The notes under the pieces: model-generated
Told to the model about the DNA's origin: nothing
Database searches by the model: none
What the model saw: the letters and a program-made list of their open reading frames with translations, nothing else
In this document: positions 1 through 64,000 of the stretch, one piece after another
How the letters are laid out: each line of letters begins with the position of its first letter
Numbering within the stretch: position 1 is the first letter of the stretch
Assembly (NCBI GenBank): GCA_022560615.1
Contig: JADFSR010000006.1
Coordinates: forward strand, 62,001 to 126,000
Source of the DNA: Gemmatimonadota bacterium
Lineage (GTDB): Bacteria; Gemmatimonadota; Gemmatimonadetes; Longimicrobiales; Gaopeijiaceae
Direction of reading: 5' to 3'
Length of the DNA: 64,000 bases
Made by a program: the position numbers and the translations under genes

Positions 1-579
1 CGCGCGAACCAGCACGTCCTGCCCCTTTCCGGGGCTCACCGAGCCCACGCACAGCAGGCGGGGAGGCTCGCCGGGCCCCGGGCCCACGGCAGCCGGAGCC
101 GGGTCCGTCCCGGGCAGTACGACGCGGACGCGGGAAGCCGTGACGCCGTACGCCCCGAGCCGTCGCGCGGTGAAGGCGCTCGTCACGACGGCCCCGGCGC
201 ACTGCGCCAGAGACTCGCGCTCCAAGCGGGCGAGGCGCGCGCGCTCGGCCTCCTCCAACCCCGTCTCGTCGGCAAGGGGAAGGTGAATGAGGGCGGTCAG
301 CCGCAGGCGGTCTCGGTGCGCCCGGAGAGGCTCGGGAAGTGGGCTCATGGCGAGACCGTCCAGGACCACCCTGGCGCCTTGGGGGATCCCCTCGAGCGTG
401 CGGGCGAGGCTGGCCTCCGCGACCGCGTCGCCTTCGGGAAATCTGCCCTCGAGGGCGTGCGCGATCACCCTCCAGCCCAGCGCAATCAGGCCCTCGACGA
501 TGCGCGCGTCGTAGAGGTAGCCGCCGGTCCGCTGGTCCAGCGGCCCCGGCGCGATCAGATGGAGCTCCCGCGGGGTCAA
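1..579 (-). CDS. Glycosyltransferase family 4, C-terminal part outside the window
   Basis: The minus strand reads from a TTG at 579 without interruption to the left edge, giving about 193 codons of a GT4 (GT-B fold) protein. The N-terminal region shows the family-like [19 protein letters not shown], then a [10 protein letters not shown] segment, a TSAFTARRL helix, and the inter-domain PGTDPAP and [15 protein letters not shown], where the nucleotide-sugar-binding domain begins. The start overlaps the stop of the upstream gene as TTGA, so the two are probably translationally coupled. The donor-binding E-x7-E region lies beyond the edge. The acceptor is unknown; the position after a pterin-synthase-like gene suggests, as inference only, that it glycosylates the product of that small pathway. 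Confidence 0.85.
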
Positions 580-998
580 ACCGACCCTTCGAAGGACGCC
601 CAGGCCACGTGCGACTCGTGAAGCGTCACGGTCAGTCGCTGGAGGCCCCGCGCTCCATCCCCGAGGCGGCCGCCCCGGATCGCTACCACGAGCCGGTCGA
701 AGATGGTGCGCGCCAGGAACTCGGTCGTCGTGTTCTGCCCCGTGAATGCGGCCTCTTCGTCCAGGTTCCGGAAGTCGAGCTCCCCGAGGACCGCCTTCAG
801 GGTCGTGGTGGCGAGCCCGATGTCGACGACCAGGCCGTCGGCGTCGAGCTCCTCGCGCCGGAAGGTGGCGTCGACCACGTAGGTGGCTCCGTGGAGCCGC
901 TGGGCCGGCCCGAATACCTCGCCCTGGAAGCTGTGGGCGATCATGAAGTGATCGCGAACGTTCAGGCTGTAGATAGTGCTGTCTCCAAGCGGCTCCAA
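576..998 (-). CDS. Degenerate 6-pyruvoyl-tetrahydropterin synthase / QueD-like T-fold protein
   Basis: The protein has about 140 residues, a normal length for the PTPS/QueD T-fold. The first Zn-ligand region ([12 protein letters not shown]) and the LHGATY strand are recognisable, as is a [12 protein letters not shown] segment that keeps the glutamate which anchors the pterin in this family. Against the usual pattern, HGH has become HGA (third zinc ligand lost), the cysteine four residues before that His is Ala, and the catalytic LDH is LDF. The real reaction therefore probably differs from PTPS or QueD. I chose the TTG at 998 because it falls just after the upstream stop (1009-1007); no strong ribosome binding site is visible. 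The gene sits between an MDR dehydrogenase and a glycosyltransferase and is coupled to the latter. Confidence 0.8.
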
Positions 999-1006
999 GG
1001 CCGTAG

Positions 1007-1999
1007 TCAGGGTCGGGGGTAGCGGATGCGGTGACACAGGGCCCCCTGCCCGTCCGCGGCGAGGCGGCCCATCACCTCCGGGAGCGTCTCGAAATCGCTC
1101 TCTCCCGAGATGAGGAGGTCGAGCCGCTCGTCGCCGAGCAGGTCGAGCGCGACGCCGAGCCGGCGGGAGTGGTCCCAGCGCGGAGCCCGGTCCGCGGGGA
1201 TGCGGCCCACCTGGCTGCTCCGGAGGGTGAGCCGGCGGGAGTGGAAAGCCTCTCCCAGGGGGAGCGGAACGGACCGGGTGCCGTACCAGCTCAGCTCGAC
1301 CACCATGGCCTCGACGCCCGCCGCCGACAGGGCGGTTGCGAGCCCCTGCGGGCTTCCGCTCGCGTGGAAGACGAAATCGGCGTCCACTCCGGCCGGGGCG
1401 ACATCGGCGAATTCCAGCCCCAGACCCCGGGCCACGCCCTCTCGAGACGGGTCGATATCCACCAGGCTCACGTGAGTCGCGGGTATCTGCCGGCACAGCC
1501 ACGCGACGAGGAGCCCCACGACCCCGCCGCCGATCACGACGATCCGGTCGCCAGCCGACGGTCGCGCGTCCCACACCGCGTTGAGGGCGGTTTCCATGTT
1601 CGCGCCGAGCACGGCGCGCTCGGGGGGCAGGCCGTCGGGCAGGACGCGCACGGCCCGGGCCGGCACCAGGTAGAGGTCCTGGTGGGGGTGGAGGCAGAAG
1701 ACGTGCCGCCCGACGAGCGAGGGCTCGGGCTGGTCCGGCGCCTCCAGTACCTCGCCCACGCTGCTGTACCCGTATTTTACGGGTCCGGGGAAGTCGCCCT
1801 CCTGGAACGGCGCTCGCATCACCTGGTGCTGGGACGGCGGCACCTCGCCCCGAAAGACCAGCGCTTCCGTGCCTCGGCTGATGCCGGAGTAGAGGGCGCG
1901 CACGAGCACCTGGTCCGGCTCCCGGGGCCCGAGCGGCGACGTGACGATCTCTCCGTGGCCCGGAGTGCGGATCCAGAACTGGCGAGCGGTTCTCGGCAC
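1007..1999 (-). CDS. Zinc-ligand-less MDR dehydrogenase (annotated in databases as zinc-binding alcohol dehydrogenase)
   Basis: This is a medium-chain dehydrogenase/reductase of about 330 residues. The N-terminal GroES-like domain contains [10 protein letters not shown] and [12 protein letters not shown]. The Rossmann domain carries [16 protein letters not shown] followed by an acidic VDIDPSR, which points to NAD(H). In zinc MDRs the first segment is GxCGxD and the second GHE; both the Cys and the His are absent here, so catalytic zinc is unlikely. The segments YSGISRGTE and FPGPVKYGY resemble the BchC-like MDR branch. The start is ambiguous. GTG at 1999 has a GGAGG at about 13 nt and leaves an AT-rich promoter gap. 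ATG at 2050 would overlap the divergent start at 2049 and has no ribosome binding site. First gene of the dehydrogenase-PTPS-GT4 set. Confidence 0.82.
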
Positions 2000-2048
2000 G
2001 AGCGTTCTGGTTCCTCCCCAGATAGCCAATTTAGTTAATGTCGGTCCC
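2000..2048. promoter_or_regulatory. Divergent intergenic region with an AT-rich core
   Basis: If the leftward dehydrogenase starts at 1999 and the rightward phosphatidyltransferase at 2049, these 49 bp are their shared upstream region. Positions about 2021-2040 are strikingly AT-rich (ATAGCCAATTTAGTTAATG) in an otherwise very GC-rich stretch, which is the basis for proposing promoters here. No convincing -35/-10 pair could be assigned to either strand. Confidence 0.35.
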
Positions 2049-2810
2049 ATGAGTCGGACCACTCGGACACGTCCACCTCCCGCTTCCAGGGAGAGACCCT
2101 CGTCGCCGTTGGGCGATGTGGCGTTGGGGCTGCTACCCCTCCTGGCCGTATCCCTCGCAACTTGCCGGATGCTCGACCTTCCGACCAGCCACGTGCTTCT
2201 GGCCGTCGCACCGTACGCCGCGCTGGGCGCCCTACTGCTCGCGAAGCTGCCACCCTCCCACCCCGGCCCCGGCCTCGGGCCCGGCAACCGGTTGACGCTG
2301 GCCCGCGCCACGCTCGTGCTGCCTGTTGTGGCGCTGGCTCTCTCGCCAGGCGTGTTCACGGGAGAGGGCTACTGGTGGATCGTGGGGCTGTCCACTATCG
2401 CACTGGTGCTGGACGCGCTCGACGGACCCCTCGCGCGGCGAACCGGCACGGAGAGCGCGTTCGGGGCCCGCTTCGACATGGAGCTGGACGCATTTCTGCT
2501 CCTGGCGCTGTCCGTGTTGCTCTGGCGGAGCGGGACGGTGGGATCCTGGGTCCTGCTCGTCGGTGGGCTGCGGTACTTTTTCGTGCTCGGGGGGCTGCTG
2601 TGGCCGCCACTCCGTGGGGCGCTGCCGCCCAGCCGGCGGGGGAAGGTGGTTTGCGCAGTCCAGGGGATCGTGCTGGTGATCTGCCTGGCCCCGGTGACCC
2701 GGCCGGTGCCGGCCACGGCGCTCGCGGCCTCGGCGCTGCTCCTCCTCCTCTACTCGTTCGTGGTCGACACCTGGTGGCTGGCGCGGAGCGCCGGGTCCGC
2801 GGAGGGATAG
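2049..2810 (+). CDS. CDP-alcohol phosphatidyltransferase family membrane protein
   Basis: The protein has about 253 residues and several hydrophobic helices. The diagnostic CDP-alcohol phosphotransferase signature DG-x2-AR-x8-G-x3-D-x3-D is complete: it begins DALDGPLARR and runs through FGARFDMELD near residues 125-150. These integral inner-membrane enzymes transfer a phosphorylated alcohol from CDP-alcohol to an acceptor. The substrate cannot be read from the sequence, and no other phospholipid genes are nearby. ATG at 2049 is used, which places the conserved NRLTLARA helix normally upstream of the motif. It diverges from the MDR/PTPS/GT4 set and may share its promoter region, so a role in the same pathway is possible but unproven. 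Confidence 0.88.
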   Translation: MSRTTRTRPPPASRERPSSPLGDVALGLLPLLAVSLATCRMLDLPTSHVLLAVAPYAALGALLLAKLPPSHPGPGLGPGNRLTLARATLVLPVVALALSPGVFTGEGYWWIVGLSTIALVLDALDGPLARRTGTESAFGARFDMELDAFLLLALSVLLWRSGTVGSWVLLVGGLRYFFVLGGLLWPPLRGALPPSRRGKVVCAVQGIVLVICLAPVTRPVPATALAASALLLLLYSFVVDTWWLARSAGSAEG

Positions 2811-2824
2811 GCTCCGCCGTGGGG

Positions 2825-3973
2825 TCACTCGTTGGACCGATCCGCCTGCGTCAGCGCCAGAACAGCGAACCCCGTGGCCGCGTCGGCCATGAAGCGCCCC
2901 CCGTCAGATTCCGGATCTCTCTCTTTGTTGAGGGAGGAAGCGGGCCACCGGCCGCTGATCGGGTCCTGGTGTTGGACCAACCAGGCGAGGGCCGCGCTCA
3001 TGTCTTCCTGAGCGGGCGACACGCCCGCCTGTTGGAGGACGAAGGCGATGAGGCCAGTCGCATATCCATCGCTCCCGGGATCGGCCGAGAAGCCATCCCG
3101 CCCTCCCCACTGCCCGAGGGAAGTGAGGCTCCAGCCCCCGTCGCTCGTCTGCAGGCTCATGACGTCACGGATGATGGACTGCTGTTCATCTGAGGTGAGT
3201 AGCCCCGAGAGTTCGGTCGAAGCCCACAAGAGCATGACTCGATCAAACGGTGGGCGGCTTTCGGCATCCTGCCGGAGATACGCCACGAGCAACGCCAATC
3301 GCTCCTGGATTTCGGTCGAGGTCGCGTAGTTGTCCGGTGCGACTCCGACCGCGACGGCTGCGAGCGCGGCTCCGTAGTAGGCCGCTCCGTCCGATTCCCA
3401 GGGAGCTAGATTGAAGTACAGCCAAGCCCAGGCCCCGGCCCCCTCTCCTCGAGTGAACTGAAGCTTCCAAAGATTCTCGAACGCCTGTCGTGTGTCGTTG
3501 CTCAGGTGTCCGTCGTACGCGTCATGGCTGGCCAGAATGATCGCGTTCAGGATGGCTTCGGTCCCTCTCGACTCACTGGTCTTGGGAAGGCCCGCTGTCT
3601 GATCCGGGTAGAACGCTTCTACTTCGTTCCACAACGCCACCCGCTTCCTGACGCCCTCCAGAAGGTGGGCCTCGGGAATAGTCGGAGCGGTCTCCCCCAA
3701 CGCTTTGCGCAGCGCGGGGCGAGCCAGCGCGTAGGGGAGCGTCGTATGACACGAGACGCAGGACGTACCGTGGTCGCGCGCCGCGCGCGGCCAACTCATC
3801 CACCAGGCCTGTCGTCCGTCCAAGTATTCGGCGGCTGCCGCCCGACCCCACTCAGTCGACCGAGCGGGCGCTGTCTGCGACTCGGCCGGGGAAGGTCCGA
3901 GCATGAGGCACAGTCCCACCACCCACGCAACGGCTGGCGGCGGTCCGGCGACGGACCGGCAGTTGGTCACCAT
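2825..3973 (-). CDS. Secreted alpha/alpha-toroid (terpene-cyclase-like) protein with c-type heme motif
   Basis: The product has about 382 residues with an N-terminal hydrophobic export signal (VGLCLMLGPSPAES). A CVSCH heme-binding motif sits near residue 75, inside a segment resembling the first part of squalene-cyclase-like proteins. The rest looks like alpha/alpha-toroid repeats: several WAWLYFNLAPWES-type helices and a QTSDGGWSLTSLGQW QW-like repeat. No DxDD cyclase acid motif is apparent, so terpene cyclisation is not supported. It lies 7 bp after the copper amine oxidase gene and is probably co-transcribed. A periplasmic electron-transfer or substrate-binding partner of that oxidase is a reasonable inference. 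ATG at 3973 is used; its ribosome binding site is weak. Confidence 0.72.
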   Translation of the reverse strand: MVTNCRSVAGPPPAVAWVVGLCLMLGPSPAESQTAPARSTEWGRAAAAEYLDGRQAWWMSWPRAARDHGTSCVSCHTTLPYALARPALRKALGETAPTIPEAHLLEGVRKRVALWNEVEAFYPDQTAGLPKTSESRGTEAILNAIILASHDAYDGHLSNDTRQAFENLWKLQFTRGEGAGAWAWLYFNLAPWESDGAAYYGAALAAVAVGVAPDNYATSTEIQERLALLVAYLRQDAESRPPFDRVMLLWASTELSGLLTSDEQQSIIRDVMSLQTSDGGWSLTSLGQWGGRDGFSADPGSDGYATGLIAFVLQQAGVSPAQEDMSAALAWLVQHQDPISGRWPASSLNKERDPESDGGRFMADAATGFAVLALTQADRSNE

Positions 3974-3980
3974 AGCTCCG

Positions 3981-5981
3981 TCACCGTCCCTTCGGGAGAT
4001 CGAGCGCCGGGTTCCTCTCGAAGAACCCGACGGGCTTCAGTTCGAAAGTGTGCCAGACGACGGGCATGATCGGCCAGTCCTCCGGCCTGGGGATGTGGTG
4101 GAAGCCAACGGTGTACCATGCGACGAGATCCGTGTTCACGATCGGCCGATCCTGCTTCGTCCACGATGGTAGGCCTTGGCCGGGTGTGTGTGCCGTCGGA
4201 TAGTCTCCGGCCGCGAAAAGCTCGTCGGGCTCAAACGGAGTAACCCAAAGGGTGTGCTCGGTGAACCCGGCCCGTCGCCGAATGAAGTCGTCTTCCGAAA
4301 GCAACGTCACGGCCTGGTGGCCCCCTGTAATCTCGTACCCTACCGGGTCACCGTATGGGCCGGGCTGATCGAGATTCACGATCCGCCACACCTCGGGCTC
4401 GTCGATCGTGCTCCTTCGCTTCGCTTTGGCCTCGGTGGGCGCGATCTCGGTCTCGTAGTTCCACAAGCTCGTTCGCGGGCTGCCGTGGGGCATGCGCTCC
4501 GTGACTAGCCGATCGACCGCCAGCGCATTGCTCTGGCCGTCGACGTCGAGGTCGAGGCGGAAGGAGAAGAAGTGGCTGTGGTTGACGCCCACCAGATTCG
4601 GCGCGATGAAGCGACCGTGCAGATCTTCGCGGGGAGCGCCCGTCCGCTCCGCGTTGGCGCGCGCTTCCGTCGCGTCAGCCGCGCGCACTGCACGCGTCTG
4701 ATCCATGCCCGTAGCACCGACGCGAATCTGCAGCGTCCCGTCCTGCATGAAGACGTAGTCGAAGAGGTAGTCGTAGTTGCCCGCCGTCATGAACATGCGC
4801 AGGACCAGATCTCGACGGGGACGCGAATCGACTACCCTGTTCTCTTCACGGGAGTGGCGCCAAGCCGGATCACCAGTCACGCGTTCGAAGAGGCAAGCGG
4901 CCCGCGCACGTTGGATCGGTTGCCCGGATTCCGAGCTCACAACCGCATCGAAGTAGGTGGCGTAGTCCGGGCAGTCCCCACCCGGCTCGAGCGTGCTCGC
5001 CACTCCGCCGAAGACGTTCGCGTAGCTCCCGAGATCGAAGTAGGCCTGGTAGTTCCAGCGCTCCTGGGGACTCGAGTAGGGGACGAAGAGCTCGGAGATC
5101 GACGCCTGGTAAAGCACCATGCGCTCGGTGCCGTCTTCGACCCAGCGCACGAGCGACGGGATGAGGCCGCGCCGCGGATCGATCCTGAAGTGGAAGCGCC
5201 AGTTCTGCCAGCTAACCGACTGACCGTGCAGCTTGAAGGACGGGCCCCCGGGCTGCACGACCTCGATGGGCGGCCCAATGTCGCGGACGGGTCCGATCAC
5301 GTCTTGCCCGTACTCGCCAGCGTCCCGGGCGAGCGGGATCGCATCCCCGTCGATCACGCGGAGGACCCTCTTGTTCGTGAGGTCGACGACACCGACCAGG
5401 CCCTCAAACGTGGAGCCGCCCGAACTGAAGCGACCCCGACCTTCCGAACACTGCGCGCGAACCACGCGGTTCCCGCGCTCCTCGGGAAGATCGAAGTACC
5501 CCTCATTGGCTCCCCAGCACTCGATGTGCCGGAAGTCGGTCACGCCGCGACGCTGAAGCGCTGCTCGCACGTCAGGGTGACCGAGCATGAGCTCGGCGAC
5601 CGCGTCATCATCACCGGAGTGCCACATGTAGTTCTGACCGGGCGCATCACTCCAGTCCAGGATGCGGCGCGCCTGTAGATCGAGCACGGCGTCGTAGCCC
5701 GCGCCGCTCTGGATCAGGTGTACCGAGGCTTCCCGTCTGAAGGACTGTCCCGGCCGCCAGCTCAGCACCTCCGACTTGGGCGGCTCGTGCAGCCCCACGT
5801 AAGCGATCACCATCGTGGAATCCGTGCGCGGCGACGCCGCGAGGATCTCGTAGGCGGTCCAGTGCTCGGCCGGAGTCAGGTGGTCCAGCGGATGCAGCGG
5901 CTCGGTCATCGGCACCTGGGCACCGACGGATGGGACGGTGGCGAGGACAGCGAGAAGAGCTGTAAGGCGAAAGATGGCCAT
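3981..5981 (-). CDS. tynA: Copper-containing primary-amine oxidase
   Basis: This protein oxidises primary amines to aldehydes with release of ammonia and hydrogen peroxide. It has about 666 residues and a signal peptide (MAIFRLTALLAVLATVPS), so it is periplasmic. The catalytic base Asp is in YFDLGSYANVFG (about D316). The topaquinone precursor Tyr is in the NYDY motif (about Y403). The copper histidines are the HSH pair (about 468/470) and the late WYTVGFHHIPRPEDWP motif (about 628). All key residues are present. ATG at 5981 has an ideal GGAGGA ribosome binding site; reading further upstream adds only an unconvincing tail. The gene precedes the heme-toroid gene by 7 bp. The symbol is by family; the amine substrate is unknown. 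Confidence 0.93.
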   Translation of the reverse strand: MAIFRLTALLAVLATVPSVGAQVPMTEPLHPLDHLTPAEHWTAYEILAASPRTDSTMVIAYVGLHEPPKSEVLSWRPGQSFRREASVHLIQSGAGYDAVLDLQARRILDWSDAPGQNYMWHSGDDDAVAELMLGHPDVRAALQRRGVTDFRHIECWGANEGYFDLPEERGNRVVRAQCSEGRGRFSSGGSTFEGLVGVVDLTNKRVLRVIDGDAIPLARDAGEYGQDVIGPVRDIGPPIEVVQPGGPSFKLHGQSVSWQNWRFHFRIDPRRGLIPSLVRWVEDGTERMVLYQASISELFVPYSSPQERWNYQAYFDLGSYANVFGGVASTLEPGGDCPDYATYFDAVVSSESGQPIQRARAACLFERVTGDPAWRHSREENRVVDSRPRRDLVLRMFMTAGNYDYLFDYVFMQDGTLQIRVGATGMDQTRAVRAADATEARANAERTGAPREDLHGRFIAPNLVGVNHSHFFSFRLDLDVDGQSNALAVDRLVTERMPHGSPRTSLWNYETEIAPTEAKAKRRSTIDEPEVWRIVNLDQPGPYGDPVGYEITGGHQAVTLLSEDDFIRRRAGFTEHTLWVTPFEPDELFAAGDYPTAHTPGQGLPSWTKQDRPIVNTDLVAWYTVGFHHIPRPEDWPIMPVVWHTFELKPVGFFERNPALDLPKGR

Positions 5982-6149
5982 GGGTCCTCCAGGGCGGGAG
6001 GGAATTCCGCTATTCGGCAGCCTGGTTGTCTTCGATGGGGGGCGCAACGTAAAGGCAGGGGGCTTACGCTCAAGCGGAGCAAACCATATTGGTGTCCTCG
6101 GACCGCCAAGTCGCGCGCTACAGCCGGCGCCCTAGTCCTTAGCCCTATC

Positions 6150-6692
6150 CTAGTCGCTCGCGCCGAGTCGACGCAGGACCGTAGCGATCTCGGGGCGGGT
6201 GCCCCTGAGCCCGTTCGTGCCTTGGATCGTCTGAGGAGTCTCGGCCAACACCAAGGGCGTCTGGCCGCGTTGGTTCTCCGCGTTGATATCGGCGCCGCGC
6301 GCGGCCAGGAACGCCACCACCGAAGGGAAGTTCTTGCGCACCGCGTCGTGGAGCGCGGTGTTGCCCCTCCGGTCGGCCGCGTTGACGTCAACGCCGAGGT
6401 CGAGGATGATGCGCGCCAGCTTGAGCGTCACGCGCTCCTCGTCGGCCGCATCCGGAGGCGAATTCCCGATGCGGTCGCGTCGGCCCTCCAGGGACGAGCC
6501 CGGCATGCCCATCGCCGCCTGGAGCGTCGACGTGCCGTTTTGCGATACCACCAGCGGATCGGCTCCCTGTCGGGCGAGCGTGCGGACAATCTCGGGCTCG
6601 CCGTATTTCGCGGCCAGCCAGAACGCGGTCGTGCCGATCAGCTGATGGCGGATGCTGTAGTCCGCGCTGAACAACGCGATGACCCACCTCGG
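6150..6692 (-). pseudogene. Ankyrin-repeat protein, 5'-truncated
   Basis: The frame encodes at least three ankyrin repeats (TAFWLAAKYGEPEIVRTL, then DVNAADRRGNTALHDAV and DINAENQRGQTPLVLA) and a normal-looking C-terminus. It is closed upstream by an in-frame TAG near 6710. The preceding residues do not continue the ankyrin pattern, and no signal peptide is present, unlike secreted multi-ankyrin proteins that often travel with oxidase/cytochrome genes. An ATG at 6674 could still express a short protein. The broken 5' side is followed by an IS5-type transposase fragment, with one copy of a short direct repeat at 6757-6771. I read it as the 3' remnant of a longer gene cut during rearrangement. 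Confidence 0.7.
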
Positions 6693-6747
6693 GATGCCGG
6701 ACAGCTACCGAGTGGCGTGATCCCGGCTCGGGGGACGGGGGATCTGC

Positions 6748-7114
6748 CTACAGTTCGGAGCCATGCACCAAAGCCGTGAGCCTCTTCAAACGCCGAGACA
6801 GCGTGGTGTGATCGGGGACTGGGAGATCGACCTCGAGCATCTCTGCCAGACAACGTAGGAAGCCCTCGGTCTGGCGAAGCGGAAGATGGAAAACCATGCG
6901 GATCGTCAACGCGGCCTCGATCGCGATGTCCGCATAGGTACGCTGGCCGCCTGGTTTTGCCGCTGGGTGTCTCGCGCCAGGCCTCGAGCGCTTCATCCGA
7001 AAGCCAGACCGTGAGGTCGCCACGCTTCCGCAGGCCATCCTCGTACTCGGGCCAATTCCGGACGCGATACTGAGACTTCGCATGCTTGTACTGGCTTCGC
7101 TTCGGATACTTCAT
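6748..7114 (-). pseudogene. IS5-type transposase, N-terminal fragment with frameshift
   Basis: From ATG 7114 the protein begins MKYPKRSQYKHAKSQYRVRN and WPEYEDGLRKRGDL, typical of IS5/IS1182-like DDE transposases. It then changes frame around 6960-6980 and continues as GGQRTYADIAIEAALTIRMV and RQTEGFLRCLAEMLEVDLPV-PDHTTLSRRLKRL. After that it runs into a 15-bp repeat and stops at 6748. Only about 110 of roughly 300 expected residues remain. All catalytic DDE residues are missing, so the copy is dead. Confidence 0.85.
6757..6771 (+). repeat. Junction motif copy A
   Basis: GGAGCCATGCACCAA is identical over 15 bp to copy B at 7166-7180 and in the same orientation. It lies inside the last codons of the transposase fragment (LVHGSEL) and about 65 bp from the broken 5' end of the ankyrin gene. 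Confidence 0.85.
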
Positions 7115-7165
7115 CGTTGGCGGCTCCGGGGGCGAGGGCGTCACGTCACTTTGAAGCTACAAGCG

Positions 7166-7185
7166 GGAGCCATGCACCAACGCCT
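7166..7185 (+). repeat. Junction motif copy B
   Basis: GGAGCCATGCACCAACGCCT lies about 52 bp upstream of the transposase ATG (7114). Its first 15 bp match copy A. Its last 16 bp (CCATGCACCAACGCCT) match copy C at 56224-56239, 49 kb away. Confidence 0.85.
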
Positions 7186-7336
7186 ACCATAAATCACGGA
7201 CGCAGCCCCCTCGGGACGCTGCGCCCACCATACGTACGATCGTGACATATTCATACGTATACAGAATGCTGGGCTCCGCACAGGGAGCGCCTGGCCGTCA
7301 GCATGCTCGTCTCCGCGTCGCGAGCGCCTGGCTCTA
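7186..7336. other. Short gene-free stretch with an AT-rich palindromic patch
   Basis: No gene is seen between the repeat and the NTF2-like stop. Positions 7229-7263 hold an AT-rich island with palindromes TACGTA, CGATCG and ATACGTAT; the heptamer ATACGTA occurs twice, 23 bp apart. It may be the outer end or promoter of the lost insertion element, or a regulatory site. Its function cannot be read. Confidence 0.4.
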
Positions 7337-7816
7337 CTACCGCCAGCCGTGCGGGTCCGGACAGTTCTCAGTCCGGCGAGTGTCGGAGAGTTGCGTGACC
7401 TTCCAGCCGTCGGCGTCGCGGAGCAGCTCGATGGAGTTGATGCCACAGTGCCGAACGACGCCGTCCAGGTAGAAGGTGTAGGGCACCCATGCGGAAGCCA
7501 TGTCGCCGTCCACATCGATGTCGACGTCGTACACCTGCTCGTCCCAGCGGCCCTCCGAGTCGCCGATCGCCTCGATCCAGCCGTCGACGGATTGGGAAGC
7601 GATGGCAGCCGGTCCGTTCCCGGTCGAGATCACCGCGAAGCGCGCGTCCGGGGCGAAGACCGCGCGCACCATCTCGGGGTTCGCGGTGTGCATGCCCGCG
7701 AACAGCCGCATGATCGCCTCCTCTACTGCCGCCTCGCCGTCCTGGGCGCCCAGCCCCGGCGCGAATCCGATGGCCGCCGCGAGCACAATGGCGGCGAATG
7801 TCGGGCCCTTGCTCAT
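7337..7816 (-). CDS. Secreted NTF2-like (SnoaL/DUF4440-type) protein
   Basis: The protein has about 159 residues, opening with a signal peptide ending near GLGAQD. The mature part follows the NTF2-like cone fold: an N-terminal helix (EAAVEEAIMRLFAGMHTANP), then the VFAPDARFAVIS strand, the SVDGWIEAI helix and C-terminal strands including WVPYTFYLDGVVRHCGINS and LRDADGWKVTQLSDTRR. Members bind or modify small molecules, or act as non-enzymatic ligand-binding domains; nothing here fixes a substrate. It stands alone, 68 bp from the SLC13 gene on the same strand. Confidence 0.75.
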   Translation of the reverse strand: MSKGPTFAAIVLAAAIGFAPGLGAQDGEAAVEEAIMRLFAGMHTANPEMVRAVFAPDARFAVISTGNGPAAIASQSVDGWIEAIGDSEGRWDEQVYDVDIDVDGDMASAWVPYTFYLDGVVRHCGINSIELLRDADGWKVTQLSDTRRTENCPDPHGWR

Positions 7817-7884
7817 ATCGCCACCCCCTCTTGTATCGTCTGAAGCCGAGTCGGCCCTCGTGGCCCCACAGCCGTCATGCGCTG

Positions 7885-9402
7885 CTACCCGATCAGCATG
7901 ATCGGGATCAGCAGTGTGGCGAGCGTCGTGATGAGCACGATCGCCAAGATGTTGAGCACTATGCCGGCGCGGCTCATCTGCGGAATCGTGATGTAGCCTG
8001 ACGCGAAGACGATCGCGTTCGGGGGAGTCGCGACTGGTAGCATGAATGCCATCGACGCGGCGAGCGCGGCGGTCGTCATGACGAGAAGAGGCTCCATTCC
8101 CAGTCCCATCGCGGCACCGGCCATGATCGGCATCGCCATAGTCACGGTCGCCGTGTTCGACGTGACTTCCGTGAGGAAGACGACCAGCGTCGCAACGACC
8201 GCGATGATCACGACTGTAGGTACCGTGTCCAGCGATCCGACGACACCACCGATCCAGGCCGCGAGGCCCGACTGATCCATCGCGCGTGCCAAGGAGAGTC
8301 CGCCACCGAACAGCACCAGCACACCCCAGGGGATGCGTTGGGCGGTACGCCAGTCCAGCGTGAACTCGCCCTTCCGCCAGTTCACGGGGAGTAAGAAGAG
8401 CACCGCGGCGGCGGTCATGGCGATCGTCGAGTCGCGGATGTTCGGCGAGATCGTCTGGAGCCCTGGGATCGTCACACCGCCGATCGTCTTTTCGGAGCGC
8501 ATGACCCAGGCGAGGGCAGTCAGAACAAAGACGACCCCGGTCATCTTCTCGCCGCGGCTCATCGAGCCGAGTCCCTTGCGTTCGTTATCGATGATCGCCG
8601 CCGCGTCGCCCGAAAGCTCACCCGGCGGATACAGGAAGCGAGTGAGCAAGATCCAGGTCAGCGGGAGCATCACCGCGGTCAAAGGGAGCCCGACCCCCAT
8701 CCACTCGACGAAGCCGATTTCTATGCCGAGGATCTCGTTCGCCGCTCCCGCGAGCACCGCGTTCGGCGGTGTGCCGATGAGCGTCGAGACGCCGCCGATC
8801 GATGCGGCGTACGCGACTCCCAGCATGAGCGCGATTCCGAACTGGTAGGGGCCCTCCTGGTCTTGTGGCCGGAACATTTCACCGACCGCGAGCGCTATGG
8901 GTAGCATCATCGCGGTCGTGGCGGTATTGCTGATCCACATGGAGAGAAACGCGGTCGCGAGCATGAAGCCGAGCACCAGGCGGTTCGGGCTGGTCCCCAC
9001 GAACGCCATGATTCGGAGCGCGATGCGCTTGTGGAGCCCCCACTTCTCCATGGTGACCGCGAGGAAGAAGCCGCCCATGAACAGGAAGATGAGCTCGTTC
9101 GCGTAGGGGGTGCTCGCGTTCGACGCGTCGAGAACTCCGAGTATCGGGAAGAGCGCGAGTGGCAAGATCGCGGTGGCCGGAATCGGAATAGCCTCGGTCA
9201 TCCACCAGATCGCCATCAGGATCGCGACCGCCGCGGTGCGCCAGCCTTCCACGCTCAGCGAGGCGGGCGCGGGCAGCAACAAGAGGATGAGGAATACCAG
9301 ACCACCGCCGATCAGCCCGAGGCGCTGAGCCTGCCGGTAGCTGTCGGAGCCGGTGGTGTCGTCCAAGATGTGTCCGTCAAAGGAGGTCGTGAGGCGCTCC
9401 AC
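7885..9402 (-). CDS. SLC13/DASS-family anion:Na+ symporter
   Basis: This is an integral inner-membrane carrier of about 505 residues with 11 or more hydrophobic segments. Both substrate-clamp motifs of the DASS family are visible: SNTATTAMMLPIA in the first half and SNTATVTMAMPI in the second. Both Na+-site regions are too: IGTPPNAVL and VATPPNAIV. Members import dicarboxylates, citrate or sulfate with sodium, and the repertoire cannot be narrowed here. The start is uncertain. GTG at 9402 gives a short cytosolic N-terminus; ATG at 9486 would overlap the divergent thioesterase ATG at 9485 and adds an unlikely stretch. Confidence 0.88.
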   Translation of the reverse strand: MERLTTSFDGHILDDTTGSDSYRQAQRLGLIGGGLVFLILLLLPAPASLSVEGWRTAAVAILMAIWWMTEAIPIPATAILPLALFPILGVLDASNASTPYANELIFLFMGGFFLAVTMEKWGLHKRIALRIMAFVGTSPNRLVLGFMLATAFLSMWISNTATTAMMLPIALAVGEMFRPQDQEGPYQFGIALMLGVAYAASIGGVSTLIGTPPNAVLAGAANEILGIEIGFVEWMGVGLPLTAVMLPLTWILLTRFLYPPGELSGDAAAIIDNERKGLGSMSRGEKMTGVVFVLTALAWVMRSEKTIGGVTIPGLQTISPNIRDSTIAMTAAAVLFLLPVNWRKGEFTLDWRTAQRIPWGVLVLFGGGLSLARAMDQSGLAAWIGGVVGSLDTVPTVVIIAVVATLVVFLTEVTSNTATVTMAMPIMAGAAMGLGMEPLLVMTTAALAASMAFMLPVATPPNAIVFASGYITIPQMSRAGIVLNILAIVLITTLATLLIPIMLIG

Positions 9403-9484
9403 GTACTCGGCGCCGAGTCTGGCGGAAGAGGCCGGCGGAAGCAACCGTATACCGCATGTGGAGTCCAACGAGCGACCAACGGCC

Positions 9485-9982
9485 ATGAACGACCCCGAGC
9501 TGACCCCCCGAACGCCCGCCGACTCGGTTTCGGTCGTCTCCGAGCTGATGATGCCCCACCAGGTGAACAATCTGGGACACGTCTTCGGTGGCGTGGTTCT
9601 CTCCATGGTCGACCGCGCCGCCGCTGTCGCCGCGATGCGTCATTCTGGGCAACCCTCCGTCACCGTCTCGATCGACCGTGTCGACTTCAAGGAGCCGATC
9701 CACGCCGGCGAACTGGTAACGTGCACGGCGCAGGTGAACTTCGTCGGACGCACTTCGATGGAGATTGGTGTTCGAGTCGAAGCCGAGAACCTTCTCTCCC
9801 GCGTGAAGCGGCATACGACTAGCTGCCTGCTCACCTTCGTGGCGATCGACGACGACCACCGTCCATGTCGCGTGCCACCGCTCGACACCTCGGATCCCGA
9901 GGACGGCCGGCGGTACCGGGAGGGACAGAGGCGCCGCGAGGTTCGCGAGCAGTTGGATCGAGAACTCGAAGCGGAGAGGTAG
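9485..9982 (+). CDS. Hotdog-fold acyl-CoA thioesterase
   Basis: About 165 residues, matching the YciA/BACH-type thioesterase family that hydrolyses acyl-CoA to free acid and CoA in the cytosol. The hallmark N-terminal helix region is LMMPHQVNNLGHVFGGVVLS, with the conserved catalytic Asp in MVDRAAAVAA. It is followed by SIDRVDFKEPIHAGELV and the RTSMEIGVRVEAEN strands. The C-terminal tail is strongly charged (RREVREQLDRELEAER). The ATG at 9485 is in the right place for the family. A thiolase gene lies convergently next to it, so a role in acyl-CoA turnover is consistent. Confidence 0.88.
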   Translation: MNDPELTPRTPADSVSVVSELMMPHQVNNLGHVFGGVVLSMVDRAAAVAAMRHSGQPSVTVSIDRVDFKEPIHAGELVTCTAQVNFVGRTSMEIGVRVEAENLLSRVKRHTTSCLLTFVAIDDDHRPCRVPPLDTSDPEDGRRYREGQRRREVREQLDRELEAER

Positions 9983-9994
9983 GGCGCGCCGAGA

Positions 9995-11269
9995 CTACCG
10001 CCGCTCCACGACCATTGCGAAGCCCATGCCCCCGGCTGCGCACACGGTGATCAGCCCGAACTCAACGTCGCGCCGTGCCATTTCGTTCAGGATCGTCACG
10101 GTGAGTCGGCCTCCGGTCGCCCCGAAGGGGTGCCCGATCGCTAGCGAGCCTCCCATCACGTTGATCACGTCGACGTCCGGGTGCCCCACGGCGTCGCTTC
10201 GGCCGAGCTCGTCCTGAGCGAACTGCTTCGAGGAGAGAGCCTGAAGGTTGGACAGCACCTGGGCGGCGAACGCCTCGTGCATCTCCATGAGGCCGATGTC
10301 TTTCATGGTGAGGCCCGCGCGGTCGAGCGCGAGCGGGGCCGCGTATGCGGGTCCTTGCAGTAGCTGGCCCGCGGGATCCAAGGCTGTCCACGCCCAACTG
10401 CGCACGTACCCCATCGGTTCGATGCCCTCGGCTGTTGCGAGCTCCGCGTTCATCAGTACCACCGCCGATGCCCCGTCGGTGAGCGGTGACGAATTGCCCG
10501 CGGTCACGGAGCCGTACCTCCGGTCGAAAGCGGGTCGAAGCTTGGCGAGCTTCTGGAGCGAAGAGTCGGTGCGGACCCCATTGTCCCGGTCGATGACCTT
10601 CTCGTACTCGGGTGGCACATACACCGGCGTGATCTCGGCCTTGAGCCGTCCGTCCTGTGTCCCGGCGGCGGCTAGCTCATGTGAGCGCAGTGCCCATGCG
10701 TCCTGGTCCTCCCGTGAGATCCCGTTCTCTTTCGCCATGCGTTCGGCGGACTCTCCCATCGTTTCGCCCGTGGTCGGCTCCGCGATCGCAGGCGTCACCG
10801 GGATGAGGTCCTTGGGTCGCACGGACGAGAACGGAGAAAGGCGCTGCCCGAGCGTCTTCCCCTTGGCAGCGACGACGAGCGCCTTCGAGAGCTTGTCACT
10901 CACCGTGATCGGGATGTGCGACAGCGACTCCGCCCCGCCGGCGACGACCACCTCGGCCTGACCGACTTCGATCAGTTGAGTCGCATCAGTGATCGCTTGG
11001 TTTGCAGAGGAGCAGGCCCGGGAGACCGTCACAGCGGGCACGGTCTTGGGGAGGACGGCGAGGCCGACTTCGCGCGCGATGTTCGGCGCCTGCGTGTCGT
11101 GCACGACTGTGCCGTAAACGAGTTGGTCGACGCGCTCGCCTCTCAACCCGCTGCGGCCGAGCACGTCTCGCACCGTGACCTTGCCGAGCTCGATGGCGGT
11201 GAGGTCGGCGAAAACGCTGCCCGAGCGGGCGAAGGGGGTGCGGCATCCGGCGATGATCGCGGTCTTCAT
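9995..11269 (-). CDS. fadI: Acetyl-CoA C-acyltransferase (thiolase, FadI-like)
   Basis: About 424 residues of the thiolase family, which cleaves 3-ketoacyl-CoA with CoA in beta-oxidation or runs the reverse condensation. The acylated cysteine is in SRACSSANQAI (about residue 90). The His of the second active-site region is in EMHEAFAAQ. The C-terminal GHPFGATGGR and CAAGGMGFAMV supply the catalytic His and Cys. The lengthy middle loop and the PKTVPAVTVSRACSS context resemble FadI, the trifunctional-complex type. No FadJ-like partner is in the window, so the symbol reflects resemblance only. The 3' end is convergent with the thioesterase gene. Confidence 0.88.
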   Translation of the reverse strand: MKTAIIAGCRTPFARSGSVFADLTAIELGKVTVRDVLGRSGLRGERVDQLVYGTVVHDTQAPNIAREVGLAVLPKTVPAVTVSRACSSANQAITDATQLIEVGQAEVVVAGGAESLSHIPITVSDKLSKALVVAAKGKTLGQRLSPFSSVRPKDLIPVTPAIAEPTTGETMGESAERMAKENGISREDQDAWALRSHELAAAGTQDGRLKAEITPVYVPPEYEKVIDRDNGVRTDSSLQKLAKLRPAFDRRYGSVTAGNSSPLTDGASAVVLMNAELATAEGIEPMGYVRSWAWTALDPAGQLLQGPAYAAPLALDRAGLTMKDIGLMEMHEAFAAQVLSNLQALSSKQFAQDELGRSDAVGHPDVDVINVMGGSLAIGHPFGATGGRLTVTILNEMARRDVEFGLITVCAAGGMGFAMVVERR

Positions 11270-11303
11270 GGGTGGCTCCTCATGGGGCGTTCTGCACTCC
11301 CTC

Positions 11304-11360
11304 CATCACCGCGGAAACCACGCATCACCGCGGAAACCACGCATCACCGCGGAAACCACG
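11304..11360. repeat. Three perfect 19-bp tandem repeats at the 3' end of the serine hydrolase gene
   Basis: CATCACCGCGGAAACCACG occurs three times back to back (11304-11322, 11323-11341, 11342-11360). The unit is not a multiple of three, so on the minus strand each copy is read in a different frame, giving the last residues of the hydrolase; the stop codon lies in the terminal copy. It looks like a recent slippage expansion. Confidence 0.95.
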
Positions 11361-12640
11361 GCTCGCTGTAGCGGGTCCACATCGGGATAGAGACCATCCT
11401 CGTCGACCCCGCGGTTCTGCCGGTTCGTCAGGAGCACAAGCGCGAGGTCGTGCTCAGGCACAGCCAGCACCAGCGTGCCGGTGAAGCCTGTGTGGCTGAA
11501 GCTCGACGGCCCCACGTAGGCCCGGAGCTGCCAGCCGAGCGCCTGTCCTTGACCGGTCGATGTGAGGAATGTGTCGACGACTTGGGGGCTCAGGTATCGT
11601 CGGCCACCGTATTCGCCTCGGTTGATCAGCAGTTGCAGGAGCACTCTCAGCTCGCTCGCCGTCGAGAAGAGCCCTGCATGCCCCGCGGTCCCTCCGAAAG
11701 CGTAAAACGCGTTTGCGTCGTTGACCTCTCCGTTGAGCGTATACCGCCTCCAACCGTCCCAAGCATCGGCGTCGCCCGCGATGCGATATCCGAACGTGGA
11801 GTCGTGCACCATTCGGTGCTCGTAGGGGTTCCCGTGTGACGTGGAGGCGAAGCGTGAGCCGGCGCCGTCGCGCCCGGCACTGTCCAGCGGGCGAAACCCC
11901 GTCCGGTCCAGTCCGAGCGGTTCGTATATTCGCTCGCGTAGGAAGGCGTCGAGGGACGTGCCAGCCACCCGTTCCACGGCAAGCCCGAGCAACATGAAAC
12001 CGAGGTCGGAGTAGTGGCGCCCCTCTCCCACTTCCCACGCCAAGGGTCGTGCCCGGATGTACTCGGATGCCTCGTCGCGGGTGCTCGTGTGATAGTAGGT
12101 GGGCAACCACTGGTAGAGCCCGGCGCGGTGCGTGAGCAGGTGCCGAAGCGTGACGTTCTCCTTCCCGCCCCCGCGGAAGTCCGGGAGGTAGCGGGACAGA
12201 GGTGCATCGACGTCCATGTCGCCACCGTCCACCATGAGCATGACGGCCAGCGTGGTCGCCATGACCTTGGTGACCGAGGCCAGGTCAAAGAGGGTCGATG
12301 GCGTCATGCGAACCGGGTCCGCCCGGCGCTGGATCTCGAGTGCCTTCGTGCCGTCGCCCGTCCACGCTCCGTACTGTCCGGTTCCGTAGTCGTAGAGTTG
12401 GCTCCACCCGTACGCCCGCTCGAGAACGACCGCGCCGTTTTGCGCCACGAGCAGCACGGCTCCCGGGATCCGGCCGGAGTCGACCCAGTCCGCGACCACG
12501 GAGTCGGCTGCCACGAGGTTCCACTCGGACGGAGATCCCCTGTCTGGCGCGCCTGCCGATGTCCATTGGGGACCTTGTGCCGCCACCAGGGATAACATGG
12601 CGAAGAGACCGAGGACCGATAGGAGCGGGAGCGCACGCAT
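11306..12640 (-). CDS. Secreted serine hydrolase, class C beta-lactamase-like
   Basis: About 444 residues with a signal peptide (MRALPLLSVLGLFAMLSLVA). It shows the penicillin-binding/beta-lactamase fold: the nucleophile motif SVTK (S-x-x-K), a YSD as the second motif (HYSDLGFMLLGLA) and HTG (SHTGFTGTLVLA) as the KTG-like third motif. Such proteins are usually esterases, D-peptidases or amidases, not drug-resistance enzymes, and the length and composition fit that group. The protein would be periplasmic. The last 16 residues come from a 19-bp tandem repeat read in three frames, so the original C-terminus may have been altered. The gene is co-directional with the thiolase (36 bp apart) and divergent from the DUF2007-like gene. 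Confidence 0.88.
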   Translation of the reverse strand: MRALPLLSVLGLFAMLSLVAAQGPQWTSAGAPDRGSPSEWNLVAADSVVADWVDSGRIPGAVLLVAQNGAVVLERAYGWSQLYDYGTGQYGAWTGDGTKALEIQRRADPVRMTPSTLFDLASVTKVMATTLAVMLMVDGGDMDVDAPLSRYLPDFRGGGKENVTLRHLLTHRAGLYQWLPTYYHTSTRDEASEYIRARPLAWEVGEGRHYSDLGFMLLGLAVERVAGTSLDAFLRERIYEPLGLDRTGFRPLDSAGRDGAGSRFASTSHGNPYEHRMVHDSTFGYRIAGDADAWDGWRRYTLNGEVNDANAFYAFGGTAGHAGLFSTASELRVLLQLLINRGEYGGRRYLSPQVVDTFLTSTGQGQALGWQLRAYVGPSSFSHTGFTGTLVLAVPEHDLALVLLTNRQNRGVDEDGLYPDVDPLQRAVVSAVMRGFRGDAWFPR

Positions 12641-12714
12641 AGGCAGATGATATCGTGCCGACCATGTTCAGACACGTTGCTGCCACCGGATGCATAGCCG
12701 AGAGGGAGGTCTAG

Positions 12715-12966
12715 TTGGCGTTCTATCCGATCCACCGCGATGTGCCTATCGGGGAATACCTCTACCGCCATGAGGCCGAGTTTGCCGCGGGCTTCCTGGA
12801 GGACGCCGGAATCCCGTTTCGCCTCCAGACCGACGATGCCGGTGGGGCAGGTGCCTTCATGACCAGCGCTCGTCCGGCGCGCCTGTGGGTTCGGGCCGAG
12901 GACGTCGACAAGGCGCGTGATGTCCTCGAGATCGACGAACGGGGACACCGGAGAGCGTCGGAATAG
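12715..12966 (+). CDS. Small DUF2007-like protein
   Basis: An 83-residue protein beginning at a TTG with a good GGAGG ribosome binding site 5 nt upstream, which is the reason for this start. The pattern resembles DUF2007 (putative signal-transducing) proteins: an amphipathic opening, then HEAEFAAGFLEDAGIPFRLQ, a loop and a RLWVRAEDVDKARDVLEI strand-helix. Such small ferredoxin-fold proteins often compare two copies of a ligand or bind small effectors; no function is assigned. It stops 3 bp before the dehydrogenase start, so it is probably the first gene of that operon. Confidence 0.7.
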   Translation: MAFYPIHRDVPIGEYLYRHEAEFAAGFLEDAGIPFRLQTDDAGGAGAFMTSARPARLWVRAEDVDKARDVLEIDERGHRRASE

Positions 12967-12969
12967 CAG

Positions 12970-14226
12970 ATGCGTGCCATCTCGTTCAACGTCACGGTCC
13001 CGAGCTTCCTGATCGGGAAGGGGCTAGGTGGACTCACGGAGTCCGCCGTGTTCGGCGCCCTTAGCGGCGTCCGTTTCGGCGCCGTGTCCGAGCCGCCCTT
13101 GCCTGCGGAGGACTGGGTGCAGCTCGAGATCCTGAAGGCTGGAATCTGCGGTACCGACATCGGCACGCTGACGTTCAAGGCGAGCCCCGCCATGGAGCCC
13201 TTCGCATCGTTCCCCGCCGTGCTCGGGCACGAGATCCTGGCTCGGGTCCTCGAGGTCGGGCCAGCGGTGCGTTCTGTCGAGCCGGGCCAGCGCGTTGCGG
13301 TCGACCCGATGATCTCGTGCACGATGCGCGGCTTCGGGGGCGACGCTCGGTGCCGCTCCTGCTCGGCAGGGCTTCACTGCACGTGCGAGCGCAGCGGAGA
13401 AGAAGGTGCGTTGACGGTTGACGGTGCCGCGCTCAAGCGTGGTGCCACGATCGGATACCATGCGTCGTTGCCGGGCGGTTGGGCGGAGCGCATGATCGCC
13501 CACGAGAGCCAACTGTTCGTGGTAGACGACGGCATGACGGACCGTACCGCGGCGCTGATCGAACCGCTCGCGGTGGGCATGCACGCGGTGCTCGGCTCGC
13601 GGCCGTTCGGGGACGGTCCCGTGCTGGTGATCGGGAGCGGCCCGATCGCACTCGGCACGATCTGGGCCCTGCGTACGGCCGGGTACGAGGGCGAGCTGGT
13701 CGCGCAGATCAAACGCGAGCACGAAGCCGAGATCGCCCGCGGCCTTGGCGCGAGCACGGTAGTTTCCCCGGGTGACGAAGCGCGCCAAGCCCTCGTGAAC
13801 ACTGGTGCCAACGCCTACATGCCGATCATAGGCGACGAAGTGTACGCCGGCGGCGGTTTCCCGCTCATCTTCGACTGCGTCGGCAGTAGACACACTGTCA
13901 AGCAGTGTCTGCGCTACGCGTCCCCCCGCGGCCGGATCGTGATGCTGGGCTGTGCCGCGGAGATCTCCAAGCTGGATCTCACCTTTGTCTGGGCGCGAGA
14001 GCTCGACGTGAAGGGGTACGTCGGTTACGGCATCGAGGACTGGCGCGGTGAGCGCGTACACACCTTCCAGATCACACACGACATGCTGCTCGAGACAGGG
14101 GCACCGGTGGAACCGATGGTGACCCACGTGTACCCGCTCGAGCAGTACCGCGACGCCCTATCGACCGCTGCAAACCGGAGGCGCACGCTTTCGATCAAGG
14201 TGCTGCTGGATCCCACGGCGGGGTGA
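12970..14226 (+). CDS. Zinc-dependent MDR alcohol/threonine-type dehydrogenase
   Basis: About 418 residues of the medium-chain dehydrogenase family. The catalytic-zinc motif GICGTDIG (about residue 58) is followed by a GHE (GHEILARVLEVG). A cysteine-rich lobe (RCRSCSAGLHCTCERSG) can supply structural-zinc or disulfide ligands, though its spacing differs from the canonical four-Cys site. The Rossmann motif VIGSGPIALGTIWALR and the GCVGS-like FDCVGSRHT follow. It differs from the zinc-less MDR at 1007. It is translationally coupled to the FAD oxidase-like gene downstream (GTGA overlap). The pair suggests catabolism of an amino acid or hydroxyacid, but the substrate is not readable. Confidence 0.88.
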   Translation: MRAISFNVTVPSFLIGKGLGGLTESAVFGALSGVRFGAVSEPPLPAEDWVQLEILKAGICGTDIGTLTFKASPAMEPFASFPAVLGHEILARVLEVGPAVRSVEPGQRVAVDPMISCTMRGFGGDARCRSCSAGLHCTCERSGEEGALTVDGAALKRGATIGYHASLPGGWAERMIAHESQLFVVDDGMTDRTAALIEPLAVGMHAVLGSRPFGDGPVLVIGSGPIALGTIWALRTAGYEGELVAQIKREHEAEIARGLGASTVVSPGDEARQALVNTGANAYMPIIGDEVYAGGGFPLIFDCVGSRHTVKQCLRYASPRGRIVMLGCAAEISKLDLTFVWARELDVKGYVGYGIEDWRGERVHTFQITHDMLLETGAPVEPMVTHVYPLEQYRDALSTAANRRRTLSIKVLLDPTAG

Positions 14227-15476
14227 GCGCGGCTCGCGTCGTCGTGGTGGGCGGAGGCGTAATCGGTGTGAGTTGCGCCTATGCACTCGCGCGGGAGGGC
14301 CTCGACGTGGTGCTTCTCGAGCGTGACGAGATTGCCGCCGGAGCTTCCCGCGGCAGTGCGGGCACCGTATCAGCGGGCCATCCTCCCCTGAACAGACCGG
14401 GACGGATCAAGCAGGCCATCTCGCAGATGCTCGACCCGAAGAGCCCGCTCTACGTGCCCCCTCGTTGGGACCCCGACTTGTGGCGCTGGTTTGTCACGTT
14501 CGCGCGCCACTGTACCGACGCGCACGTCGAGGAGTGCATGCGCATAATGGCGCCACTCGGTATCGATGCCCTCGAGAGCTTCGATCTGCTCATCGAGGAA
14601 GAGAACATCGACTGCGGATACCGAGCCGACGGGTACTTCGAGGTCTGCACGACCGAGAAGGGTATGGCCAGAGCTCGACATGAGGCGTCGATCATCGAGC
14701 GGAGCGGCTACCACCCCGAGGTCGTCGATGGCGACGAGCTGCGGAGGAGGGAACCTGAGTTCGGAAACGAGGTGATCGGGGGCGTGCACTACCCCGAGGC
14801 TCGCACGCTCGACCCTTACCGATTCGTGACCGCAGTCATGGCACGCGCGAAGGAGCGGGGCGTCGAGGTTCGTGAGGGAGCGTGCGTGGGCAGCGTCGCG
14901 ACCGAGGGCGGGCGTGTGGCGGGCGTGCGCACGCAGTCGGGCGACTTCGTCGGAGCGGATCACGTTGTGCTCGCGACCGGGCCGTTCAGTCTCGAGTTGT
15001 CGCGCCGGCTCGGGGTTCGGCTCCCCGTACAGCCCGGAAAGGGGTATCACCGAGATGTCGCCGTAGGCCCCGGCGGAGCACCGCCACTGCGGACTGCGTG
15101 CGTGCTCAACGAGACCTCAGTGTTCTGCACGCCGATGGAGGGGTTCGTGCGCTTCGCCGGCACCATGGAGTTTTCCGGGCTGAACAACGTATTGCGGCGT
15201 GCTCGGCTCCGGCAGCTCACTGAAGCCGGACGCACATGCTTTCCCCGCCTGGGTGACGCGGAGCCGATCTCCGAATGGTGCGGGCTCCGGCCCATGTCAG
15301 CGGATGGGCTGCCGATCGTCGGGCCGTTGGCAGGCATCGACGGACTCAGTATCGCCACGGGTCACGGGATGCTGGGGCTCACGCTCGGCCCCGTGACCGG
15401 ACGGATCATCGCGAAGCAGGCGGTCGGGCTGACTGAAGCGAAGCACCGACCGCTGGCTCCGGAGCGATTCGCATGA
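14223..15476 (+). CDS. FAD-dependent amino-acid dehydrogenase (DadA-like)
   Basis: About 417 residues of the DAO/glycine-oxidase superfamily. The N-terminal FAD-binding VVVGGGVIGVSCAYALARE and the acidic LLERDEIAAGASRGSAG are clear. The C-terminal half carries GLRPMSADGLPIVGP and the GHGMLGLTLGPVTG motif that closes over the flavin. The start is the GTG at 14223 overlapping the upstream TGA. Members oxidise D-amino acids, sarcosine, proline analogues or similar, passing electrons to the respiratory chain. The fusion of this activity with an MDR dehydrogenase upstream suggests stepwise oxidation in one route; the specific pathway is not established. Confidence 0.87.
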   Translation: MSAARVVVVGGGVIGVSCAYALAREGLDVVLLERDEIAAGASRGSAGTVSAGHPPLNRPGRIKQAISQMLDPKSPLYVPPRWDPDLWRWFVTFARHCTDAHVEECMRIMAPLGIDALESFDLLIEEENIDCGYRADGYFEVCTTEKGMARARHEASIIERSGYHPEVVDGDELRRREPEFGNEVIGGVHYPEARTLDPYRFVTAVMARAKERGVEVREGACVGSVATEGGRVAGVRTQSGDFVGADHVVLATGPFSLELSRRLGVRLPVQPGKGYHRDVAVGPGGAPPLRTACVLNETSVFCTPMEGFVRFAGTMEFSGLNNVLRRARLRQLTEAGRTCFPRLGDAEPISEWCGLRPMSADGLPIVGPLAGIDGLSIATGHGMLGLTLGPVTGRIIAKQAVGLTEAKHRPLAPERFA

Positions 15477-15590
15477 CTGCCCTGTCAGCCTTGGGGGGCG
15501 TTGCGATTGCGGGCCCCGTTCTCGCGATCTGTCCCGGCCTGCCCATATTGCTAGGCCCTCGTCCGATCGGTCCGTGCTGGGAGGATCCTC

Positions 15591-16928
15591 ATGCCGCCTG
15601 AGACGCACTACGCCAAGAGCGGAGACGTCAACATCGCGTACCAGGTCACCGGAGGAGGCTCCCTCGACCTGGTGCTGGTGCCCGGTTGGGTGTCCCACGT
15701 GGAGCACGCCTGGGAGGAACCCTCCTTCGCGGGCTTTCTCCACCGCGTGGCATCGTTCTCGCGTCTGATCTTCCTGGACCGGCGGGGGACGGGCCTCTCC
15801 GATCCGGTGGCCGGCCTGCCGACGCTGGAGGAGCGGATGGACGACGTCCGCGCTGTGATGGACGCCGCCGGCTCGGAGCGTGCGGCTCTCTTCGGCATCT
15901 CCGAGGGCGGTCCGATGTGCTCGTTGTTCGCTGCCACGTACCCGGAGAGAACGACCGCGCTGGTGCTGTACGGCACGATAGCCAGGGGCACGAGGGATGC
16001 CGACTACCCATGGGCAATGAGCGACGAGCAGGCCATCCAGTTCCTCGACAGAATCGAGCGCGAGTGGGGCAAGGGTATGACCGCGAAGGTTTTCGCCCCG
16101 AGCATCGCTCAGGATGAGCGGCAGGTTCGAGCCTGGGCGCAGTTCGAGCGCCTGGCGGTGAGCCCCGGGGCGGCTCGGATCCTGATCAGGATGTTGCTGG
16201 ATACCGACGTCAGGAGCGTGCTGCCCACGATCCGGATCCCCACTCTCGTAGTGCACCGAGTCGGTGATCGCGCCGTGTCAGTGGGCGGAGGCCGCTACAT
16301 CGCGGGACAGATTCCGGGGGCGAAGTACGTCGAGCTCCCCGGCATCGACCACTTCCCCTGGGTCGGCGACTCGGACGCGATCCTGGATGAGGTCGAGGAG
16401 TTCCTCACCGGCGTGCGCCACGGACCGGAGCCCGATCGCGTACTCGCCACTGTGATGTTCACCGACATCGTCGGCTCGACGGAGCACGCCGCGGCAATGG
16501 GGGATCGCCGTTGGCGAGGCGTCCTCGACCGCTACCACGACGAGACACGAAAATTCGTGAGGATCTTCCGAGGTCGGGAAGTGGACACCGCTGGGGACGG
16601 ATTCTTCGCCACCTTCGACGGCCCGGCCCGGGGGATCCGCTGTGCGTGTGCGATCCGTGACGCCGTCGCTGACCTGGGGATCTCGATTCGGGCCGGCTTG
16701 CACACCGGGGAATGCGAGGTGGCGGGTGACAAGATCCTGGGAATCGCAGTACATCTCGGAGCCCGCGTCCTGGGCCGTGCGGAGCCGAACGAGGTTCTCG
16801 TCTCCACGACCGTCAAGGACCTCGTTGCCGGTTCCGGCCTCGGATTCGTCGACCGCGGACTTCATGCATTGAAGGGAATCCCCGGTGAGTGGCGTCTCTT
16901 CGCGGCGTCCGACGGCGCCGCGAAATGA
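15591..16928 (+). CDS. Alpha/beta-hydrolase fused to a class III nucleotide-cyclase domain
   Basis: 445 residues. The N-terminal alpha/beta-hydrolase domain (about 1-275) has the elbow GISEGG with Ser as nucleophile, an Asp near PTLVVHRVGDRAV and a C-terminal His in GIDHFPWVGD. A class III cyclase homology domain follows (about 285-445): VMFTDIVGSTEHAAAMG with the first metal Asp, then DTAGDGFFATFDGP with the second, and EPNEVLVSTTVKDL and HALKGIPGEWRLF. This two-domain layout resembles mycobacterial Rv1900c. The position usually holding the adenine-specifying Lys is Asp (VDTAGDG), and the usual Asn in VN-x-AAR is His (AVHLGAR), so activity and purine specificity are uncertain. ATG with GGAGG upstream. 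No substrate or regulator is near. Confidence 0.9.
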   Translation: MPPETHYAKSGDVNIAYQVTGGGSLDLVLVPGWVSHVEHAWEEPSFAGFLHRVASFSRLIFLDRRGTGLSDPVAGLPTLEERMDDVRAVMDAAGSERAALFGISEGGPMCSLFAATYPERTTALVLYGTIARGTRDADYPWAMSDEQAIQFLDRIEREWGKGMTAKVFAPSIAQDERQVRAWAQFERLAVSPGAARILIRMLLDTDVRSVLPTIRIPTLVVHRVGDRAVSVGGGRYIAGQIPGAKYVELPGIDHFPWVGDSDAILDEVEEFLTGVRHGPEPDRVLATVMFTDIVGSTEHAAAMGDRRWRGVLDRYHDETRKFVRIFRGREVDTAGDGFFATFDGPARGIRCACAIRDAVADLGISIRAGLHTGECEVAGDKILGIAVHLGARVLGRAEPNEVLVSTTVKDLVAGSGLGFVDRGLHALKGIPGEWRLFAASDGAAK

Positions 16929-16968
16929 GGTTGCCGGGGCCTGCGGGCCGCGGGCCTCCCCAGACGTC

Positions 16969-17646
16969 TCAGCGGATGTCGACCACGAGGCGTTGCGGAG
17001 ACCTCATCTCGAGCACCCGCACGCTTCTGGCTTCACTGAGGCCGACGATCCAAGTGACGACGTCGTCCGCGTCACAGGATATGCCGCCCTCGTGCACCCG
17101 CGTGAGCTCGTAGCTCTCGGTCCCGATGGACATCGTGCGGCGACCCTGATCGACGATGCGGGCTGGCCGGAGGCGTAGCACCAGGAACTGGTTTCCGGCG
17201 AGTTCAGGTGTGTGCTCGACCTCCGGCGGTGCATCTTCGTCCTCGCCGGCATCGGCCCCAACTCCCTCCGTTCCTTCTCCGCATTGCACCCCCACGCCAG
17301 GGGGTACGACTCGAATTTCGTATCCCGGGGCTGGCGCGTCTGAACTGAAGGTGAACGTCATGCGGTCGAAGCCCTCGTGACCCGTGACCTCGACGCTCTC
17401 GACCATGGAGCGCGGTGCCGCGGGTCTGGGGCTGCGATTGATGGCGTTCGTCGTCCACGGCAGCTCGACCGAGAGGTTGGCCATCTCCAGACCCACGAGA
17501 TCGGCCTCAGTGAGCGCCTCGCGCTCCAGCGGTCTGATCGCCGTATCCACCACCAGCCCGGCCTGGGCGGTGGATGCTTCCGGCTCGCTCCCACACGCGG
17601 GGAGAGCGAGCAGCAGGAAGAATATGCAACTGCGTTTTCGTGTCAT
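16969..17646 (-). CDS. AMIN-like-domain lipoprotein
   Basis: 225 residues with a lipoprotein signal, MTRKRSCIFFLLLALPAC, ending in a LPAC lipobox. After an acidic linker there is an AMIN-like beta-sandwich: VESVEVTGHEGFDRMTFTFS and PGYEIRVVPPGVG, then FLVLRLRPARI, SYELTRVHEGGISCDADDVV, and the closing VLEMRSPQRLVVDI. AMIN-type domains bind peptidoglycan or surface polymers in other proteins. The protein is probably anchored to the outer membrane facing the periplasm. It is convergent with the cyclase gene. No operon partner. Confidence 0.75.
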   Translation of the reverse strand: MTRKRSCIFFLLLALPACGSEPEASTAQAGLVVDTAIRPLEREALTEADLVGLEMANLSVELPWTTNAINRSPRPAAPRSMVESVEVTGHEGFDRMTFTFSSDAPAPGYEIRVVPPGVGVQCGEGTEGVGADAGEDEDAPPEVEHTPELAGNQFLVLRLRPARIVDQGRRTMSIGTESYELTRVHEGGISCDADDVVTWIVGLSEARSVRVLEMRSPQRLVVDIR

Positions 17647-17697
17647 CGGAGTGGCGAGGTCAAGTGGGCTGTCAGGACAATGTCGATGTTGGGACGG

Positions 17698-18246
17698 CTA
17701 GAGCTCTAGAGGGATAACCTCTGGGTACACCTTACTGTTCGGCTTGTCGCCGTCCACATCGATTCCCTCGAGCTTGAGCAGCGCGACCTTCGCTGGTAAG
17801 CCGCCGCCGAAGCCGGTCAGGCGCCCGTCCGAAGCGACGACGCGGTGGCACGGCACCACGATAGGGATGGGATTGGCGCCGACGGCTTGTCCGACCGCGC
17901 GCGCCATGTCGGGCTTGCCCACGTCCCGCGCGACCTGACCGTAGGAAGCGACGCGCCCGTACTCGATGTCGAGCAGTCTGCGATAGACGTCGTGCTGGAA
18001 GCTGGTCGTCGAAGCGGCGAAGTCGAGCGAGAGATCGAACGTCTTTCGTTTCTTGGCCAGATAGGCCTGGAGCTGCTCCACGGCCCCCCGCAAGTGGTCG
18101 GGCCACGCCTCTAGGGGGTCCGTGTGGTGCCCGCGTGGCAGGGGTCCGAACTCGATCCTGCGGACCCCGGTCGGTGACACCCACATAGTGATAGGGCCCG
18201 CCCGAGTGTCTGACAGGTGGGCCGAATGGATCTCAACGGGTGTCAG
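17698..18246 (-). CDS. ogt: Methylated-DNA--[protein]-cysteine S-methyltransferase
   Basis: This suicide enzyme removes O6-alkyl groups from guanine in DNA. About 183 residues; the active site PCHRV (VPCHRVVASDGRLTGFGGGL) and the helix-turn-helix stretch VYRRLLDIEYGRVASYGQVA are diagnostic. The start is not a normal codon: the conserved N-terminal strand (SDTRAGPITMWVSPTGVRRI) reaches upstream of the only ATG at 18186. A CTG at 18246 overlapping the sufU stop, with GGAGA 7 nt before it, fits best. It would thus be the last cistron of the suf operon, coupled to sufU. A DNA-repair gene in an Fe-S operon is unusual and may be opportunistic. Confidence 0.85.
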   Translation of the reverse strand: MTPVEIHSAHLSDTRAGPITMWVSPTGVRRIEFGPLPRGHHTDPLEAWPDHLRGAVEQLQAYLAKKRKTFDLSLDFAASTTSFQHDVYRRLLDIEYGRVASYGQVARDVGKPDMARAVGQAVGANPIPIVVPCHRVVASDGRLTGFGGGLPAKVALLKLEGIDVDGDKPNSKVYPEVIPLEL

Positions 18247-18695
18247 TGTGCTTTCTCCGACGCATGCTTCTTGAGGGCTTCCTGGAGAGCGTCGAATCCG
18301 ATCAGCGCGCACTTGATGCGCACCGGAAACTTGCTCACCCCCTCAAGCGCCCGCAGGTCTCCGAGGCTCTTGTCCTTGGCCGCTTCTGCGTCTCCGTGCA
18401 TGAGAGCGGTGAAGAGGTCGGCGAGCGCGTCTGCGTCGCTCAGGGAGGCACCCTGGATTTTCGCGGTCATCATGCTGATCGACGCCTGGGAGATCGAGCA
18501 GCCCTGCCCGATGAACTTGGCTGCCGCGATATGATCGCCCTCGATGCGCAGTTGTAGGCGGATCTCGTCTCCACAGACCGGGTTGGCCATGTGGATCTCT
18601 ACGGTCTTCTCCTCCAGCTCCGCTTTATTGCGAGGGTTGCGGTAGTGCTCGAGGATAAGCTGCTGGTAGAGCGAGCTGAGTGGGGGTGTTTCCAT
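18243..18695 (-). CDS. sufU: SufU-type Fe-S scaffold / zinc-dependent sulfur acceptor
   Basis: 150 residues of the IscU-like SufU family, which accepts sulfur from SufS in SufS-SufU systems. The ligand residues are visible: Cys in NPVCGDE, the conserved GQGCSISQAS and the late VRIKCALIGF Cys. The insertion between the second and third motifs, typical of SufU against IscU, is present. ATG at 18695. It lies 92 bp after sufS and is followed by the overlapping ogt. Confidence 0.92.
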   Translation of the reverse strand: METPPLSSLYQQLILEHYRNPRNKAELEEKTVEIHMANPVCGDEIRLQLRIEGDHIAAAKFIGQGCSISQASISMMTAKIQGASLSDADALADLFTALMHGDAEAAKDKSLGDLRALEGVSKFPVRIKCALIGFDALQEALKKHASEKAH

Positions 18696-18787
18696 CGTTC
18701 GCTACGTCTGTTGATCGGGGTACCAATGTACGTGTCGCAGTACGCGCGCGCTCGCTCCGGCAGACCCCCACCGGGCGCAGATGCTTC

Positions 18788-20017
18788 TCAGCCGAAGATG
18801 CCGCGCACGATGTCCAGGCCTTCGACGAGTCGATCCACTTCATCCTTCGTATTGTACAGGTAGAACGACGCCCGTGCCGTGGCGGCAACGCCGAAGTGCT
18901 TCATCACGAGTTGCGCGCAGTGATGTCCGGCACGTACCGCGATGCCTTCCGCGTCCAGGATCGTCGAGATGTCGTGCGGATGCGCGTCACCGAGCGTGAA
19001 CGAGACGACGGCGGAGTGTTCGTCGAGCGACTCCGGTCCGTAGATGCGAATGCCCTTGATCGAGCCGACCTGCTCGATGGCGTACGCCAGAAGCTCGCGC
19101 CCGTGGGCCGCGATGGCGTCCATGCCGACGCCGGTTAGGAAGTCTACCGCGGCGCCCATCCCGATCGCGCCGGCGATGTTGGGGGTGCCTGCCTCGAACT
19201 TGTGGGGCACCTTCGCCCAGGTGCTTTCGTCACGGCCGACGAAGTGGATCATTTCGCCGCCGCCTTGATACGGCGACATCGATTCGAGCAGGTCCTTTCG
19301 CGCCCAAAGCGCCCCGATGCCGGTAGGGCCGCACATCTTGTGACCGCTGAACGCATAGCAATCCACGCCGAGATCCTGTACGTCGACCTTGGTATGCACC
19401 GCCCCTTGGGCACCGTCGATCACCACGAGCGCCCCGACCTCATGGGCCGCGGCCGCGATCTCCTTGATGGGGTTCACGGTGCCGAGCGCGTTCGAGACAT
19501 GCGCGACCGCGAGGACCTTCGTGCGACTCGAGAGCAAGGAAGGGAGCTCGTCGAGAACGAGTCGACCCTGGTCGTCGATCTCGATGTAGCGGAGCTTGGC
19601 GCCCGTGCGACGAGCGAGCAGCTGCCACGGGATGATGTTCGAGTGGTGCTCCATGGTCGAGATCAGGATCTCGTCGCCTTCGCCGACGTTGTCCAATCCC
19701 CAAGCGGTAGCGATGAGGTTGATCGCCTCCGTCGTGCCCCGCGTCCAAACGAGCTCGTCAGCCTCGGGCGCGTTGATCCATCGGGCGACCTTGGCGCGGG
19801 CGTCCTCGAAGGCGATGGTCGCTCGCCGCGACAGCTCGTGGATGCCGCGGTGCACGTTGGCGTTGTCGCGCCGGTAGTACTCTTCGAGCGCCCCCAGCAC
19901 GGCTTTGGGCTTCTGGGACGTGGCCGCGTTGTCGAGATACACGAGCGGCTTGCCGTTGACCGTCTGATCCAGCGCAGGGAACTCCCGCCGGATCTTGATC
20001 GGGTCGAGTGCGGTCAT
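18788..20017 (-). CDS. sufS: Cysteine desulfurase SufS
   Basis: About 409 residues of the class V PLP-dependent aminotransferase fold (SufS type). PLP-binding Lys lies in AFSGHKMCGPTGIGALW (about K226); the sulfur-accepting Cys is in AVRAGHHCAQLVMKHFG (about C362). It converts cysteine to alanine and passes the persulfide to SufU. The N-terminus (DPIKIRREFPALDQTVNG, then LVYLDNAATSQKP) is canonical. It lies downstream of the Rieske protein by 21 bp within the suf operon. Confidence 0.96.
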   Translation of the reverse strand: MTALDPIKIRREFPALDQTVNGKPLVYLDNAATSQKPKAVLGALEEYYRRDNANVHRGIHELSRRATIAFEDARAKVARWINAPEADELVWTRGTTEAINLIATAWGLDNVGEGDEILISTMEHHSNIIPWQLLARRTGAKLRYIEIDDQGRLVLDELPSLLSSRTKVLAVAHVSNALGTVNPIKEIAAAAHEVGALVVIDGAQGAVHTKVDVQDLGVDCYAFSGHKMCGPTGIGALWARKDLLESMSPYQGGGEMIHFVGRDESTWAKVPHKFEAGTPNIAGAIGMGAAVDFLTGVGMDAIAAHGRELLAYAIEQVGSIKGIRIYGPESLDEHSAVVSFTLGDAHPHDISTILDAEGIAVRAGHHCAQLVMKHFGVAATARASFYLYNTKDEVDRLVEGLDIVRGIFG

Positions 20018-20038
20018 CGGTCGTAGCCTCGGTGAGTC

Positions 20039-20350
20039 TCAGCTCACGTCGATGTAGATCTGTCCAGCGCGAACTTCCACCGGGAACGACTTCACCGGTC
20101 GAGTGGCTGGAATGCATATGTTCTTGCCGGTCCTACAGTCGAAGCGGGCACCGTGGTAGATACAGAGGATCTCGTTACCCTCCAGCTCTCCGTCGGAGAG
20201 TGGAAACGCCTCGTGGGAGCACTCGTCTTCGAGCGCGTAGACAGTTCCTTCGAAGTTGGCGAGCACGATTTCGGTGCTGCCGGCGGTCACGCCCTTGAGT
20301 TGGCCGACCGGGCAGTCAGCCGCGGCGGCCACCTGGATCCAACTAGCCAT
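20039..20350 (-). CDS. Rieske-type ferredoxin in the suf operon
   Basis: 103 residues making a single Rieske [2Fe-2S] domain. The ligand motifs C-x-H and C-x2-H are visible as DECSHEAFPLSDG and CIYHGARFD. There is no membrane anchor or oxygenase domain. In several bacterial suf operons a Rieske protein of this kind sits between sufD and sufS; an electron-transfer role in cluster assembly has been assumed from context but not shown here. It has 29-bp and 21-bp gaps to its neighbours and is probably co-transcribed. Confidence 0.88.
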   Translation of the reverse strand: MASWIQVAAAADCPVGQLKGVTAGSTEIVLANFEGTVYALEDECSHEAFPLSDGELEGNEILCIYHGARFDCRTGKNICIPATRPVKSFPVEVRAGQIYIDVS

Positions 20351-20379
20351 GCGGCGTGCTCCGGGTCACGACGGGCTCG

Positions 20380-21723
20380 CTAGTCGTGCTGTGCGAGCTT
20401 CTGTTCGATGACTCGCGTCACCTTATCCACGACACTACCCAGCGGGAGCTTCGCCAGGACCTCTCCTAGGAAGCCGAGAACCACGAGGCGCTCGGCTTGG
20501 ATGAGGCTCAGGCCGCGGCTCATCAGGTAGAACCTCGCTTCGGCGTCGAGTTGGCCGACGGTGGCGGCGTGGGAGCACTTCACGTCGTCGGCCTCGATTT
20601 CGAGATTCGGCAACGAGTCGGCGCGAGACTCCGGGGAGAGCAAGAGATTCCGGTTGGTCTGATACGCGTCGGTGCCTTGGGCACCGGGCAGCACTCGGAT
20701 GATGCCGCGAAAGGCCGCGCGGCTGGCACCGTCGAGCGCACCCTTGTAGAGCAGGTCGCTCGAAGTGTTCGGCGCGACGTGGTCCTGGCTGGTGTTGAAG
20801 TCGAAATGCTGGTCACCGTCCCCGAAGTAGAGACCCAGCATGTCCGAATTCGCACCGGGACCGAGCAGGCGAGCGTTCAGGTCGACACGTGTCACCGACG
20901 CGCCGAGCGCCACGTTGAGCGTATCGAGCTTCGCGTCGCGCTGCGCGAGCGTGCGTTGCACCGACTGGTAGAACGCCCCGCGACCTAGCCGCTGCACGGC
21001 CACGTACTGTACCTGTGCGCCGTCGCGCGCGATCAGCTCTACCACCGTGGACGTATACGTCTGCGACTCGAAGTCGTCGGACAGGACTTCGTCGACATAG
21101 GAGATCTGACTTTCGGGTTCGGCCACGATGAGTACGCGGCTGAAATACGCGGTGCCAGCCTCGCTCAGCCACCGCGTGACACAGACGGGCCGCTCGAGTC
21201 GCACGCCCTTGGGCACGTACAGGAAGATGCCGTCGATCCAGAGCGCCGCGTTGAGCGCCGCGAACTTGCCTTCTTCGGCAGGAACCGCCTCGGTGGCGAG
21301 GTGCTCCCGCACGAGCTGTTCGTGGTTCGTGATCGCTTCGTGCAGCGACTCGAAGATCACGCCCCGCGCCGCGAGCTTCTCGTCGACGTCGGCATGAACG
21401 ACGTGACCGTCGATAATGACGATGCGACCCGAGGCTTCCCGGTCCTCGTCCATGGCCTCGCGCAGTCGCTCGGGCCACGTGGCCGGATCAGCCGAGAGCG
21501 TGTCGGCATCGCTGAGCCGAAGCGCGTCGAGATCGAGCTTCTTCTTGAGGTCCGTGTAGCGCCACTCTTCGAGTCGCGTCGTCGGCATCGGAGTGCGCTC
21601 GTACACGTCCCAAGCATGCTCCCGGCGCTCGCGCAGCCACACGGGCTCGCCCATGCCGATCCGCTCGACCGCCTCGGAATCGAGGGCGGCCCTTACCCGC
21701 TCTGTGAGGGTATCCCCCGTCAT
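20380..21723 (-). CDS. sufD: Fe-S assembly protein SufD
   Basis: About 447 residues of the SufB/SufD beta-helix family. The N-terminal helical part is followed by the beta-helix core, including the family features [38 protein letters not shown] and the conserved [21 protein letters not shown], with [20 protein letters not shown] at the C-terminus. It forms the SufBC2D complex. The ATG overlaps the sufB stop (ATGA), so it is coupled to sufB. Confidence 0.95.
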
Positions 21724-23135
21724 CCCACAGAGCCTTCCATTTCCATTTCGATCAGCCTGTTGAGCTCCACCGCGTACTCGAGCGGTAGCTTCTTGGCGAT
21801 CGGCTCGATGAAGCCGCGCACGATCATCGCCATCGCTTCATCCTTGGCGATTCCGCGACTCGCCAGGTAGAAGAGCTGTTCCTCACCGATCTTCGAGACC
21901 GAAGCTTCGTGACCGATGTTCGCGTCGTTCTCTTCGATCTCGATGTACGGATACGTGTCCGTCCGCGAGGTGTCGTTGATCAGCAGCGCGTCGCACTCGA
22001 CGTTGGAGCGTGCGTGGTGCGCACCCTTGTGCACCTTGCACAGGCCGCGGTACGTCGAGCGTCCGGTCCCCTTCGAGATCGACTTGGAGGTGATCGAGGA
22101 GGTCGTATGCGGCGCCACGTGGATCACTTTGCCGCCGGTGTCCTGGTGCTGGCCGTCGCCCGCGTACGCGATCGACATGATCTCGCCATGCGCGCCTTCG
22201 CCGACCAGGTAGCAGGACGGGTACTTCATGGTGAGCTTCGAGCCGAGGTTGCCGTCCAGCCACTCCATGGTGGCGTTCTCGTGCACGATCGACCGTTGGG
22301 TGACGAGGTTGTACATGTTGTTCGACCAGTTCTGGATGGTCGTGTACCGGAACCGAGCGTTCTTCTTGACGACGATCTCGATGACGCCCGAGTGGAACGA
22401 TTCGGTCGTGTAGACCGGCGCGGTGCACCCTTCGATGTAGTGCGCTTGCGCGCCCTCGTCGATGATGATGAGCGTGCGCTCGAACTGACCCATTCGCTCC
22501 TGGTTCACCCGGAAGTACGCCTGCAGGGGTGTGTCGATCGAGACGCCCTTCGGGATGTATACGAACGAGCCGCCGGACCAGACCGCCGCGTTCATCGCAG
22601 CGAACTTGTTGTCGTGCATCGGGATGATGGTGCCGAAGTGCTCGCGGAAGAGCTCGGGGTGGTTCTTCAGACCGTCTTCGATGGAATCGAAGATGACGCC
22701 CTGATCCGCCCACTCCTCGCGCAACGAGTGGTACACCATTTCGGACTCGTACTGTGCGCCCACGCCGGCGAGGACCTTACGTTCGGCCTCGGGGATGCCG
22801 AGCTTCTCGAACGTGTCCTTGATCTCGTCGGGCACGTCGTCCCAGGAGCGCTCCATCTGGTCCTGAGGCCGCACATAGAAGTAGATCTCATCGAGCACCG
22901 CTTCGAGACTGGAGAGGTCGCCGCCCCACTTGGGCATCGGCTTCGAGTTGTAGACTTTGAGGGCCTTGAGGCGGTACTCGAGCATCCACTCCGGCTCTTC
23001 CTTGTGCGCGGAGATCTGCCGGACCACTTTCTCGTTCAGGCCCTTCTCGGCACGGAAGACCGGCTCAGTGTCGGTGACGAAGTCGTACTTGTATTCGTCG
23101 AGTCCGAGGTCTTGGATGGTTTCGTTCTGTGGCAT
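21720..23135 (-). CDS. sufB: Fe-S assembly protein SufB
   Basis: 471 residues, the catalytic scaffold partner in SufBC2D that assembles [4Fe-4S] clusters. Typical segments include [40 protein letters not shown] with the putative cluster cysteine, [20 protein letters not shown], and [19 protein letters not shown]. It follows sufC with a 19-bp gap and overlaps sufD by ATGA. Confidence 0.96.
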
Positions 23136-23154
23136 GAAGGTCTCCTTGGCGTCT

Positions 23155-23940
23155 TCAGACGCCGTTCGTTACTGAGTCCGCGTCGCGCCAGCCCTTGTAG
23201 CCTTGGGCCTCGAGCGCGAGCGCGACTTCCGGCCCACCGGAGCGGACGATACGACCGTCGACCATGACGTGAACGCGGTCGGGCTCGATGTGGTCCAGAA
23301 GTCTCTGGTAGTGCGTGATGAGGAGGATCGACATCTCGGGATCTTCCTCAGTCAACTTGTTCACCCCGTTTGCGACGACCTTGAGCGCGTCGATATCGAG
23401 GCCTGAGTCGGTCTCGTCCAGCACGGCGAGCTTGGGCCTCAGCATAGCCATCTGGAGGATCTCGTTCCGCTTCTTCTCACCGCCGCTGAAGCCGTCGTTT
23501 ACGTTACGCTCGGCGAACGAGACGTCCATATCGAGCAGCTCCATGCGCTCGGTCAGGATGTCCGAGAAGTCGAAGATGTCGAGCTCCTCACCATCTGCCA
23601 GGTGGGCTTGCACCGCCGTGCGAAGGAAGTTCGCAATGGAGACGCCGGGGATCTCTACAGGATACTGGAAGGCGAGGAAGATTCCCGCCTGCGAGCGCTC
23701 GTCGGCCTCGAGCTCGAACAGATCACTGCCCTGGAACATGACCGAGCCGGACGTCACTTCGTAGCCAGGGTGGCCGGCGAGAACCTTGGCTAGGGTGCTC
23801 TTTCCCGAGCCGTTCGGACCCATAATCGCGTGGATCTCGCCTTTACCGATCTCGAGATCGATCCCATTGAGGATCGGGATCTCTTCGTCGGTGACCTTGG
23901 CTTCGAGGCCCTCTATCTTCAGAATGGGAGCGTCACTCAT
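23155..23940 (-). CDS. sufC: SufC ABC-type ATPase
   Basis: About 261 residues. Walker [11 protein letters not shown] (about 40-49), signature [11 protein letters not shown], and Walker [18 protein letters not shown] with the downstream [10 protein letters not shown] are all present. It powers the SufBC2D scaffold. I choose ATG 23940 ([16 protein letters not shown]) because GAGGAACGA lies directly upstream; a longer in-frame extension has no family match. First gene of the operon sufC-B-D-Rieske-sufS-sufU-ogt. No Rrf2-type SufR/IscR regulator is present in the window. Confidence 0.96.
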
Positions 23941-23987
23941 TCGTTCCTCAGACAAGGTGCGGAGCCCTTGGCCGCTTATCAAGAATG

Positions 23988-23993
23988 ATTCTA
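23988..23993 (-). promoter_or_regulatory. Possible -10 element for the suf operon
   Basis: TAGAAT on the minus strand, 47 bp upstream of the sufC start, within an AT-rich stretch between the divergent sufC and patatin genes. No clear TTGACA-like element was found at 16-18 bp, so support is weak. Confidence 0.25.
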
Positions 23994-24037
23994 TGTTTCA
24001 GGTCCAGAAAGCTAGACGGGTCGATTAGGGGGGTCAA

Positions 24038-24907
24038 GTGGGGGTAGACAGTGCCGATTCTCCGCATCATACGGTCGATTCCGCGGGTCTGCAGGAGCTC
24101 GGTGATGGCGCCTGGCTGGTGCTCGGCGGTGGAGGTCTGAAGGGTCTCGCACACGTTGGTGTGTGGCAGGCCCTTACGGAAGCAGGGGTGCGTCCCACCG
24201 GTATCGTCGGAACCAGCATTGGCGCTTTGGTCGGAGCGCTGGCGGCGAGTGGCATGACGTGGCAGGAGATGCGGAAGCACGCTCTCGCGCTCGAGAAACC
24301 GGACATCGTGCGCCTGAACCGGCGTGTGGCGTGGATCAACGGGATCCGTCAACCGAGCGTGTTCCTGGGCGATGCGCTCATGGAATACTACGCGAAGCTG
24401 CTCCCGGACCGGGGCTGGGACGCGATGGAAGTACCCTTCCTTCTCAACGCCGTGGATCTCACCGATGGCTCGACCGAGTGGTTCGGCACGGATGCTAGGA
24501 CGGATATTTCACTGGTGGAGGCCGTGTACGCGTCGTCGGCGCTTCCGGTTTTCTACCCGCCCTTCGAGCAGGGGGGGCGTGCCTTCGTGGACGGCGGGAC
24601 CGCGCATCCGCTCGCGCTCGACCGTGCGGAGCAACAGGGGGCGACTGGCATCGTGGGGGTCGACGTCGGCTCCGGGGAGACTGGCGATTGTGAGAAGATC
24701 CTCGCGCAGGGCATCCTCGGCGTGCACCAACGCATCTTCTCCATCATGACGTGGCGTCGTCGCCGTGACCTGCTCGCCCAATGGGACGGCCCGCCGCTCA
24801 TGTACGTGCGGCCCCGCCTCGACGGCTTCGAGACATTCGACTTCGACAACGTCGAGTACTTCGTCGACGAAGGGTATCGAGCGATGAAGGAAGCGCTGGA
24901 GGGATAG
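24038..24907 (+). CDS. Patatin-like phospholipase/esterase
   Basis: About 289 residues of the patatin-like family (Ser-Asp dyad). The oxyanion-hole motif GGGGLKGLAHVGVWQ is near residue 30, the nucleophile motif GTSIG (TGIVGTSIGALVGAL) near 60, and the Asp in DGG (FVDGGTAHPLALDRA) near 190. There is no signal peptide; the enzyme is probably cytosolic or membrane-associated. Its start is GTG 24038 after a G-rich stretch. It is divergent from sufC. Confidence 0.9.
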   Translation: MGVDSADSPHHTVDSAGLQELGDGAWLVLGGGGLKGLAHVGVWQALTEAGVRPTGIVGTSIGALVGALAASGMTWQEMRKHALALEKPDIVRLNRRVAWINGIRQPSVFLGDALMEYYAKLLPDRGWDAMEVPFLLNAVDLTDGSTEWFGTDARTDISLVEAVYASSALPVFYPPFEQGGRAFVDGGTAHPLALDRAEQQGATGIVGVDVGSGETGDCEKILAQGILGVHQRIFSIMTWRRRRDLLAQWDGPPLMYVRPRLDGFETFDFDNVEYFVDEGYRAMKEALEG

Positions 24908-25095
24908 CGCACTGGATGGCGCGGCGCCTCGGCACCGCTCTGGCCGCCACGGTCATCCCGGCCGCGAGGGCGACCCGGACCGATCCCACGATCACACTTC
25001 GGCAGGAGTGTGGTAGGCGGCTCGTTCCTTGCTCGGCATCGCCTGGCTCATTATGAAGATGGAGTCGTCCTGTATCCGTCTTCGGAGTCCCACAC

Positions 25096-27114
25096 ATGAA
25101 GCGTATCGTCGTCACGTCGACCTTCCTCGTCCTGGCCGCCACTTCGCCTGCAACGTCCCAGAACATTGCACGCCTCGAGTCCCAGACTGAGGTGATCCGA
25201 ATTGAGCGAGGTGCCACCGCCCCTCTGGTGATCTCCGCGTTCGATGCCGCGGGGCGACCCACGGACGGCGCGCTCCGGGTGTCGGGCCCCCGGAGGGGGC
25301 TGGCTGTGGACGGGACGTCCGTGAGGGGACTCATCGTGGGTGAATACGAAGTCGTAATAACGAGCGTGGCGATTGGCGGAGCTGAGCCCGTGACGTTGCG
25401 CGTCCCCGTGCACGTCGTTTGGCCGGCGATCAGCGAAGTGCGGATCGAAACAGACGGCGGCCGGCTGTACCAAGGCGCTCGTGTCTTGCACGGGGTCGTC
25501 GCGTCCCACAGTGACGGCTCTCAGCGGCCGTTCTCCGAGGTCGCGTGGGCCAGCTCAGACGAAGACGTTGCCACCGTCGACGCGTTCGGAAACGTGCGTG
25601 CCGTCGGCACCGGCACCGTGACCATCTCCGCCACCGTGGAAGGTGTACGCGGCGACGTGACCCATTCGGTGGTGGCGTCGCCCATCGTGTCGATGACGCT
25701 CGAAGGCGGCCGACAGCAGGTACGCACCGGCGACGTGCAGAGCTTCACCGCCACGGCCTTCGACGAAGGCGGCTCGGCGGTGGACGACGCACCGATCACG
25801 TGGAGTTTCGTCTACCAGCCAGACGACTCGATCAAGGCGCCGGCGGGTCCGGCGCAGATTCTCGACGGGCGCATGGTCGCGGACGTGCCAGGCGTGTACA
25901 CCGCGATGGCTTCGAGCGCCGGTGCGTCCGTGGAATACTCGTTCCGGGTCGTCCCCCGGAACGTGATTCGCAAGATCGAAGTGGTGGGCCACGGCAGCGA
26001 GGCGCGCATCTTCACGACCGACTTCTGGATCTGGGAGGGACTCGACGGTCGCGACTACGCTCTGACGGGTTCCAAGTACGGGGACGGTATTTCTATGGTC
26101 TGGGACGTAACGGACCCGACGAACATCTTCAAGACCGATTCGATTCCCCTCGACGCGCGCACGACCAACGATATGAAGGTCTCGCCGGACGGGCGTTACG
26201 GGGTCATTTCCAGGGAGGGCGCGTCGAACCGGCGGAACGGTCTCGTGATTCTCGACCTTGCAGAGCCGGCCCACCCCAGGATCGCGTCGACCTTCGAAAG
26301 CCACGGAGTGACCGGCGGCGTGCACAACATGTTCGCGACGAACGACTACCTGTTCTCCCTGGCGAACGGGGACAAATACGTCATCATCGACATGCGCGAC
26401 CTCGAGAATCCGGAGTACGTCAGCGAGTACAACCACCCCGACTCGCGCGTCCACGACATTTGGGTACACGACGGGCTCGTTTACTCGGCGGAGTGGGAGA
26501 CCGGCGTAGTCGTGGTGGACGTCGGAAACGGGAAATGGGGCGGTTCGATCGAGAACCCGCAGCTCGTGACGGTCTTTCCGACCACGACGGGCTCCACGCA
26601 CGCGATCTTCCCCTACTACCAGGAGTCGACAGGACGCCTCTTGCTCATCGTGGGTGACGAGCGCGTGCAACGTCGTGGTCTCGCGTGGGAGGGCACCGGG
26701 CCCGATCACCGACAGCAGTACGACCCGGTCACGGGCAAGGGTGGTTATCCTCGCGCGACGTCCGGCTACACCCAGATTTTCGACTTCACTGATCCGATGA
26801 ACCCGGTGCAACTCGCGCGCTACGAGGCCAGCGAATACGGCACGCACAACATGTGGGTCGAGGACGACATCCTCTACCAGGCGTACTACGAGGGCGGCGT
26901 GCGCATGGTCGACATCTCGGGTGACCTCATGGGCAATCTCTACACCCAGGGCCGCGAGATGGCGGTGTTCAAGGCACACGATCCTCTCGGCTACATCCCC
27001 AATTCGCCAGGGGTTTGGAGCGTGATGCCGTGGAAGGGCAATATCTTCTTCAGCGACATCAACTCCGGCATGTGGGCGGTGAAGATGCAGCCTGCGGACC
27101 GGCCGATCTCGTAG
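25096..27114 (+). CDS. Secreted BIG2 / LVIVD-repeat protein
   Basis: 672 residues with a signal peptide (MKRIVVTSTFLVLAATSPATS). The N-terminal half is made of beta-sandwich modules; a bacterial Ig-like (BIG2) domain is clear from ISEVRIETDGGRLYQGARVL and the WASSDEDVATVDAFGNVRAV and GTGTVTISATVEG segment. From about residue 290 the protein shows repeated LVIVD-like blades, e.g. ISMVWDVTDPTNIFKTDSIP, GLVILDLAEPAHPRIASTFE, VIIDMRDLENPEYVSEYN and TQIFDFTDPMNPVQLARYE. This predicts a secreted beta-propeller, perhaps surface-binding. No catalytic residues are identified. 181 bp of non-coding sequence precedes it. Confidence 0.8.
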   Translation: MKRIVVTSTFLVLAATSPATSQNIARLESQTEVIRIERGATAPLVISAFDAAGRPTDGALRVSGPRRGLAVDGTSVRGLIVGEYEVVITSVAIGGAEPVTLRVPVHVVWPAISEVRIETDGGRLYQGARVLHGVVASHSDGSQRPFSEVAWASSDEDVATVDAFGNVRAVGTGTVTISATVEGVRGDVTHSVVASPIVSMTLEGGRQQVRTGDVQSFTATAFDEGGSAVDDAPITWSFVYQPDDSIKAPAGPAQILDGRMVADVPGVYTAMASSAGASVEYSFRVVPRNVIRKIEVVGHGSEARIFTTDFWIWEGLDGRDYALTGSKYGDGISMVWDVTDPTNIFKTDSIPLDARTTNDMKVSPDGRYGVISREGASNRRNGLVILDLAEPAHPRIASTFESHGVTGGVHNMFATNDYLFSLANGDKYVIIDMRDLENPEYVSEYNHPDSRVHDIWVHDGLVYSAEWETGVVVVDVGNGKWGGSIENPQLVTVFPTTTGSTHAIFPYYQESTGRLLLIVGDERVQRRGLAWEGTGPDHRQQYDPVTGKGGYPRATSGYTQIFDFTDPMNPVQLARYEASEYGTHNMWVEDDILYQAYYEGGVRMVDISGDLMGNLYTQGREMAVFKAHDPLGYIPNSPGVWSVMPWKGNIFFSDINSGMWAVKMQPADRPIS

Positions 27115-27259
27115 GGTGCGCCGCCGCCTGCTGGCCCCCAACTCGTCTGGCGGAGGGAGAGGCGTCGGATTGCTTCATGTGTGATGGCTCCTGCGAAATC
27201 CGTCCCTTTCACAGAGCGTATGTGATTTCGACTTCGGACCAACCCTCAGCGCGCACGGC

Positions 27260-27631
27260 ATGAGACTCCCACGGCTCGTTCCTGTCCTCAGTATCACGCT
27301 CGCGCTTGCCGCGTGCGCTGACTCGATTCCGGGTCCCGGCACGATGACCGTGACCCTCGAGGGTCCGTTCGTGACCGAGGGCGCGGCGCTCATCTCGATA
27401 TTCGGCGCCGGCATCACCGGCGTGACTCAGATCAACAGTCGGGTTTTCGGCAAGCACCACGCCGACTCGTTCATCGTGGTCGTGGTCGCGGAGCCGTCGG
27501 CGGAGCTGTCCTTTGGGCTACAGGTGCTCGACACGCTCGCTTCGTTCGAGGCACACGTGCTCCAGGTGGCCGCGCCGCATGACGCGCTGCGTAACATCCT
27601 CGCCGAGTACCACGTGGAGATACGGCGATGA
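27260..27631 (+). CDS. Lipoprotein of unknown function, upstream of the M6 protease gene
   Basis: 123 residues. The lipobox is in LALAACADS after a hydrophobic signal, so an envelope lipoprotein is predicted. The rest is beta-rich (GTMTVTLEGPFVTEGAALIS and FIVVVVAEPSAELSFGLQVL). Its stop overlaps the start of the metalloprotease gene (ATGA), so the two are probably co-translated and the lipoprotein may be an accessory or inhibitor of that protease. I do not recognise the family. Confidence 0.65.
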   Translation: MRLPRLVPVLSITLALAACADSIPGPGTMTVTLEGPFVTEGAALISIFGAGITGVTQINSRVFGKHHADSFIVVVVAEPSAELSFGLQVLDTLASFEAHVLQVAAPHDALRNILAEYHVEIRR

Positions 27632-29295
27632 CAGCGCGGTGCGGCAGGCGTCTGTGGGCGCAAGCGGCCATCGGCCGACTGTCGATCGCCCTGTTGCTTG
27701 TCTGCCAGACGCCGGCGTGGTCGACCGGGTCTCTCTGGGCCCAGGACATCGAGGCGCTCGCCGAGCTCCGCGGGCTGACGCTCCCACAGAGCTACTACGA
27801 TCGCGTCGCCCAGGACCGGGGCGCGTTCGAACTACCGAACGGACTCTTTCGCGTGAATGCCCAGGGTCAGGTGGAGCCGGTGCGCGACATCGGCGGGATC
27901 CACCGCCTCGTGGTTCTGCCCGCTCTCTTCTCCGATTCGGAGGAGCCGCACATCACGCGGGAGATGATCCAGGCTTCGCTCTTCGACGGGCCGGCGCCGT
28001 ACGGGACCATTACCGAAGCGTACGCGGAGATGTCACGCGGTCAGTTCACGCTGCTGGGTGACGTGCTTCCTTGGGTCCGCACCTCGCGACCGATGGAGGT
28101 CGTCGTGGGCGAGGACAACGGACTCGGTAGCGACGCCGACCTAGGACCATACTTCCTGGAGGCGCTGCAGCTCGCCGACGCGACGACCGACTTCGGCCTC
28201 TACGACAACGACGGCCCGGACAACGTGCCCAACAGCGGCGATGACGACGGCTTCGTCGACGCGATGACGTTCGAGTTCATCGAGATCGCGGGTTCTTGTG
28301 GCGGTCCGTCGATCTGGCCACATCGTTCAGGGCTCGCACCTCGGAACAATGGGGAGCCGTATACCACCAACGATGCTCGCCCGGACGGCGGCTTCGTCCA
28401 GGTCAATGGCTACATCGTACAGAGTGCGACCGACTGCGAGGGCCTCGACGTCCAGATCGCCAACACCATATCTCACGAGTACGGACACGTGCTGGGCCTG
28501 CCGGATTACTACCATCCGACCGCGGCCGGGGGACCCGTCGGGCGGCGATGGATCCTCGGCTGCTGGGCGCTCATGGCGGCGGGCTCGTGGGGATGCGGCC
28601 CGGTCGAGGATCGCGTTCCCTATGGTCCTTCGCACATGAGTGCGCGCTCAAAGAACGTGCTCGGTTGGCTGGATTTCACGGAGGTCGGCCTCGAGCCGGT
28701 CAGCAGTCGGGAGTACGTGCTCGATCCGGTGCAGACTTCAGGCGATGCGCTACGCATTCATCTCGACCAGGGCGGTAGTGAGTACCTGTTGGTGGAGTAT
28801 CGAGCCCAAGTCGGATTCGACCACGGGATCCCGGCCGACGGCGTGCTCATCTACCACCAGGAGCTGGGTGCCGCGCTGAGACCGAACCCCAGCAGTGGCA
28901 ATCCGTACTTCCTAGCGTTGCTCGAGCAGGATGACAACGACGGGTTGATCAGGAACAGCTTCGAGGGAGGTAATCGCGGGGAAGCCGGTGACGCTTGGGG
29001 TGTCGGCGGGGTGTCGAACGAGCTCAGCAGCATCACCTCTCCGAGTACGCGCCTGAACGACGGCAGTGCCACGCAGGTGGTCTTCCACTCGATCGTCGTG
29101 AAGAACGGGCAAGCCCGTATCACGCTGTCGACGCAACTGGTCGTCGAGGAGCAGCGGATTGTGCAGTTCTTCCTGGAGCCGAACTCCGATCCGCTGTCCG
29201 AGCTCGAGATTGCCTACGTGGACAGCGAGGGCAACCGTAACGGTCGGCTGGACGTGGGGGACCTGCGCCGGTGGATGAGGGAGCATGGGAACTAA
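27628..29295 (+). CDS. Secreted M6-type zinc metalloprotease with C-terminal calcium-binding module
   Basis: 555 residues with an N-terminal signal (SIALLLVCQTPAWSTG). The zinc-binding HEYGHVLGLPDYY motif (H283, E284, H287) is typical of InhA/M6-like metallopeptidases and is preceded by a conserved DDDGFVDAMTFEFIEIAG segment. Ca2+-rich loops are suggested by DNDGPDNVPNSGDDDGF. The C-terminus (NRNGRLDVGDLRRWMREHG) resembles a single dockerin/EF-hand calcium-binding repeat. It probably degrades extracellular protein. The start overlaps the lipoprotein stop. Convergent with the Spy-like gene. Confidence 0.82.
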   Translation: MTARCGRRLWAQAAIGRLSIALLLVCQTPAWSTGSLWAQDIEALAELRGLTLPQSYYDRVAQDRGAFELPNGLFRVNAQGQVEPVRDIGGIHRLVVLPALFSDSEEPHITREMIQASLFDGPAPYGTITEAYAEMSRGQFTLLGDVLPWVRTSRPMEVVVGEDNGLGSDADLGPYFLEALQLADATTDFGLYDNDGPDNVPNSGDDDGFVDAMTFEFIEIAGSCGGPSIWPHRSGLAPRNNGEPYTTNDARPDGGFVQVNGYIVQSATDCEGLDVQIANTISHEYGHVLGLPDYYHPTAAGGPVGRRWILGCWALMAAGSWGCGPVEDRVPYGPSHMSARSKNVLGWLDFTEVGLEPVSSREYVLDPVQTSGDALRIHLDQGGSEYLLVEYRAQVGFDHGIPADGVLIYHQELGAALRPNPSSGNPYFLALLEQDDNDGLIRNSFEGGNRGEAGDAWGVGGVSNELSSITSPSTRLNDGSATQVVFHSIVVKNGQARITLSTQLVVEEQRIVQFFLEPNSDPLSELEIAYVDSEGNRNGRLDVGDLRRWMREHGN

Positions 29296-29297
29296 AA

Positions 29298-29331
29298 CGA
29301 GCCCCGCCCAGCCGTAACTGGACGGGACTCG
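29298..29331. terminator. Probable bidirectional stem-loop between convergent genes
   Basis: CGAGCCCCGCCCAG pairs imperfectly with CTGGACGGGACTCG across a short loop, in the gap between the M6 protease and the Spy-like gene. A few A residues precede it on the plus strand, giving a U tract only for minus-strand transcripts. Confidence 0.5.
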
Positions 29332-29383
29332 CATCGAGCCCGCTGGTGAGGTGCGTGTGAATTAGCGGGACCCGATATCTCCT

Positions 29384-29935
29384 TCATCCACCTCGTCGTC
29401 CTCGGCGGTCACGACGGAAATAGTCACGCCCCTGCCAACCCCCGCGGTCGCTACGGAATCCACTAGGGCCTCCTCGCCCGCGCATTCCACGTGCCCTTCC
29501 ACCGGCGGAAGCCCGGTCCCGACGTCTGATTCGATTGAGGGACTCTTGCTGTCCTTCGGTCAGGATCGACTCGAGTCTGTCGCGTTGCTGTCCGTCCCGT
29601 CCGCGCTTCGCCTCCTCTCGCTCTTCCATCGCCGCCATGACGTCGCTGCGCCGGATGAGACCTGCGGCGTATTGGGACTGTACCTCGGTCATTGCCACCA
29701 TTTCGGCGGTGCGCCGCTGGACGTTCTCACGTCGGATCGCGTCGAGCTGGTCTACCTGATCTTCGGTCAACTCCAGGCGCTCGCGCAGGCGCATGATCGA
29801 CTCTACGCCGCCCTGCTGCCGACCCTGCGTGCCTCTCACCTGAGAGCCGCGTCGGGCCTGTTGGGCCGTGAGGTCTGTCATCCCGGTCGCGAAAAGCGTC
29901 GCGAGGACTAGAAAGCCACCCGTCATCATCTTCAT
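29384..29935 (-). CDS. Periplasmic LTxxQ (Spy/CpxP-like) protein
   Basis: About 183 residues with a signal peptide (MKMMTGGFLVLATLFATGM). The helical mature region contains LRERLELTEDQVDQLDAIRR and the second LTEGQ (SILTEGQQESLNRIRRR), the Spy/CpxP repeat type. The C-terminus is extremely Arg/Gly-rich. Related proteins act as periplasmic chaperones or metal-responsive proteins. ATG 29935 is chosen because it has AGGAG upstream and opens the signal peptide. Confidence 0.75.
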   Translation of the reverse strand: MKMMTGGFLVLATLFATGMTDLTAQQARRGSQVRGTQGRQQGGVESIMRLRERLELTEDQVDQLDAIRRENVQRRTAEMVAMTEVQSQYAAGLIRRSDVMAAMEEREEAKRGRDGQQRDRLESILTEGQQESLNRIRRRDRASAGGRARGMRGRGGPSGFRSDRGGWQGRDYFRRDRRGRRGG

Positions 29936-30036
29936 CACATGCTCCTTCACTCCATCGCCCGCTCGTGGAAGCGAGCGCTGCTCGTACGTCTGTGAAGCGA
30001 TAGAGGCAGCCGGGAGGGGCTTCGTTAAAGACCGTG

Positions 30037-30636
30037 CTAGCCGGGATCGGTGGCGAGAGCGTCGCGGAGGGTTCGGGACCACTCAGCTAGAGAGACGCGC
30101 AGGTAACGCGCGGGCTCCTCGATGCTTCGGCCGATCGGACCCTCAGACCCGGGCTCGACGCTCACGTGCACCAGCGTCGGGCCGGGTGTGGTGAGGATGT
30201 CCGGAACGGCCTCGACGTATTCCCTGGGGTCGTCGAAACGGAAGACCCGGGGAAATCCTGCTGCTTCTGCCATCGCCGCGTAGTCGACGGAGCCGGCAGC
30301 CGGAACCGGCTGGCTGTCGGTGATCTCGTAGGTACCGTTGTCGACCACGATGAGCACGAGGTTGGTCGCCGCGGCCCCGACCACTGTCGCCAACGTGCCC
30401 AGGGTCATGAGCATGCTGCCGTCCCCGTTCAGGCAAACCACTGTTCGACTTGGACGCGCGAGCGCGATCCCCAACGCGAGGTCGGCCGCATGTCCCATCG
30501 CGCTGTCGGCAGAGGCGAAGTCGAGGTCGTGATCAGAGAGTCGCCCCCAGGCGCGAGTGACGCTCATGGTCGTGACGACGACCTCGTTCGTTCGGTGGCG
30601 CGCGAGCGGCTCGAGGAGTTGTGCCCGTGTCAGCAT
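30037..30636 (-). CDS. ThDP-dependent decarboxylase, beta (C-terminal) subunit, ComE-like
   Basis: 199 residues corresponding to the ThDP pyrophosphate-binding half of sulfopyruvate/phosphonopyruvate decarboxylases. The GDGSML motif (CLNGDGSMLMTLGTLATVVG) and the Asn of VDNGTYEIT fit the ThDP/Mg2+ fingerprint GDG-x(~25)-N. It follows the alpha subunit by 30 bp, with ATG 30636. The enzyme would form a heteromeric ComDE-like complex; whether the substrate is sulfopyruvate, phosphonopyruvate or another 2-oxoacid cannot be decided. Confidence 0.85.
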   Translation of the reverse strand: MLTRAQLLEPLARHRTNEVVVTTMSVTRAWGRLSDHDLDFASADSAMGHAADLALGIALARPSRTVVCLNGDGSMLMTLGTLATVVGAAATNLVLIVVDNGTYEITDSQPVPAAGSVDYAAMAEAAGFPRVFRFDDPREYVEAVPDILTTPGPTLVHVSVEPGSEGPIGRSIEEPARYLRVSLAEWSRTLRDALATDPG

Positions 30637-30666
30637 GAGCGCGGATCGGGCATCAGAGGACCGGCA

Positions 30667-31206
30667 TCAGTTGAGCGCTCGTGCCACGATGACGGCCCTC
30701 GGCCGTTGTTCCGATCGAGCCGCCCCGATGGTTCGGGCAAGCGCGGCGGCCGGATCCTGGTCACCCTGGCACCGCTCGAACGGTATGCCCCAGGCATCGA
30801 GCGTAGGCTCGGTGAGCAGTGCGGCGGAGTCGACGTCCGCGCGGGTCAGGAGCTCGCTCGTACGTGGCTCGTCCGGCGTGAGGCCGGCGCTGGCCATCTT
30901 CCCGTAGCCTCGACCTGTTATCAGGATCGGGATGGGCGCTGCCATGCGCACCGCTGTGCCGCGGAGGCTGTCACCCGACTCGAGCAGCCCGGTGTTCTGA
31001 ATGACGACGAGCGGCCGTGCCCCCCCGAGCCACAACCCAGAGGCGATCGCGAACGCCTCGCCCTCTCGGGTGACGGTGATGAGTCGCACCGAAGTATGAT
31101 TCCGGAGCGCGTCGAAGAGCGGCGCGGACGTATCGTCCGGCAGGCCGACGACGTGCGTGATACGCGCCGCCGCGAGTGTTCGAAGCGTCTCGTTCAGTGT
31201 GGCCAG
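30667..31206 (-). CDS. ThDP-dependent decarboxylase, alpha (N-terminal) subunit, ComD-like
   Basis: About 179 residues. The conserved VVGLPDDTSAPLFDAL and RLITVTREGEAFAIASGLWL, containing the catalytic ThDP-activating Glu, are typical of the pyrimidine half. The next segment, LVVIQNTGLLESGDSLRG, also fits the ComD family. The start is odd. The family-like sequence reaches upstream of GTG 31089, and the frame has no ATG, GTG or TTG before an in-frame TGA around 31221. The best candidate is CTG 31206, 2 bp after the permease stop, so translation is presumably coupled. Confidence 0.85.
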   Translation of the reverse strand: MATLNETLRTLAAARITHVVGLPDDTSAPLFDALRNHTSVRLITVTREGEAFAIASGLWLGGARPLVVIQNTGLLESGDSLRGTAVRMAAPIPILITGRGYGKMASAGLTPDEPRTSELLTRADVDSAALLTEPTLDAWGIPFERCQGDQDPAAALARTIGAARSEQRPRAVIVARALN

Positions 31207-31208
31207 AG

Positions 31209-32561
31209 TTACCGTCCGCCAGTCGGATCAGTTGAAACGGGGACTGAAGTCTGTCGCTTGGTGATCCAACCCGCCAGCAGAATGGCGCCGATCATGGCGC
31301 CGGCGCCGGTCGCCAATTGCCACTGGGTCCAGACGATGATCGTGAGGATCCCGACGTAGAGAGCGATCGTAATCGCCGGAAGCACCGGGTGGCCCGGCAT
31401 GGTGAAGGGTCTCTCGAGAGCTGGCTGGGAGCTGCGCAGCTTGAAGTAGCCCATGAGCACCATAGTGTCGACGGTGATCGCGACGGTCATCATGAACCGG
31501 ATCAGCAGCTCGAAAGCGCCGGACAGCGCGAGCAGTCCGATCCACGCCGAGATGAAATAGAGAGCGTTCCTCGGCGTCCCGCGGCTGTCCACTCGCGAGA
31601 ACGCCTTGGGCGCGAGCCCGTGCTGCGACAGACCATACGCCACGCGCGGGAGGCCCAGGAAGTTCACGTTGAGGCTGCTCACGAGGATGAGAAGGCTCGC
31701 AACGACGACCACCGTGCCTGCGGTACCGCCGAACACCGCAGCGATCGCGTCCTGCGCGACCAGCACGGAGCCGGCCATTTCCTCCGGTGTGAGCGCGGAG
31801 AGGAAGGCGACGTTCATCAGAAGGTAGAGCACCATCACCGCGAGCGAGCCGCCAACCAGAATCTTGGGCAGAGCCCTGCCCGGATCCTTGACCTCCGCGG
31901 CCATCTTGGCAGCGTCTTCCCAACCGTAGTAGGCGAACGAGATCGACTGGTAGGCGAGCGCAAAGCCGAGCAGGCCTGCGGTTGGACCGGACGTGCTGGT
32001 GACCGAAGGTTGGAAGCCGACGAGGTCCCCGGCCCACAGACCGGCGCCCGCGATCGCGATCACCACGAGGACCTTGATCGCGGTGGTGACGTTCTGAAAC
32101 CTCGTGCTCGCTTCGAGCCCACGCGTGTGCAGGAAGAAGAAGGCGACGCACACGGCGAACGCGAGCAGCGGGACCGAGCCCCGTCCCCCCGTCAGGATCC
32201 GGAGGTATTCGGCGATCGCGATTGCCTTGACGGCGCCCGAGAAGCCGCGGGTCACGAGTAGCTCGGACCAGCCGGCGAGGAAGCCCATGCTGTCGCCCCA
32301 CGCGTGGCGGGCATAGACGTACTTGCCTCCGGCTTCGGGCAGCGCCGCAGCCATCTCCGCGAGCACGAGCGTGGAGAGCGCCACCACCACACCGCCGAAG
32401 AACCACGCCGCGAGGATGAGCCACGGGTTGCCGAGGTGCCCCGCGATGAGGCCGGGCGTGCGCAAAATGCCCGCACCGATCACGATACCGACGGTGACCG
32501 CCATGCCGTCCCGGACTCCCAGGACTCGGTGCAGCTCGTATTTCGATCCGGAGTCGGTCAC
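31209..32561 (-). CDS. APC-superfamily amino acid permease
   Basis: 450 residues with about 12 membrane segments. The first helix contains the substrate-site GIVIGAGILRTPG motif of APC transporters (GxG in TM1). The AEMAAALPEAGGKYVYARHA and GWSELLVTRG segments follow. It is co-directional with, and almost touching, the decarboxylase alpha gene, suggesting that it imports the amino acid whose 2-oxoacid is decarboxylated. The specific amino acid is not readable; cysteate or a phosphonate analogue would fit ComDE chemistry. Confidence 0.88.
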   Translation of the reverse strand: MTDSGSKYELHRVLGVRDGMAVTVGIVIGAGILRTPGLIAGHLGNPWLILAAWFFGGVVVALSTLVLAEMAAALPEAGGKYVYARHAWGDSMGFLAGWSELLVTRGFSGAVKAIAIAEYLRILTGGRGSVPLLAFAVCVAFFFLHTRGLEASTRFQNVTTAIKVLVVIAIAGAGLWAGDLVGFQPSVTSTSGPTAGLLGFALAYQSISFAYYGWEDAAKMAAEVKDPGRALPKILVGGSLAVMVLYLLMNVAFLSALTPEEMAGSVLVAQDAIAAVFGGTAGTVVVVASLLILVSSLNVNFLGLPRVAYGLSQHGLAPKAFSRVDSRGTPRNALYFISAWIGLLALSGAFELLIRFMMTVAITVDTMVLMGYFKLRSSQPALERPFTMPGHPVLPAITIALYVGILTIIVWTQWQLATGAGAMIGAILLAGWITKRQTSVPVSTDPTGGR

Positions 32562-32659
32562 GCGGCTTTAGGGAAGGACGGCGTCTGGTTCCGCGCGCAA
32601 CATGCGTCACCAACGCTTCGCCCCACAAGGAAGAGCTGGGGCGGGAGCATGGTCGGCGC

Positions 32660-33325
32660 CTAGCGGCGCTCGATCGTCACGCGCATGAGCCGGTCCAGCT
32701 CCGGGAACTCGGCGTCGAGATATGCGTTTCCCCCCGAGACGATCCGGCTCTGGTCTCCGCGGCGCACGCCGCCGCCCGAGTTCTCGCCGTACCCCGAGTA
32801 GATCGAGTCGACCACGCTGTCCATGCCTTCGACGACCCGCGCGAATGGGGCGAAGCCCTGCTGGTCGAGACGAGAGTTGTCGACCATGCTGATGAACACC
32901 TGCGTGGAGCGTGTACCGGGGTCGGTGAACGCGAAGGCCATCGTGCCGCGCGCGTTGCTCGCGACCACCGTGTCGTCCGCCATGCCTCGCTCGTACCACA
33001 CGGCGCTCACCTCCGGATCACCTGAGACACCCCACTGGGTGATGAAGCCCGGTACGGTACGGTGAAAGCGCACGTCGTCGTAGTAGCCGTGGCGGATCAG
33101 GTTGTAGAACCGGTCGGCACCGATGGGCGCCCAAGCACGCACGACCTCGACGACGAACGCGCCCCGGGTGGTCTCGAAGCGGGCGCGAAAGGTATCCGGG
33201 GCGTTCTCGGACCAGGCGGGGTCGGTAGGGTCGAGCAGGATCGCTCGTGTGTCGACGGTGGAGCACGCGACCATCGAGAGCGTCGCGAGCACGAGGCCTT
33301 GCAGGTACGTACGGCTGAGAATCAC
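32660..33325 (-). CDS. Cyclophilin-type peptidyl-prolyl isomerase lipoprotein
   Basis: 221 residues. The N-terminal LATLSMVAC is a lipobox (Cys 21). The cyclophilin core contains APIGADRFYNLIRHGYYDDV, FHRTVPGFITQWG (the catalytic Arg lies in the FHR motif), a TMAFAF strand, STQVFISMVDNSRLDQQGFA and PFARVVEGMDSV. It isomerises X-Pro bonds in the envelope. It is 13 bp after lutC, probably in the same transcript, though functionally unrelated. Confidence 0.88.
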   Translation of the reverse strand: MILSRTYLQGLVLATLSMVACSTVDTRAILLDPTDPAWSENAPDTFRARFETTRGAFVVEVVRAWAPIGADRFYNLIRHGYYDDVRFHRTVPGFITQWGVSGDPEVSAVWYERGMADDTVVASNARGTMAFAFTDPGTRSTQVFISMVDNSRLDQQGFAPFARVVEGMDSVVDSIYSGYGENSGGGVRRGDQSRIVSGGNAYLDAEFPELDRLMRVTIERR

Positions 33326-33338
33326 GGCACCTTCTCCG

Positions 33339-33926
33339 CTAGTCCTGACTCTCGATCAAGACTGCCACGAGCCGGCCAGGCCCGTGCACGCCCTTCACCA
33401 GGATCTGCCCGATGTCGGCGGACTTGGACGGCCCCGAGTGGAAGCCGATCGCGGAAGGTAGGTCGTCAGCCAGGTCGATGAGCGCCTCACGCAGCGTCGC
33501 GTGTATGTCCCCGGTGTGAACGAACACGACGTGCGTCGGCACGAGCAGTTGGACACGCCGTCCATCTCTGGCATCCATGATGAGCGAGCCCGTCTCGGCG
33601 ACGCCGCCTCTGGCTAGGGACACTCCGAGCGGCGCGGTGTCCGCGGCGCCGGAGGGAAGCGGAGGCCGCAGAGCATCGGGGACGGTTTCGCCCACCGCGC
33701 TGCTCTCGAAATCAGCGCAAAAGGACGCGAGCCACGCGGCGGCAGCGTCGACGTTCGGCTGGCGCACGACCTCACCTCCCGCTGCTTCCAGGAGCTGGAC
33801 CAGTCCGTCTACGGGATGCGACGCGGCGGCTGGCCGCCACCCCCCGAACGTTCCGGGGTGCTCCACGGCATCTCGGTCGCTCAGCGCCTCCCGCACTCGC
33901 TCGAGAATCCGATCCCGCGCGCTCAC
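33339..33926 (-). CDS. lutC: LutC, LUD-domain lactate-utilisation protein
   Basis: 195 residues beginning at a GTG that overlaps the lutB stop as GTGA. The LUD domain is recognisable from ALARGGVAETGSLI-type and IHATLREALIDLADDL and SAIGFHSGPSKSADIGQILV. Together with LutA and LutB it forms the non-flavin L-lactate dehydrogenase complex. All three genes are coupled by stop/start overlaps. Confidence 0.92.
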   Translation of the reverse strand: MSARDRILERVREALSDRDAVEHPGTFGGWRPAAASHPVDGLVQLLEAAGGEVVRQPNVDAAAAWLASFCADFESSAVGETVPDALRPPLPSGAADTAPLGVSLARGGVAETGSLIMDARDGRRVQLLVPTHVVFVHTGDIHATLREALIDLADDLPSAIGFHSGPSKSADIGQILVKGVHGPGRLVAVLIESQD

Positions 33927-35317
33927 TCGATGCCCTCCCTCCACATTTGCAGGAAGCTCTTCTTGCTCGACTTCGGTGCCGACCGCTCCTGCAGCCACCC
34001 GCCCACGACCGGCAGCGCGCGACCCCCGAGCTCGAGCGGCAGGTGACGCAGCACCGAACCGGCGGCGCTGAAGAGCTCGGGGCTCTGCGCGAGCTTCGCG
34101 TATGCCTTGAGGCCGATGGTCTCCACTGCAGGCGTGAGACCCTGTTCGGCGGCCTTCTCCCTCCAGTGCACGAGCAACTCGGGGATCGGGATGCGTACCG
34201 GGCAGACGTCGGTGCAGGCTCCGCACAGGGTGGACGCATAAGGGAGAGGCATCGCCTCCTCGAGGCCGAGCATGCCCGGAGCGATGATCGCTCCGATGGG
34301 GCCGGAGTACGTCCAGCCGTACGCGTGGCCCCCCGTCTGCCGATAGACCGGACAGATGTTGAGACACGCTCCGCAGCGCACGCACCTGAGTGCCTCCCAA
34401 GCTGCGTCGTCTGCGAGCAACTTCGTGCGCCCGTTGTCCACGAGCACGACGTGCACCTCGTCGGGACCGTCGACCTCGTCGTTCTTCCTCGGTCCCTGAA
34501 TGAGCGAGACGAAGTTTCCCATCGGCTGCCCGGTCGCGGCACGCGCCGTGAGCTGAAGAAGCCCGGACACGTCCTCGAGTCTCGGCACCAGCTTCTCGAT
34601 GCCCACGAACGCGACGTGCACGCGGGGCAGCGACGTCGCAAGTCGGATATTCCCCTCGTTCTCGATGAGCGCGACCGTACCGGTGTCCGCCGCCAGGAAG
34701 TTGGCGCCCGATATCCCAAGATCCGCGGCGAGGAACTCAGCGCGAAGCGCTTCCCGAGCCGCCCCCGCGAGCTCGTCCGGTTCTGCGTCGAGTGGCGTGC
34801 CCAGCCGTTCGTGGAAGAGCCTCCGGCAGTCGTCGACGCTGAGGTGAATCGCGGGCCCCACGATGTGGCTCGGCGTTTCACCCAGCAGTTGGATGATGTA
34901 CTCGCCGAGGTCGGTCTCACGCACGTGCACCCCGAGGCCTTCGAGGTGCTGATTCACACCCAGCTCCTCGCTGAGCATGCTCTTGGCCTTCACGACGCTC
35001 TCAACGCCGTGCTCGCGCACGATCTCGCCGAGTACCGCGAGCGCGTCCGCCGCGGTCTCCGCCCAGTGTACACGGGCTCCGTTCGCTGTGAGCCGTTCTT
35101 CGGCCTGCTCCAGATACTCATCCAGCTTCCCCAGCACGTGCGACTTCACGTCCCGAGCCCAGTCACGCCATCGGTCCGCGTCGATCTGCTCCCAGGCGTG
35201 AACACGATGCGCGTCGAACGTGCGCGTGGCCGCGGTAATCGACGTGCGTACCTCGGGCTTCTCGCGAATCGTCTTGGCGGCCTCCTCTCGATACCTCGCG
35301 GGTCCCGTGAAGCTCAC
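33923..35317 (-). CDS. lutB: LutB, iron-sulfur subunit of L-lactate utilisation
   Basis: About 464 residues. An N-terminal LUD-type domain (SMLSEELGVNQHLEGLGV, then ETDLGEYIIQLLGE) is followed by two [4Fe-4S] ferredoxin motifs, CVRCGACLNICPVYRQTGG and STLCGACTDVCPVRIPIPEL. I choose the GTG at 35317, overlapping the lutA stop (GTGA), over an upstream ATG inside lutA. Confidence 0.93.
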   Translation of the reverse strand: MSFTGPARYREEAAKTIREKPEVRTSITAATRTFDAHRVHAWEQIDADRWRDWARDVKSHVLGKLDEYLEQAEERLTANGARVHWAETAADALAVLGEIVREHGVESVVKAKSMLSEELGVNQHLEGLGVHVRETDLGEYIIQLLGETPSHIVGPAIHLSVDDCRRLFHERLGTPLDAEPDELAGAAREALRAEFLAADLGISGANFLAADTGTVALIENEGNIRLATSLPRVHVAFVGIEKLVPRLEDVSGLLQLTARAATGQPMGNFVSLIQGPRKNDEVDGPDEVHVVLVDNGRTKLLADDAAWEALRCVRCGACLNICPVYRQTGGHAYGWTYSGPIGAIIAPGMLGLEEAMPLPYASTLCGACTDVCPVRIPIPELLVHWREKAAEQGLTPAVETIGLKAYAKLAQSPELFSAAGSVLRHLPLELGGRALPVVGGWLQERSAPKSSKKSFLQMWREGIE

Positions 35318-36027
35318 CGGGCCACGCCCTGCCAGAGCGCGCTCGCGAGGTGCACGAACGGAGGGCCGGTGCGGCGCTTCGTCGCTCGCCCTGAGAGCTG
35401 GAGCAAGCAACCTCCGTCGGACGAGGTCACGAAGTCGACGTCAGGGAGTGTGTCGATCTTCCGGTCGGCCATCGCGGCGGACACCTCGGGAAGCTTCGCG
35501 CTGAAGAGCCCGCCGAAGCCGCAGCACTCCTGGTCGGCCTCCCACTCGACCACCTCAGCGCCACAGCCAGCGAGCAGCGCGAGTGGCTCATCCTTCACCC
35601 CGAGCTCGCGGAGCGCATGACAGCCGTGATGATAAGCGACGCGACGTCCCTCGAGGCCCGGACCGAGCGTGTCGACTTTCAGCACCTGCCGCAGGAACTG
35701 CGACAGCTCGTACGTCCGGCTGGCGAGTGATTCTGCGCGTCCCGGGTCCGCGCCGGTCAGCCCGCGATAGAAGCATCGAATCATGCCCGCGCAGCTCCCC
35801 GAAGGGAGCACCACGTACTCGGAATCTGCAAAGACGTCCATCGTATGCGCGGCCATGCTTCGGGCTTCCTCGGGCCTACCGGCGTTGTAGGCGGGCTGTC
35901 CGCAGCACGTCTGCCCTTCCGGCACGTCGACGTCGACACCGAGGTGGCGGAGCAGCCGCACGGCGTCTGCGCAGGCCTCGGCGTAGAACTGATCGCACAG
36001 ACAGGTGGCAAACAGAGAGACGCGCAT
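35314..36027 (-). CDS. lutA: LutA, cysteine-rich CCG-domain subunit
   Basis: 237 residues with two CCG domains: TCCGQPAYNAGRPEEARSMA and the later ECCGFGGLFSAKLPEVS, with the HHGCHALREL cysteine-containing segment. CCG proteins bind [4Fe-4S] clusters of heterodisulfide-reductase type. First gene of lutABC. 49 bp separate it from the VOC gene. Confidence 0.93.
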   Translation of the reverse strand: MRVSLFATCLCDQFYAEACADAVRLLRHLGVDVDVPEGQTCCGQPAYNAGRPEEARSMAAHTMDVFADSEYVVLPSGSCAGMIRCFYRGLTGADPGRAESLASRTYELSQFLRQVLKVDTLGPGLEGRRVAYHHGCHALRELGVKDEPLALLAGCGAEVVEWEADQECCGFGGLFSAKLPEVSAAMADRKIDTLPDVDFVTSSDGGCLLQLSGRATKRRTGPPFVHLASALWQGVAR

Positions 36028-36076
36028 CCGCTACCCGATGGGAAGGGGAGTGGCGACTAAGGTCATGCGTGGCAGC

Positions 36077-36469
36077 CTAGCCGTCGGAAGTGCCCGGTTT
36101 AGGGAAGAACTGATCGATCAGCACGGGGTTGCCGTCCGGATCGTCGAACGCGACGTGGGCCGGTGCCGTGCCGTCGGGCTCTGTATCCGTGGTCAACTCG
36201 ATGCCCGCGTCGAGCAGCCGCTGGCGGATCTCACGCACGTCGGTGAATTCGGAGAGTTGCTCCTTGTCCTGCGACAGCCCGGGATTGAAGGTCAGGATGT
36301 TCTTTTCGAACATCCCCTGGAAGAGACCGATCACGGCGCCGCCATTCACCATGATGACGTAGTGCTCACGGTCCCCGCCGCTGACCTCGAAGCCGAGCTT
36401 CTCGTAGAACGCGATCGAGACCCCCAGGTCCTTGACGGTCAGGCTGATCGAAAACGCGCCGAGCTCCAT
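36077..36469 (-). CDS. VOC (glyoxalase/bleomycin-resistance fold) protein
   Basis: 130 residues. The pattern [20 protein letters not shown] and [16 protein letters not shown] is typical of VOC-superfamily proteins with two beta-alpha-beta-beta-beta modules. The usual metal ligands (His/Glu) are only partly recognisable, so it could bind metal or serve as a resistance or isomerase protein. It probably belongs to the desaturase-VOC-lutABC transcript. Confidence 0.75.
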
Positions 36470-36509
36470 GCCTGCCTCCTCTCCCGCTGCTTAAGCGGTG
36501 CGCCCAGGC

Positions 36510-37568
36510 CTATGCGGCCTTCCGGAGCTTCTTGAGGTCCCTGAACCGGATCAATCGCTGATTGTCCTCGTCCCACAAGGAGAGGTTGATCAGCTTCAGC
36601 GTATCGCGAAAGCGCACCTTGGTCACGACGTGGAACTCTTCGTTCTCGTCGTGCGCTTGCTGTAGCTTGTAGTTCGGAATCCGCGCGCTCATGTGGTGCA
36701 CATGGTGCACGCCGATGTTCCCCGTAATCCACTGCAGAGGTGCGGGCAGCACGAGGTACGAGCTCCCGAGCAGCGAAGCGTCGTAGTAGTCCCAGCCCTC
36801 ATGCCAGTGCCAGTACGTCTCTTCGAACTGGTGCTGCACGTAGAACATCCAGACGCCCAGCGTGGAGGCGATCAGCGTCACCGGAAGTTGAACCATCAGG
36901 AAATTTACGATCCCGATGGTGAGCCACATCACGGCGACGACCATCACGATCGCGACGTTGGTCCACCAAACGCTTCGCCACGCCTGCTTCCACTCCTTCG
37001 GTGCGTCCGTCGGGTAGCGGTGCTTGAGCAGGAACTGGTACGCGGGCCCTAGGCCAAAGAGCACGACAGGGTGCCGATAGATTCGGTACTGGAGTCTCTG
37101 CAGCCGGGTCAGCTCGTAGTACTCGCGCACGGTGAGCGTGTCGACGTCCCCGAAGCCGCGGAAGTCCAGATCGCCCGAATGAGCGTGGTGGTACGCGTGC
37201 GTCTTTCGCCAGTAGTCGTAGGGCGTCAGCAGCAGTGTCCCGATCACGCGCCCGAGCCAATCCCTCACCCGCCGGGACTTGAAGAAGTTTCCGTGTCCGC
37301 AGTCGTGCTGGATGATGAAGAGGCGGATCAGAAAGCCTGCGGTCGGAACCGCGAGCGCGAGCGTCAGCCAATAGCTGTACTCGAGGCTGCGCAGCATCGA
37401 GTACCACAAAATCACGAACGGGATCGCGGAGGTGAGCAGTTGTGTGACGCTCCGCTTGGTGTCCGCGCCCCAATACGGCTTCAGGATGCGATTCCATTGC
37501 TCGATCTTTGCACGATCGGGCTTGGCATGATGAATCGCGGAACTGCGCTTCTCAGACGAGATCTTCAG
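36510..37568 (-). CDS. Membrane fatty acid desaturase-type diiron enzyme
   Basis: 352 residues if the start is CTG 37568. The three histidine boxes are present: HDCGHGNFF (HxxxH-type), KTHAYHHAHSGDLD (HxxHH) and the late NIGVHHVHHMSA. Hydrophobic segments flank them. It introduces double bonds or hydroxylates lipids in the membrane using O2. Residues upstream of GTG 37415 (RAKIEQWNRILKPYWGADT) still look like the family N-terminus. The frame offers no ATG, GTG or TTG upstream of that; CTG 37568 has AGGAG 7 nt before it. Confidence 0.87.
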   Translation of the reverse strand: MKISSEKRSSAIHHAKPDRAKIEQWNRILKPYWGADTKRSVTQLLTSAIPFVILWYSMLRSLEYSYWLTLALAVPTAGFLIRLFIIQHDCGHGNFFKSRRVRDWLGRVIGTLLLTPYDYWRKTHAYHHAHSGDLDFRGFGDVDTLTVREYYELTRLQRLQYRIYRHPVVLFGLGPAYQFLLKHRYPTDAPKEWKQAWRSVWWTNVAIVMVVAVMWLTIGIVNFLMVQLPVTLIASTLGVWMFYVQHQFEETYWHWHEGWDYYDASLLGSSYLVLPAPLQWITGNIGVHHVHHMSARIPNYKLQQAHDENEEFHVVTKVRFRDTLKLINLSLWDEDNQRLIRFRDLKKLRKAA

Positions 37569-37669
37569 ACGGTCACTCCTGCCTTTTTCTCACAGATGGA
37601 CTGCTACGCTGTTCATTTCTCCTCGTTTGAACAAGGCCGATGGGTCACGAGCGTCCGACTCGGGCTCGC

Positions 37670-40195
37670 TCAATTCCCCTCCAGGATGTTCGCGACTTCT
37701 GTCCGCACGTCTCGCAGGTGGATGCGCGTCATGCCATCGCCGGCGTTCGGCATAGCGTCGCCGATCGCGCCGTCGAGGTCCTCGAGCGTGGCCCGCATGA
37801 CAGCTCGGATGTCCGATGTCCATGTCGCCGGCACTGGGTTGTTCGACCGGGTCAGCTCGGCTTCCGTCGGGTTGAGGCGGTTGTCGACGGACTCCAGGAA
37901 CGCACGCTGCACGTTTCGTCGGTACGTATTGATGCGCACGGACCGGTCGTCCAGCTCCGACCAGATGCCGTCCACGAGATCGCTCATCAGGTCGGCGATC
38001 GAATACTGCTCATCCGCGCGGTCAGCCATCGCCTCGAATTCGATCAACCTCTCCAGCTTGGACTGACCCAGAAGGCTGTTCAGAACACGGTTCTGCTGCG
38101 TGCGAAAGCGCGCCACCACTCCCGTCGGCTCGATCCTGCGCAGGATGTCCTCATCGAGGAACATCTCAGGGACGTGGAACGCCGTGCTGTTGAGGTAGTC
38201 GACCGCCTCACGCTGCCGCGACTTCGCGACCGGCTCGAAGCGGGGCCCGGTCCCGTATTTCTCCTGGCTTTGGGCGCCACCGACGATCGCGGTGACGTGG
38301 CCCATGTAACGACCCCACTGACTCACTGCCTGCCCGTAGAGCGTCTCGAGCTCGGCGTAGCTCTCTCCAGGCTTCTCGGTGACCTCGAGCATCATGTCCA
38401 TGACGCGCCCGAGGTTCAACATGCCGTATGTGGTGGACTTCACGGCGTCGGCGTCGCCGACCGCTTCGGTCAACGCCTCCGGGTCGGAGCCGGCCGCATC
38501 CGAGGTAGTGAAGCGGAGCCACGGGAACTTGTCCTGCTCGCGGGCCCACTCGTCGAGCGTTGCAAGCTCCTCGTCCGGCGTCTCCGCTCCCGGAATCGGT
38601 GCGTAGCCCCAATGCAGCGCGAACTGGTCGTACGGCCCCACTTTCGGGATGAGGTATTCGAGCGGGATGTTGTCCTCTGGTTGCGCGACGTAGTTGAAGC
38701 GGGAGTAGTCCATGAGCGTAGCGACGTGGCTGCCTCCCATGCGTTCGAGGAAGGACACGCTGCGTACGGAGTCGGCGGGGTACATCGCCGACGCTTTCAT
38801 GTTGTGCGGGAAGCCGATCGAGTGACCGATCTCGTGCGAGACCACGTACTCGACGAGCCTGCCCATCAAGGAGTCCGGCAGGGGCAGCGACTGGGCCCGC
38901 TCATCCAGCGGACCCACCTGGATGAAGTACCAGTTCTTCTGCAGCTCCATGATGTTGTGGTACATGTTGACCTCCCCCTTCAGGATCTGCCCTGAACGGG
39001 GGTCGACGACCTGTCCGCCGGTCGCGTTCGCGACCGTCGAGGGACGCCAGTAGATCGCCGAGTTGCGCGCGTCGTACAGTGAGAAGCTCGGGTCCTCCTC
39101 GGGCGTCGGCGCGATGCGGCCGAAGATCGCGTTGCTGAAGCCCGCCGCCTCGAACACAGGTTGCCACGCCTCGACTCCGGAAACGATCCACGGCTTGAGC
39201 CAGTCCGGCGTCGCGGGATCGATCCAGTATGTGATCGGTTGCACCGGGTCCGAAATCGCCGCGTTCGGGTTCTGCTTCTCCAGCCTGAAGCGGTGGATGA
39301 ACCGTACCTGCTCAAGCCGGTTGTCCGGCCGCGTGAAGTCGTAGGAACGGCTCGAGTTGAAGCCCACGCGGTCGTCGTGCCAGCGCGGCATCATCGGCTC
39401 GTCGGGCAGGCGGGCCATGCTGAACAACTTCTTCACGGTCTGAGACCGGCTCTCGTTCCCGCCCCGCCCCCCGCGGCCGCCGCCGGGGGGGCCACCACGA
39501 CCGCGCGCTCCGCCGGCAGTGCCCGAACCGCTTTGGGTGACCTGGACGTTCACGGCGTCGTCGAACGACCAGGAATCCTCGACCCAACTGCGCCCACGGT
39601 TCAGTCCGTCGATCGGCCCGAACTCGGGGATGCTGGACAGGAAGAGGTCGGAGACGTCGATGACGGCTGCGCTGTCTGCTCCGTACGCTTCAACGTCGAA
39701 GGTCGCGAGCACCGGACCCTTCCGAAAACCGGAAACGGCGCCCCAGACCGCAGCACTCTCGTCGGCGATGACGTCGTACTCCTTCTCGCGCAGGATGACC
39801 CGATCCTTGTTCCTCTCCCACTGAACGATGAGCCTCGGGCCACCGCCGAAGAACGAGCTCGGACTCTGCAGCGTCGACTCTATGGTGCGCTGAATCAGCA
39901 ACATCTCCTTGCCGAGCTCCACGGCCGGAATCTCGAAGAAGAGGTCGCCGTCCACTTCGTGCACGTCGAACATGCCGGGCTTCGTAACGGCATCCTCGGT
40001 GATGACTTCCGAATACTCCTTCGGACCGCCGGAGTCATCTTCGTCGTCGCTGTCACCACCGCCTCGGCCGCCGGGACCGCCCCCACGCTGCTGGGGGGCC
40101 AGCACGGGAGCCGCGAACGCCGATACCGCCTGAGGGATCAACATCGGGAAGAGTGCTACGAGCGCGATCGTAAGAAAACCGGTCAGTCGTTTCAT
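37670..40195 (-). CDS. Secreted zinc metalloprotease of the DUF5117/DUF5118 type
   Basis: 841 residues from ATG 40195, with a signal peptide ending near AFAAPVLA. The middle contains the HEIGHSIGFPHN zinc site (H454, E455, H458), the HExxHxxGxxHN pattern of metzincin-like enzymes, followed by a methionine-turn-like LMDYSRFNYVAQPEDNI. Two strange low-complexity regions occur: a GGGPGGRGGGDSDDEDDSG tract just after the signal peptide and a GGARGRGGPPGGGRGGRGG loop within the DUF5117-like domain. It would be an outer-membrane or extracellular protease. The substrate is unknown. Confidence 0.87.
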   Translation of the reverse strand: MKRLTGFLTIALVALFPMLIPQAVSAFAAPVLAPQQRGGGPGGRGGGDSDDEDDSGGPKEYSEVITEDAVTKPGMFDVHEVDGDLFFEIPAVELGKEMLLIQRTIESTLQSPSSFFGGGPRLIVQWERNKDRVILREKEYDVIADESAAVWGAVSGFRKGPVLATFDVEAYGADSAAVIDVSDLFLSSIPEFGPIDGLNRGRSWVEDSWSFDDAVNVQVTQSGSGTAGGARGRGGPPGGGRGGRGGNESRSQTVKKLFSMARLPDEPMMPRWHDDRVGFNSSRSYDFTRPDNRLEQVRFIHRFRLEKQNPNAAISDPVQPITYWIDPATPDWLKPWIVSGVEAWQPVFEAAGFSNAIFGRIAPTPEEDPSFSLYDARNSAIYWRPSTVANATGGQVVDPRSGQILKGEVNMYHNIMELQKNWYFIQVGPLDERAQSLPLPDSLMGRLVEYVVSHEIGHSIGFPHNMKASAMYPADSVRSVSFLERMGGSHVATLMDYSRFNYVAQPEDNIPLEYLIPKVGPYDQFALHWGYAPIPGAETPDEELATLDEWAREQDKFPWLRFTTSDAAGSDPEALTEAVGDADAVKSTTYGMLNLGRVMDMMLEVTEKPGESYAELETLYGQAVSQWGRYMGHVTAIVGGAQSQEKYGTGPRFEPVAKSRQREAVDYLNSTAFHVPEMFLDEDILRRIEPTGVVARFRTQQNRVLNSLLGQSKLERLIEFEAMADRADEQYSIADLMSDLVDGIWSELDDRSVRINTYRRNVQRAFLESVDNRLNPTEAELTRSNNPVPATWTSDIRAVMRATLEDLDGAIGDAMPNAGDGMTRIHLRDVRTEVANILEGN

Positions 40196-40241
40196 GCTAG
40201 GCCTGGTCGGAAGACGGCGAGCTACGCAGGGTAGGTGGCTG

Positions 40242-41414
40242 CTAGTCGCGCGACAATACGACAGCCACCCTCCACTCGGTGCTGTCGTACGCATCGATGA
40301 GCGCGACGATCCCAAGACGGGCAATCGCGCCCGCGTGTGAAGCAGGGTCTCCCTTGAAGAGGTCGGGCAGGTCGCCCGCTCCGGCGGGACTCGGCGCGAC
40401 GTACATCTGCCAGGCTCCCTCGTCGAGATACGCCTGCAACATGACGTGCGTGGGCGCGCTCTCGGGGATCAGCCAGGTATCATCAGCGGCCTGTTGCCAA
40501 CCGTCTCGATCCGCGATCTGCTCCATATCCTCACGATCCTCACGATCCTCACGGCCCGTCAGGTACGTGGACCCCTCCAGGCCCCGTAGCGCCTCCATGA
40601 CGTCGGTCTGGGCATGAAGCAACTCCTCAGGGGGCTTGTCGGCGAGCTCCCAGAGTCCTGGAGCGACGCGCGCACTCCCGACGGATTCGATTACGCCAGC
40701 GACGGCTGCGGGCGAGCAATCGGACCGATACCGATGCCCGGGCGCTCGGATCTCCAGATTGTCCTCGGCGGGGTGCAGGCCCCCGCCCGCGAAGATCCAC
40801 CGGTACGCCGCCGTGTCGGCGCTGCCGCACGCCGGACATGGGCGCATCGCATCGTCTCGGTACGCGACATGGAGCCCGCTCACGCTCGCCCGGGCCATCA
40901 CGTCGGCGCGCGACTCCGTCGCGCCGATCACCTGGCCCGACAGGATCACGTCGACCAAGCCCGGGGCGTCTTCGAGCGTGGAGTCCGCCACGTGCGCGGG
41001 GACGAGAACGCGTGCGATCCACCACTCGACGTCGTAGTCGGTGATCTCGCCGTGTCCGCACACGAGGCATCGCCACCCCTCGATCGGAGGGTCGGGGGGA
41101 TGGACCCACGCCGCCTCGAAGCGCTCGTCGGTCCGTTCGCATGCGAGCTGATAGACGCGCTCACCGAGGACGGCGAGCAATCGGTTCGCCCACGGTACCT
41201 GCATGCGTTCGAGCGCGTGGCCGTTGACGGGGTCGAGAACCAGATCGTTGAATGAGCCGATGCCGCCGTAGGCATCCAGCAAGGTGGGGTCGATGGGGCC
41301 GGTCTGCGCGTTCTCGAGGTGCCCGCGAGCCCATAGGAGCCAGCGGCCCTCGCCGCTGTACTCGAGTAGGCGGACGAGTCCGGCCAGCGCGAGTCCGGCG
41401 CGCGTCGCTCCCAT
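40242..41414 (-). CDS. DUF6966-like protein with two CxxC zinc-ribbon-like motifs
   Basis: 390 residues from ATG 41414. The N-terminal part contains LLWARGHLENAQTGPI and DAYGGIGSFNDLVLDPV, which resembles DUF6966. Two CxxC segments follow (RCLVCGHGEITDYDVE and RPCPACGSADTAAYR), perhaps zinc ribbons. Near residue 295 a REDREDREDM stretch comes from a 9-bp DNA repeat. The rest is unrecognised. It starts 2 bp after the ilvD stop and may be read from the ilvD transcript. Function unknown. Confidence 0.6.
   Translation of the reverse strand: MGATRAGLALAGLVRLLEYSGEGRWLLWARGHLENAQTGPIDPTLLDAYGGIGSFNDLVLDPVNGHALERMQVPWANRLLAVLGERVYQLACERTDERFEAAWVHPPDPPIEGWRCLVCGHGEITDYDVEWWIARVLVPAHVADSTLEDAPGLVDVILSGQVIGATESRADVMARASVSGLHVAYRDDAMRPCPACGSADTAAYRWIFAGGGLHPAEDNLEIRAPGHRYRSDCSPAAVAGVIESVGSARVAPGLWELADKPPEELLHAQTDVMEALRGLEGSTYLTGREDREDREDMEQIADRDGWQQAADDTWLIPESAPTHVMLQAYLDEGAWQMYVAPSPAGAGDLPDLFKGDPASHAGAIARLGIVALIDAYDSTEWRVAVVLSRD
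40527..40553. repeat. Three tandem copies of ATCCTCACG inside the DUF6966-like gene
   Basis: ATCCTCACG repeats perfectly three times (40527-40535, 40536-40544, 40545-40553). The unit is 9 bp, so it adds Arg-Glu-Asp triplets in frame. It is a microsatellite that could vary in length between strains without breaking the gene. Confidence 0.9.
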
Positions 41415-41416
41415 CG

Positions 41417-43093
41417 TCACGTGCCGATGGTGACCGCGCCTTCGGAAGCCGACGTGACGAGCCGTGCATACTTGGACAGCACTCCGTCCGGCAGAGGCTT
41501 GATGGGGGCCTGCCACTCCGAGATGCGAGTGCGGATCTCATCGGCGTTCAAGTCCAGAGAAACGGTGCCTTCGGCAAGATCGAGCGTGATCATGTCGCCG
41601 TCGCGCACCGCGGCGATGGGACCACCGTCCACGGCCTCGGGCGAGACATGTCCGGCCATGAGGCCGTGCGTGGCGCCCGAGAAGCGGCCGTCCGTCAGTA
41701 GCGCGACGGAGGAGCCGAGTCCTGCACCCGCGAGCGCGGCGGTCACCGCCAGCATCTCACGCATGCCCGGCCCACCGCGTGGCCCTTCGCATCGGATGAC
41801 GACGACGTCCCCTTCCTTGAAGCCACCCTCCTGAAACGCCTTGAAGGCGTCCTCTTCGCTGTCGAACACCCGAGCAGGACCTCGGTGGAACCCACGCTCG
41901 TGACCGGCGGCCTTCAGCACGCACCCGTCAGGGGCCAGGTTGCCGCGCAGAATGTAAAGGCCACCCCGGGCTTTCAGCGGGTTCTCGAATGGGCGCACGA
42001 CCTCCTGGCCAGGCGTCTCTCGGGCTCTGGCGACCTCTTCGGCGAGGGTACGCCCAGTGACGGTAGGTGCCTCACCAGCGACGCACCCTGCGTCGAGTAG
42101 CCGCCGAGTGACGAGCGCCACGCCGCCCGCGGCGTGCAGATCCGGCGCGTTGAATCGGCCCCATGGCTTCATGTCCGCGAGGACCGGAGTTCTCGCGCTG
42201 ATCCGAGCGAAGTCCTCGAGCGAGAATTCCACGCCGGCCTCGCGGGCGATCGCCAGCAAGTGGAGGACCGAGTTCGTGGACCCGCCGGTGGCCACGGCAA
42301 GCGCGACGCCATTCTCCAGTGCGGTCCGCGTGAGGAATTGCCGGGCCGTGAGGCCCGTCTCCACCAGATCGACCACCAGACGCCCGCACTCGCGCGCGAC
42401 GTCCATCTTCGCCGGGTCTGTCGCCGGAACCGATCCGCTCCCCATGGGCGAGATCCCCATCGCCTCGAAGACGGTTGCCATCGTGTTGGCGGTGAACTGC
42501 CCGCCGCAGGCTCCGGCTCCGGGGCAGGCGGCCTTCTCGATCGCCTTCAGCTCTTCTTCATCGATGCGCCCCGCCGCATGCGCGCCGACGGCCTCGAAGA
42601 CGTCCTGAATCGTCACGGGGCGGCCATTGTGCATCCCGGGCTGGATCGATCCCCCATACAGCATGAGGCTCGGCTGGTCCAGGCGTGCCAATGCCATCAC
42701 CGTGCCTGGGATCGTCTTGTCGCACCCCGAGAGCGCGACGACGCCGTCGAACAGGTAGCCGCGGCTCATGAGCTCGATGGAGTCGGCGATGACCTCACGG
42801 CTCACGAGCGAGGCCCGCATGCCGGACGTGCCCATCGTGATCCCATCCGAGACCGCGATCGTATTGAATTCGAGCGGCGTCCCGCCGGCCTCGCGGATAC
42901 CCTCGCGGACCCCGTCCGCCAGTCCGCGGAGGTGGATGTTGCAGGGCATCGCATCGGTCCAGGTATTCGCGATCCCGATGAGCGGACGCTCGAAGTCCTC
43001 GTCATCCAGACCCACGGCACGCAGCATCGCCCGCGCCGGGGCCCGCGCGGGTCCTTCGAGCAGCTGTCGGCTCCTCAGCAGGGGGAGCTTCAT
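41417..43093 (-). CDS. ilvD: Dihydroxy-acid dehydratase IlvD
   Basis: 558 residues. This Fe-S enzyme dehydrates 2,3-dihydroxy-isovalerate/-methylvalerate in branched-chain amino acid synthesis. Cluster cysteines are visible in LSGCDKTIPG and CPGAGACGGQFTANTM; other segments (PLIGIANTWTDAMPCNIHL, GGSTNSVLHLLAIA, GGPGMREMLAVTAALAG) are typical. Other ilv genes are absent from the window. It follows a 403-bp gap and is followed at 2 bp by the DUF6966-like gene. Confidence 0.96.
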   Translation of the reverse strand: MKLPLLRSRQLLEGPARAPARAMLRAVGLDDEDFERPLIGIANTWTDAMPCNIHLRGLADGVREGIREAGGTPLEFNTIAVSDGITMGTSGMRASLVSREVIADSIELMSRGYLFDGVVALSGCDKTIPGTVMALARLDQPSLMLYGGSIQPGMHNGRPVTIQDVFEAVGAHAAGRIDEEELKAIEKAACPGAGACGGQFTANTMATVFEAMGISPMGSGSVPATDPAKMDVARECGRLVVDLVETGLTARQFLTRTALENGVALAVATGGSTNSVLHLLAIAREAGVEFSLEDFARISARTPVLADMKPWGRFNAPDLHAAGGVALVTRRLLDAGCVAGEAPTVTGRTLAEEVARARETPGQEVVRPFENPLKARGGLYILRGNLAPDGCVLKAAGHERGFHRGPARVFDSEEDAFKAFQEGGFKEGDVVVIRCEGPRGGPGMREMLAVTAALAGAGLGSSVALLTDGRFSGATHGLMAGHVSPEAVDGGPIAAVRDGDMITLDLAEGTVSLDLNADEIRTRISEWQAPIKPLPDGVLSKYARLVTSASEGAVTIGT

Positions 43094-43496
43094 CGTTTCC
43101 TCCCTTGTTCTGAAGCTTCAGTGTGGGCTCGGGGACCGCTCGGCGCGAACCGCTCGGTCTCGAACTCGAGCTGGCGCACACCGGACAACGCCCGGCAGCC
43201 GCTTCGCTTGATTGGACGCCGCCTCCCGCTCCCTACTTACATAACAATCGGTCCAACTTGGTCTCTGCCCCTCACCCGAACCCGGAGCTAACTGGCCACC
43301 GGCCTCACGGCCCTGAGCCTGCGCGCCTTGAATCGTAGTCGGACGGTACGAGGGCACAGATGAATTTCTAGGTCGCAGGAGCCCACGCGGCTGAAACGAA
43401 GTCAGAGACCACGACGATCGTCGCCTTACCTTCGACCGCCGCGCTGCGGCGGGTAGGGGGAGCTGCGCGCTCTTGACTCCGAGGGCCTGATACGTG
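43094..43496. other. Gene-free region upstream of ilvD
   Basis: No coding signal with recognisable protein similarity is seen. An AT-richer patch (CTACTTACATAACAATCGG) at about 43235-43255 may hold the ilvD promoter, though no clear sigma-70 pair was found. A short GC-rich hairpin (CCGCCG-CGCTG-CGGCGG) around 43437-43453 could be a terminator for a leftward transcript or a leader structure. No T-box or leader-peptide pattern rich in Ile/Val/Leu codons was found. Confidence 0.4.
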
Positions 43497-44126
43497 TTAG
43501 GTGTCCGACCACCAGTAAGTTATCCCTACACCGACTCGGAGCCGCCGTCCGACGGCGCGTTCATCCGTGTCCCGACTACCGTCATTGAATGGCGGACTGA
43601 CCACCAGGGACCAAGTCGCCGAGGCACCAAGTCCGATCTGCAGTGATCGGGCCACCTCCCGCGAGAGTACGGCGGAGCCCCCGGCCAGAAAGCCACTCGC
43701 AGGCTCTTGGTAGATGCCTCGATGGACCCATGTGTACCCGGCGACAGGACCCACGCCGAGGTGCCACTTCCCCCTCGCCCATGCTCGAGACATATCCAGA
43801 ATGAGGTCCCATGTCTTGGCCGAAGTCTCTGCCAACTCGTCCGCATGATGCCCGCGGAGTAGAACAATGCTGAAGACGTATCGGTTATCGAACTCCACCC
43901 CCGCTTCAAGCCCCAACGCCACCCCATTCGCGAGTCCCTCGAAGAGCTCCTCTCCGACCGAGGCTATCGCCTGGGACCGCACTCCCAAGAAGAAGGCAGT
44001 CACTTCTCTCACTTCCACTTCGGTCGCCACCGATGCGGTATTTGGAACGGGCGTCTGTGCCGCGAGGCCGCTCACCCACGCAATCGCTAGCAGCCCGACA
44101 AGGCCACCTCTTTGAGCTCCCACCAC
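43497..44126 (-). CDS. Secreted beta-rich protein, probably an outer-membrane barrel
   Basis: 209 residues with a signal peptide (LVGLLAIAWVSGLAAQTP). The remainder alternates polar/hydrophobic residues in strands, with a terminal aromatic-rich LRVGVGITYWWSD resembling a porin-like barrel end (Trp/Tyr near the C-terminus). No family is recognised. The ATG at 44126 is used, with no strong ribosome binding site. Confidence 0.6.
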   Translation of the reverse strand: MVGAQRGGLVGLLAIAWVSGLAAQTPVPNTASVATEVEVREVTAFFLGVRSQAIASVGEELFEGLANGVALGLEAGVEFDNRYVFSIVLLRGHHADELAETSAKTWDLILDMSRAWARGKWHLGVGPVAGYTWVHRGIYQEPASGFLAGGSAVLSREVARSLQIGLGASATWSLVVSPPFNDGSRDTDERAVGRRLRVGVGITYWWSDT

Positions 44127-44496
44127 ACCGCCACTTCAGAGGACACATGACGTCTCGCGATTCTGGGGGACAAGAATGGTGACCACGCGCGTAGCGCGCG
44201 ACCCTTATGCCGACTCGCGACCGCAGCATCGCCTGTCATATGGGTGCGCCCCCGCCAGCCCCTTTGTGGCCAAGTCCTTCCTGCGGAGCGGCTTGATCCT
44301 CTTCAGGTCCACCCTTGTCTCCCGCTGCGCGCGAAAGAGGTCCCACCGGAGTTGGTGACGACAGTATGTTTGCCTTGCCTGCCTGATTATATCGGCGCTA
44401 GGCCGTCTAACGACTTTGGAATTCTGCTGCCGGACCAGCCTGCCCACCCAAGATCGCGAGCTGCAAGGCGAGTGATCTGGATCGCAATGCTGATCT
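44127..44496. other. Gene-free accessory region
   Basis: I see no supported gene. A reading frame on the minus strand gives an Arg-rich peptide (e.g. RWDLFRAQRETRVDLKRIK) without similarity that I recognise; it could be a decayed coding remnant. A small CGCGC-GTA-GCGCG palindrome lies near 44188-44200. Confidence 0.35.
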
Positions 44497-45601
44497 CTAC
44501 CCACCCTTCTTCCAGGCCTCGATCAAGGACGACAGAGGGAGCCCCGCACCACGGTCTGTCCACACCGCGATCACGCCGCACCGCGCGTCAGAGCCACTGA
44601 ATTCCCCCGGAACAGAAGCAGCTCCCGCATACCCCTCGATCAACGCGACGTCCATCGTTTCGACCCGCTTGATGCCGTCGAACGATCCAACTTTCATCCC
44701 GTCGAGGTAGAACGTCGGCGAGCACCAGCCCTGTCCGAAGCTAAACGCATCTCTGAAGACGGGCTGCGTTCCACCGATCATTCGAATACTGGGTAGAGTG
44801 CGCACGAGCGACGACATAGGCGGTGATCCACGAACGGAGATCTCTTCTGCCGTGACAAAGGACCCGAAGCCGAGGCGAACTCGATGTCGGAGGTCGTAGA
44901 GATCGATTAGACCCCTTCTGGGAAGGGCGAATACCACGATCGGATCCAACTCGATCGGGCGTACACCCAAGGTGACATCCAAGAAGATTCCCGGACCCTC
45001 TACCAACGTGATGTCGGTGTCGAGGACCTCGTATCCAAGCTGCTCCACCCGGATGGAGTGCCGACCGACAGGCACAGACGAGAACTCGAAGACGCCGGTG
45101 GAGCCCGCCACGGCAACATCGGTCCCGTCTAGGATGATCCTCGTCCCTGGGATCGGCGCGCCGCTCAGGTCATCGAGAACTCGACCGAAAACGGGACTCG
45201 TCGATCCAGCGGGATCGGGCACGTCAGCGGCGCGGGAAGCTGGCACCAGCTCGAGGAGGGCGGACTCGTCCTGAGACTCGCGCAAAGCCACGGCGACCGG
45301 GGAGGAGGAAATAGCCCGAGGCTCGAGCAAGGAGGGTAGCAGTGCCGTCGCCGCGAAGCCGGAGCTCGAACCTCCCGTCTCTTCCGCTCCGTACTTCATC
45401 GAGCACCGTCATCTCTGCACTGAGCAACGAGACAATGGCGCCCTCTATGGGGCCGCGGGACTGGCTGTCGAACACCAATCCTCGGACGACTTGGGCGGAC
45501 ACTGGGCAAGGCGACAGTCGGGCCAGACTCAGCATGATGATGCACACGACGGATCGCTGCACTCGCTGCGGGTCGATCTGCCAAGACTCCATGCTCATCA
45601 T
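44497..45601 (-). pseudogene. Frameshifted carboxypeptidase-regulatory/TonB-plug-like secreted protein
   Basis: The ATG at 45601 starts a signal-peptide protein (VVCIIMLSLARLSPCPVSA) whose first domain (VRGLVFDSQSRGPIEGAIVS and GRFELRLRGDGTATLL) is a carboxypeptidase regulatory-like domain. Near 45299-45313 the frame changes by one base in a TTTCCTCCTCCCC run. The other frame continues with SSPVAVALRESQDESALLEL, a second regulatory domain (SPVFGRVLDDLSGAPIPGTR) and a plug-like ISVRGSPPMSSLVRTLPSIR, ending with a TonB-plug-style WCSPTFYLDGMKVGSFDGI. A beta-barrel is absent. This may be a natural pseudogene, a slippage-regulated gene or a sequencing error. Confidence 0.7.
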
Positions 45602-45645
45602 ACGACGCAGTCCATGTTCACCCCTGTTAGAGAGCAACTTGGCTA

Positions 45646-45671
45646 TGATATCGTAATGTGATATCGTTATG
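45646..45671. promoter_or_regulatory. Tandem 13-bp operator-like repeat before hicA
   Basis: TGATATCGTAATG (45646-45658) is followed immediately by TGATATCGTTATG (45659-45671), one mismatch, ending 2 bp before the hicA GTG. Each copy contains the palindrome GATATC. The location fits a site bound by HicB in auto-repression, and it overlaps the divergent upstream region of the TonB-plug-like gene (start 45601). Confidence 0.7.
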
Positions 45672-45673
45672 AA

Positions 45674-45928
45674 GTGAACGCAACTCAGCGCAAGACATTC
45701 CAGTGCATCTTCGGAAGGCCCACACGGGCTGACGTTCGCTGGTCCAGCATCGAGGGACTGGTCAGGGCGTTGGGGGGCGAAGTCACCGAGGGTCGTGGTT
45801 CTCGGGTCCGATTCCGACTCGGAGACCGCGTGGCGACTTTCCACGGACCACACCCTAAGCGGGTCACCGGGAAAGCGACTCTCGAGGACGTCAGACGTTT
45901 CTTGGAGAATGCGGGAGTCCGGCCATGA
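45674..45928 (+). CDS. hicA: HicA-type mRNA-interferase toxin
   Basis: 84 residues in the HicA family. The start is GTG, because the ATG at 45669 is followed by an in-frame stop. The conserved WSSIEGLVRALGGEV, GRGSRVRFRLGDRVATFHG, HPKRVTGKATLEDVRRF and LENAGVRP form the double-stranded-RNA-binding-like fold with the family His in FHGPHP. Its stop overlaps the hicB start by ATGA. It would cleave mRNA when free of HicB. Confidence 0.92.
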   Translation: MNATQRKTFQCIFGRPTRADVRWSSIEGLVRALGGEVTEGRGSRVRFRLGDRVATFHGPHPKRVTGKATLEDVRRFLENAGVRP

Positions 45929-46335
45929 TCGAGTACAAGGGGTACACCGGGGTCTTCGAGTTTGACCCGTCCATCGATGCGTTTCACGGACGTGTGATCG
46001 GACTTCAGGATGTCGTGACGTTCGAGGGGCGCTCTGTTGAGGAGCTTCGGAGCGAGATGGAAGAGTCTGTCGAGGATTACCTCTCGCTTTGCGCGGAGGT
46101 TGGCAAGGAACCAGAGCGACCCTACCGCGGGGAGTTCTTGGTTCGCACGACGCCAGAGGTACATAGGGCGGTCGCGACCGCAGCGGAGGCCGCCGGACTA
46201 AGTCTGAACGCTTGGGTCGAGACGACCATCTCCGCGATTGCCGACCAGCGTCGTGTTGCCCCAATACCGCGAACAGGGGTCTCCAAAAGGGCGGCCAAGA
46301 AGACGAAGAGGGCGACAGCTGAGCGGCGCAAGTGA
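45925..46335 (+). CDS. hicB: HicB-type antitoxin
   Basis: 136 residues. The N-terminal partial RNase H-like fold begins MIEYKGYTGVFEFDPS and includes FHGRVIGLQDVVTFEGRSVE, with the ELRSEMEESVEDYLS helix. The C-terminal LVRTTPEVHRAVATAAEAAG and LSLNAWVETTISAI form a ribbon-helix-helix-like DNA-binding domain. It should neutralise HicA and repress the operon through the tandem repeat at 45646. The tail is unusually Lys/Arg-rich. Confidence 0.92.
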   Translation: MIEYKGYTGVFEFDPSIDAFHGRVIGLQDVVTFEGRSVEELRSEMEESVEDYLSLCAEVGKEPERPYRGEFLVRTTPEVHRAVATAAEAAGLSLNAWVETTISAIADQRRVAPIPRTGVSKRAAKKTKRATAERRK

Positions 46336-46422
46336 GAACCAGTGTTGCCATCGAACGTCTCGCGATGCTAAGACGCGTGATTGACGGCATCGGTTTAGCT
46401 TGACGCCCAACAAATTCATAGG

Positions 46423-47631
46423 ATGAGGGGAACGATATTGGCAATTCGGGCAGGGGACCGCGTCCGGGCTGCGGCGAGGCTGCTCGGAGCGCTCGCGTTG
46501 ACGGCATGCGGTGGTGACGACGCGACCGACGTACGCGCGCTCGCGGTCTCCATCGAGCCGAGCCGGGCGCTCATCGTAGGTGTCGGCGAGAGCGTGGACT
46601 TCGGCGCGGTGGCGCGCGACACCGATGGCACTCTCGTCACTGGGGAGACGCGATGGGCGTCGGATCCCGCGATCGCCGAGATCGGCCCGAATGGTGTGGC
46701 GACGGGTGTGGCGGCCGGTGTCACAACGATCTCCGCCACGATCCGGGGCGCAACCGGCACGGCTCATCTAGAAGTCTTCGTGCCCGACGCGGTCGCCGCG
46801 TACGAGGTCGGCACGAGCTACCTCGGGCGCAACGGATACGTCGAGTACATGCCAGGGGAGCTGCCGGTCGTGCTGTCGGCACCTCACGGCGGGGCGTTCA
46901 CGCCCAACGAGATCCCGGATCGCACCTTTGGCACGACGGCCACCGATCGCAATACCGTCGAGCTCATTCTCGCCGTACGCGAGTCGTTCCTCGAGCAGAC
47001 AGGCCGAGCGCCACACGTCATCATCTCCCACCTCGCACGTAGCAAGTTCGATGCAAACCGCGAGATCGTCGAGGCTGCCCAGAGCGATCCGTTCGCGGAG
47101 CAGGCTTGGGAGGAATTCCAGGACTGGATCGGGATGGCGCGGGTGACGATTGATCAGGACTTCGGTCGGGGCATGTATTTCGACTTGCACGGTCACGGTC
47201 ACGACATCGACCGGCTCGAGCTCGGCTACCTGCTGAGCGCGAGCGACCTCAACCAGTCTGACACGCCGCTCAACGCGCTGGCAGTCGTCGCCCGCAGCAG
47301 CATTCGCGACCTCGGCCGGGATTCGCCGCTCCCGTTTTCACAACTTCTGCGTGGACCTACCTCCCTGGGCGGCTATCTGCAGGCCGAGGGTGTGCGCGCT
47401 CTGCCCAGCCCGGGCGATCCCTCGCCTGGCAGCGATGCCTACTTCACGGGTGGGTACAACACCCGCCGGCATGGCGCCGTTTCGGACGGTGAAGTCATCA
47501 GCGGGGTCCAGATCGAGCATCACTTCCCGGGCCTCCGGGACACCGATGCCAACCGGCGCACGTATGCGGCACGGCTCGCGCGGTCGATCCGGCTCTTCAT
47601 GTTGCAGCACTACGGCTTCTTCTCCCCTTGA
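46423..47631 (+). CDS. BIG2-containing lipoprotein with N-formylglutamate-amidohydrolase-like domain
   Basis: 402 residues. A lipobox (LLGALALTACGGD) gives an envelope lipoprotein. Residues about 40-120 form a BIG2 Ig-like domain (WASDPAIAEIGPNGVATGVA and GVTTISATIRG). The remainder matches the N-formylglutamate-amidohydrolase-like fold: PVVLSAPHGGAFTPNEIPDR, DLHGHGHDIDRLELGYLLS and the late GVQIEHHFPGLRD. PHGG, DLHGHGH and EH are the probable zinc ligands and catalytic residues. The true substrate, perhaps a peptide or amide, is unknown. ATG 46423 used. Confidence 0.75.
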   Translation: MRGTILAIRAGDRVRAAARLLGALALTACGGDDATDVRALAVSIEPSRALIVGVGESVDFGAVARDTDGTLVTGETRWASDPAIAEIGPNGVATGVAAGVTTISATIRGATGTAHLEVFVPDAVAAYEVGTSYLGRNGYVEYMPGELPVVLSAPHGGAFTPNEIPDRTFGTTATDRNTVELILAVRESFLEQTGRAPHVIISHLARSKFDANREIVEAAQSDPFAEQAWEEFQDWIGMARVTIDQDFGRGMYFDLHGHGHDIDRLELGYLLSASDLNQSDTPLNALAVVARSSIRDLGRDSPLPFSQLLRGPTSLGGYLQAEGVRALPSPGDPSPGSDAYFTGGYNTRRHGAVSDGEVISGVQIEHHFPGLRDTDANRRTYAARLARSIRLFMLQHYGFFSP

Positions 47632-47672
47632 TCCTCACGTAGCGCACGGGTGGAGACCCGGCTATGGCAGAA

Positions 47673-47701
47673 GGGGTGGTGGACCTCCGGTCCACCACCC
47701 C
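47673..47701. terminator. Strong bidirectional hairpin
   Basis: GGGGTGGTGGACC pairs perfectly with GGTCCACCACCCC across a TCC loop (13 bp, 3-nt loop), between the convergent NFGA-like gene and the lipoprotein gene. No U tract follows on either side. Confidence 0.75.
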
Positions 47702-47729
47702 CCAGTGAGGCGTCGAGCTTGGATCGCGC

Positions 47730-48530
47730 TCAGCGTCCTCGGTTTCGTCCGAGCCCCCTCAGAGGCGATCGGCCCTCGCGCGTTGTCAGGTCGATCTCCA
47801 TTTCTTCGCCGTTCACCACGATGGTCGCTGTCTCGTCGCCATCGAACGTGATCGTGATATTCGCGACGCGTGTCTCGTCACCGTTCGGGCCGTTTACGAC
47901 CGACCCGGTCATGGAGCGGGTGATCGTACCGGAAATCGGGTATCGTGTCTCTGATCCCGGTACGGGCACGACGACATTGCTGTACGTGAACGTGCCCGAC
48001 ATCTGTGACGTACGGACTGTCCCGTCCTCAGCGATATTCCGGCTGCGGGTGATTTCCTCCTCGCCGCTTCCGTTCCAGGTACGGTGAGTCTCTGCACCCG
48101 CCATACCCGAGACGGTCATGTCGCGCAGGCGATAGATGGTTGCGGTCCAATCGTCGCGCGCGACGTCACCACTGACCTCGCTCTGGTAGTGGATGCTCGC
48201 CGTGGTTTCCTCGTCGTAGCTCTCTTGCTCGGCACCGGCCGCGTCATAGAAGGTCTCTGTGCGAGTACCGGAGAGCAGATCACCGATGCCGTGTCGGCCG
48301 CCTGGTTGACCGTGCCCGCCCGAATCGCCGGTGCCGCCTGGTCCACGGAATGCAAACGGCATGCTCCACGTCCCGACATCCTCGAGAGCCGCGTCGGCCG
48401 CGACGATCGCCATGTCCAGGAGCAGGCCGTCGTCGATCGAATCGAGTCCGGTCGAATCCTCGCAGGCCGCGACCGCGAGGCCGGCGGCCAACGCGAGCGT
48501 GCCCCTCACTACGATCCGTCTTTGTCTCAT
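47730..48530 (-). CDS. Lipoprotein of unknown function
   Basis: 266 residues with a signal and lipobox (LALAAGLAVAACEDS). The mature part is rich in Thr/Ser and beta strands (FYDAAGAEQESYDEETTASI, ATIYRLRDMTVSGMAGA and THRTWNGSGEEEITRSR). It contains a Gly/His-rich patch (DSGGHGQPGGRHGIG). No family is recognised. The protein could be an outer-membrane lipoprotein. 114 bp separate it from the GMC gene. Confidence 0.65.
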   Translation of the reverse strand: MRQRRIVVRGTLALAAGLAVAACEDSTGLDSIDDGLLLDMAIVAADAALEDVGTWSMPFAFRGPGGTGDSGGHGQPGGRHGIGDLLSGTRTETFYDAAGAEQESYDEETTASIHYQSEVSGDVARDDWTATIYRLRDMTVSGMAGAETHRTWNGSGEEEITRSRNIAEDGTVRTSQMSGTFTYSNVVVPVPGSETRYPISGTITRSMTGSVVNGPNGDETRVANITITFDGDETATIVVNGEEMEIDLTTREGRSPLRGLGRNRGR

Positions 48531-48644
48531 GATTCTCGTCCTCTACCAGTTGGGGTCGCACCTCCCCATACAACAGTTGTGATGTTTCTGATGTGAAGGA
48601 CGTTAAGAGGCCCGCGAACCACACACCCCCGAGGCAGCCTACGG

Positions 48645-50258
48645 CTACGAGCTCGCCTCTGGAAATGAGCGGCCGATCTCTTCCGCGGAACGAAGTGACA
48701 GTGCCGAGAACGTGAGCGTCCCGTTGTTGCATCCGGCTGACACGAGTGTCGGCGCGCCAACCACGAAGAGGTTTTCGTGATCGTGAGTCCGCCCCCAGGA
48801 GTCGACGACGCTGGTGTTGGCATCGTCGCCCATGCGGCAACCGCCGCCTGGGTGGTCCTGTGTGCTGTCCACGGAGGTGCGTAGCACACGCCCCCCTCCT
48901 GCTCGCGCCACGCGGTCGAAGTTCTCGCGAATCCGGTCCTCCGTGTGGCCACGGACGTCGCGCGACACTAGTGCGTCTCGAAACTCGAGCCTCGGCATCG
49001 GGTCCCCGAAGCGGTTGGTGGTCGCCCGGTCCAGCGTGAGGCGACTCTCCCGGTCGGGGATCACGTCGTAGTAGGAGCGAAGGCGCGTCGTTCCCGTCGC
49101 GCTGCGAGCTCTCCAGTCGGCCATCACCTCGTCCCCGAGCAGAACGCTTCCGGAGTCGTCTCTCAGCCGGGGTCCCCTCGATACCGTGGACTCCCAAACG
49201 CGGAAGTCGTGCCGCACGTATCGCCCGTTGGAGAGCCCCGGCCCGCCCGGGAGCTGAGGGCGCTGGAAGTGCTTCGAGAGCAGGCTGTGGCTGTAGTACA
49301 TGCCGGGGAGCAGCCGCATCGGGAGCTCGACGAACGCGTTGACGTTTCGATGGCCGGTCATGTAGCGGCCGAGTGTGCCCGAGGAGTTGGCCATGCCGTC
49401 CGGGAAGCGATCGCTAGCCGACAGCATCAACAGGTGTGGACTCCACGTATAGCCGCCGGCGAGTACGAACGTCCGGGCCCGGAAGACGATGTCCGTGTCG
49501 GGATCGTCGTAGCTGCGCCCGATCGCCGCGTGGATGCCGTCCGACCCGGCTTCGAGTTCGAGCCGTCGTACCAGCGTGCGCGTCTGCAGCCGAATCCGAC
49601 CGGCATCGAGCAGCTGCGCGAACGTGAAGTCCGGTGAGTACTTGGCGCCGGTCGGGCAGATGTTGCAGGTGTCGCACCGCTGGCAGACGTTGCGCCCCCT
49701 CCACGGCTCGGTGTTCTTTGCGACCGGGTTCGTCCAGATTGGAAGGTCTGCACTCTCGATCCACTCGCGCAGCCGCTTAAGCGTCCACGTGAGTGGCACC
49801 GCACGCATCGGGTACGGCGATGCACGGGGATCCAGTGGTTCCGGGCCCTGCTCCCCGGCGACACCGATCCGTTCTTCGGCTTCCTGGTAGTACGGGTCCA
49901 GCGTGTCGTAGTCGATCGGCCAGTCCGTATGCACGCCGAACAGCGATTGCAGACGGAAGTCCTCGGGTGAGAAGCGCGGAACGACCCCACCCCAGTGCAG
50001 CGCCTGGCCGCCGACAACCATCGAGCGGGACATTATGCCCTCAGCCGACTGATCGTCGATGTGGTCGTTGGTCCACGGATTCTCACCGTAGGCGACGAAT
50101 CGGTGGCGTCGCTGTTGACGGTCTGCGAGTGGGGCCGAGTGCCCGCCAGCCTCCACGACGAGCACGTCTACGTCGCGCTCTTCGGTGAGCTTCTCGGCGA
50201 CCATCGCCGCGCTGATGCCGCCTCCGATGATCAGGACGTCGGTCTCCACCTGCCGCAT
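48645..50258 (-). CDS. GMC-family FAD oxidoreductase with a four-cysteine cluster motif
   Basis: 537 residues beginning MRQVETDVLIIGGGISAAMV, the FAD-binding Rossmann entry. A CQRCDTCNICPTGAKYSPD segment (C192, C195, C198, C201) recalls the cysteine-rich insertion of FAD-dependent sugar dehydrogenases that carry a [3Fe-4S] cluster. The C-terminal GMC motifs are clear (HPGGGCRMGDDANTSVVDS and CNNGTLTFSALSLRSAEEIG). It overlaps the small subunit gene and forms the catalytic subunit of a membrane-directed dehydrogenase. The acceptor could be a quinone or cytochrome not present here. Substrate (sugar or polyol) unknown. Confidence 0.88.
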   Translation of the reverse strand: MRQVETDVLIIGGGISAAMVAEKLTEERDVDVLVVEAGGHSAPLADRQQRRHRFVAYGENPWTNDHIDDQSAEGIMSRSMVVGGQALHWGGVVPRFSPEDFRLQSLFGVHTDWPIDYDTLDPYYQEAEERIGVAGEQGPEPLDPRASPYPMRAVPLTWTLKRLREWIESADLPIWTNPVAKNTEPWRGRNVCQRCDTCNICPTGAKYSPDFTFAQLLDAGRIRLQTRTLVRRLELEAGSDGIHAAIGRSYDDPDTDIVFRARTFVLAGGYTWSPHLLMLSASDRFPDGMANSSGTLGRYMTGHRNVNAFVELPMRLLPGMYYSHSLLSKHFQRPQLPGGPGLSNGRYVRHDFRVWESTVSRGPRLRDDSGSVLLGDEVMADWRARSATGTTRLRSYYDVIPDRESRLTLDRATTNRFGDPMPRLEFRDALVSRDVRGHTEDRIRENFDRVARAGGGRVLRTSVDSTQDHPGGGCRMGDDANTSVVDSWGRTHDHENLFVVGAPTLVSAGCNNGTLTFSALSLRSAEEIGRSFPEASS

Positions 50259-50839
50259 CACACCGCCTCCGGCTCGGACGGCGCCGTGTCGATCCCTCGG
50301 CAGGATCGCTCCGCGATGCGTCGCCCGTAGCAGCGATCGACCGCCTCGCTCGAGCCGAACCAGTGCGCCATGAGCGCGACCGCGACGTGCCGTGCCCGCA
50401 GCGGGTTCGGAAGTCCGGAGCCCCCGTCCAGCCCCTGCCGCGTGATCAGATCGCGTCGTTGGGGGATGTCGAGCTCGGCGAAGGACGAGCCGGTTCGCCT
50501 GCTCGCCTCGATCTCGAGCGCTTCGAGCTGAGCCTGCCAGGCAGGGACGGGGTCGGGTGGCCCGTAGCGGATCTCCGACGTGCCGTACCCGTGGTTCAAC
50601 TCCGCAACGGGCTCGTACTCGGACGCCCATTGCTCGAAGGCTTGCACGGCGTCTTCACGAGACGCGTCTTCCAGGTCGGAAGGCAGGACGACCTCCGCGA
50701 CGGCGCGCAGCACCGCCGCGTGCAGTGGGGCTGCCGAGTCCCCCTGGCGTTCGGCGCTGCCCGGCGCGCAGCCGGAGACCGCTGCCGCGGAAAGCGCGGC
50801 GCCGGAGCGCTTCAGAAACGTGCGACGGTCTTGGGGCAT
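50258..50839 (-). CDS. Gluconate 2-dehydrogenase subunit 3-like protein
   Basis: 193 residues. MPQDRRTFLKRSGAALSAAA is a Tat-type signal (RRTFLK) followed by a lipobox-like VSGC. The mature part (LHAAVLRAVAEVVLPSDLED, FEQWASEYEPVAEL, then MAHWFGSSEAVDRCYGRRIA) matches the small subunit that accompanies GMC dehydrogenases. It overlaps the GMC start. In similar complexes this subunit assists export of the flavin subunit. ATG 50839 is used; upstream codons lack family similarity. Confidence 0.85.
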   Translation of the reverse strand: MPQDRRTFLKRSGAALSAAAVSGCAPGSAERQGDSAAPLHAAVLRAVAEVVLPSDLEDASREDAVQAFEQWASEYEPVAELNHGYGTSEIRYGPPDPVPAWQAQLEALEIEASRRTGSSFAELDIPQRRDLITRQGLDGGSGLPNPLRARHVAVALMAHWFGSSEAVDRCYGRRIAERSCRGIDTAPSEPEAV

Positions 50840-50873
50840 AGTTCGGGTCCTCACTTGGCTGCGGCGTGCCAAT

Positions 50874-52808
50874 CTATCTCGCCAGCGCGTACGCCACGAG
50901 TGTTCCGGCCGTGCCGCCACCACCAGTGGCGATCACGACGAATTGTCTCGCGTCCGACGTCGCGTAGCTCATCGGATTCGCGTATCCACGCCCGGGCAGC
51001 GGAGCGCTCCACAGCTCCGCGCCCGTTGCAGAGTCGAACGCGTAGAGCACATCGCCTCCGCCTGTGAGGAAGACGAGCCCACCCGCCGTAGCGACTGGGC
51101 CGGCCGCTCCGGTGACGCCGAGGCGCTCGGGCAGCTCGACGCTCGCCAGCGCGGGGTGCTCGCGAACGTCCCGCCGGTCGCCCACCGCCTTCTGCCACAC
51201 GATCTCCCCGGCGTTCATGTCGATGGCGGTCAGCGTGCCGTACGGAGGATCGGAGATGGGGAGGCCCTGTACTCGCAGCGTGCGCGACGACGTGCGATCG
51301 ATCGCGTAGTCCGCGACCGTGGTCTCGGGATTTGCCGCGGCGATGCGAAGAAGGCTCGGTTCTTCGGTCGACTTCACGAACAGGTAGCCCGTGGTCGGGT
51401 CGATCGCCGCGCCGCCCCAGTTCCCGCCCCCGATGATGCCGGGCATCGCCAACGTGCCCTCGAGCGACGGTGGTGTATACAGGTTCCCGAACCGATAGCC
51501 ACGCGTGAGCTCGATCGCCTCGGCGCGCAGCGCGGGTGTCAGGCTGATCAGGTCGTCTTCGGTGAAACTCTGCTTGGCGAACGGAGGCGGCTTCGTCGGG
51601 AACGGCTGCATGGCCGCGGCTACCTCGCCGGGCACGCTACTCGCGAGAACCTCACGTTCCTCGATCGGCCACACGGGCTCCCCGCTCTCACGGTCGAACG
51701 CGTACACGAAGCCGGTCTTGCCGACAATGGCGACCGCGTCCACACTGCGACCATCGACCTCAGCCGTGTAGAGAACCGGGGGTGCCGGCAGGTCGTAGTC
51801 CCAGAGGCCGTGGTGAACCGTCTGGAAGTGCCAGAGAAGCGCTCCCGTGCGCGCGTCCACCGCGAGCAACGACTCGGCGTAGAGGTTGTCGCCGAGCCTG
51901 TGCCCTCCGTAGTAGTCGTTGCTGGGAGTGCCGACGCCGAAGTAGAGCACGCCTCGCTCCTCGTCGACGACCATGGGCGCCCACGCATTGGTGTGTCCTG
52001 TCACTTTTTCGGAGCCGTCCTCCCATGTCTCGTTCCCGGGCTCCCCCTCCTGCGGGATCAGGTTGAGGTTCCAGACTCTCTCCCCCGTGCGCACGTCGAA
52101 CGCCTGAAGGTTGCCGGGCGGATCGTTCGGGTAGACGAACCCGTCCCATACGCCGTTGCCGAGGATGACGAGATCCTCGAAGACCAGTGGCGGAGACGTC
52201 TGCGTATAGTGCAGCGGGTTGGTCGGCCACAGCAGGTCCCGGGTCAGGTCGATTTCGCCGCGCTGGCCGAACGACTCGATCTTCGCCCCCGTAGCGGCGT
52301 CGATGGCGATCAACCGCCAGCGCGTATTCAGGAAGATCCGCCGCTCGCCTTCACCCGACCACATCGCGATGCCGCGGTGCACGAAGCCGGTTCCGTTCGG
52401 TGGCTGCCCGAAGTCGGTTGTGCGCGGGTCGTATGCCCAGAGCTGCTCGCCCGTCCCGGCGTCCAGCGCGACGACACGGTTGTATGGGGTCGACAGGTAC
52501 ATGGTGTCCGAGATCACGATCGGCGTGACCTCGAAGTCGCCGGGTCGCACCGTCTGGTTGCGCACCGGACGTGCGGGTCCGTCGAGCGGTCGTTCACCCG
52601 TTTCCCAGGTCCAGGCGACTTCGAGGGCCGCGACGTTGCTACGGTCGATGGTGGCCAACGGCGAGAACTTCGTGCCGGCCTGGTCGCGGCCGTAGAAGGG
52701 CCAGTCGGCGTCAGTGAACGTTTTCGTGGTCCGCGAGACGTCGGGGGCGCTGCAACCGGCGATCGCCATCAACGCGAGGACGAAGCCAACGAATACGATC
52801 CCTTTCAC
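50874..52808 (-). CDS. Pyrroloquinoline-quinone-dependent dehydrogenase lipoprotein
   Basis: 644 residues. Lipobox in MAIAGCSAPD. The eight-blade propeller has repeated Trp-docking-like segments (VVALDAGTGEQLWAYDP, LIAIDAATGAKIESFGQRG, FVYAFDRESGEPVWPIEER and TLTAIDMNAGEIVWQKAVG). It matches the glucose/sorbitol-type quinoprotein family, which oxidises sugars in the periplasm. No heme CxxCH is present, so electrons must leave via another carrier. No pqq biosynthesis genes are in the window. The stop/start overlap with the M28-like gene (ATGA) makes one transcript. Confidence 0.9.
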   Translation of the reverse strand: MKGIVFVGFVLALMAIAGCSAPDVSRTTKTFTDADWPFYGRDQAGTKFSPLATIDRSNVAALEVAWTWETGERPLDGPARPVRNQTVRPGDFEVTPIVISDTMYLSTPYNRVVALDAGTGEQLWAYDPRTTDFGQPPNGTGFVHRGIAMWSGEGERRIFLNTRWRLIAIDAATGAKIESFGQRGEIDLTRDLLWPTNPLHYTQTSPPLVFEDLVILGNGVWDGFVYPNDPPGNLQAFDVRTGERVWNLNLIPQEGEPGNETWEDGSEKVTGHTNAWAPMVVDEERGVLYFGVGTPSNDYYGGHRLGDNLYAESLLAVDARTGALLWHFQTVHHGLWDYDLPAPPVLYTAEVDGRSVDAVAIVGKTGFVYAFDRESGEPVWPIEEREVLASSVPGEVAAAMQPFPTKPPPFAKQSFTEDDLISLTPALRAEAIELTRGYRFGNLYTPPSLEGTLAMPGIIGGGNWGGAAIDPTTGYLFVKSTEEPSLLRIAAANPETTVADYAIDRTSSRTLRVQGLPISDPPYGTLTAIDMNAGEIVWQKAVGDRRDVREHPALASVELPERLGVTGAAGPVATAGGLVFLTGGGDVLYAFDSATGAELWSAPLPGRGYANPMSYATSDARQFVVIATGGGGTAGTLVAYALAR

Positions 52809-54607
52809 GAGCCCGCCCCGCGCTCGATCAGATCCGTGGCTGCGCGCGTCGCCTCGTCGATCGCCTCGAGAATGCGGTTTCGCTCCCGGAGTAGTTGTGC
52901 CATCGCGAAGCGGTACCGGTCCGACGAGGGGTCTTCCTCCGCGAGGATGCGAGCGGGCTCTAGGCCGGGCAGCGGACGGCTGTAGATACCCGGGTCGGGG
53001 TGATGGTCACTTCCCGGCACGAACATGATCCGGTGGAGCGGGCGGAGGACGCGGAGGATGGCGCTGTCCAGCGCCCTCGTCGAGTCCTGCGGCACCGGGG
53101 CACGAGCGAAGGCCTCCGTCCACATCTCGAGCAGCCGATCCACTCGGGCGCGCGCCTGAGACAGGTCGAGCGCCCGCTCGGACTCCGCCTCCCGCTCCAT
53201 CAACGCGTCCATCAACGCATCCAGCTCGAGCTGGATGCTCACAGGGTACACGGGCGCTGCCACGAGCTCCGAGATCGCGGTGACGTACAGCTCGGTGTCG
53301 GTCCTGAGGACGTCGAAGTCGATCTTGTCGTAGGTGTCGTCCGGTGTGTGCCACCACCAGTAGCCCCCGTCTTCCGCCGATCGCGAATGGTTGAACTGCA
53401 GCAGAGGAAGCCCGATCCCGTTGAAGGCCTGGTCCGAGTTGCGTCCGGGGCGCCCGGGGCGAATGGCCTGGCCGGTCAGGCTACCGACGATGTCGATCGC
53501 GAGGGGGGCGAGCGCCGGAGACGTGGATGCGCCGAAGCGTCGGGCGCCCATCTGCCCAACGCCGTCGATGTTCAGGTAGGCGAGCCCGCGCCTTCGCAGA
53601 TCGTCGAAGAAGGTATCGGCGAACCAGGTCGAGCCGGCGTAACGACCGTTCGAGTGGCCGGGCCACCAGGCGACCAACAGACCGTGCCGCATTTTGTCCC
53701 GGTTCTGGTGGTAGGAGATGGCCATCTGCAGCATCGCCGCGTTGGACGCACCCTCGTCGGTGCCCCCGTGGTACCACCCGTCGATGTGCCCGCCGAGGAG
53801 CACGTACGGCGTCGTGTCGTCAGCACCGTCAGGCATGATGCGAGCGACGCAGAGGCGGAGCGGCTTCCAGCCCGTGTCGACCTCCGTGCGCACGCGCACG
53901 GTGACGTCAGCGCTCGCCATCATCGCGCGCAGACGGTCTCCGTCGCTCCTCTTGATGTGCGCGACCGGTAGCTTCGGTAGACGGTGCTGGCTCCTCAGCG
54001 AGGGTGTGCCCCAGGTCGACGTGACGATGAGATCGTTCACGCGCTCTTCGGGATTCACGAAGATCGCCGCGACGGCACCCAGTTCCTCGAGCACCCGCGT
54101 CGAGATGTTTCGCGGCTGGCCCGTTACGATCGCGACCTTCCCGCGTACGTGCTCGAAGCCGCTGGGGTCGCGAACGACGAGCCGTTCACCCGTTCCGAGC
54201 TCAAGCTCCGGGAGGTCCCCCAGGTCCCCCAAATCGATCGCGACACCTTCGACTCCCTCGGTGGCGCCGGAGAATGCCATCGTGATCGCCTGCGGGTCGA
54301 AATCCGTGCCGGGCACGGTCACGGATGCCGAGATGGGGTTGCTCGTGTAGCCCATGAACTCGTGGACTTCGACCGGGACCCCCGCCGCCGCCAACGTCGC
54401 CACGATGTAGTCGATCGCCGCGTTCTCGCCCGGGCTTCCCGAGGGCCGCTCGTACCTGGTGATCTCGCGGGCATGCGCGTCGAGGCGGTCGGTCGTGACC
54501 GCGGCCAGCACCCGAGCTGTGAGGTCCGGCTGCTGCCCAGCGACGCGCGTCGCGTCGGCGAGGGTGAGGGCGAAAGAGGCGATGGTCCCGACGACGAGCG
54601 ACCTCAT
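52805..54607 (-). CDS. Secreted M28-like protein with PA domain, lacking the usual catalytic glutamates
   Basis: 600 residues with a signal peptide (MRSLVVGTIASFALTLADA). A PA domain follows (GERLVVRDPSGFEHVRGKVA and FVNPEERVNDLIVTS). The M28 core shows VLLGGHIDGWYHGGTDEGAS in place of the normal GxHxDSW region, and AWWPGHSNGRYAGSTWFAD where active M28 enzymes have the EE pair before GLLGS. A QAFNGIGLPLLQFNHS segment and the closing GGYWWWHTPDDTYDKIDFD with the late His are present. It may be a non-peptidase member. It overlaps the quinoprotein gene by ATGA, first gene of the operon. Confidence 0.8.
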   Translation of the reverse strand: MRSLVVGTIASFALTLADATRVAGQQPDLTARVLAAVTTDRLDAHAREITRYERPSGSPGENAAIDYIVATLAAAGVPVEVHEFMGYTSNPISASVTVPGTDFDPQAITMAFSGATEGVEGVAIDLGDLGDLPELELGTGERLVVRDPSGFEHVRGKVAIVTGQPRNISTRVLEELGAVAAIFVNPEERVNDLIVTSTWGTPSLRSQHRLPKLPVAHIKRSDGDRLRAMMASADVTVRVRTEVDTGWKPLRLCVARIMPDGADDTTPYVLLGGHIDGWYHGGTDEGASNAAMLQMAISYHQNRDKMRHGLLVAWWPGHSNGRYAGSTWFADTFFDDLRRRGLAYLNIDGVGQMGARRFGASTSPALAPLAIDIVGSLTGQAIRPGRPGRNSDQAFNGIGLPLLQFNHSRSAEDGGYWWWHTPDDTYDKIDFDVLRTDTELYVTAISELVAAPVYPVSIQLELDALMDALMEREAESERALDLSQARARVDRLLEMWTEAFARAPVPQDSTRALDSAILRVLRPLHRIMFVPGSDHHPDPGIYSRPLPGLEPARILAEEDPSSDRYRFAMAQLLRERNRILEAIDEATRAATDLIERGAGS

Positions 54608-54706
54608 GGATTCCTCCTGGTCTGTTAGTGGCCGGTCGTAGGAGTACAGTGGGCTGTGTTACCACGCCACTCAGTTCGATACGGCCTGGTCACTTTATTG
54701 TCACTT

Positions 54707-54748
54707 CTCACCAGGATGACCCACCTATTCTCACGAGCATGACCCACC
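54707..54748. repeat. IS21 subterminal direct repeats
   Basis: CTCACCAGGATGACCCACC (54707-54725) and CTCACGAGCATGACCCACC (54730-54748) match at 17 of 19 positions with a 23-bp period, the multiple-repeat arrangement of IS21 ends to which the transposase binds. Confidence 0.8.
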
Positions 54749-54816
54749 CCCTCGTGACTTCCCGGTTTTCGGGGTCGTGACTTCTTGGGATTAGTAGTTT
54801 CTGGGTTTGGGTTTGG

Positions 54817-55593
54817 CTAATTCCTCCTTCTTCGGGGTGGGGTTGAGGTGGCGATCCCTGGCCGCTGCCGAGTGCGGTAGCTGTCGCCCTCGAGGACGAT
54901 CTGATAGGCGTTGTGCGCGAGGCGGTCGAGGGCGCTCTGAGCGAGGATGGGGTCATCGAAGAGGGGGATCCATTCGTCGATACTGCGGTTGGAAGTGACG
55001 ATGGCGGATGTGCGTCGGTGGCGCTCGATGATGATCTCGTAGAAGTCGCTGGACTGCTGGGCATTGAGGCGCCGGAGTCCAAAATCGTCAATGACGAGCA
55101 GATCAGGCGCGAGCAGAGAGCGGATGACCTTCTCGGTGGAGTTATCGGCCCTGGACTGGTGGATCATCTTGAGCAGGTGGTCGGATCGGAGGAAGAGCAC
55201 GCGGTGCCCTGCGCGGCAGGCAGCGTGGCCGAGGGCGCAGCGAGGAAGGTCTTGCCGACACCAACGGGCCCGAGGAAGAGGATGTCTTCGTGGCGGTCGA
55301 GGAAGCCGAGGCCGAAGAGATCACGTACGCGGTCGCGGTCGAAGGTGACTGGCGCGTCCCAGGTCGAAGTCCTCGAAGGTGTGGAGTTCGTCGAAGCCCG
55401 CACGATCGAGGCGGTTGGAGAGGTTCTTATGGTCACGACGTCCGATCTCGTCGGTGAGGGCGAGCTCGAGGAAGTCGAGCGGTGCGCGGCCACTCTTCTG
55501 GGCGTGGGCGGCGCGGTCGGGCAGCGTGGGCACGAGGCCACTGAGCTTGAGCCGCTTGAGCACGGCCTGGAGCGAGGGTTTGACGTCATTCAT
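54817..55593 (-). pseudogene. istB: IstB helper ATPase, two frameshifts
   Basis: The family sequence is spread over three frames. MNDVKPSLQAVLKRLKLSG opens at 55593. The frame shifts near 55350 into DILFLGPVGVGKTFLAA (Walker A), and again near 55205-55230 into LVIDDFGLRRLNAQQSSDFY (Walker B) and SIDEWIPLFDDPILAQSALD. The C-terminus has a proline/arginine tail. Each piece matches IstB, which loads IstA on DNA, so the gene is inactive unless these are sequencing errors. Confidence 0.85.
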
Positions 55594-56234
55594 GAGTCGG
55601 ACTCCTGGGTGGGTGCGTGTGAGAAGCTCCCTGGGGAGCGCAGGAAGCGGGTCTCGATGGGGATCACGGCGGCATCCTGGGCGATGGGCAGTTCGAGCTG
55701 ATCGAGATCCTTGAGGAGGATAGACTCCACGCGGCGGACGTTGATGAGCTCGAAGGCCAGGGCACGCCGGCAGGCCGACGCGACGCGATGCTCACCGTAC
55801 TTCTTGGTGAGGGGGAGCAGCTTCTGGGCCTGACGGATCTTGGTCCAGGGCAGCGTTCCGGAGAGGAGTTGCTCCATGAAGCGACCGATGTCGGAGCTGA
55901 GGGCCATGGCCTGGCGGATGATGCGCTGGGGGTCCCGGAGCGCGTAGGGCGTCAGTTCGGCGGGATAGTCGTTGTAGTCCGTGGATCGGCCGCCTGGGTC
56001 CTGACGGGGATGGGTCTTGATGAGGGAGCCACCGTCGTAGATGTGCACCAGCCCTGTGTCGGCACGGACCCAGACCTGTTGGCGGATGTAGCGCGTGGGG
56101 ACCGAGTACAGGGCCTTGCCGAAGTTGATGTGATGGTCCGGGTGGACCTTGCACGGCCACCGCCGACTTGCTCTCGCCCCGGCGTGTTTACGTACGTCGC
56201 CGGGGCATGGGTGGTCGTCGACACCATGCACCAA
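55590..56234 (-). pseudogene. istA: IstA transposase, C-terminal fragment
   Basis: About 200 residues of IstA C-terminus: VHPDHHINFGKALYSVPTRY, GSLIKTHPRQDPGGRSTDYN, ALSSDIGRFMEQLLSGTLPW and ELINVRRVESILLKDLDQLE. The integrase catalytic DDE core that should lie upstream is absent. The first 30 residues from the nominal ATG 56234 do not match the family, and the 5' edge is junction motif copy C. Inactive. Confidence 0.85.
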
Positions 56235-56239
56235 CGCCT
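56224..56239 (+). repeat. Junction motif copy C
   Basis: CCATGCACCAACGCCT, identical over 16 bp to copy B at 7170-7185, at the truncated 5' side of istA and 32 bp before glnN. Confidence 0.85.
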
Positions 56240-56271
56240 CTGGCGAACGCCAGTTGCGCTAAGTACTAAGT

Positions 56272-58386
56272 ATGGATCTCAAACCAATCGAGTTTCGAAA
56301 TATGCGCACCTACGCTCAGCCCGAACAGCCTGCTCCCATGCCAGAGGCCCTCGCCAACATCAACTCGAGGGTCCTTGATGATCGAATGCTGAAGAGGATC
56401 CTGAATCCGGAGATCTTCACAGCTTTCGCCGAATGCCGAGCCAGCGGACAGCGAATGTCCAAGGGAGCCGCGAACGAACTGGCGCAGTCCGTCCGCGAGT
56501 GGGCGCAATCCAGGGGGTGTGTCGGGTACTCCCACTTGTTCTCCCCCATGCGGGGAGCCCTGCACGGCGAGAAGCTCGAGACCTTCATGGGAATGGACTT
56601 TGAGACCGGCGACCTGATCGTAAACCTGTCGGGCTCGGAGCTCTTTCAGACCGAGACAGATGGCTCCTCGTTCCCCAACGGCGGTCTTCGGACGACCCAC
56701 GAGGCGGCCGCCTATATCGGCTGGGACATGCAATCGCCGCCGTTCGTGTACGGCCAGACGCTCTACATCCCTGCCGCCTTCGTAACGTGGACCGGCGCGG
56801 CGCTGGATCAGAAGACCCCGCTCCTGCGCTCCAGCGATGCGGTGAACAAACACGCGCTACGGATGTTGCGCCATCTGGGCGACACGCAAGCAAACAAGGT
56901 ATTCAGCAATGTGGGCTGGGAGCAGGAATTCTTCGTCGTCCCACGCGAGCATTATCTGGCGCGACCCGACCTCGTAGCCACCGGGCGGACGCTCTTTGGT
57001 CAGAAGCCACTCCGTGGTCAGGAGCAGTCCACCAACTACTTCGGCCGGATGCCGGTTGCGATTCGAGCGTATCTAGACGAGGCCAGGGACGTTATGTGGT
57101 CCATGGGGATCTCCATCGACTGCATCCACAACGAGGTAGCCCCGGCACAGTACGAGATCTCGCCCATCTTCAGCCTGGTCAACCTAGCCGCGGACACCAA
57201 CGTTCTGGCCATGGATGTGCTCCGCGACCTGGCCTATGAGCACGATCTGATGGTGCTCTTCCACGAGAAGCCGTTCGCAGGCATAAACGGCACCGGCAAA
57301 CACAACAACTGGGGCTTGAACACCGATACCCGGGACAACCTGTTTGTTCCGGGCGAGACCCCCGCCGAAAACCGGCGCTTTGTCGCCTTCCTCGCTGCCG
57401 TGCTGCGCGGGGTGAACAAGCACGGTGACCTGCTGCGCTGCGGGGTGTCCACCTCGGGGAATGACCACCGGCTCGGTGCCCAGGAGGCGCCCCCTCCCAT
57501 CATCACCGTCCACCTCGGGAAGTCCCTCGAGAAACACCTCAAAGGGATAGCGGCTGGCGGCGAGCTATCGGGGTATGGCCTGCACGACAAGTTGATTCAA
57601 GTGGCCACCAGCGTGGTGGATATCGAAGCCAACCTCGAGGACCGGAACCGAACTGCGCCGTTTCCCTGGTGCGGAAATCGCTTCGAGTTCCGCTCTATCG
57701 GGGGAAATCAGCACATCGCTTTCCCCCTCGCTCTGGTGAACACCGTCGTGGCCGAGGGCCTCAAGCACATGTGCGATCAGATGGACGCGGGCGCCGACGT
57801 CGACCAGGTGATCCGGGAGACCATCAAGGCTAACCAGGGGGTGCTCTTCTCGGGTGACGGCTACTCAAGCGCGCTCTACGAGCACGCGGAGGAGCACAAT
57901 CTGTTCCACCTCAAGAACAGCCCGGACGCCTATGAATGTCTGACCTCCACTAAAAACCTCAAGCTGTTCTCAGAGCTCGGGGTCTTCAGCGAGAAAGAAG
58001 CGCGAGCTCGGCAGAATGTGCTCCTTGAGGCCTACGCCACCGATCTCCAGATCGAGGCGAGGACGCTGATCCACATGATGCAAACCCTCATTGTGCCTGC
58101 TGTTCTCCAGGATCTCCAGAACATCGCAGCGTCCGGCTTTACCTCCCGAGCGCTCACGATGCGGCGCGAGCTCGCGCAGAGCTTGTTCACCGAGCTGGAT
58201 AGCCTGATTGAGGCGTTCGACGGGGCTGCCATTGACGATCCGATGGAGGCCGCGCGGTATGCCGAGGATGTCCTCAAGACGAGGCTGCTGGCGGCCCGCG
58301 AGGTGATCGATCCGCTGGAGGGCATGGTGGACTCGCGCCTCTGGCCGGTCCCCACCTACGATGAGCTGTTGCACAGCCATCTGTAG
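56272..58386 (+). CDS. glnN: Type III glutamine synthetase
   Basis: 704 residues, the length of GSIII rather than the 450-470 residues of GSI. Family markers are visible: VGYSHLFSPMRGALHGEKLE, NVGWEQEFFVV with the metal-binding Glu pair, INGTGKHNNWGLNTDTRDNL, STSGNDHRLGAQEAPPPI and NRFEFRSIGGNQHIAFP. It makes glutamine from glutamate, ammonia and ATP in the cytosol. It is followed by an ammonium transporter 82 bp on, a natural pair. The start ATG 56272 lies very near the IS21 remnant; an alternative Met is at codon 11. The upstream TAAGTACTAAGTA offers no clear ribosome binding site. Confidence 0.93.
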   Translation: MDLKPIEFRNMRTYAQPEQPAPMPEALANINSRVLDDRMLKRILNPEIFTAFAECRASGQRMSKGAANELAQSVREWAQSRGCVGYSHLFSPMRGALHGEKLETFMGMDFETGDLIVNLSGSELFQTETDGSSFPNGGLRTTHEAAAYIGWDMQSPPFVYGQTLYIPAAFVTWTGAALDQKTPLLRSSDAVNKHALRMLRHLGDTQANKVFSNVGWEQEFFVVPREHYLARPDLVATGRTLFGQKPLRGQEQSTNYFGRMPVAIRAYLDEARDVMWSMGISIDCIHNEVAPAQYEISPIFSLVNLAADTNVLAMDVLRDLAYEHDLMVLFHEKPFAGINGTGKHNNWGLNTDTRDNLFVPGETPAENRRFVAFLAAVLRGVNKHGDLLRCGVSTSGNDHRLGAQEAPPPIITVHLGKSLEKHLKGIAAGGELSGYGLHDKLIQVATSVVDIEANLEDRNRTAPFPWCGNRFEFRSIGGNQHIAFPLALVNTVVAEGLKHMCDQMDAGADVDQVIRETIKANQGVLFSGDGYSSALYEHAEEHNLFHLKNSPDAYECLTSTKNLKLFSELGVFSEKEARARQNVLLEAYATDLQIEARTLIHMMQTLIVPAVLQDLQNIAASGFTSRALTMRRELAQSLFTELDSLIEAFDGAAIDDPMEAARYAEDVLKTRLLAAREVIDPLEGMVDSRLWPVPTYDELLHSHL

Positions 58387-58468
58387 CCATCTCAAACGAT
58401 GATCCGATCTAATCACGACGCCCGGCGACGGCGCCGTCCAACAACCCATATAGAGACGTAGCCGACAC

Positions 58469-60091
58469 ATGCATCGGTTGAAGACACTCACTCCCGGGTT
58501 GCTACTCGCGGGGCTGCTCTGCCTTCTGGTTTTTGGTTTCCCCGAGACCGCCCTGGCACAAGAGAATGCGGAGCCGCAAAGCGTCGCATTCGTTGTCGGG
58601 ACCCTCTGGATACTCCTGGCTTCAGCCATGGTGTTCATGATGCACCTCGGCTTTGCGACTCTCGAGGCGGGTCTCGTCCAGGAGAAGAACACGGTCAACA
58701 TCCTCTTCAAGAATGTCACCATCGTGTCGATGGGCGTTCTCATCTACGCGCTGATCGGGTTCGGCCTGATGTATCCCGGTGAAGAGTTTGCCGGAGCCTT
58801 CTTCGGCTTCGCAGGATTTGGGATTGGCACCGACGCAAGTGGAATCACCAGTGCATACAACGAGAACTACACCTACTGGGCCGACTTCATCTTCCAGGCC
58901 ATGTTCGCCGCCACGGCGGTCACCATCGTCTCGGGTGCCGTGGCAGAGCGGGTGCGGATTCTGCCTTTCATGGTCTTTGCGTTCCTCTATCTGGCTTTGT
59001 GCTACCCGATAGTCGGTATGTGGAAGTGGGGTGGCGGGTTCCTCGACGCTATGCAGACGCCGTTCTACGACTTTGCCGGCTCGACGCTCGTCCACGGTGT
59101 GGGCGGTTGGGCTGCGCTCATGGGTTGCATCGTTCTGGGTCCGAGGCTCGGGAAGTACGACGGCGACAAGGTAAATACCTTGCAGCCAGGGAGCCTGCCC
59201 CTAGCCACGGTGGGTGTCTTTCTGCTGTGGTTCGGGTGGTTTGGATTCAACGGCGGCTCGGTTCTGTCGGCCGATCCCGGCGCCGTGTCCTATGTCTTCG
59301 TCACTACGTACCTGGGCGGTGCCGCAGGCGTCATGGGAGCCATGCTGGGCACGGTGGTGTTGATCAAGCATCTGGACCTCGCCATGGTCCTCAACGGCGC
59401 CCTCGCGGGGCTGGTGGGCGTTACCGCCGGTGCAGACCAGCTGGGTATCCTGGATGCAGTGGCCACCGGGTTTATCGCTGGCGTCCTCGTGGTCGCCGTG
59501 GTCCTGTTCCTTGATCGAAAGCTCAAGATCGACGATCCGGTCGGCGCCATCTCCGTTCACCTCGTCTGTGGCATCTGGGGTACCCTGGCGGTGGGCCTCC
59601 TAGGCAACCTGGCCTCGCCCTCTCAACTCCTGAGCCAGGTGATCGGGATCGTGAGCATCGGTGGCTTCTGCGCAGCCTTCTCCTTTGTGGTGTTCTTTAC
59701 CATGAAGAAGGCCAACTGGCTGAGGGTGGAAGAAGAGGTGGAGCTTGCTGGACTGGATATGCACGAGCACGGCGTCTCCGCCTATCGGGGGGAACGGGAC
59801 ACCAACCCTCCGACGGTCATGATCCTCTCACCGGCCTATGGATCCACGGTTTCCGGACGAATCGACGTCTTGGCCAACGCAATGGACAATCGAGGCGTGA
59901 GCGGCGTACGGTTCACTCTTGACGGGAATGACCTCGGTGAGGGCATTGAAGCTCCACCCTATGTCATGGTTTGGGACACGACGACGGCCAGCAACGGGGC
60001 GCATGTCCTCAAGGCTATCGCTTGGGATGCCGCCGGAAATCAGGGGGTCTCTGTCGAATTCAAGATCACGATCGACAACCCAGTCAGGTAG
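58469..60091 (+). CDS. amt: Ammonium transporter with C-terminal Ig-like domain
   Basis: 540 residues. A signal-like N-terminus is followed by an Amt/Rh core of 11 helices up to about residue 412. The twin pore histidines are found (STLVHGVGGWAALMG, H209, and ISVHLVCGIWGTL, H364). The regulatory C-terminal helix ELAGLDMHEHGVSAYRGE is typical of GlnK-controlled Amt. From about 445 to 540 there is an extra Ig-like domain (VMILSPAYGSTVSGRIDVLA and DNRGVSGVRFTLDGNDLGEG, HVLKAIAWDAAGN). Amt C-termini are normally cytosolic, so an Ig-fold there is unusual. Confidence 0.9.
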   Translation: MHRLKTLTPGLLLAGLLCLLVFGFPETALAQENAEPQSVAFVVGTLWILLASAMVFMMHLGFATLEAGLVQEKNTVNILFKNVTIVSMGVLIYALIGFGLMYPGEEFAGAFFGFAGFGIGTDASGITSAYNENYTYWADFIFQAMFAATAVTIVSGAVAERVRILPFMVFAFLYLALCYPIVGMWKWGGGFLDAMQTPFYDFAGSTLVHGVGGWAALMGCIVLGPRLGKYDGDKVNTLQPGSLPLATVGVFLLWFGWFGFNGGSVLSADPGAVSYVFVTTYLGGAAGVMGAMLGTVVLIKHLDLAMVLNGALAGLVGVTAGADQLGILDAVATGFIAGVLVVAVVLFLDRKLKIDDPVGAISVHLVCGIWGTLAVGLLGNLASPSQLLSQVIGIVSIGGFCAAFSFVVFFTMKKANWLRVEEEVELAGLDMHEHGVSAYRGERDTNPPTVMILSPAYGSTVSGRIDVLANAMDNRGVSGVRFTLDGNDLGEGIEAPPYVMVWDTTTASNGAHVLKAIAWDAAGNQGVSVEFKITIDNPVR

Positions 60092-60175
60092 ATCTTTGAT
60101 AACGTGTCGGAGACCAACCTAACCCCCTGTAAACTCACTGTTTAACGATCGGCTGGGTGCTGCAACAGGACTGGG

Positions 60176-60455
60176 TCAGGTGATCTGGCTCGAGCAGGTC
60201 GGATTGGGGCTGGTCACGCCTTCCAGACCCATGCGCCGCAGAAGTGCCTGGAACCGTGTGTGTGCACGGAGGATCGTGAACTCGGGTCTGACCGCGACCT
60301 CCCTGACAGATGAGCCGATCGGATGGCATAGGCCTCTTCGAGGTGGTCGAGCGCCCGGTCCAGGTCACCCAGACCGGTGGCTACCATCGCCGCAGCGTGG
60401 TAGCTGGCCGGTCCCTGGCTTCCGTCGAACTGCTGAAGAAGTGCCAGCGCCGCTC
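60176..60455 (-). pseudogene. TPR-protein 3' remnant, frameshifted
   Basis: On the minus strand, a TPR-like stretch (ALALLQQFDGSQGPASYHAA, TGLGDLDRALDHLEEAYAIR) changes frame near 60300-60310 and ends REVAVRPEFTILRAHTRFQA-LLRRMGLE, the typical end of a long TPR protein. It directly follows the broken MBL-fold gene at about 60455. It has no start of its own, so it is the scar of a deletion or rearrangement. Confidence 0.7.
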
Positions 60456-60629
60456 CGTGCCGTCCTCCGCACGGAGGAGAAACGAAGCGTGCGCGATGTA
60501 TTCAATCTCGACGCCGGGGCTCCGGGTGGCTGCGTCGCTTCGAGATGCCGCATCCGGGTCGCCCGCTTCCGCTGCGCACCCGGCCACCAGCACTGCGACA
60601 AGAATCCTAAGAGAGCCGGCGAGTCTCAA
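60456..60629 (-). pseudogene. MBL-fold lipoprotein, 5' fragment
   Basis: Starting at a TTG that overlaps the upstream stop as TTGA, about 58 codons encode a lipobox signal (LRILVAVLVAGCAAEAG) and the first strands of a metallo-beta-lactamase-fold protein (GVEIEYIAHASFLLRAEDG). The zinc-binding HxHxDH motif, which would follow, is absent. The reading frame runs into the TPR remnant and stops about 75 nt later (60381). Last cistron of the peptidase-PHP-membrane-protein operon. Confidence 0.7.
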
Positions 60630-61300
60630 TCCAAGCTCCCAGCCTGCTCGCTGACCGGCCATGTCAGCGTGCCACGCCCGCCGAAGTGCCGGCGCTCCTG
60701 GCTCTCGACGGAGGGATCCCGATACCGGATGAGGCTCGCCAAGTGGCGTTCGGTCGTCTTGCCGAGGGCCCTGGCGAGTGCGGTCGTTCCCTGCTCGAGG
60801 ATGTCGCCGACCTTTCGCGCGGGCATCGGCACTTTTCCGTCCCGGATCGCGCTGAGCCGCGCGAGGTGTTCGAGACTGTCCATGAAGCCGCGCACGGCAC
60901 CGACCGCCTCCGGGTCGTCATTGAGGAGGCGGCGGCTGCGCGTCCCGATGTTCAAGAATAGTCCCTCGGTGAAGTCCGGCAGCGGATCGTCAGCTCCCAC
61001 GGCATTCAGGATGCCGAGCACCTCGTCGGTGTCCATTTCCCGGGGTCCGCCCTGCCATACCCACACGACGTGCTCGACCGCGTGCAGCGTATCCCACGCG
61101 AGCTGACGGCCCCTCGTGTGGTGTCGCCGGCGCTCGAAGAACCACTCCACGACCGCGACCGTGACCACGATACCGACAAGCTCGGTCCCCAAGTTGGTCA
61201 GGATCGTGCCCGTGGGTGTGTTCACACCGATGAGGAAGGACCAGACGAGGATCAGGGCCGCGGTACCGAGGCACGCGGCGGTGACGATCCATCGGAGCAT
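60626..61300 (-). CDS. Membrane protein of unknown function with two N-terminal helices
   Basis: 224 residues. Two hydrophobic helices occur at the N-terminus (LRWIVTAACLGTAALILVWS, then ELVGIVVTVAVVEWFFERRR). The rest is a helical soluble domain (LAWDTLHAVEHVVWVWQGG, GFMDSLEHLARLSAIRDGK). No family is recognised. It begins 3 bp after the PHP gene stop and is coupled to the MBL fragment by TTGA. Its C-terminus ends in a cytosolic region if the helices form a hairpin. Confidence 0.7.
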   Translation of the reverse strand: MLRWIVTAACLGTAALILVWSFLIGVNTPTGTILTNLGTELVGIVVTVAVVEWFFERRRHHTRGRQLAWDTLHAVEHVVWVWQGGPREMDTDEVLGILNAVGADDPLPDFTEGLFLNIGTRSRRLLNDDPEAVGAVRGFMDSLEHLARLSAIRDGKVPMPARKVGDILEQGTTALARALGKTTERHLASLIRYRDPSVESQERRHFGGRGTLTWPVSEQAGSLD

Positions 61301-61303
61301 CAG

Positions 61304-62320
61304 CTATCTCCGGGTTACGAAGACGGGTTGGGTCCAGGCGACTCGACCTCCCGAGTCGGTCACCTTCGCTCGAACATAAGCTACGTCGTTGCCTCCGAGA
61401 TCGAACGCCGCAGGGTTCTCGTCGGTCTCTGCCAAGATCACCCCCGAAGGACCCGAGAAGACCGTGCTGAACCTGAAGTCGTCCAACTCTGAGATGTGGA
61501 TCTCGATGCGGTCGGGCGTAATCACTATGTCCGAGAGCGCGACACCCGTACTTGCGTAGAATCGACCCGCCTCGAGCGACGCCATGAGCTCCAGGGCATC
61601 CAGCGACGAGGCGTTCACCGCGACCCACCCTCGGCCTGGATTCACGCGGCCGGGCGCGAACTCTCCCTGGAAGTGATGCGCGTCGTCGACCGCGATTCCG
61701 TAGAGGACCTTGCCCTCCGTGAGCAAAATGTCCCAGATCTCTTCGAGACCCGGGCTGCCGCCGCCGCCTTCGTTGTGGACCGTCGGATGCCCGTTCCAGA
61801 TCTCGAGCAGTCTGTCGCGCTCGATTTGCCTCAGCTCGTCGGCTCCGAAGGACCAGCGGAAGTTCGGATGATTGATGTGCGGGACGCCCTCGACGTCGCG
61901 AATCGCGTCCACGTTCGCCTGGATGGTGGCGACGAGCGTCTCGGCCTGCCGCGCTTCGATGAGCCCGGGAATGTTCAGGCCGTTCACGTGAATCGACGCG
62001 TCCTCGAAGCTGGACGTGACTTCCTCGCCGGGGATCAGCAGGAACGTAGAGTCGACCAGGTGACTGAGCGCGGCGGGATCGGTAAAGACGTTGTGATCAG
62101 TGAGCACCAGAAAATCGTAGCCGTGGTCCTTGTACCACTGCGCTACATACTCGGGCGACGAATCTCCGTCACTCATCGTCGTGTGCGCGTGCGTGTTCCC
62201 CTTGTACCAGCGATCGCCTACGTCTTCCGGAACCTCGAACTCGTAGATTGCCTGCTCGGCGCAGGCCGTTGAGGCGAGCCACGCGAGCACGAAAGCGAGA
62301 CCCAGCGAGAGGCGCTTCAT
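61304..62320 (-). CDS. PHP-domain phosphoesterase-like lipoprotein
   Basis: 338 residues. The signal ends in a lipobox (LASTAC). The PHP metal-binding start is NTHAHTTMSDGDSSPEYVAQ; further His/Asp are in FLVLTDHNVFTDP, HINHPNFRW and AVDDAHHFQGEFA. The C-terminal domain is beta-rich (RFSTVFSGPSGVILAETDEN). PHP proteins hydrolyse phosphoesters; secreted members occur with peptidases or sugar enzymes. The start overlaps the upstream peptidase stop (ATGA). Confidence 0.85.
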   Translation of the reverse strand: MKRLSLGLAFVLAWLASTACAEQAIYEFEVPEDVGDRWYKGNTHAHTTMSDGDSSPEYVAQWYKDHGYDFLVLTDHNVFTDPAALSHLVDSTFLLIPGEEVTSSFEDASIHVNGLNIPGLIEARQAETLVATIQANVDAIRDVEGVPHINHPNFRWSFGADELRQIERDRLLEIWNGHPTVHNEGGGGSPGLEEIWDILLTEGKVLYGIAVDDAHHFQGEFAPGRVNPGRGWVAVNASSLDALELMASLEAGRFYASTGVALSDIVITPDRIEIHISELDDFRFSTVFSGPSGVILAETDENPAAFDLGGNDVAYVRAKVTDSGGRVAWTQPVFVTRR

Positions 62321-64000
62321 GGGCGGCGACCGCGGTCTCGCCCCGCCGCTGCCGCGGTATCGGCCACCGCCGCCACGGTATCAGCCACGGCCGCCGTGTC
62401 GGACGCGCCCGCGGGCTCCTTGGCCTCCGTGCCGCCAACTCCGGGGCTCGCCTCGGCCTCGTTCCCCGTGCCGTTCCCCGCGGTGATCGAGTCGAGCAAC
62501 TGCTGAAGGTCGAAGGGAGCCGCATCGCCCTCGTCGAAGCGTCTGGCCGCGAATCGCGTCAGCAGCATCGCGCGGTCGCTCAAGCGCGTGATGTCCGGGG
62601 CGAGCTCCTCGGGGCGCTCGAACACGTCGGCGCCCAGGATCTCCTGAGGGCGGAGTGTGTGTTCGACGATGTTCAACTCGAGCAGCTCGTCCTCCGGCAC
62701 CTCGAGCTCCAAGAGCACGACCGGGTCCGGCTCACCGGAGTGGAATGCCCACCGCATCGAACTGGGGTCGGGCACCGCCTTGCCGTTGATCGAGAGCAAG
62801 CGCGTGCCGGAACCCTCCGCGTATTGGAAGCCCAGCACCTCGGCTTCGATCCGGGAGCGGACGCTCATCAGCACCCGGCGCTTGCCACCGACCGGGTCAC
62901 TGTAGTCGGTATAGATCTCCGGCTCCGGCGCGTCGACGAGCTCCGCATCGGCCACCGGCACATCGCCGAAGGTTTCTCCGAGATCGGTGTATGCGAAGTT
63001 GCTCAGGTCCCGCACGGCGTCGAACTCAGAGCCCGCCCGCGCGACCGCCCATTCCCGAGCGGCCGTGTTGGCCGAGTCCGAGAGAGGGCCGGTGACCCAC
63101 AGCGCCTCCCGGGCCCCATGGTCGAGTGCGTAGAGTAGCGTCGAAGGCGATGGACGCTCCGATGTAGCTCTCGCAGTCAGTATCCCGATGCCGAGCGCCG
63201 CACCACCGACGACGAGGCTCGTCACCGGTGCCCACCAGGAGTTGGGATGCCTCAGCCCATCGATCGCGGGCAGACACAAGTACGCTGTGACCGCCATCAG
63301 CACCGCCAACGCTCCCGCGAGCTGGAAAGACATGGCGATCCAAAACAGCTCCGTGACCGGCTCCAGAAAGGCGAGCACCGGCAGAGCCAGCAGCAGGGCC
63401 AGAGTCCATCCGACGACGCCCGGAGTGTTCCTGCGGAGGATGCCCAGCAATACGATCGCTGAGAGAGCCGCGGCGAGGGGCCACTGGACGTTCATCGCCG
63501 CGAGAGGCATCGAATAACTCAACCACGCTGCCGCCCCCAGTGGAGCGATGGTGGCGCCCAACGCCAGTGAATTCAGGTGGACCCACCGGCGTGCGACACC
63601 ATGCAGCGCAGTGACGATCGCGAGCACGGCACAAGCCAAGGCGAGCACGTACCAGCCTTCGCTGTGGTACGCCGAGCCGTGCAGACTGCCGAGCTCTGGA
63701 TGGAAGCCGGGCAGCCACGCAGCGAGCACTCTGGCGGCCCCGTACGAGAGTGCAACACCGACCGTCGAGATGCCCGCGCCGACGACGATCCCGACGAAGC
63801 TGCCGGTGACGACTCGTGTCACGAGTAGCGCGAGCAAGAAGAGCACGAGCAGGCCTCCCGAGATCGGCAGAACCCACTTGGCATCGTAGACGAAGAAGCC
63901 GAAACCGGGCACGTTGAAGAACGTCACGTTCGGCGCGTCGACCTCGGCCAGGTCCTGGTCTCCCAGATATCGCAACGCGTTGAGCACATGCGTGCCGTGA
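62317..64000 (-). CDS. Multi-helix membrane protein, probable C-terminal part of an M28-type membrane peptidase
   Basis: The frame is open to the right edge, so the N-terminus is missing. The visible 560 or so residues begin with a THVLNALRYLGDQDLAEVDA segment, then VPGFGFFVYDAKWVLPISG, then about eight hydrophobic helices, followed by a beta-rich domain (RRVLMSVRSRIEAEVLGFQY and GEPDPVVLLELEVPEDELLE). This order resembles the C-terminal part of ERMP1/Fxna-like M28 proteins with trailing membrane and luminal domains. The peptidase core lies outside the window. The tail has an Ala-rich VADT repeat. First visible gene of an operon. Confidence 0.6.
   Translation of the reverse strand, partial: HGTHVLNALRYLGDQDLAEVDAPNVTFFNVPGFGFFVYDAKWVLPISGGLLVLFLLALLVTRVVTGSFVGIVVGAGISTVGVALSYGAARVLAAWLPGFHPELGSLHGSAYHSEGWYVLALACAVLAIVTALHGVARRWVHLNSLALGATIAPLGAAAWLSYSMPLAAMNVQWPLAAALSAIVLLGILRRNTPGVVGWTLALLLALPVLAFLEPVTELFWIAMSFQLAGALAVLMAVTAYLCLPAIDGLRHPNSWWAPVTSLVVGGAALGIGILTARATSERPSPSTLLYALDHGAREALWVTGPLSDSANTAAREWAVARAGSEFDAVRDLSNFAYTDLGETFGDVPVADAELVDAPEPEIYTDYSDPVGGKRRVLMSVRSRIEAEVLGFQYAEGSGTRLLSINGKAVPDPSSMRWAFHSGEPDPVVLLELEVPEDELLELNIVEHTLRPQEILGADVFERPEELAPDITRLSDRAMLLTRFAARRFDEGDAAPFDLQQLLDSITAGNGTGNEAEASPGVGGTEAKEPAGASDTAAVADTVAAVADTAAAAGRDRGRRP

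Follow-up and report, generated by a model that had tools for sequence, protein, structure and literature searches.

A conserved gene set of Gemmatimonadota in which an M28-fold protein with a His-Ser motif accompanies exported quinoprotein and flavoprotein dehydrogenases

On the minus strand of a Gemmatimonadota genome (4.5 Mb, 99% complete), within a stretch of 64,000 nucleotides analyzed here as the window, positions 48645-54607 carry four genes, for an M28-type protein, a quinoprotein with a lipoprotein signal, a small subunit with a Tat signal and a GMC flavoprotein, in this order (Table 1). The M28-fold protein carries a His-Ser pair at the position of the two catalytic glutamates of solved M28 enzymes and, judged by its invariance, this PGHS motif is a conserved alternative site and not decay. 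All parts of the set have known relatives; the new elements are the PGHS clade and the fact that it is found paired, time and again, with exported oxidoreductases. Our reading, which is tentative and held with a little less than even confidence, is that the genes encode a conserved module of the periplasm: a metal hydrolase of non-canonical type and two dehydrogenases would act together on an amide-linked hydroxy compound.

Table 1. Features of the four-gene set and its surroundings, in positions of the window
Feature	Position	Strand	Remarks
M28-fold protein	54607-52805	-	600 aa; Sec-type signal, PA domain, C-terminal dimerization-like region
PQQ-type quinoprotein dehydrogenase	52808-50874	-	644 aa, GTG start; lipoprotein signal AIAGC; mGDH-like soluble core
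Gamma-type small subunit	50839-50258	-	193 aa; Tat signal RRTFLKRS; gluconate 2-dehydrogenase subunit 3-like
GMC FAD dehydrogenase	50258-48645	-	537 aa, without own signal; homologue of FAD-GDH / fructose dehydrogenase large subunit
F43, small lipoprotein-like protein	47730-48509	-	3' of the GMC gene in several genera
F2, Big_2 + N-formylglutamate amidohydrolase-like	46423-47631	+	recurs near M28-PQQ in related genera
IS21 remnant	54817-56231	-	broken IstB + C-terminal IstA piece
Metallo-beta-lactamase-fold hydrolase, truncated N-terminus	60429-60611	-	first ~60 codons, E 2e-12
F44	60626-61300	-	directly upstream of M28 in L042, displaced in the window
F14, CehA/McbA-family PHP metallohydrolase	61304-62320	-	above NCBIfam cut-off; ancestral cluster
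F45, peptidase-like	62317-63987	-	reaches window end; full-length L042 relative is a canonical M28; ancestral cluster

All four genes are present in the order given by the original prediction, and Pfam matches above cut-off are to Peptidase_M28, PQQ and GMC_oxred_C. Start and stop codons overlap, the M28 and PQQ genes sharing 4 bp and the gamma and GMC genes 1 bp; a GMC open reading frame beginning at 50630 was rejected as over-long, the ATG at 50258 being favored by homologues and by coding statistics. The signals read from the sequence (Sec-type on the M28 protein, a lipobox on the quinoprotein, Tat on the gamma subunit and none on the GMC protein) describe an exported set, in agreement with the periplasmic location that had been proposed. 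Named close relatives of the operon belong to the Gemmatimonadota and are mainly uncultured metagenome-assembled genomes, some of them labelled Longimicrobiales.

The M28-like protein matches PF04389 at 48.2 bits (cut-off 21.3), and its AlphaFold model (mean pLDDT 87) shares over nearly the whole chain the three-part fold of the M28B group, which includes glutamate carboxypeptidases II and III and the transferrin receptor. Taken as evidence of kinship only and not of function, the PDB fold matches comprise the glutamate carboxypeptidases (Foldseek E 4e-30) and M28B structures in general at VIA Z 30-36, with transferrin receptor 1 as the top match by Z (36.0, 3.4 Å, 542 residues). Aligned pairwise and by profile to 2ek8, 8ac9, 3iib and 4twe, the protein has H318-S319 at the catalytic Glu-Glu position (Glu424-Glu425 of the glutamate carboxypeptidases), and the replacement of the catalytic glutamates by PGHS-RYAGS thus stands as predicted. 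In GCPII, E424 is the catalytic base and E425 the second-metal ligand; the solved-structure entries matched by Foldseek list GCPII E424 mutants as inactive. The other metal ligands, H274, D284, D348 and H420, align with those of M28 enzymes (four of five kept), the first two and H420 being invariant and D348 nearly so (one Glu).

Calling this protein inactive-looking was correct insofar as both glutamates are missing, but it understated the constraint on the site. The sequence W-W-P-[GA]-H-S-[NT]-[GA]-R-Y-[AG]-G-S is fixed in 34/34 aligned homologues from an unbiased search extending down to 30% identity, and H318, S319, R322 and Y323 are invariant in a selection of 28 sequences with identities as low as 27%. 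In 395 genomes of the phylum, a protein search recovered close homologues from several genera as well as a second, more distant subfamily (~30% identity); the PGHS motif is invariant across both, and a decayed enzyme was rejected on this ground. A literature search for an inactive or alternative M28 site returned nothing on the PGHS motif, and profile libraries classify the clade simply as generic M28 peptidase.

The chief rival to a hydrolase is a non-catalytic protein, a dimeric periplasmic binding or scaffold partner for the dehydrogenases or their substrate in the manner of the transferrin receptor or of M28 pseudoenzymes. We consider it fairly unlikely. The loss of both glutamates from every member removes the accepted M28 mechanism, the closest fold by Z is that of a non-enzymatic receptor, and the many different enzymes that the M28-like protein partners would be compatible with a scaffold. 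However, the four metal ligands and H-S-x-x-R-Y show little or no variation between subfamilies that are 30% identical, whereas the transferrin receptor has lost its metal site. Moreover, the PGHS family in other phyla accompanies M20 amidohydrolases, as enzymes of the same pathway do. These Bacillales and Enterobacterales matches, which were found with patterns holding part of the motif and are therefore no test of its conservation, adjoin a gene for an M20 amidohydrolase, one for a DcuC-type transporter or an amino-acid binding protein, and one for a regulator whose sequence resembles the LysR type.

These results point to a conserved M28-fold clade in Gemmatimonadota, Acidobacteriota, Bacillota and Enterobacterales with a fixed but non-textbook active-site motif. 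It is conceivable, though on balance doubtful, that the WWP[GA]HS proteins are widespread and form an unrecognized class of metalloenzymes on the M28 fold, with His-Ser in the active site and catalysis of something other than ordinary peptide hydrolysis; in Gemmatimonadota and Acidobacteriota they would supply substrates to scavenged-PQQ and FAD-iron-sulfur dehydrogenases.

The quinoprotein aligns throughout with the periplasmic part of E. coli Gcd, the membrane-bound quinoprotein glucose dehydrogenase, with which it has in common the propeller core and most of the PQQ-binding and catalytic residues. Residues H262, R266, D354, W404, D466 and K493 of mGDH are kept, T424 is replaced by Ser and N355 by Gly; these residues have PQQ-binding or catalytic roles. 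Unlike Gcd, the protein has a lipoprotein signal in place of the N-terminal transmembrane domain. Comparison with TIGR03074 (466 bits, short of the cut-off of 832.65) likewise begins only at profile position 145 and indicates that the N-terminal quinone-reacting membrane domain is absent. An 'empty' propeller of the non-PQQ type (TIGR04528) was rejected, given a match far under the cut-off and the retention of the PQQ residues.

There is reason to think that the cofactor is not made by the host. In its genome PqqC was not found and no PqqE scored above the cut-off, and PqqC was also not found in 12/12 related genomes, most of which have the cluster or the M28-PQQ pair; two relatives from the same order carry both PqqC and PqqE. 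A full-length PqqU-like receptor is encoded in the host genome and in relatives, with the aromatic F99, R304 and R365 aligned in a multiple alignment, which overturned an apparent loss of R365 in the pairwise alignment of the host protein. These residues are the published signature of PqqU (aromatic 99, R304 and R365), and Gemmatimonadetes are among its reported carriers (PMC12124388). Because PQQ synthesis genes are lacking and a PqqU-like importer is present, PQQ is probably scavenged through this receptor. The host thus resembles the described PqqU-dependent scavengers (PMC12124388), which combine quinoproteins and the PqqU signature with no PQQ synthesis, but differs from them in having 27 quinoprotein homologues in one genome, among them a paralogue that reaches 48% identity to the quinoprotein of the four-gene set.

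By homology, the GMC protein and its gamma subunit belong to the FAD-[3Fe-4S] glucose/fructose dehydrogenase family. The best solved relatives of the GMC protein are FAD-glucose and fructose dehydrogenases (phmmer E 1.7e-60, residues 5-528), and the catalytic histidine (His469) is kept. The four close cysteines that had been pointed out are C192, C195, C198 and C201; every gamma-linked homologue retains C192, C198 and C201, and only C195 alternates with a neighboring Cys, as expected for three ligands of a 3Fe-4S cluster. The gamma subunit scores 22.9-23.2 bits against Gluconate_2-dh3 (PF13618), just under the cut-off of 23.4, but 14/22 homologues match, and both its RR signal and its position beside the GMC gene are conserved among homologues; a sequence search found no solved relative of this subunit. 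The pair shares with Burkholderia cepacia FAD-GDH (6a2u) and fructose dehydrogenase (7w2j) full-length GMC homology, three cluster cysteines and a Tat small subunit encoded directly upstream and overlapping. It differs in that nearly all of its protein family have Asp or Glu instead of the Asn that precedes the catalytic His, and in that many members have CxxCDTCxxCP in place of CCxxxxCxxxCP.

A further difference is the cytochrome. Known FAD-GDH-type enzymes consist of a catalytic subunit, a Tat hitch-hiker subunit and a triheme subunit (PMC9727119), as do the 6a2u and 7w2j systems, whereas no c-type cytochrome gene (CxxCH) was found in the four-gene group or among its neighbors in the window. 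This absence, which the original prediction singled out as unusual, is real, but it is not particular to the locus: in about 20 gamma-GMC loci across the phylum the pair has no heme c protein beside it. A loss at the host locus alone was therefore rejected, and the missing beta subunit is the rule in this phylum. Dye-mediated activity of a gamma-alpha unit without cytochrome has been compared in earlier work (PMC5979317), and elsewhere in the host genome 21 cytochrome c domain matches exceed the cut-off.

Neighborhoods read up to 20 kb around homologous loci show that the genes are kept together in several genera, as the original prediction required. The order M28-PQQ-gamma-GMC recurs in four other genera (L042, L043, L044 and L054), and PQQ-gamma-GMC-M28 is found in another family (L046, L086 and L087). 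Shorter combinations also exist: most of genus g2 and L041 have M28-PQQ alone, and L061/L122 and the acidobacterial L119 have M28 next to gamma-GMC. Partners were counted in the 48 named loci that contain a close M28 homologue: a PQQ gene stands no more than four genes away in 25, a GMC gene in 8 and both kinds in 6. These figures are counts and not a test, since the set includes truncated contigs and loci that are related to one another. Recurrence in several genera with changed gene order argues against chance. In Acidobacteriota of the class Vicinamibacteria (L105, L116 and L128) an M28 protein 53-55% identical to that of the host adjoins a quinoprotein only 33-37% identical to the host's, less than the host's own paralogue, and the M28-PQQ pairing therefore probably arose more than once.

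The four genes are nevertheless not an obligate unit, since in most genomes with the M28-PQQ pair gamma-GMC is located elsewhere or absent; one genome of the same genus (G117) has no close homologues of M28 or GMC. Elsewhere the M28 gene is accompanied by a Tat-signal aldo/keto reductase, by a Tat-signal epimerase, or by PQQ and then 2Fe-2S and molybdenum hydroxylase subunits. It might be supposed that the set is a loose neighborhood whose exported enzymes, hydrolases as well as dehydrogenases, belong to one habitat-related regulon but share no substrate, and the pairs that stand apart in many genomes, the several quinoproteins per genome (as in the host) and the location of the cluster among generic hydrolases would fit. 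This is nonetheless unlikely in view of the overlapping start and stop codons, the order conserved across genera at 65-80% identity and the repeated re-pairing in rearranged orders.

The company kept by these genes also bears on the substrate. CehA/McbA and N-formylglutamate amidohydrolase-like proteins occur in or near the cluster, a Xaa-Pro dipeptidase-like amidohydrolase adjoins gamma-GMC in five loci and the full cluster in L046, L086 and L087, and penicillin amidase and serine hydrolases are further recurrent neighbors. The original prediction had favored stepwise oxidation of a glycan or glycopeptide, and the GMC protein is indeed closest to glucose/fructose dehydrogenases and the quinoprotein to glucose/quinate/shikimate-type enzymes. 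Membership in either family does not, however, give the substrate range, no glycoside hydrolase or sugar transporter is among the Pfam-identified neighbors, and the recurrent amide/ester hydrolases and oxidoreductases are no less compatible with an amide-linked hydroxy compound; we regard a glycan or glycopeptide as improbable.

From the recurrent amide/ester hydrolases and the alternative oxidoreductases beside M28 we infer the following for the module. The Sec-exported M28-fold protein, with His-Ser in a non-canonical metal site, would hydrolyze or otherwise prepare an amide-linked hydroxy compound, of which the lipid-anchored quinoprotein, with PQQ imported through the PqqU-like receptor, would oxidize one hydroxyl. 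The GMC FAD-[3Fe-4S] enzyme, Tat-exported via its small subunit, would oxidize another hydroxyl or a later intermediate, and the electrons might be taken up by quinones or c-type cytochromes encoded in other parts of the genome. Counting against such a module is the occurrence of the PGHS family in Enterobacterales and Bacillales without dehydrogenases, and the basic role of the M28-like protein may not be linked to oxidation. The clade is here linked with exported dehydrogenases, both quinoproteins and flavoproteins, of bacteria that probably must import PQQ, and the set provides concrete genes with which to find the periplasmic oxidation substrates of mostly uncultured bacteria.

The wider locus suggests an ancestral cluster. 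In L042 and L043 the canonical M28 peptidase F45 and F14 precede the four genes, together with F44 in L042, and F43 follows them; in G226 and G287 a metallo-beta-lactamase-fold protein separates F44 from M28 or PQQ. In the window F45, F14 and F44 (63987-60626) are followed by the stub of the lactamase-fold gene, amt, a type III glutamine synthetase gene (glnA), the broken IS21 and only then M28. The operon has thus become detached from its former upstream genes, with amt, glnA and the IS21 remnant in between.

In the window, a broken IS21 element and the genes for type III glutamine synthetase and for an ammonium transporter now lie between the operon and the genes that used to precede it. On the downstream side of the operon lies an exported protein that combines a Big_2 domain with an N-formylglutamate amidohydrolase-like one, and roughly half the named loci have such a protein close to the M28 gene.

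Features flanking the operon in the window
Feature	Position
HicB-family protein	45925-46335
Big_2 + N-formylglutamate amidohydrolase-like protein, exported	46423-47631
Broken IS21 element	54817-56231
Type III glutamine synthetase + ammonium transporter	56272-60091
Lactamase-fold gene, truncated	60611-60429

The whole genome (G000) holds 27 quinoprotein homologues; neither PqqC nor a true PqqE was found in it, and it encodes a PqqU-like receptor (G000:C35:33945-35918) carrying the published PqqU signature (PMC12124388).

Homologues of the GMC gene in several genomes of genus g5 and in others, including those on contigs G161:C2, G099:C38 and G045:C39, contain, according to the search, one in-frame stop within the aligned stretch. 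At locus L131 (912-6003), Tat-signal 2Fe-2S and molybdenum hydroxylase subunits follow M28-PQQ in place of gamma-GMC. In genome G287 (L184, from 12895 onward), gamma-GMC and the small lipoprotein-like F43 are followed by a Rieske-like Tat protein and by a protein of 607 aa that has two CxxCH motifs; these are a possible electron outlet.

The PGHS-type M28 family is also carried by Bacillales, Clostridia and Enterobacterales (loci L130-L160), where an M20 amidohydrolase and a probable LysR-type regulator adjoin it, along with either an amino-acid binding protein or a DcuC-type transporter. At L124 (7550-11200), the PGHS M28 gene stands directly behind genes that, judging by their sequence alone, resemble kynurenine monooxygenase and tryptophan 2,3-dioxygenase.
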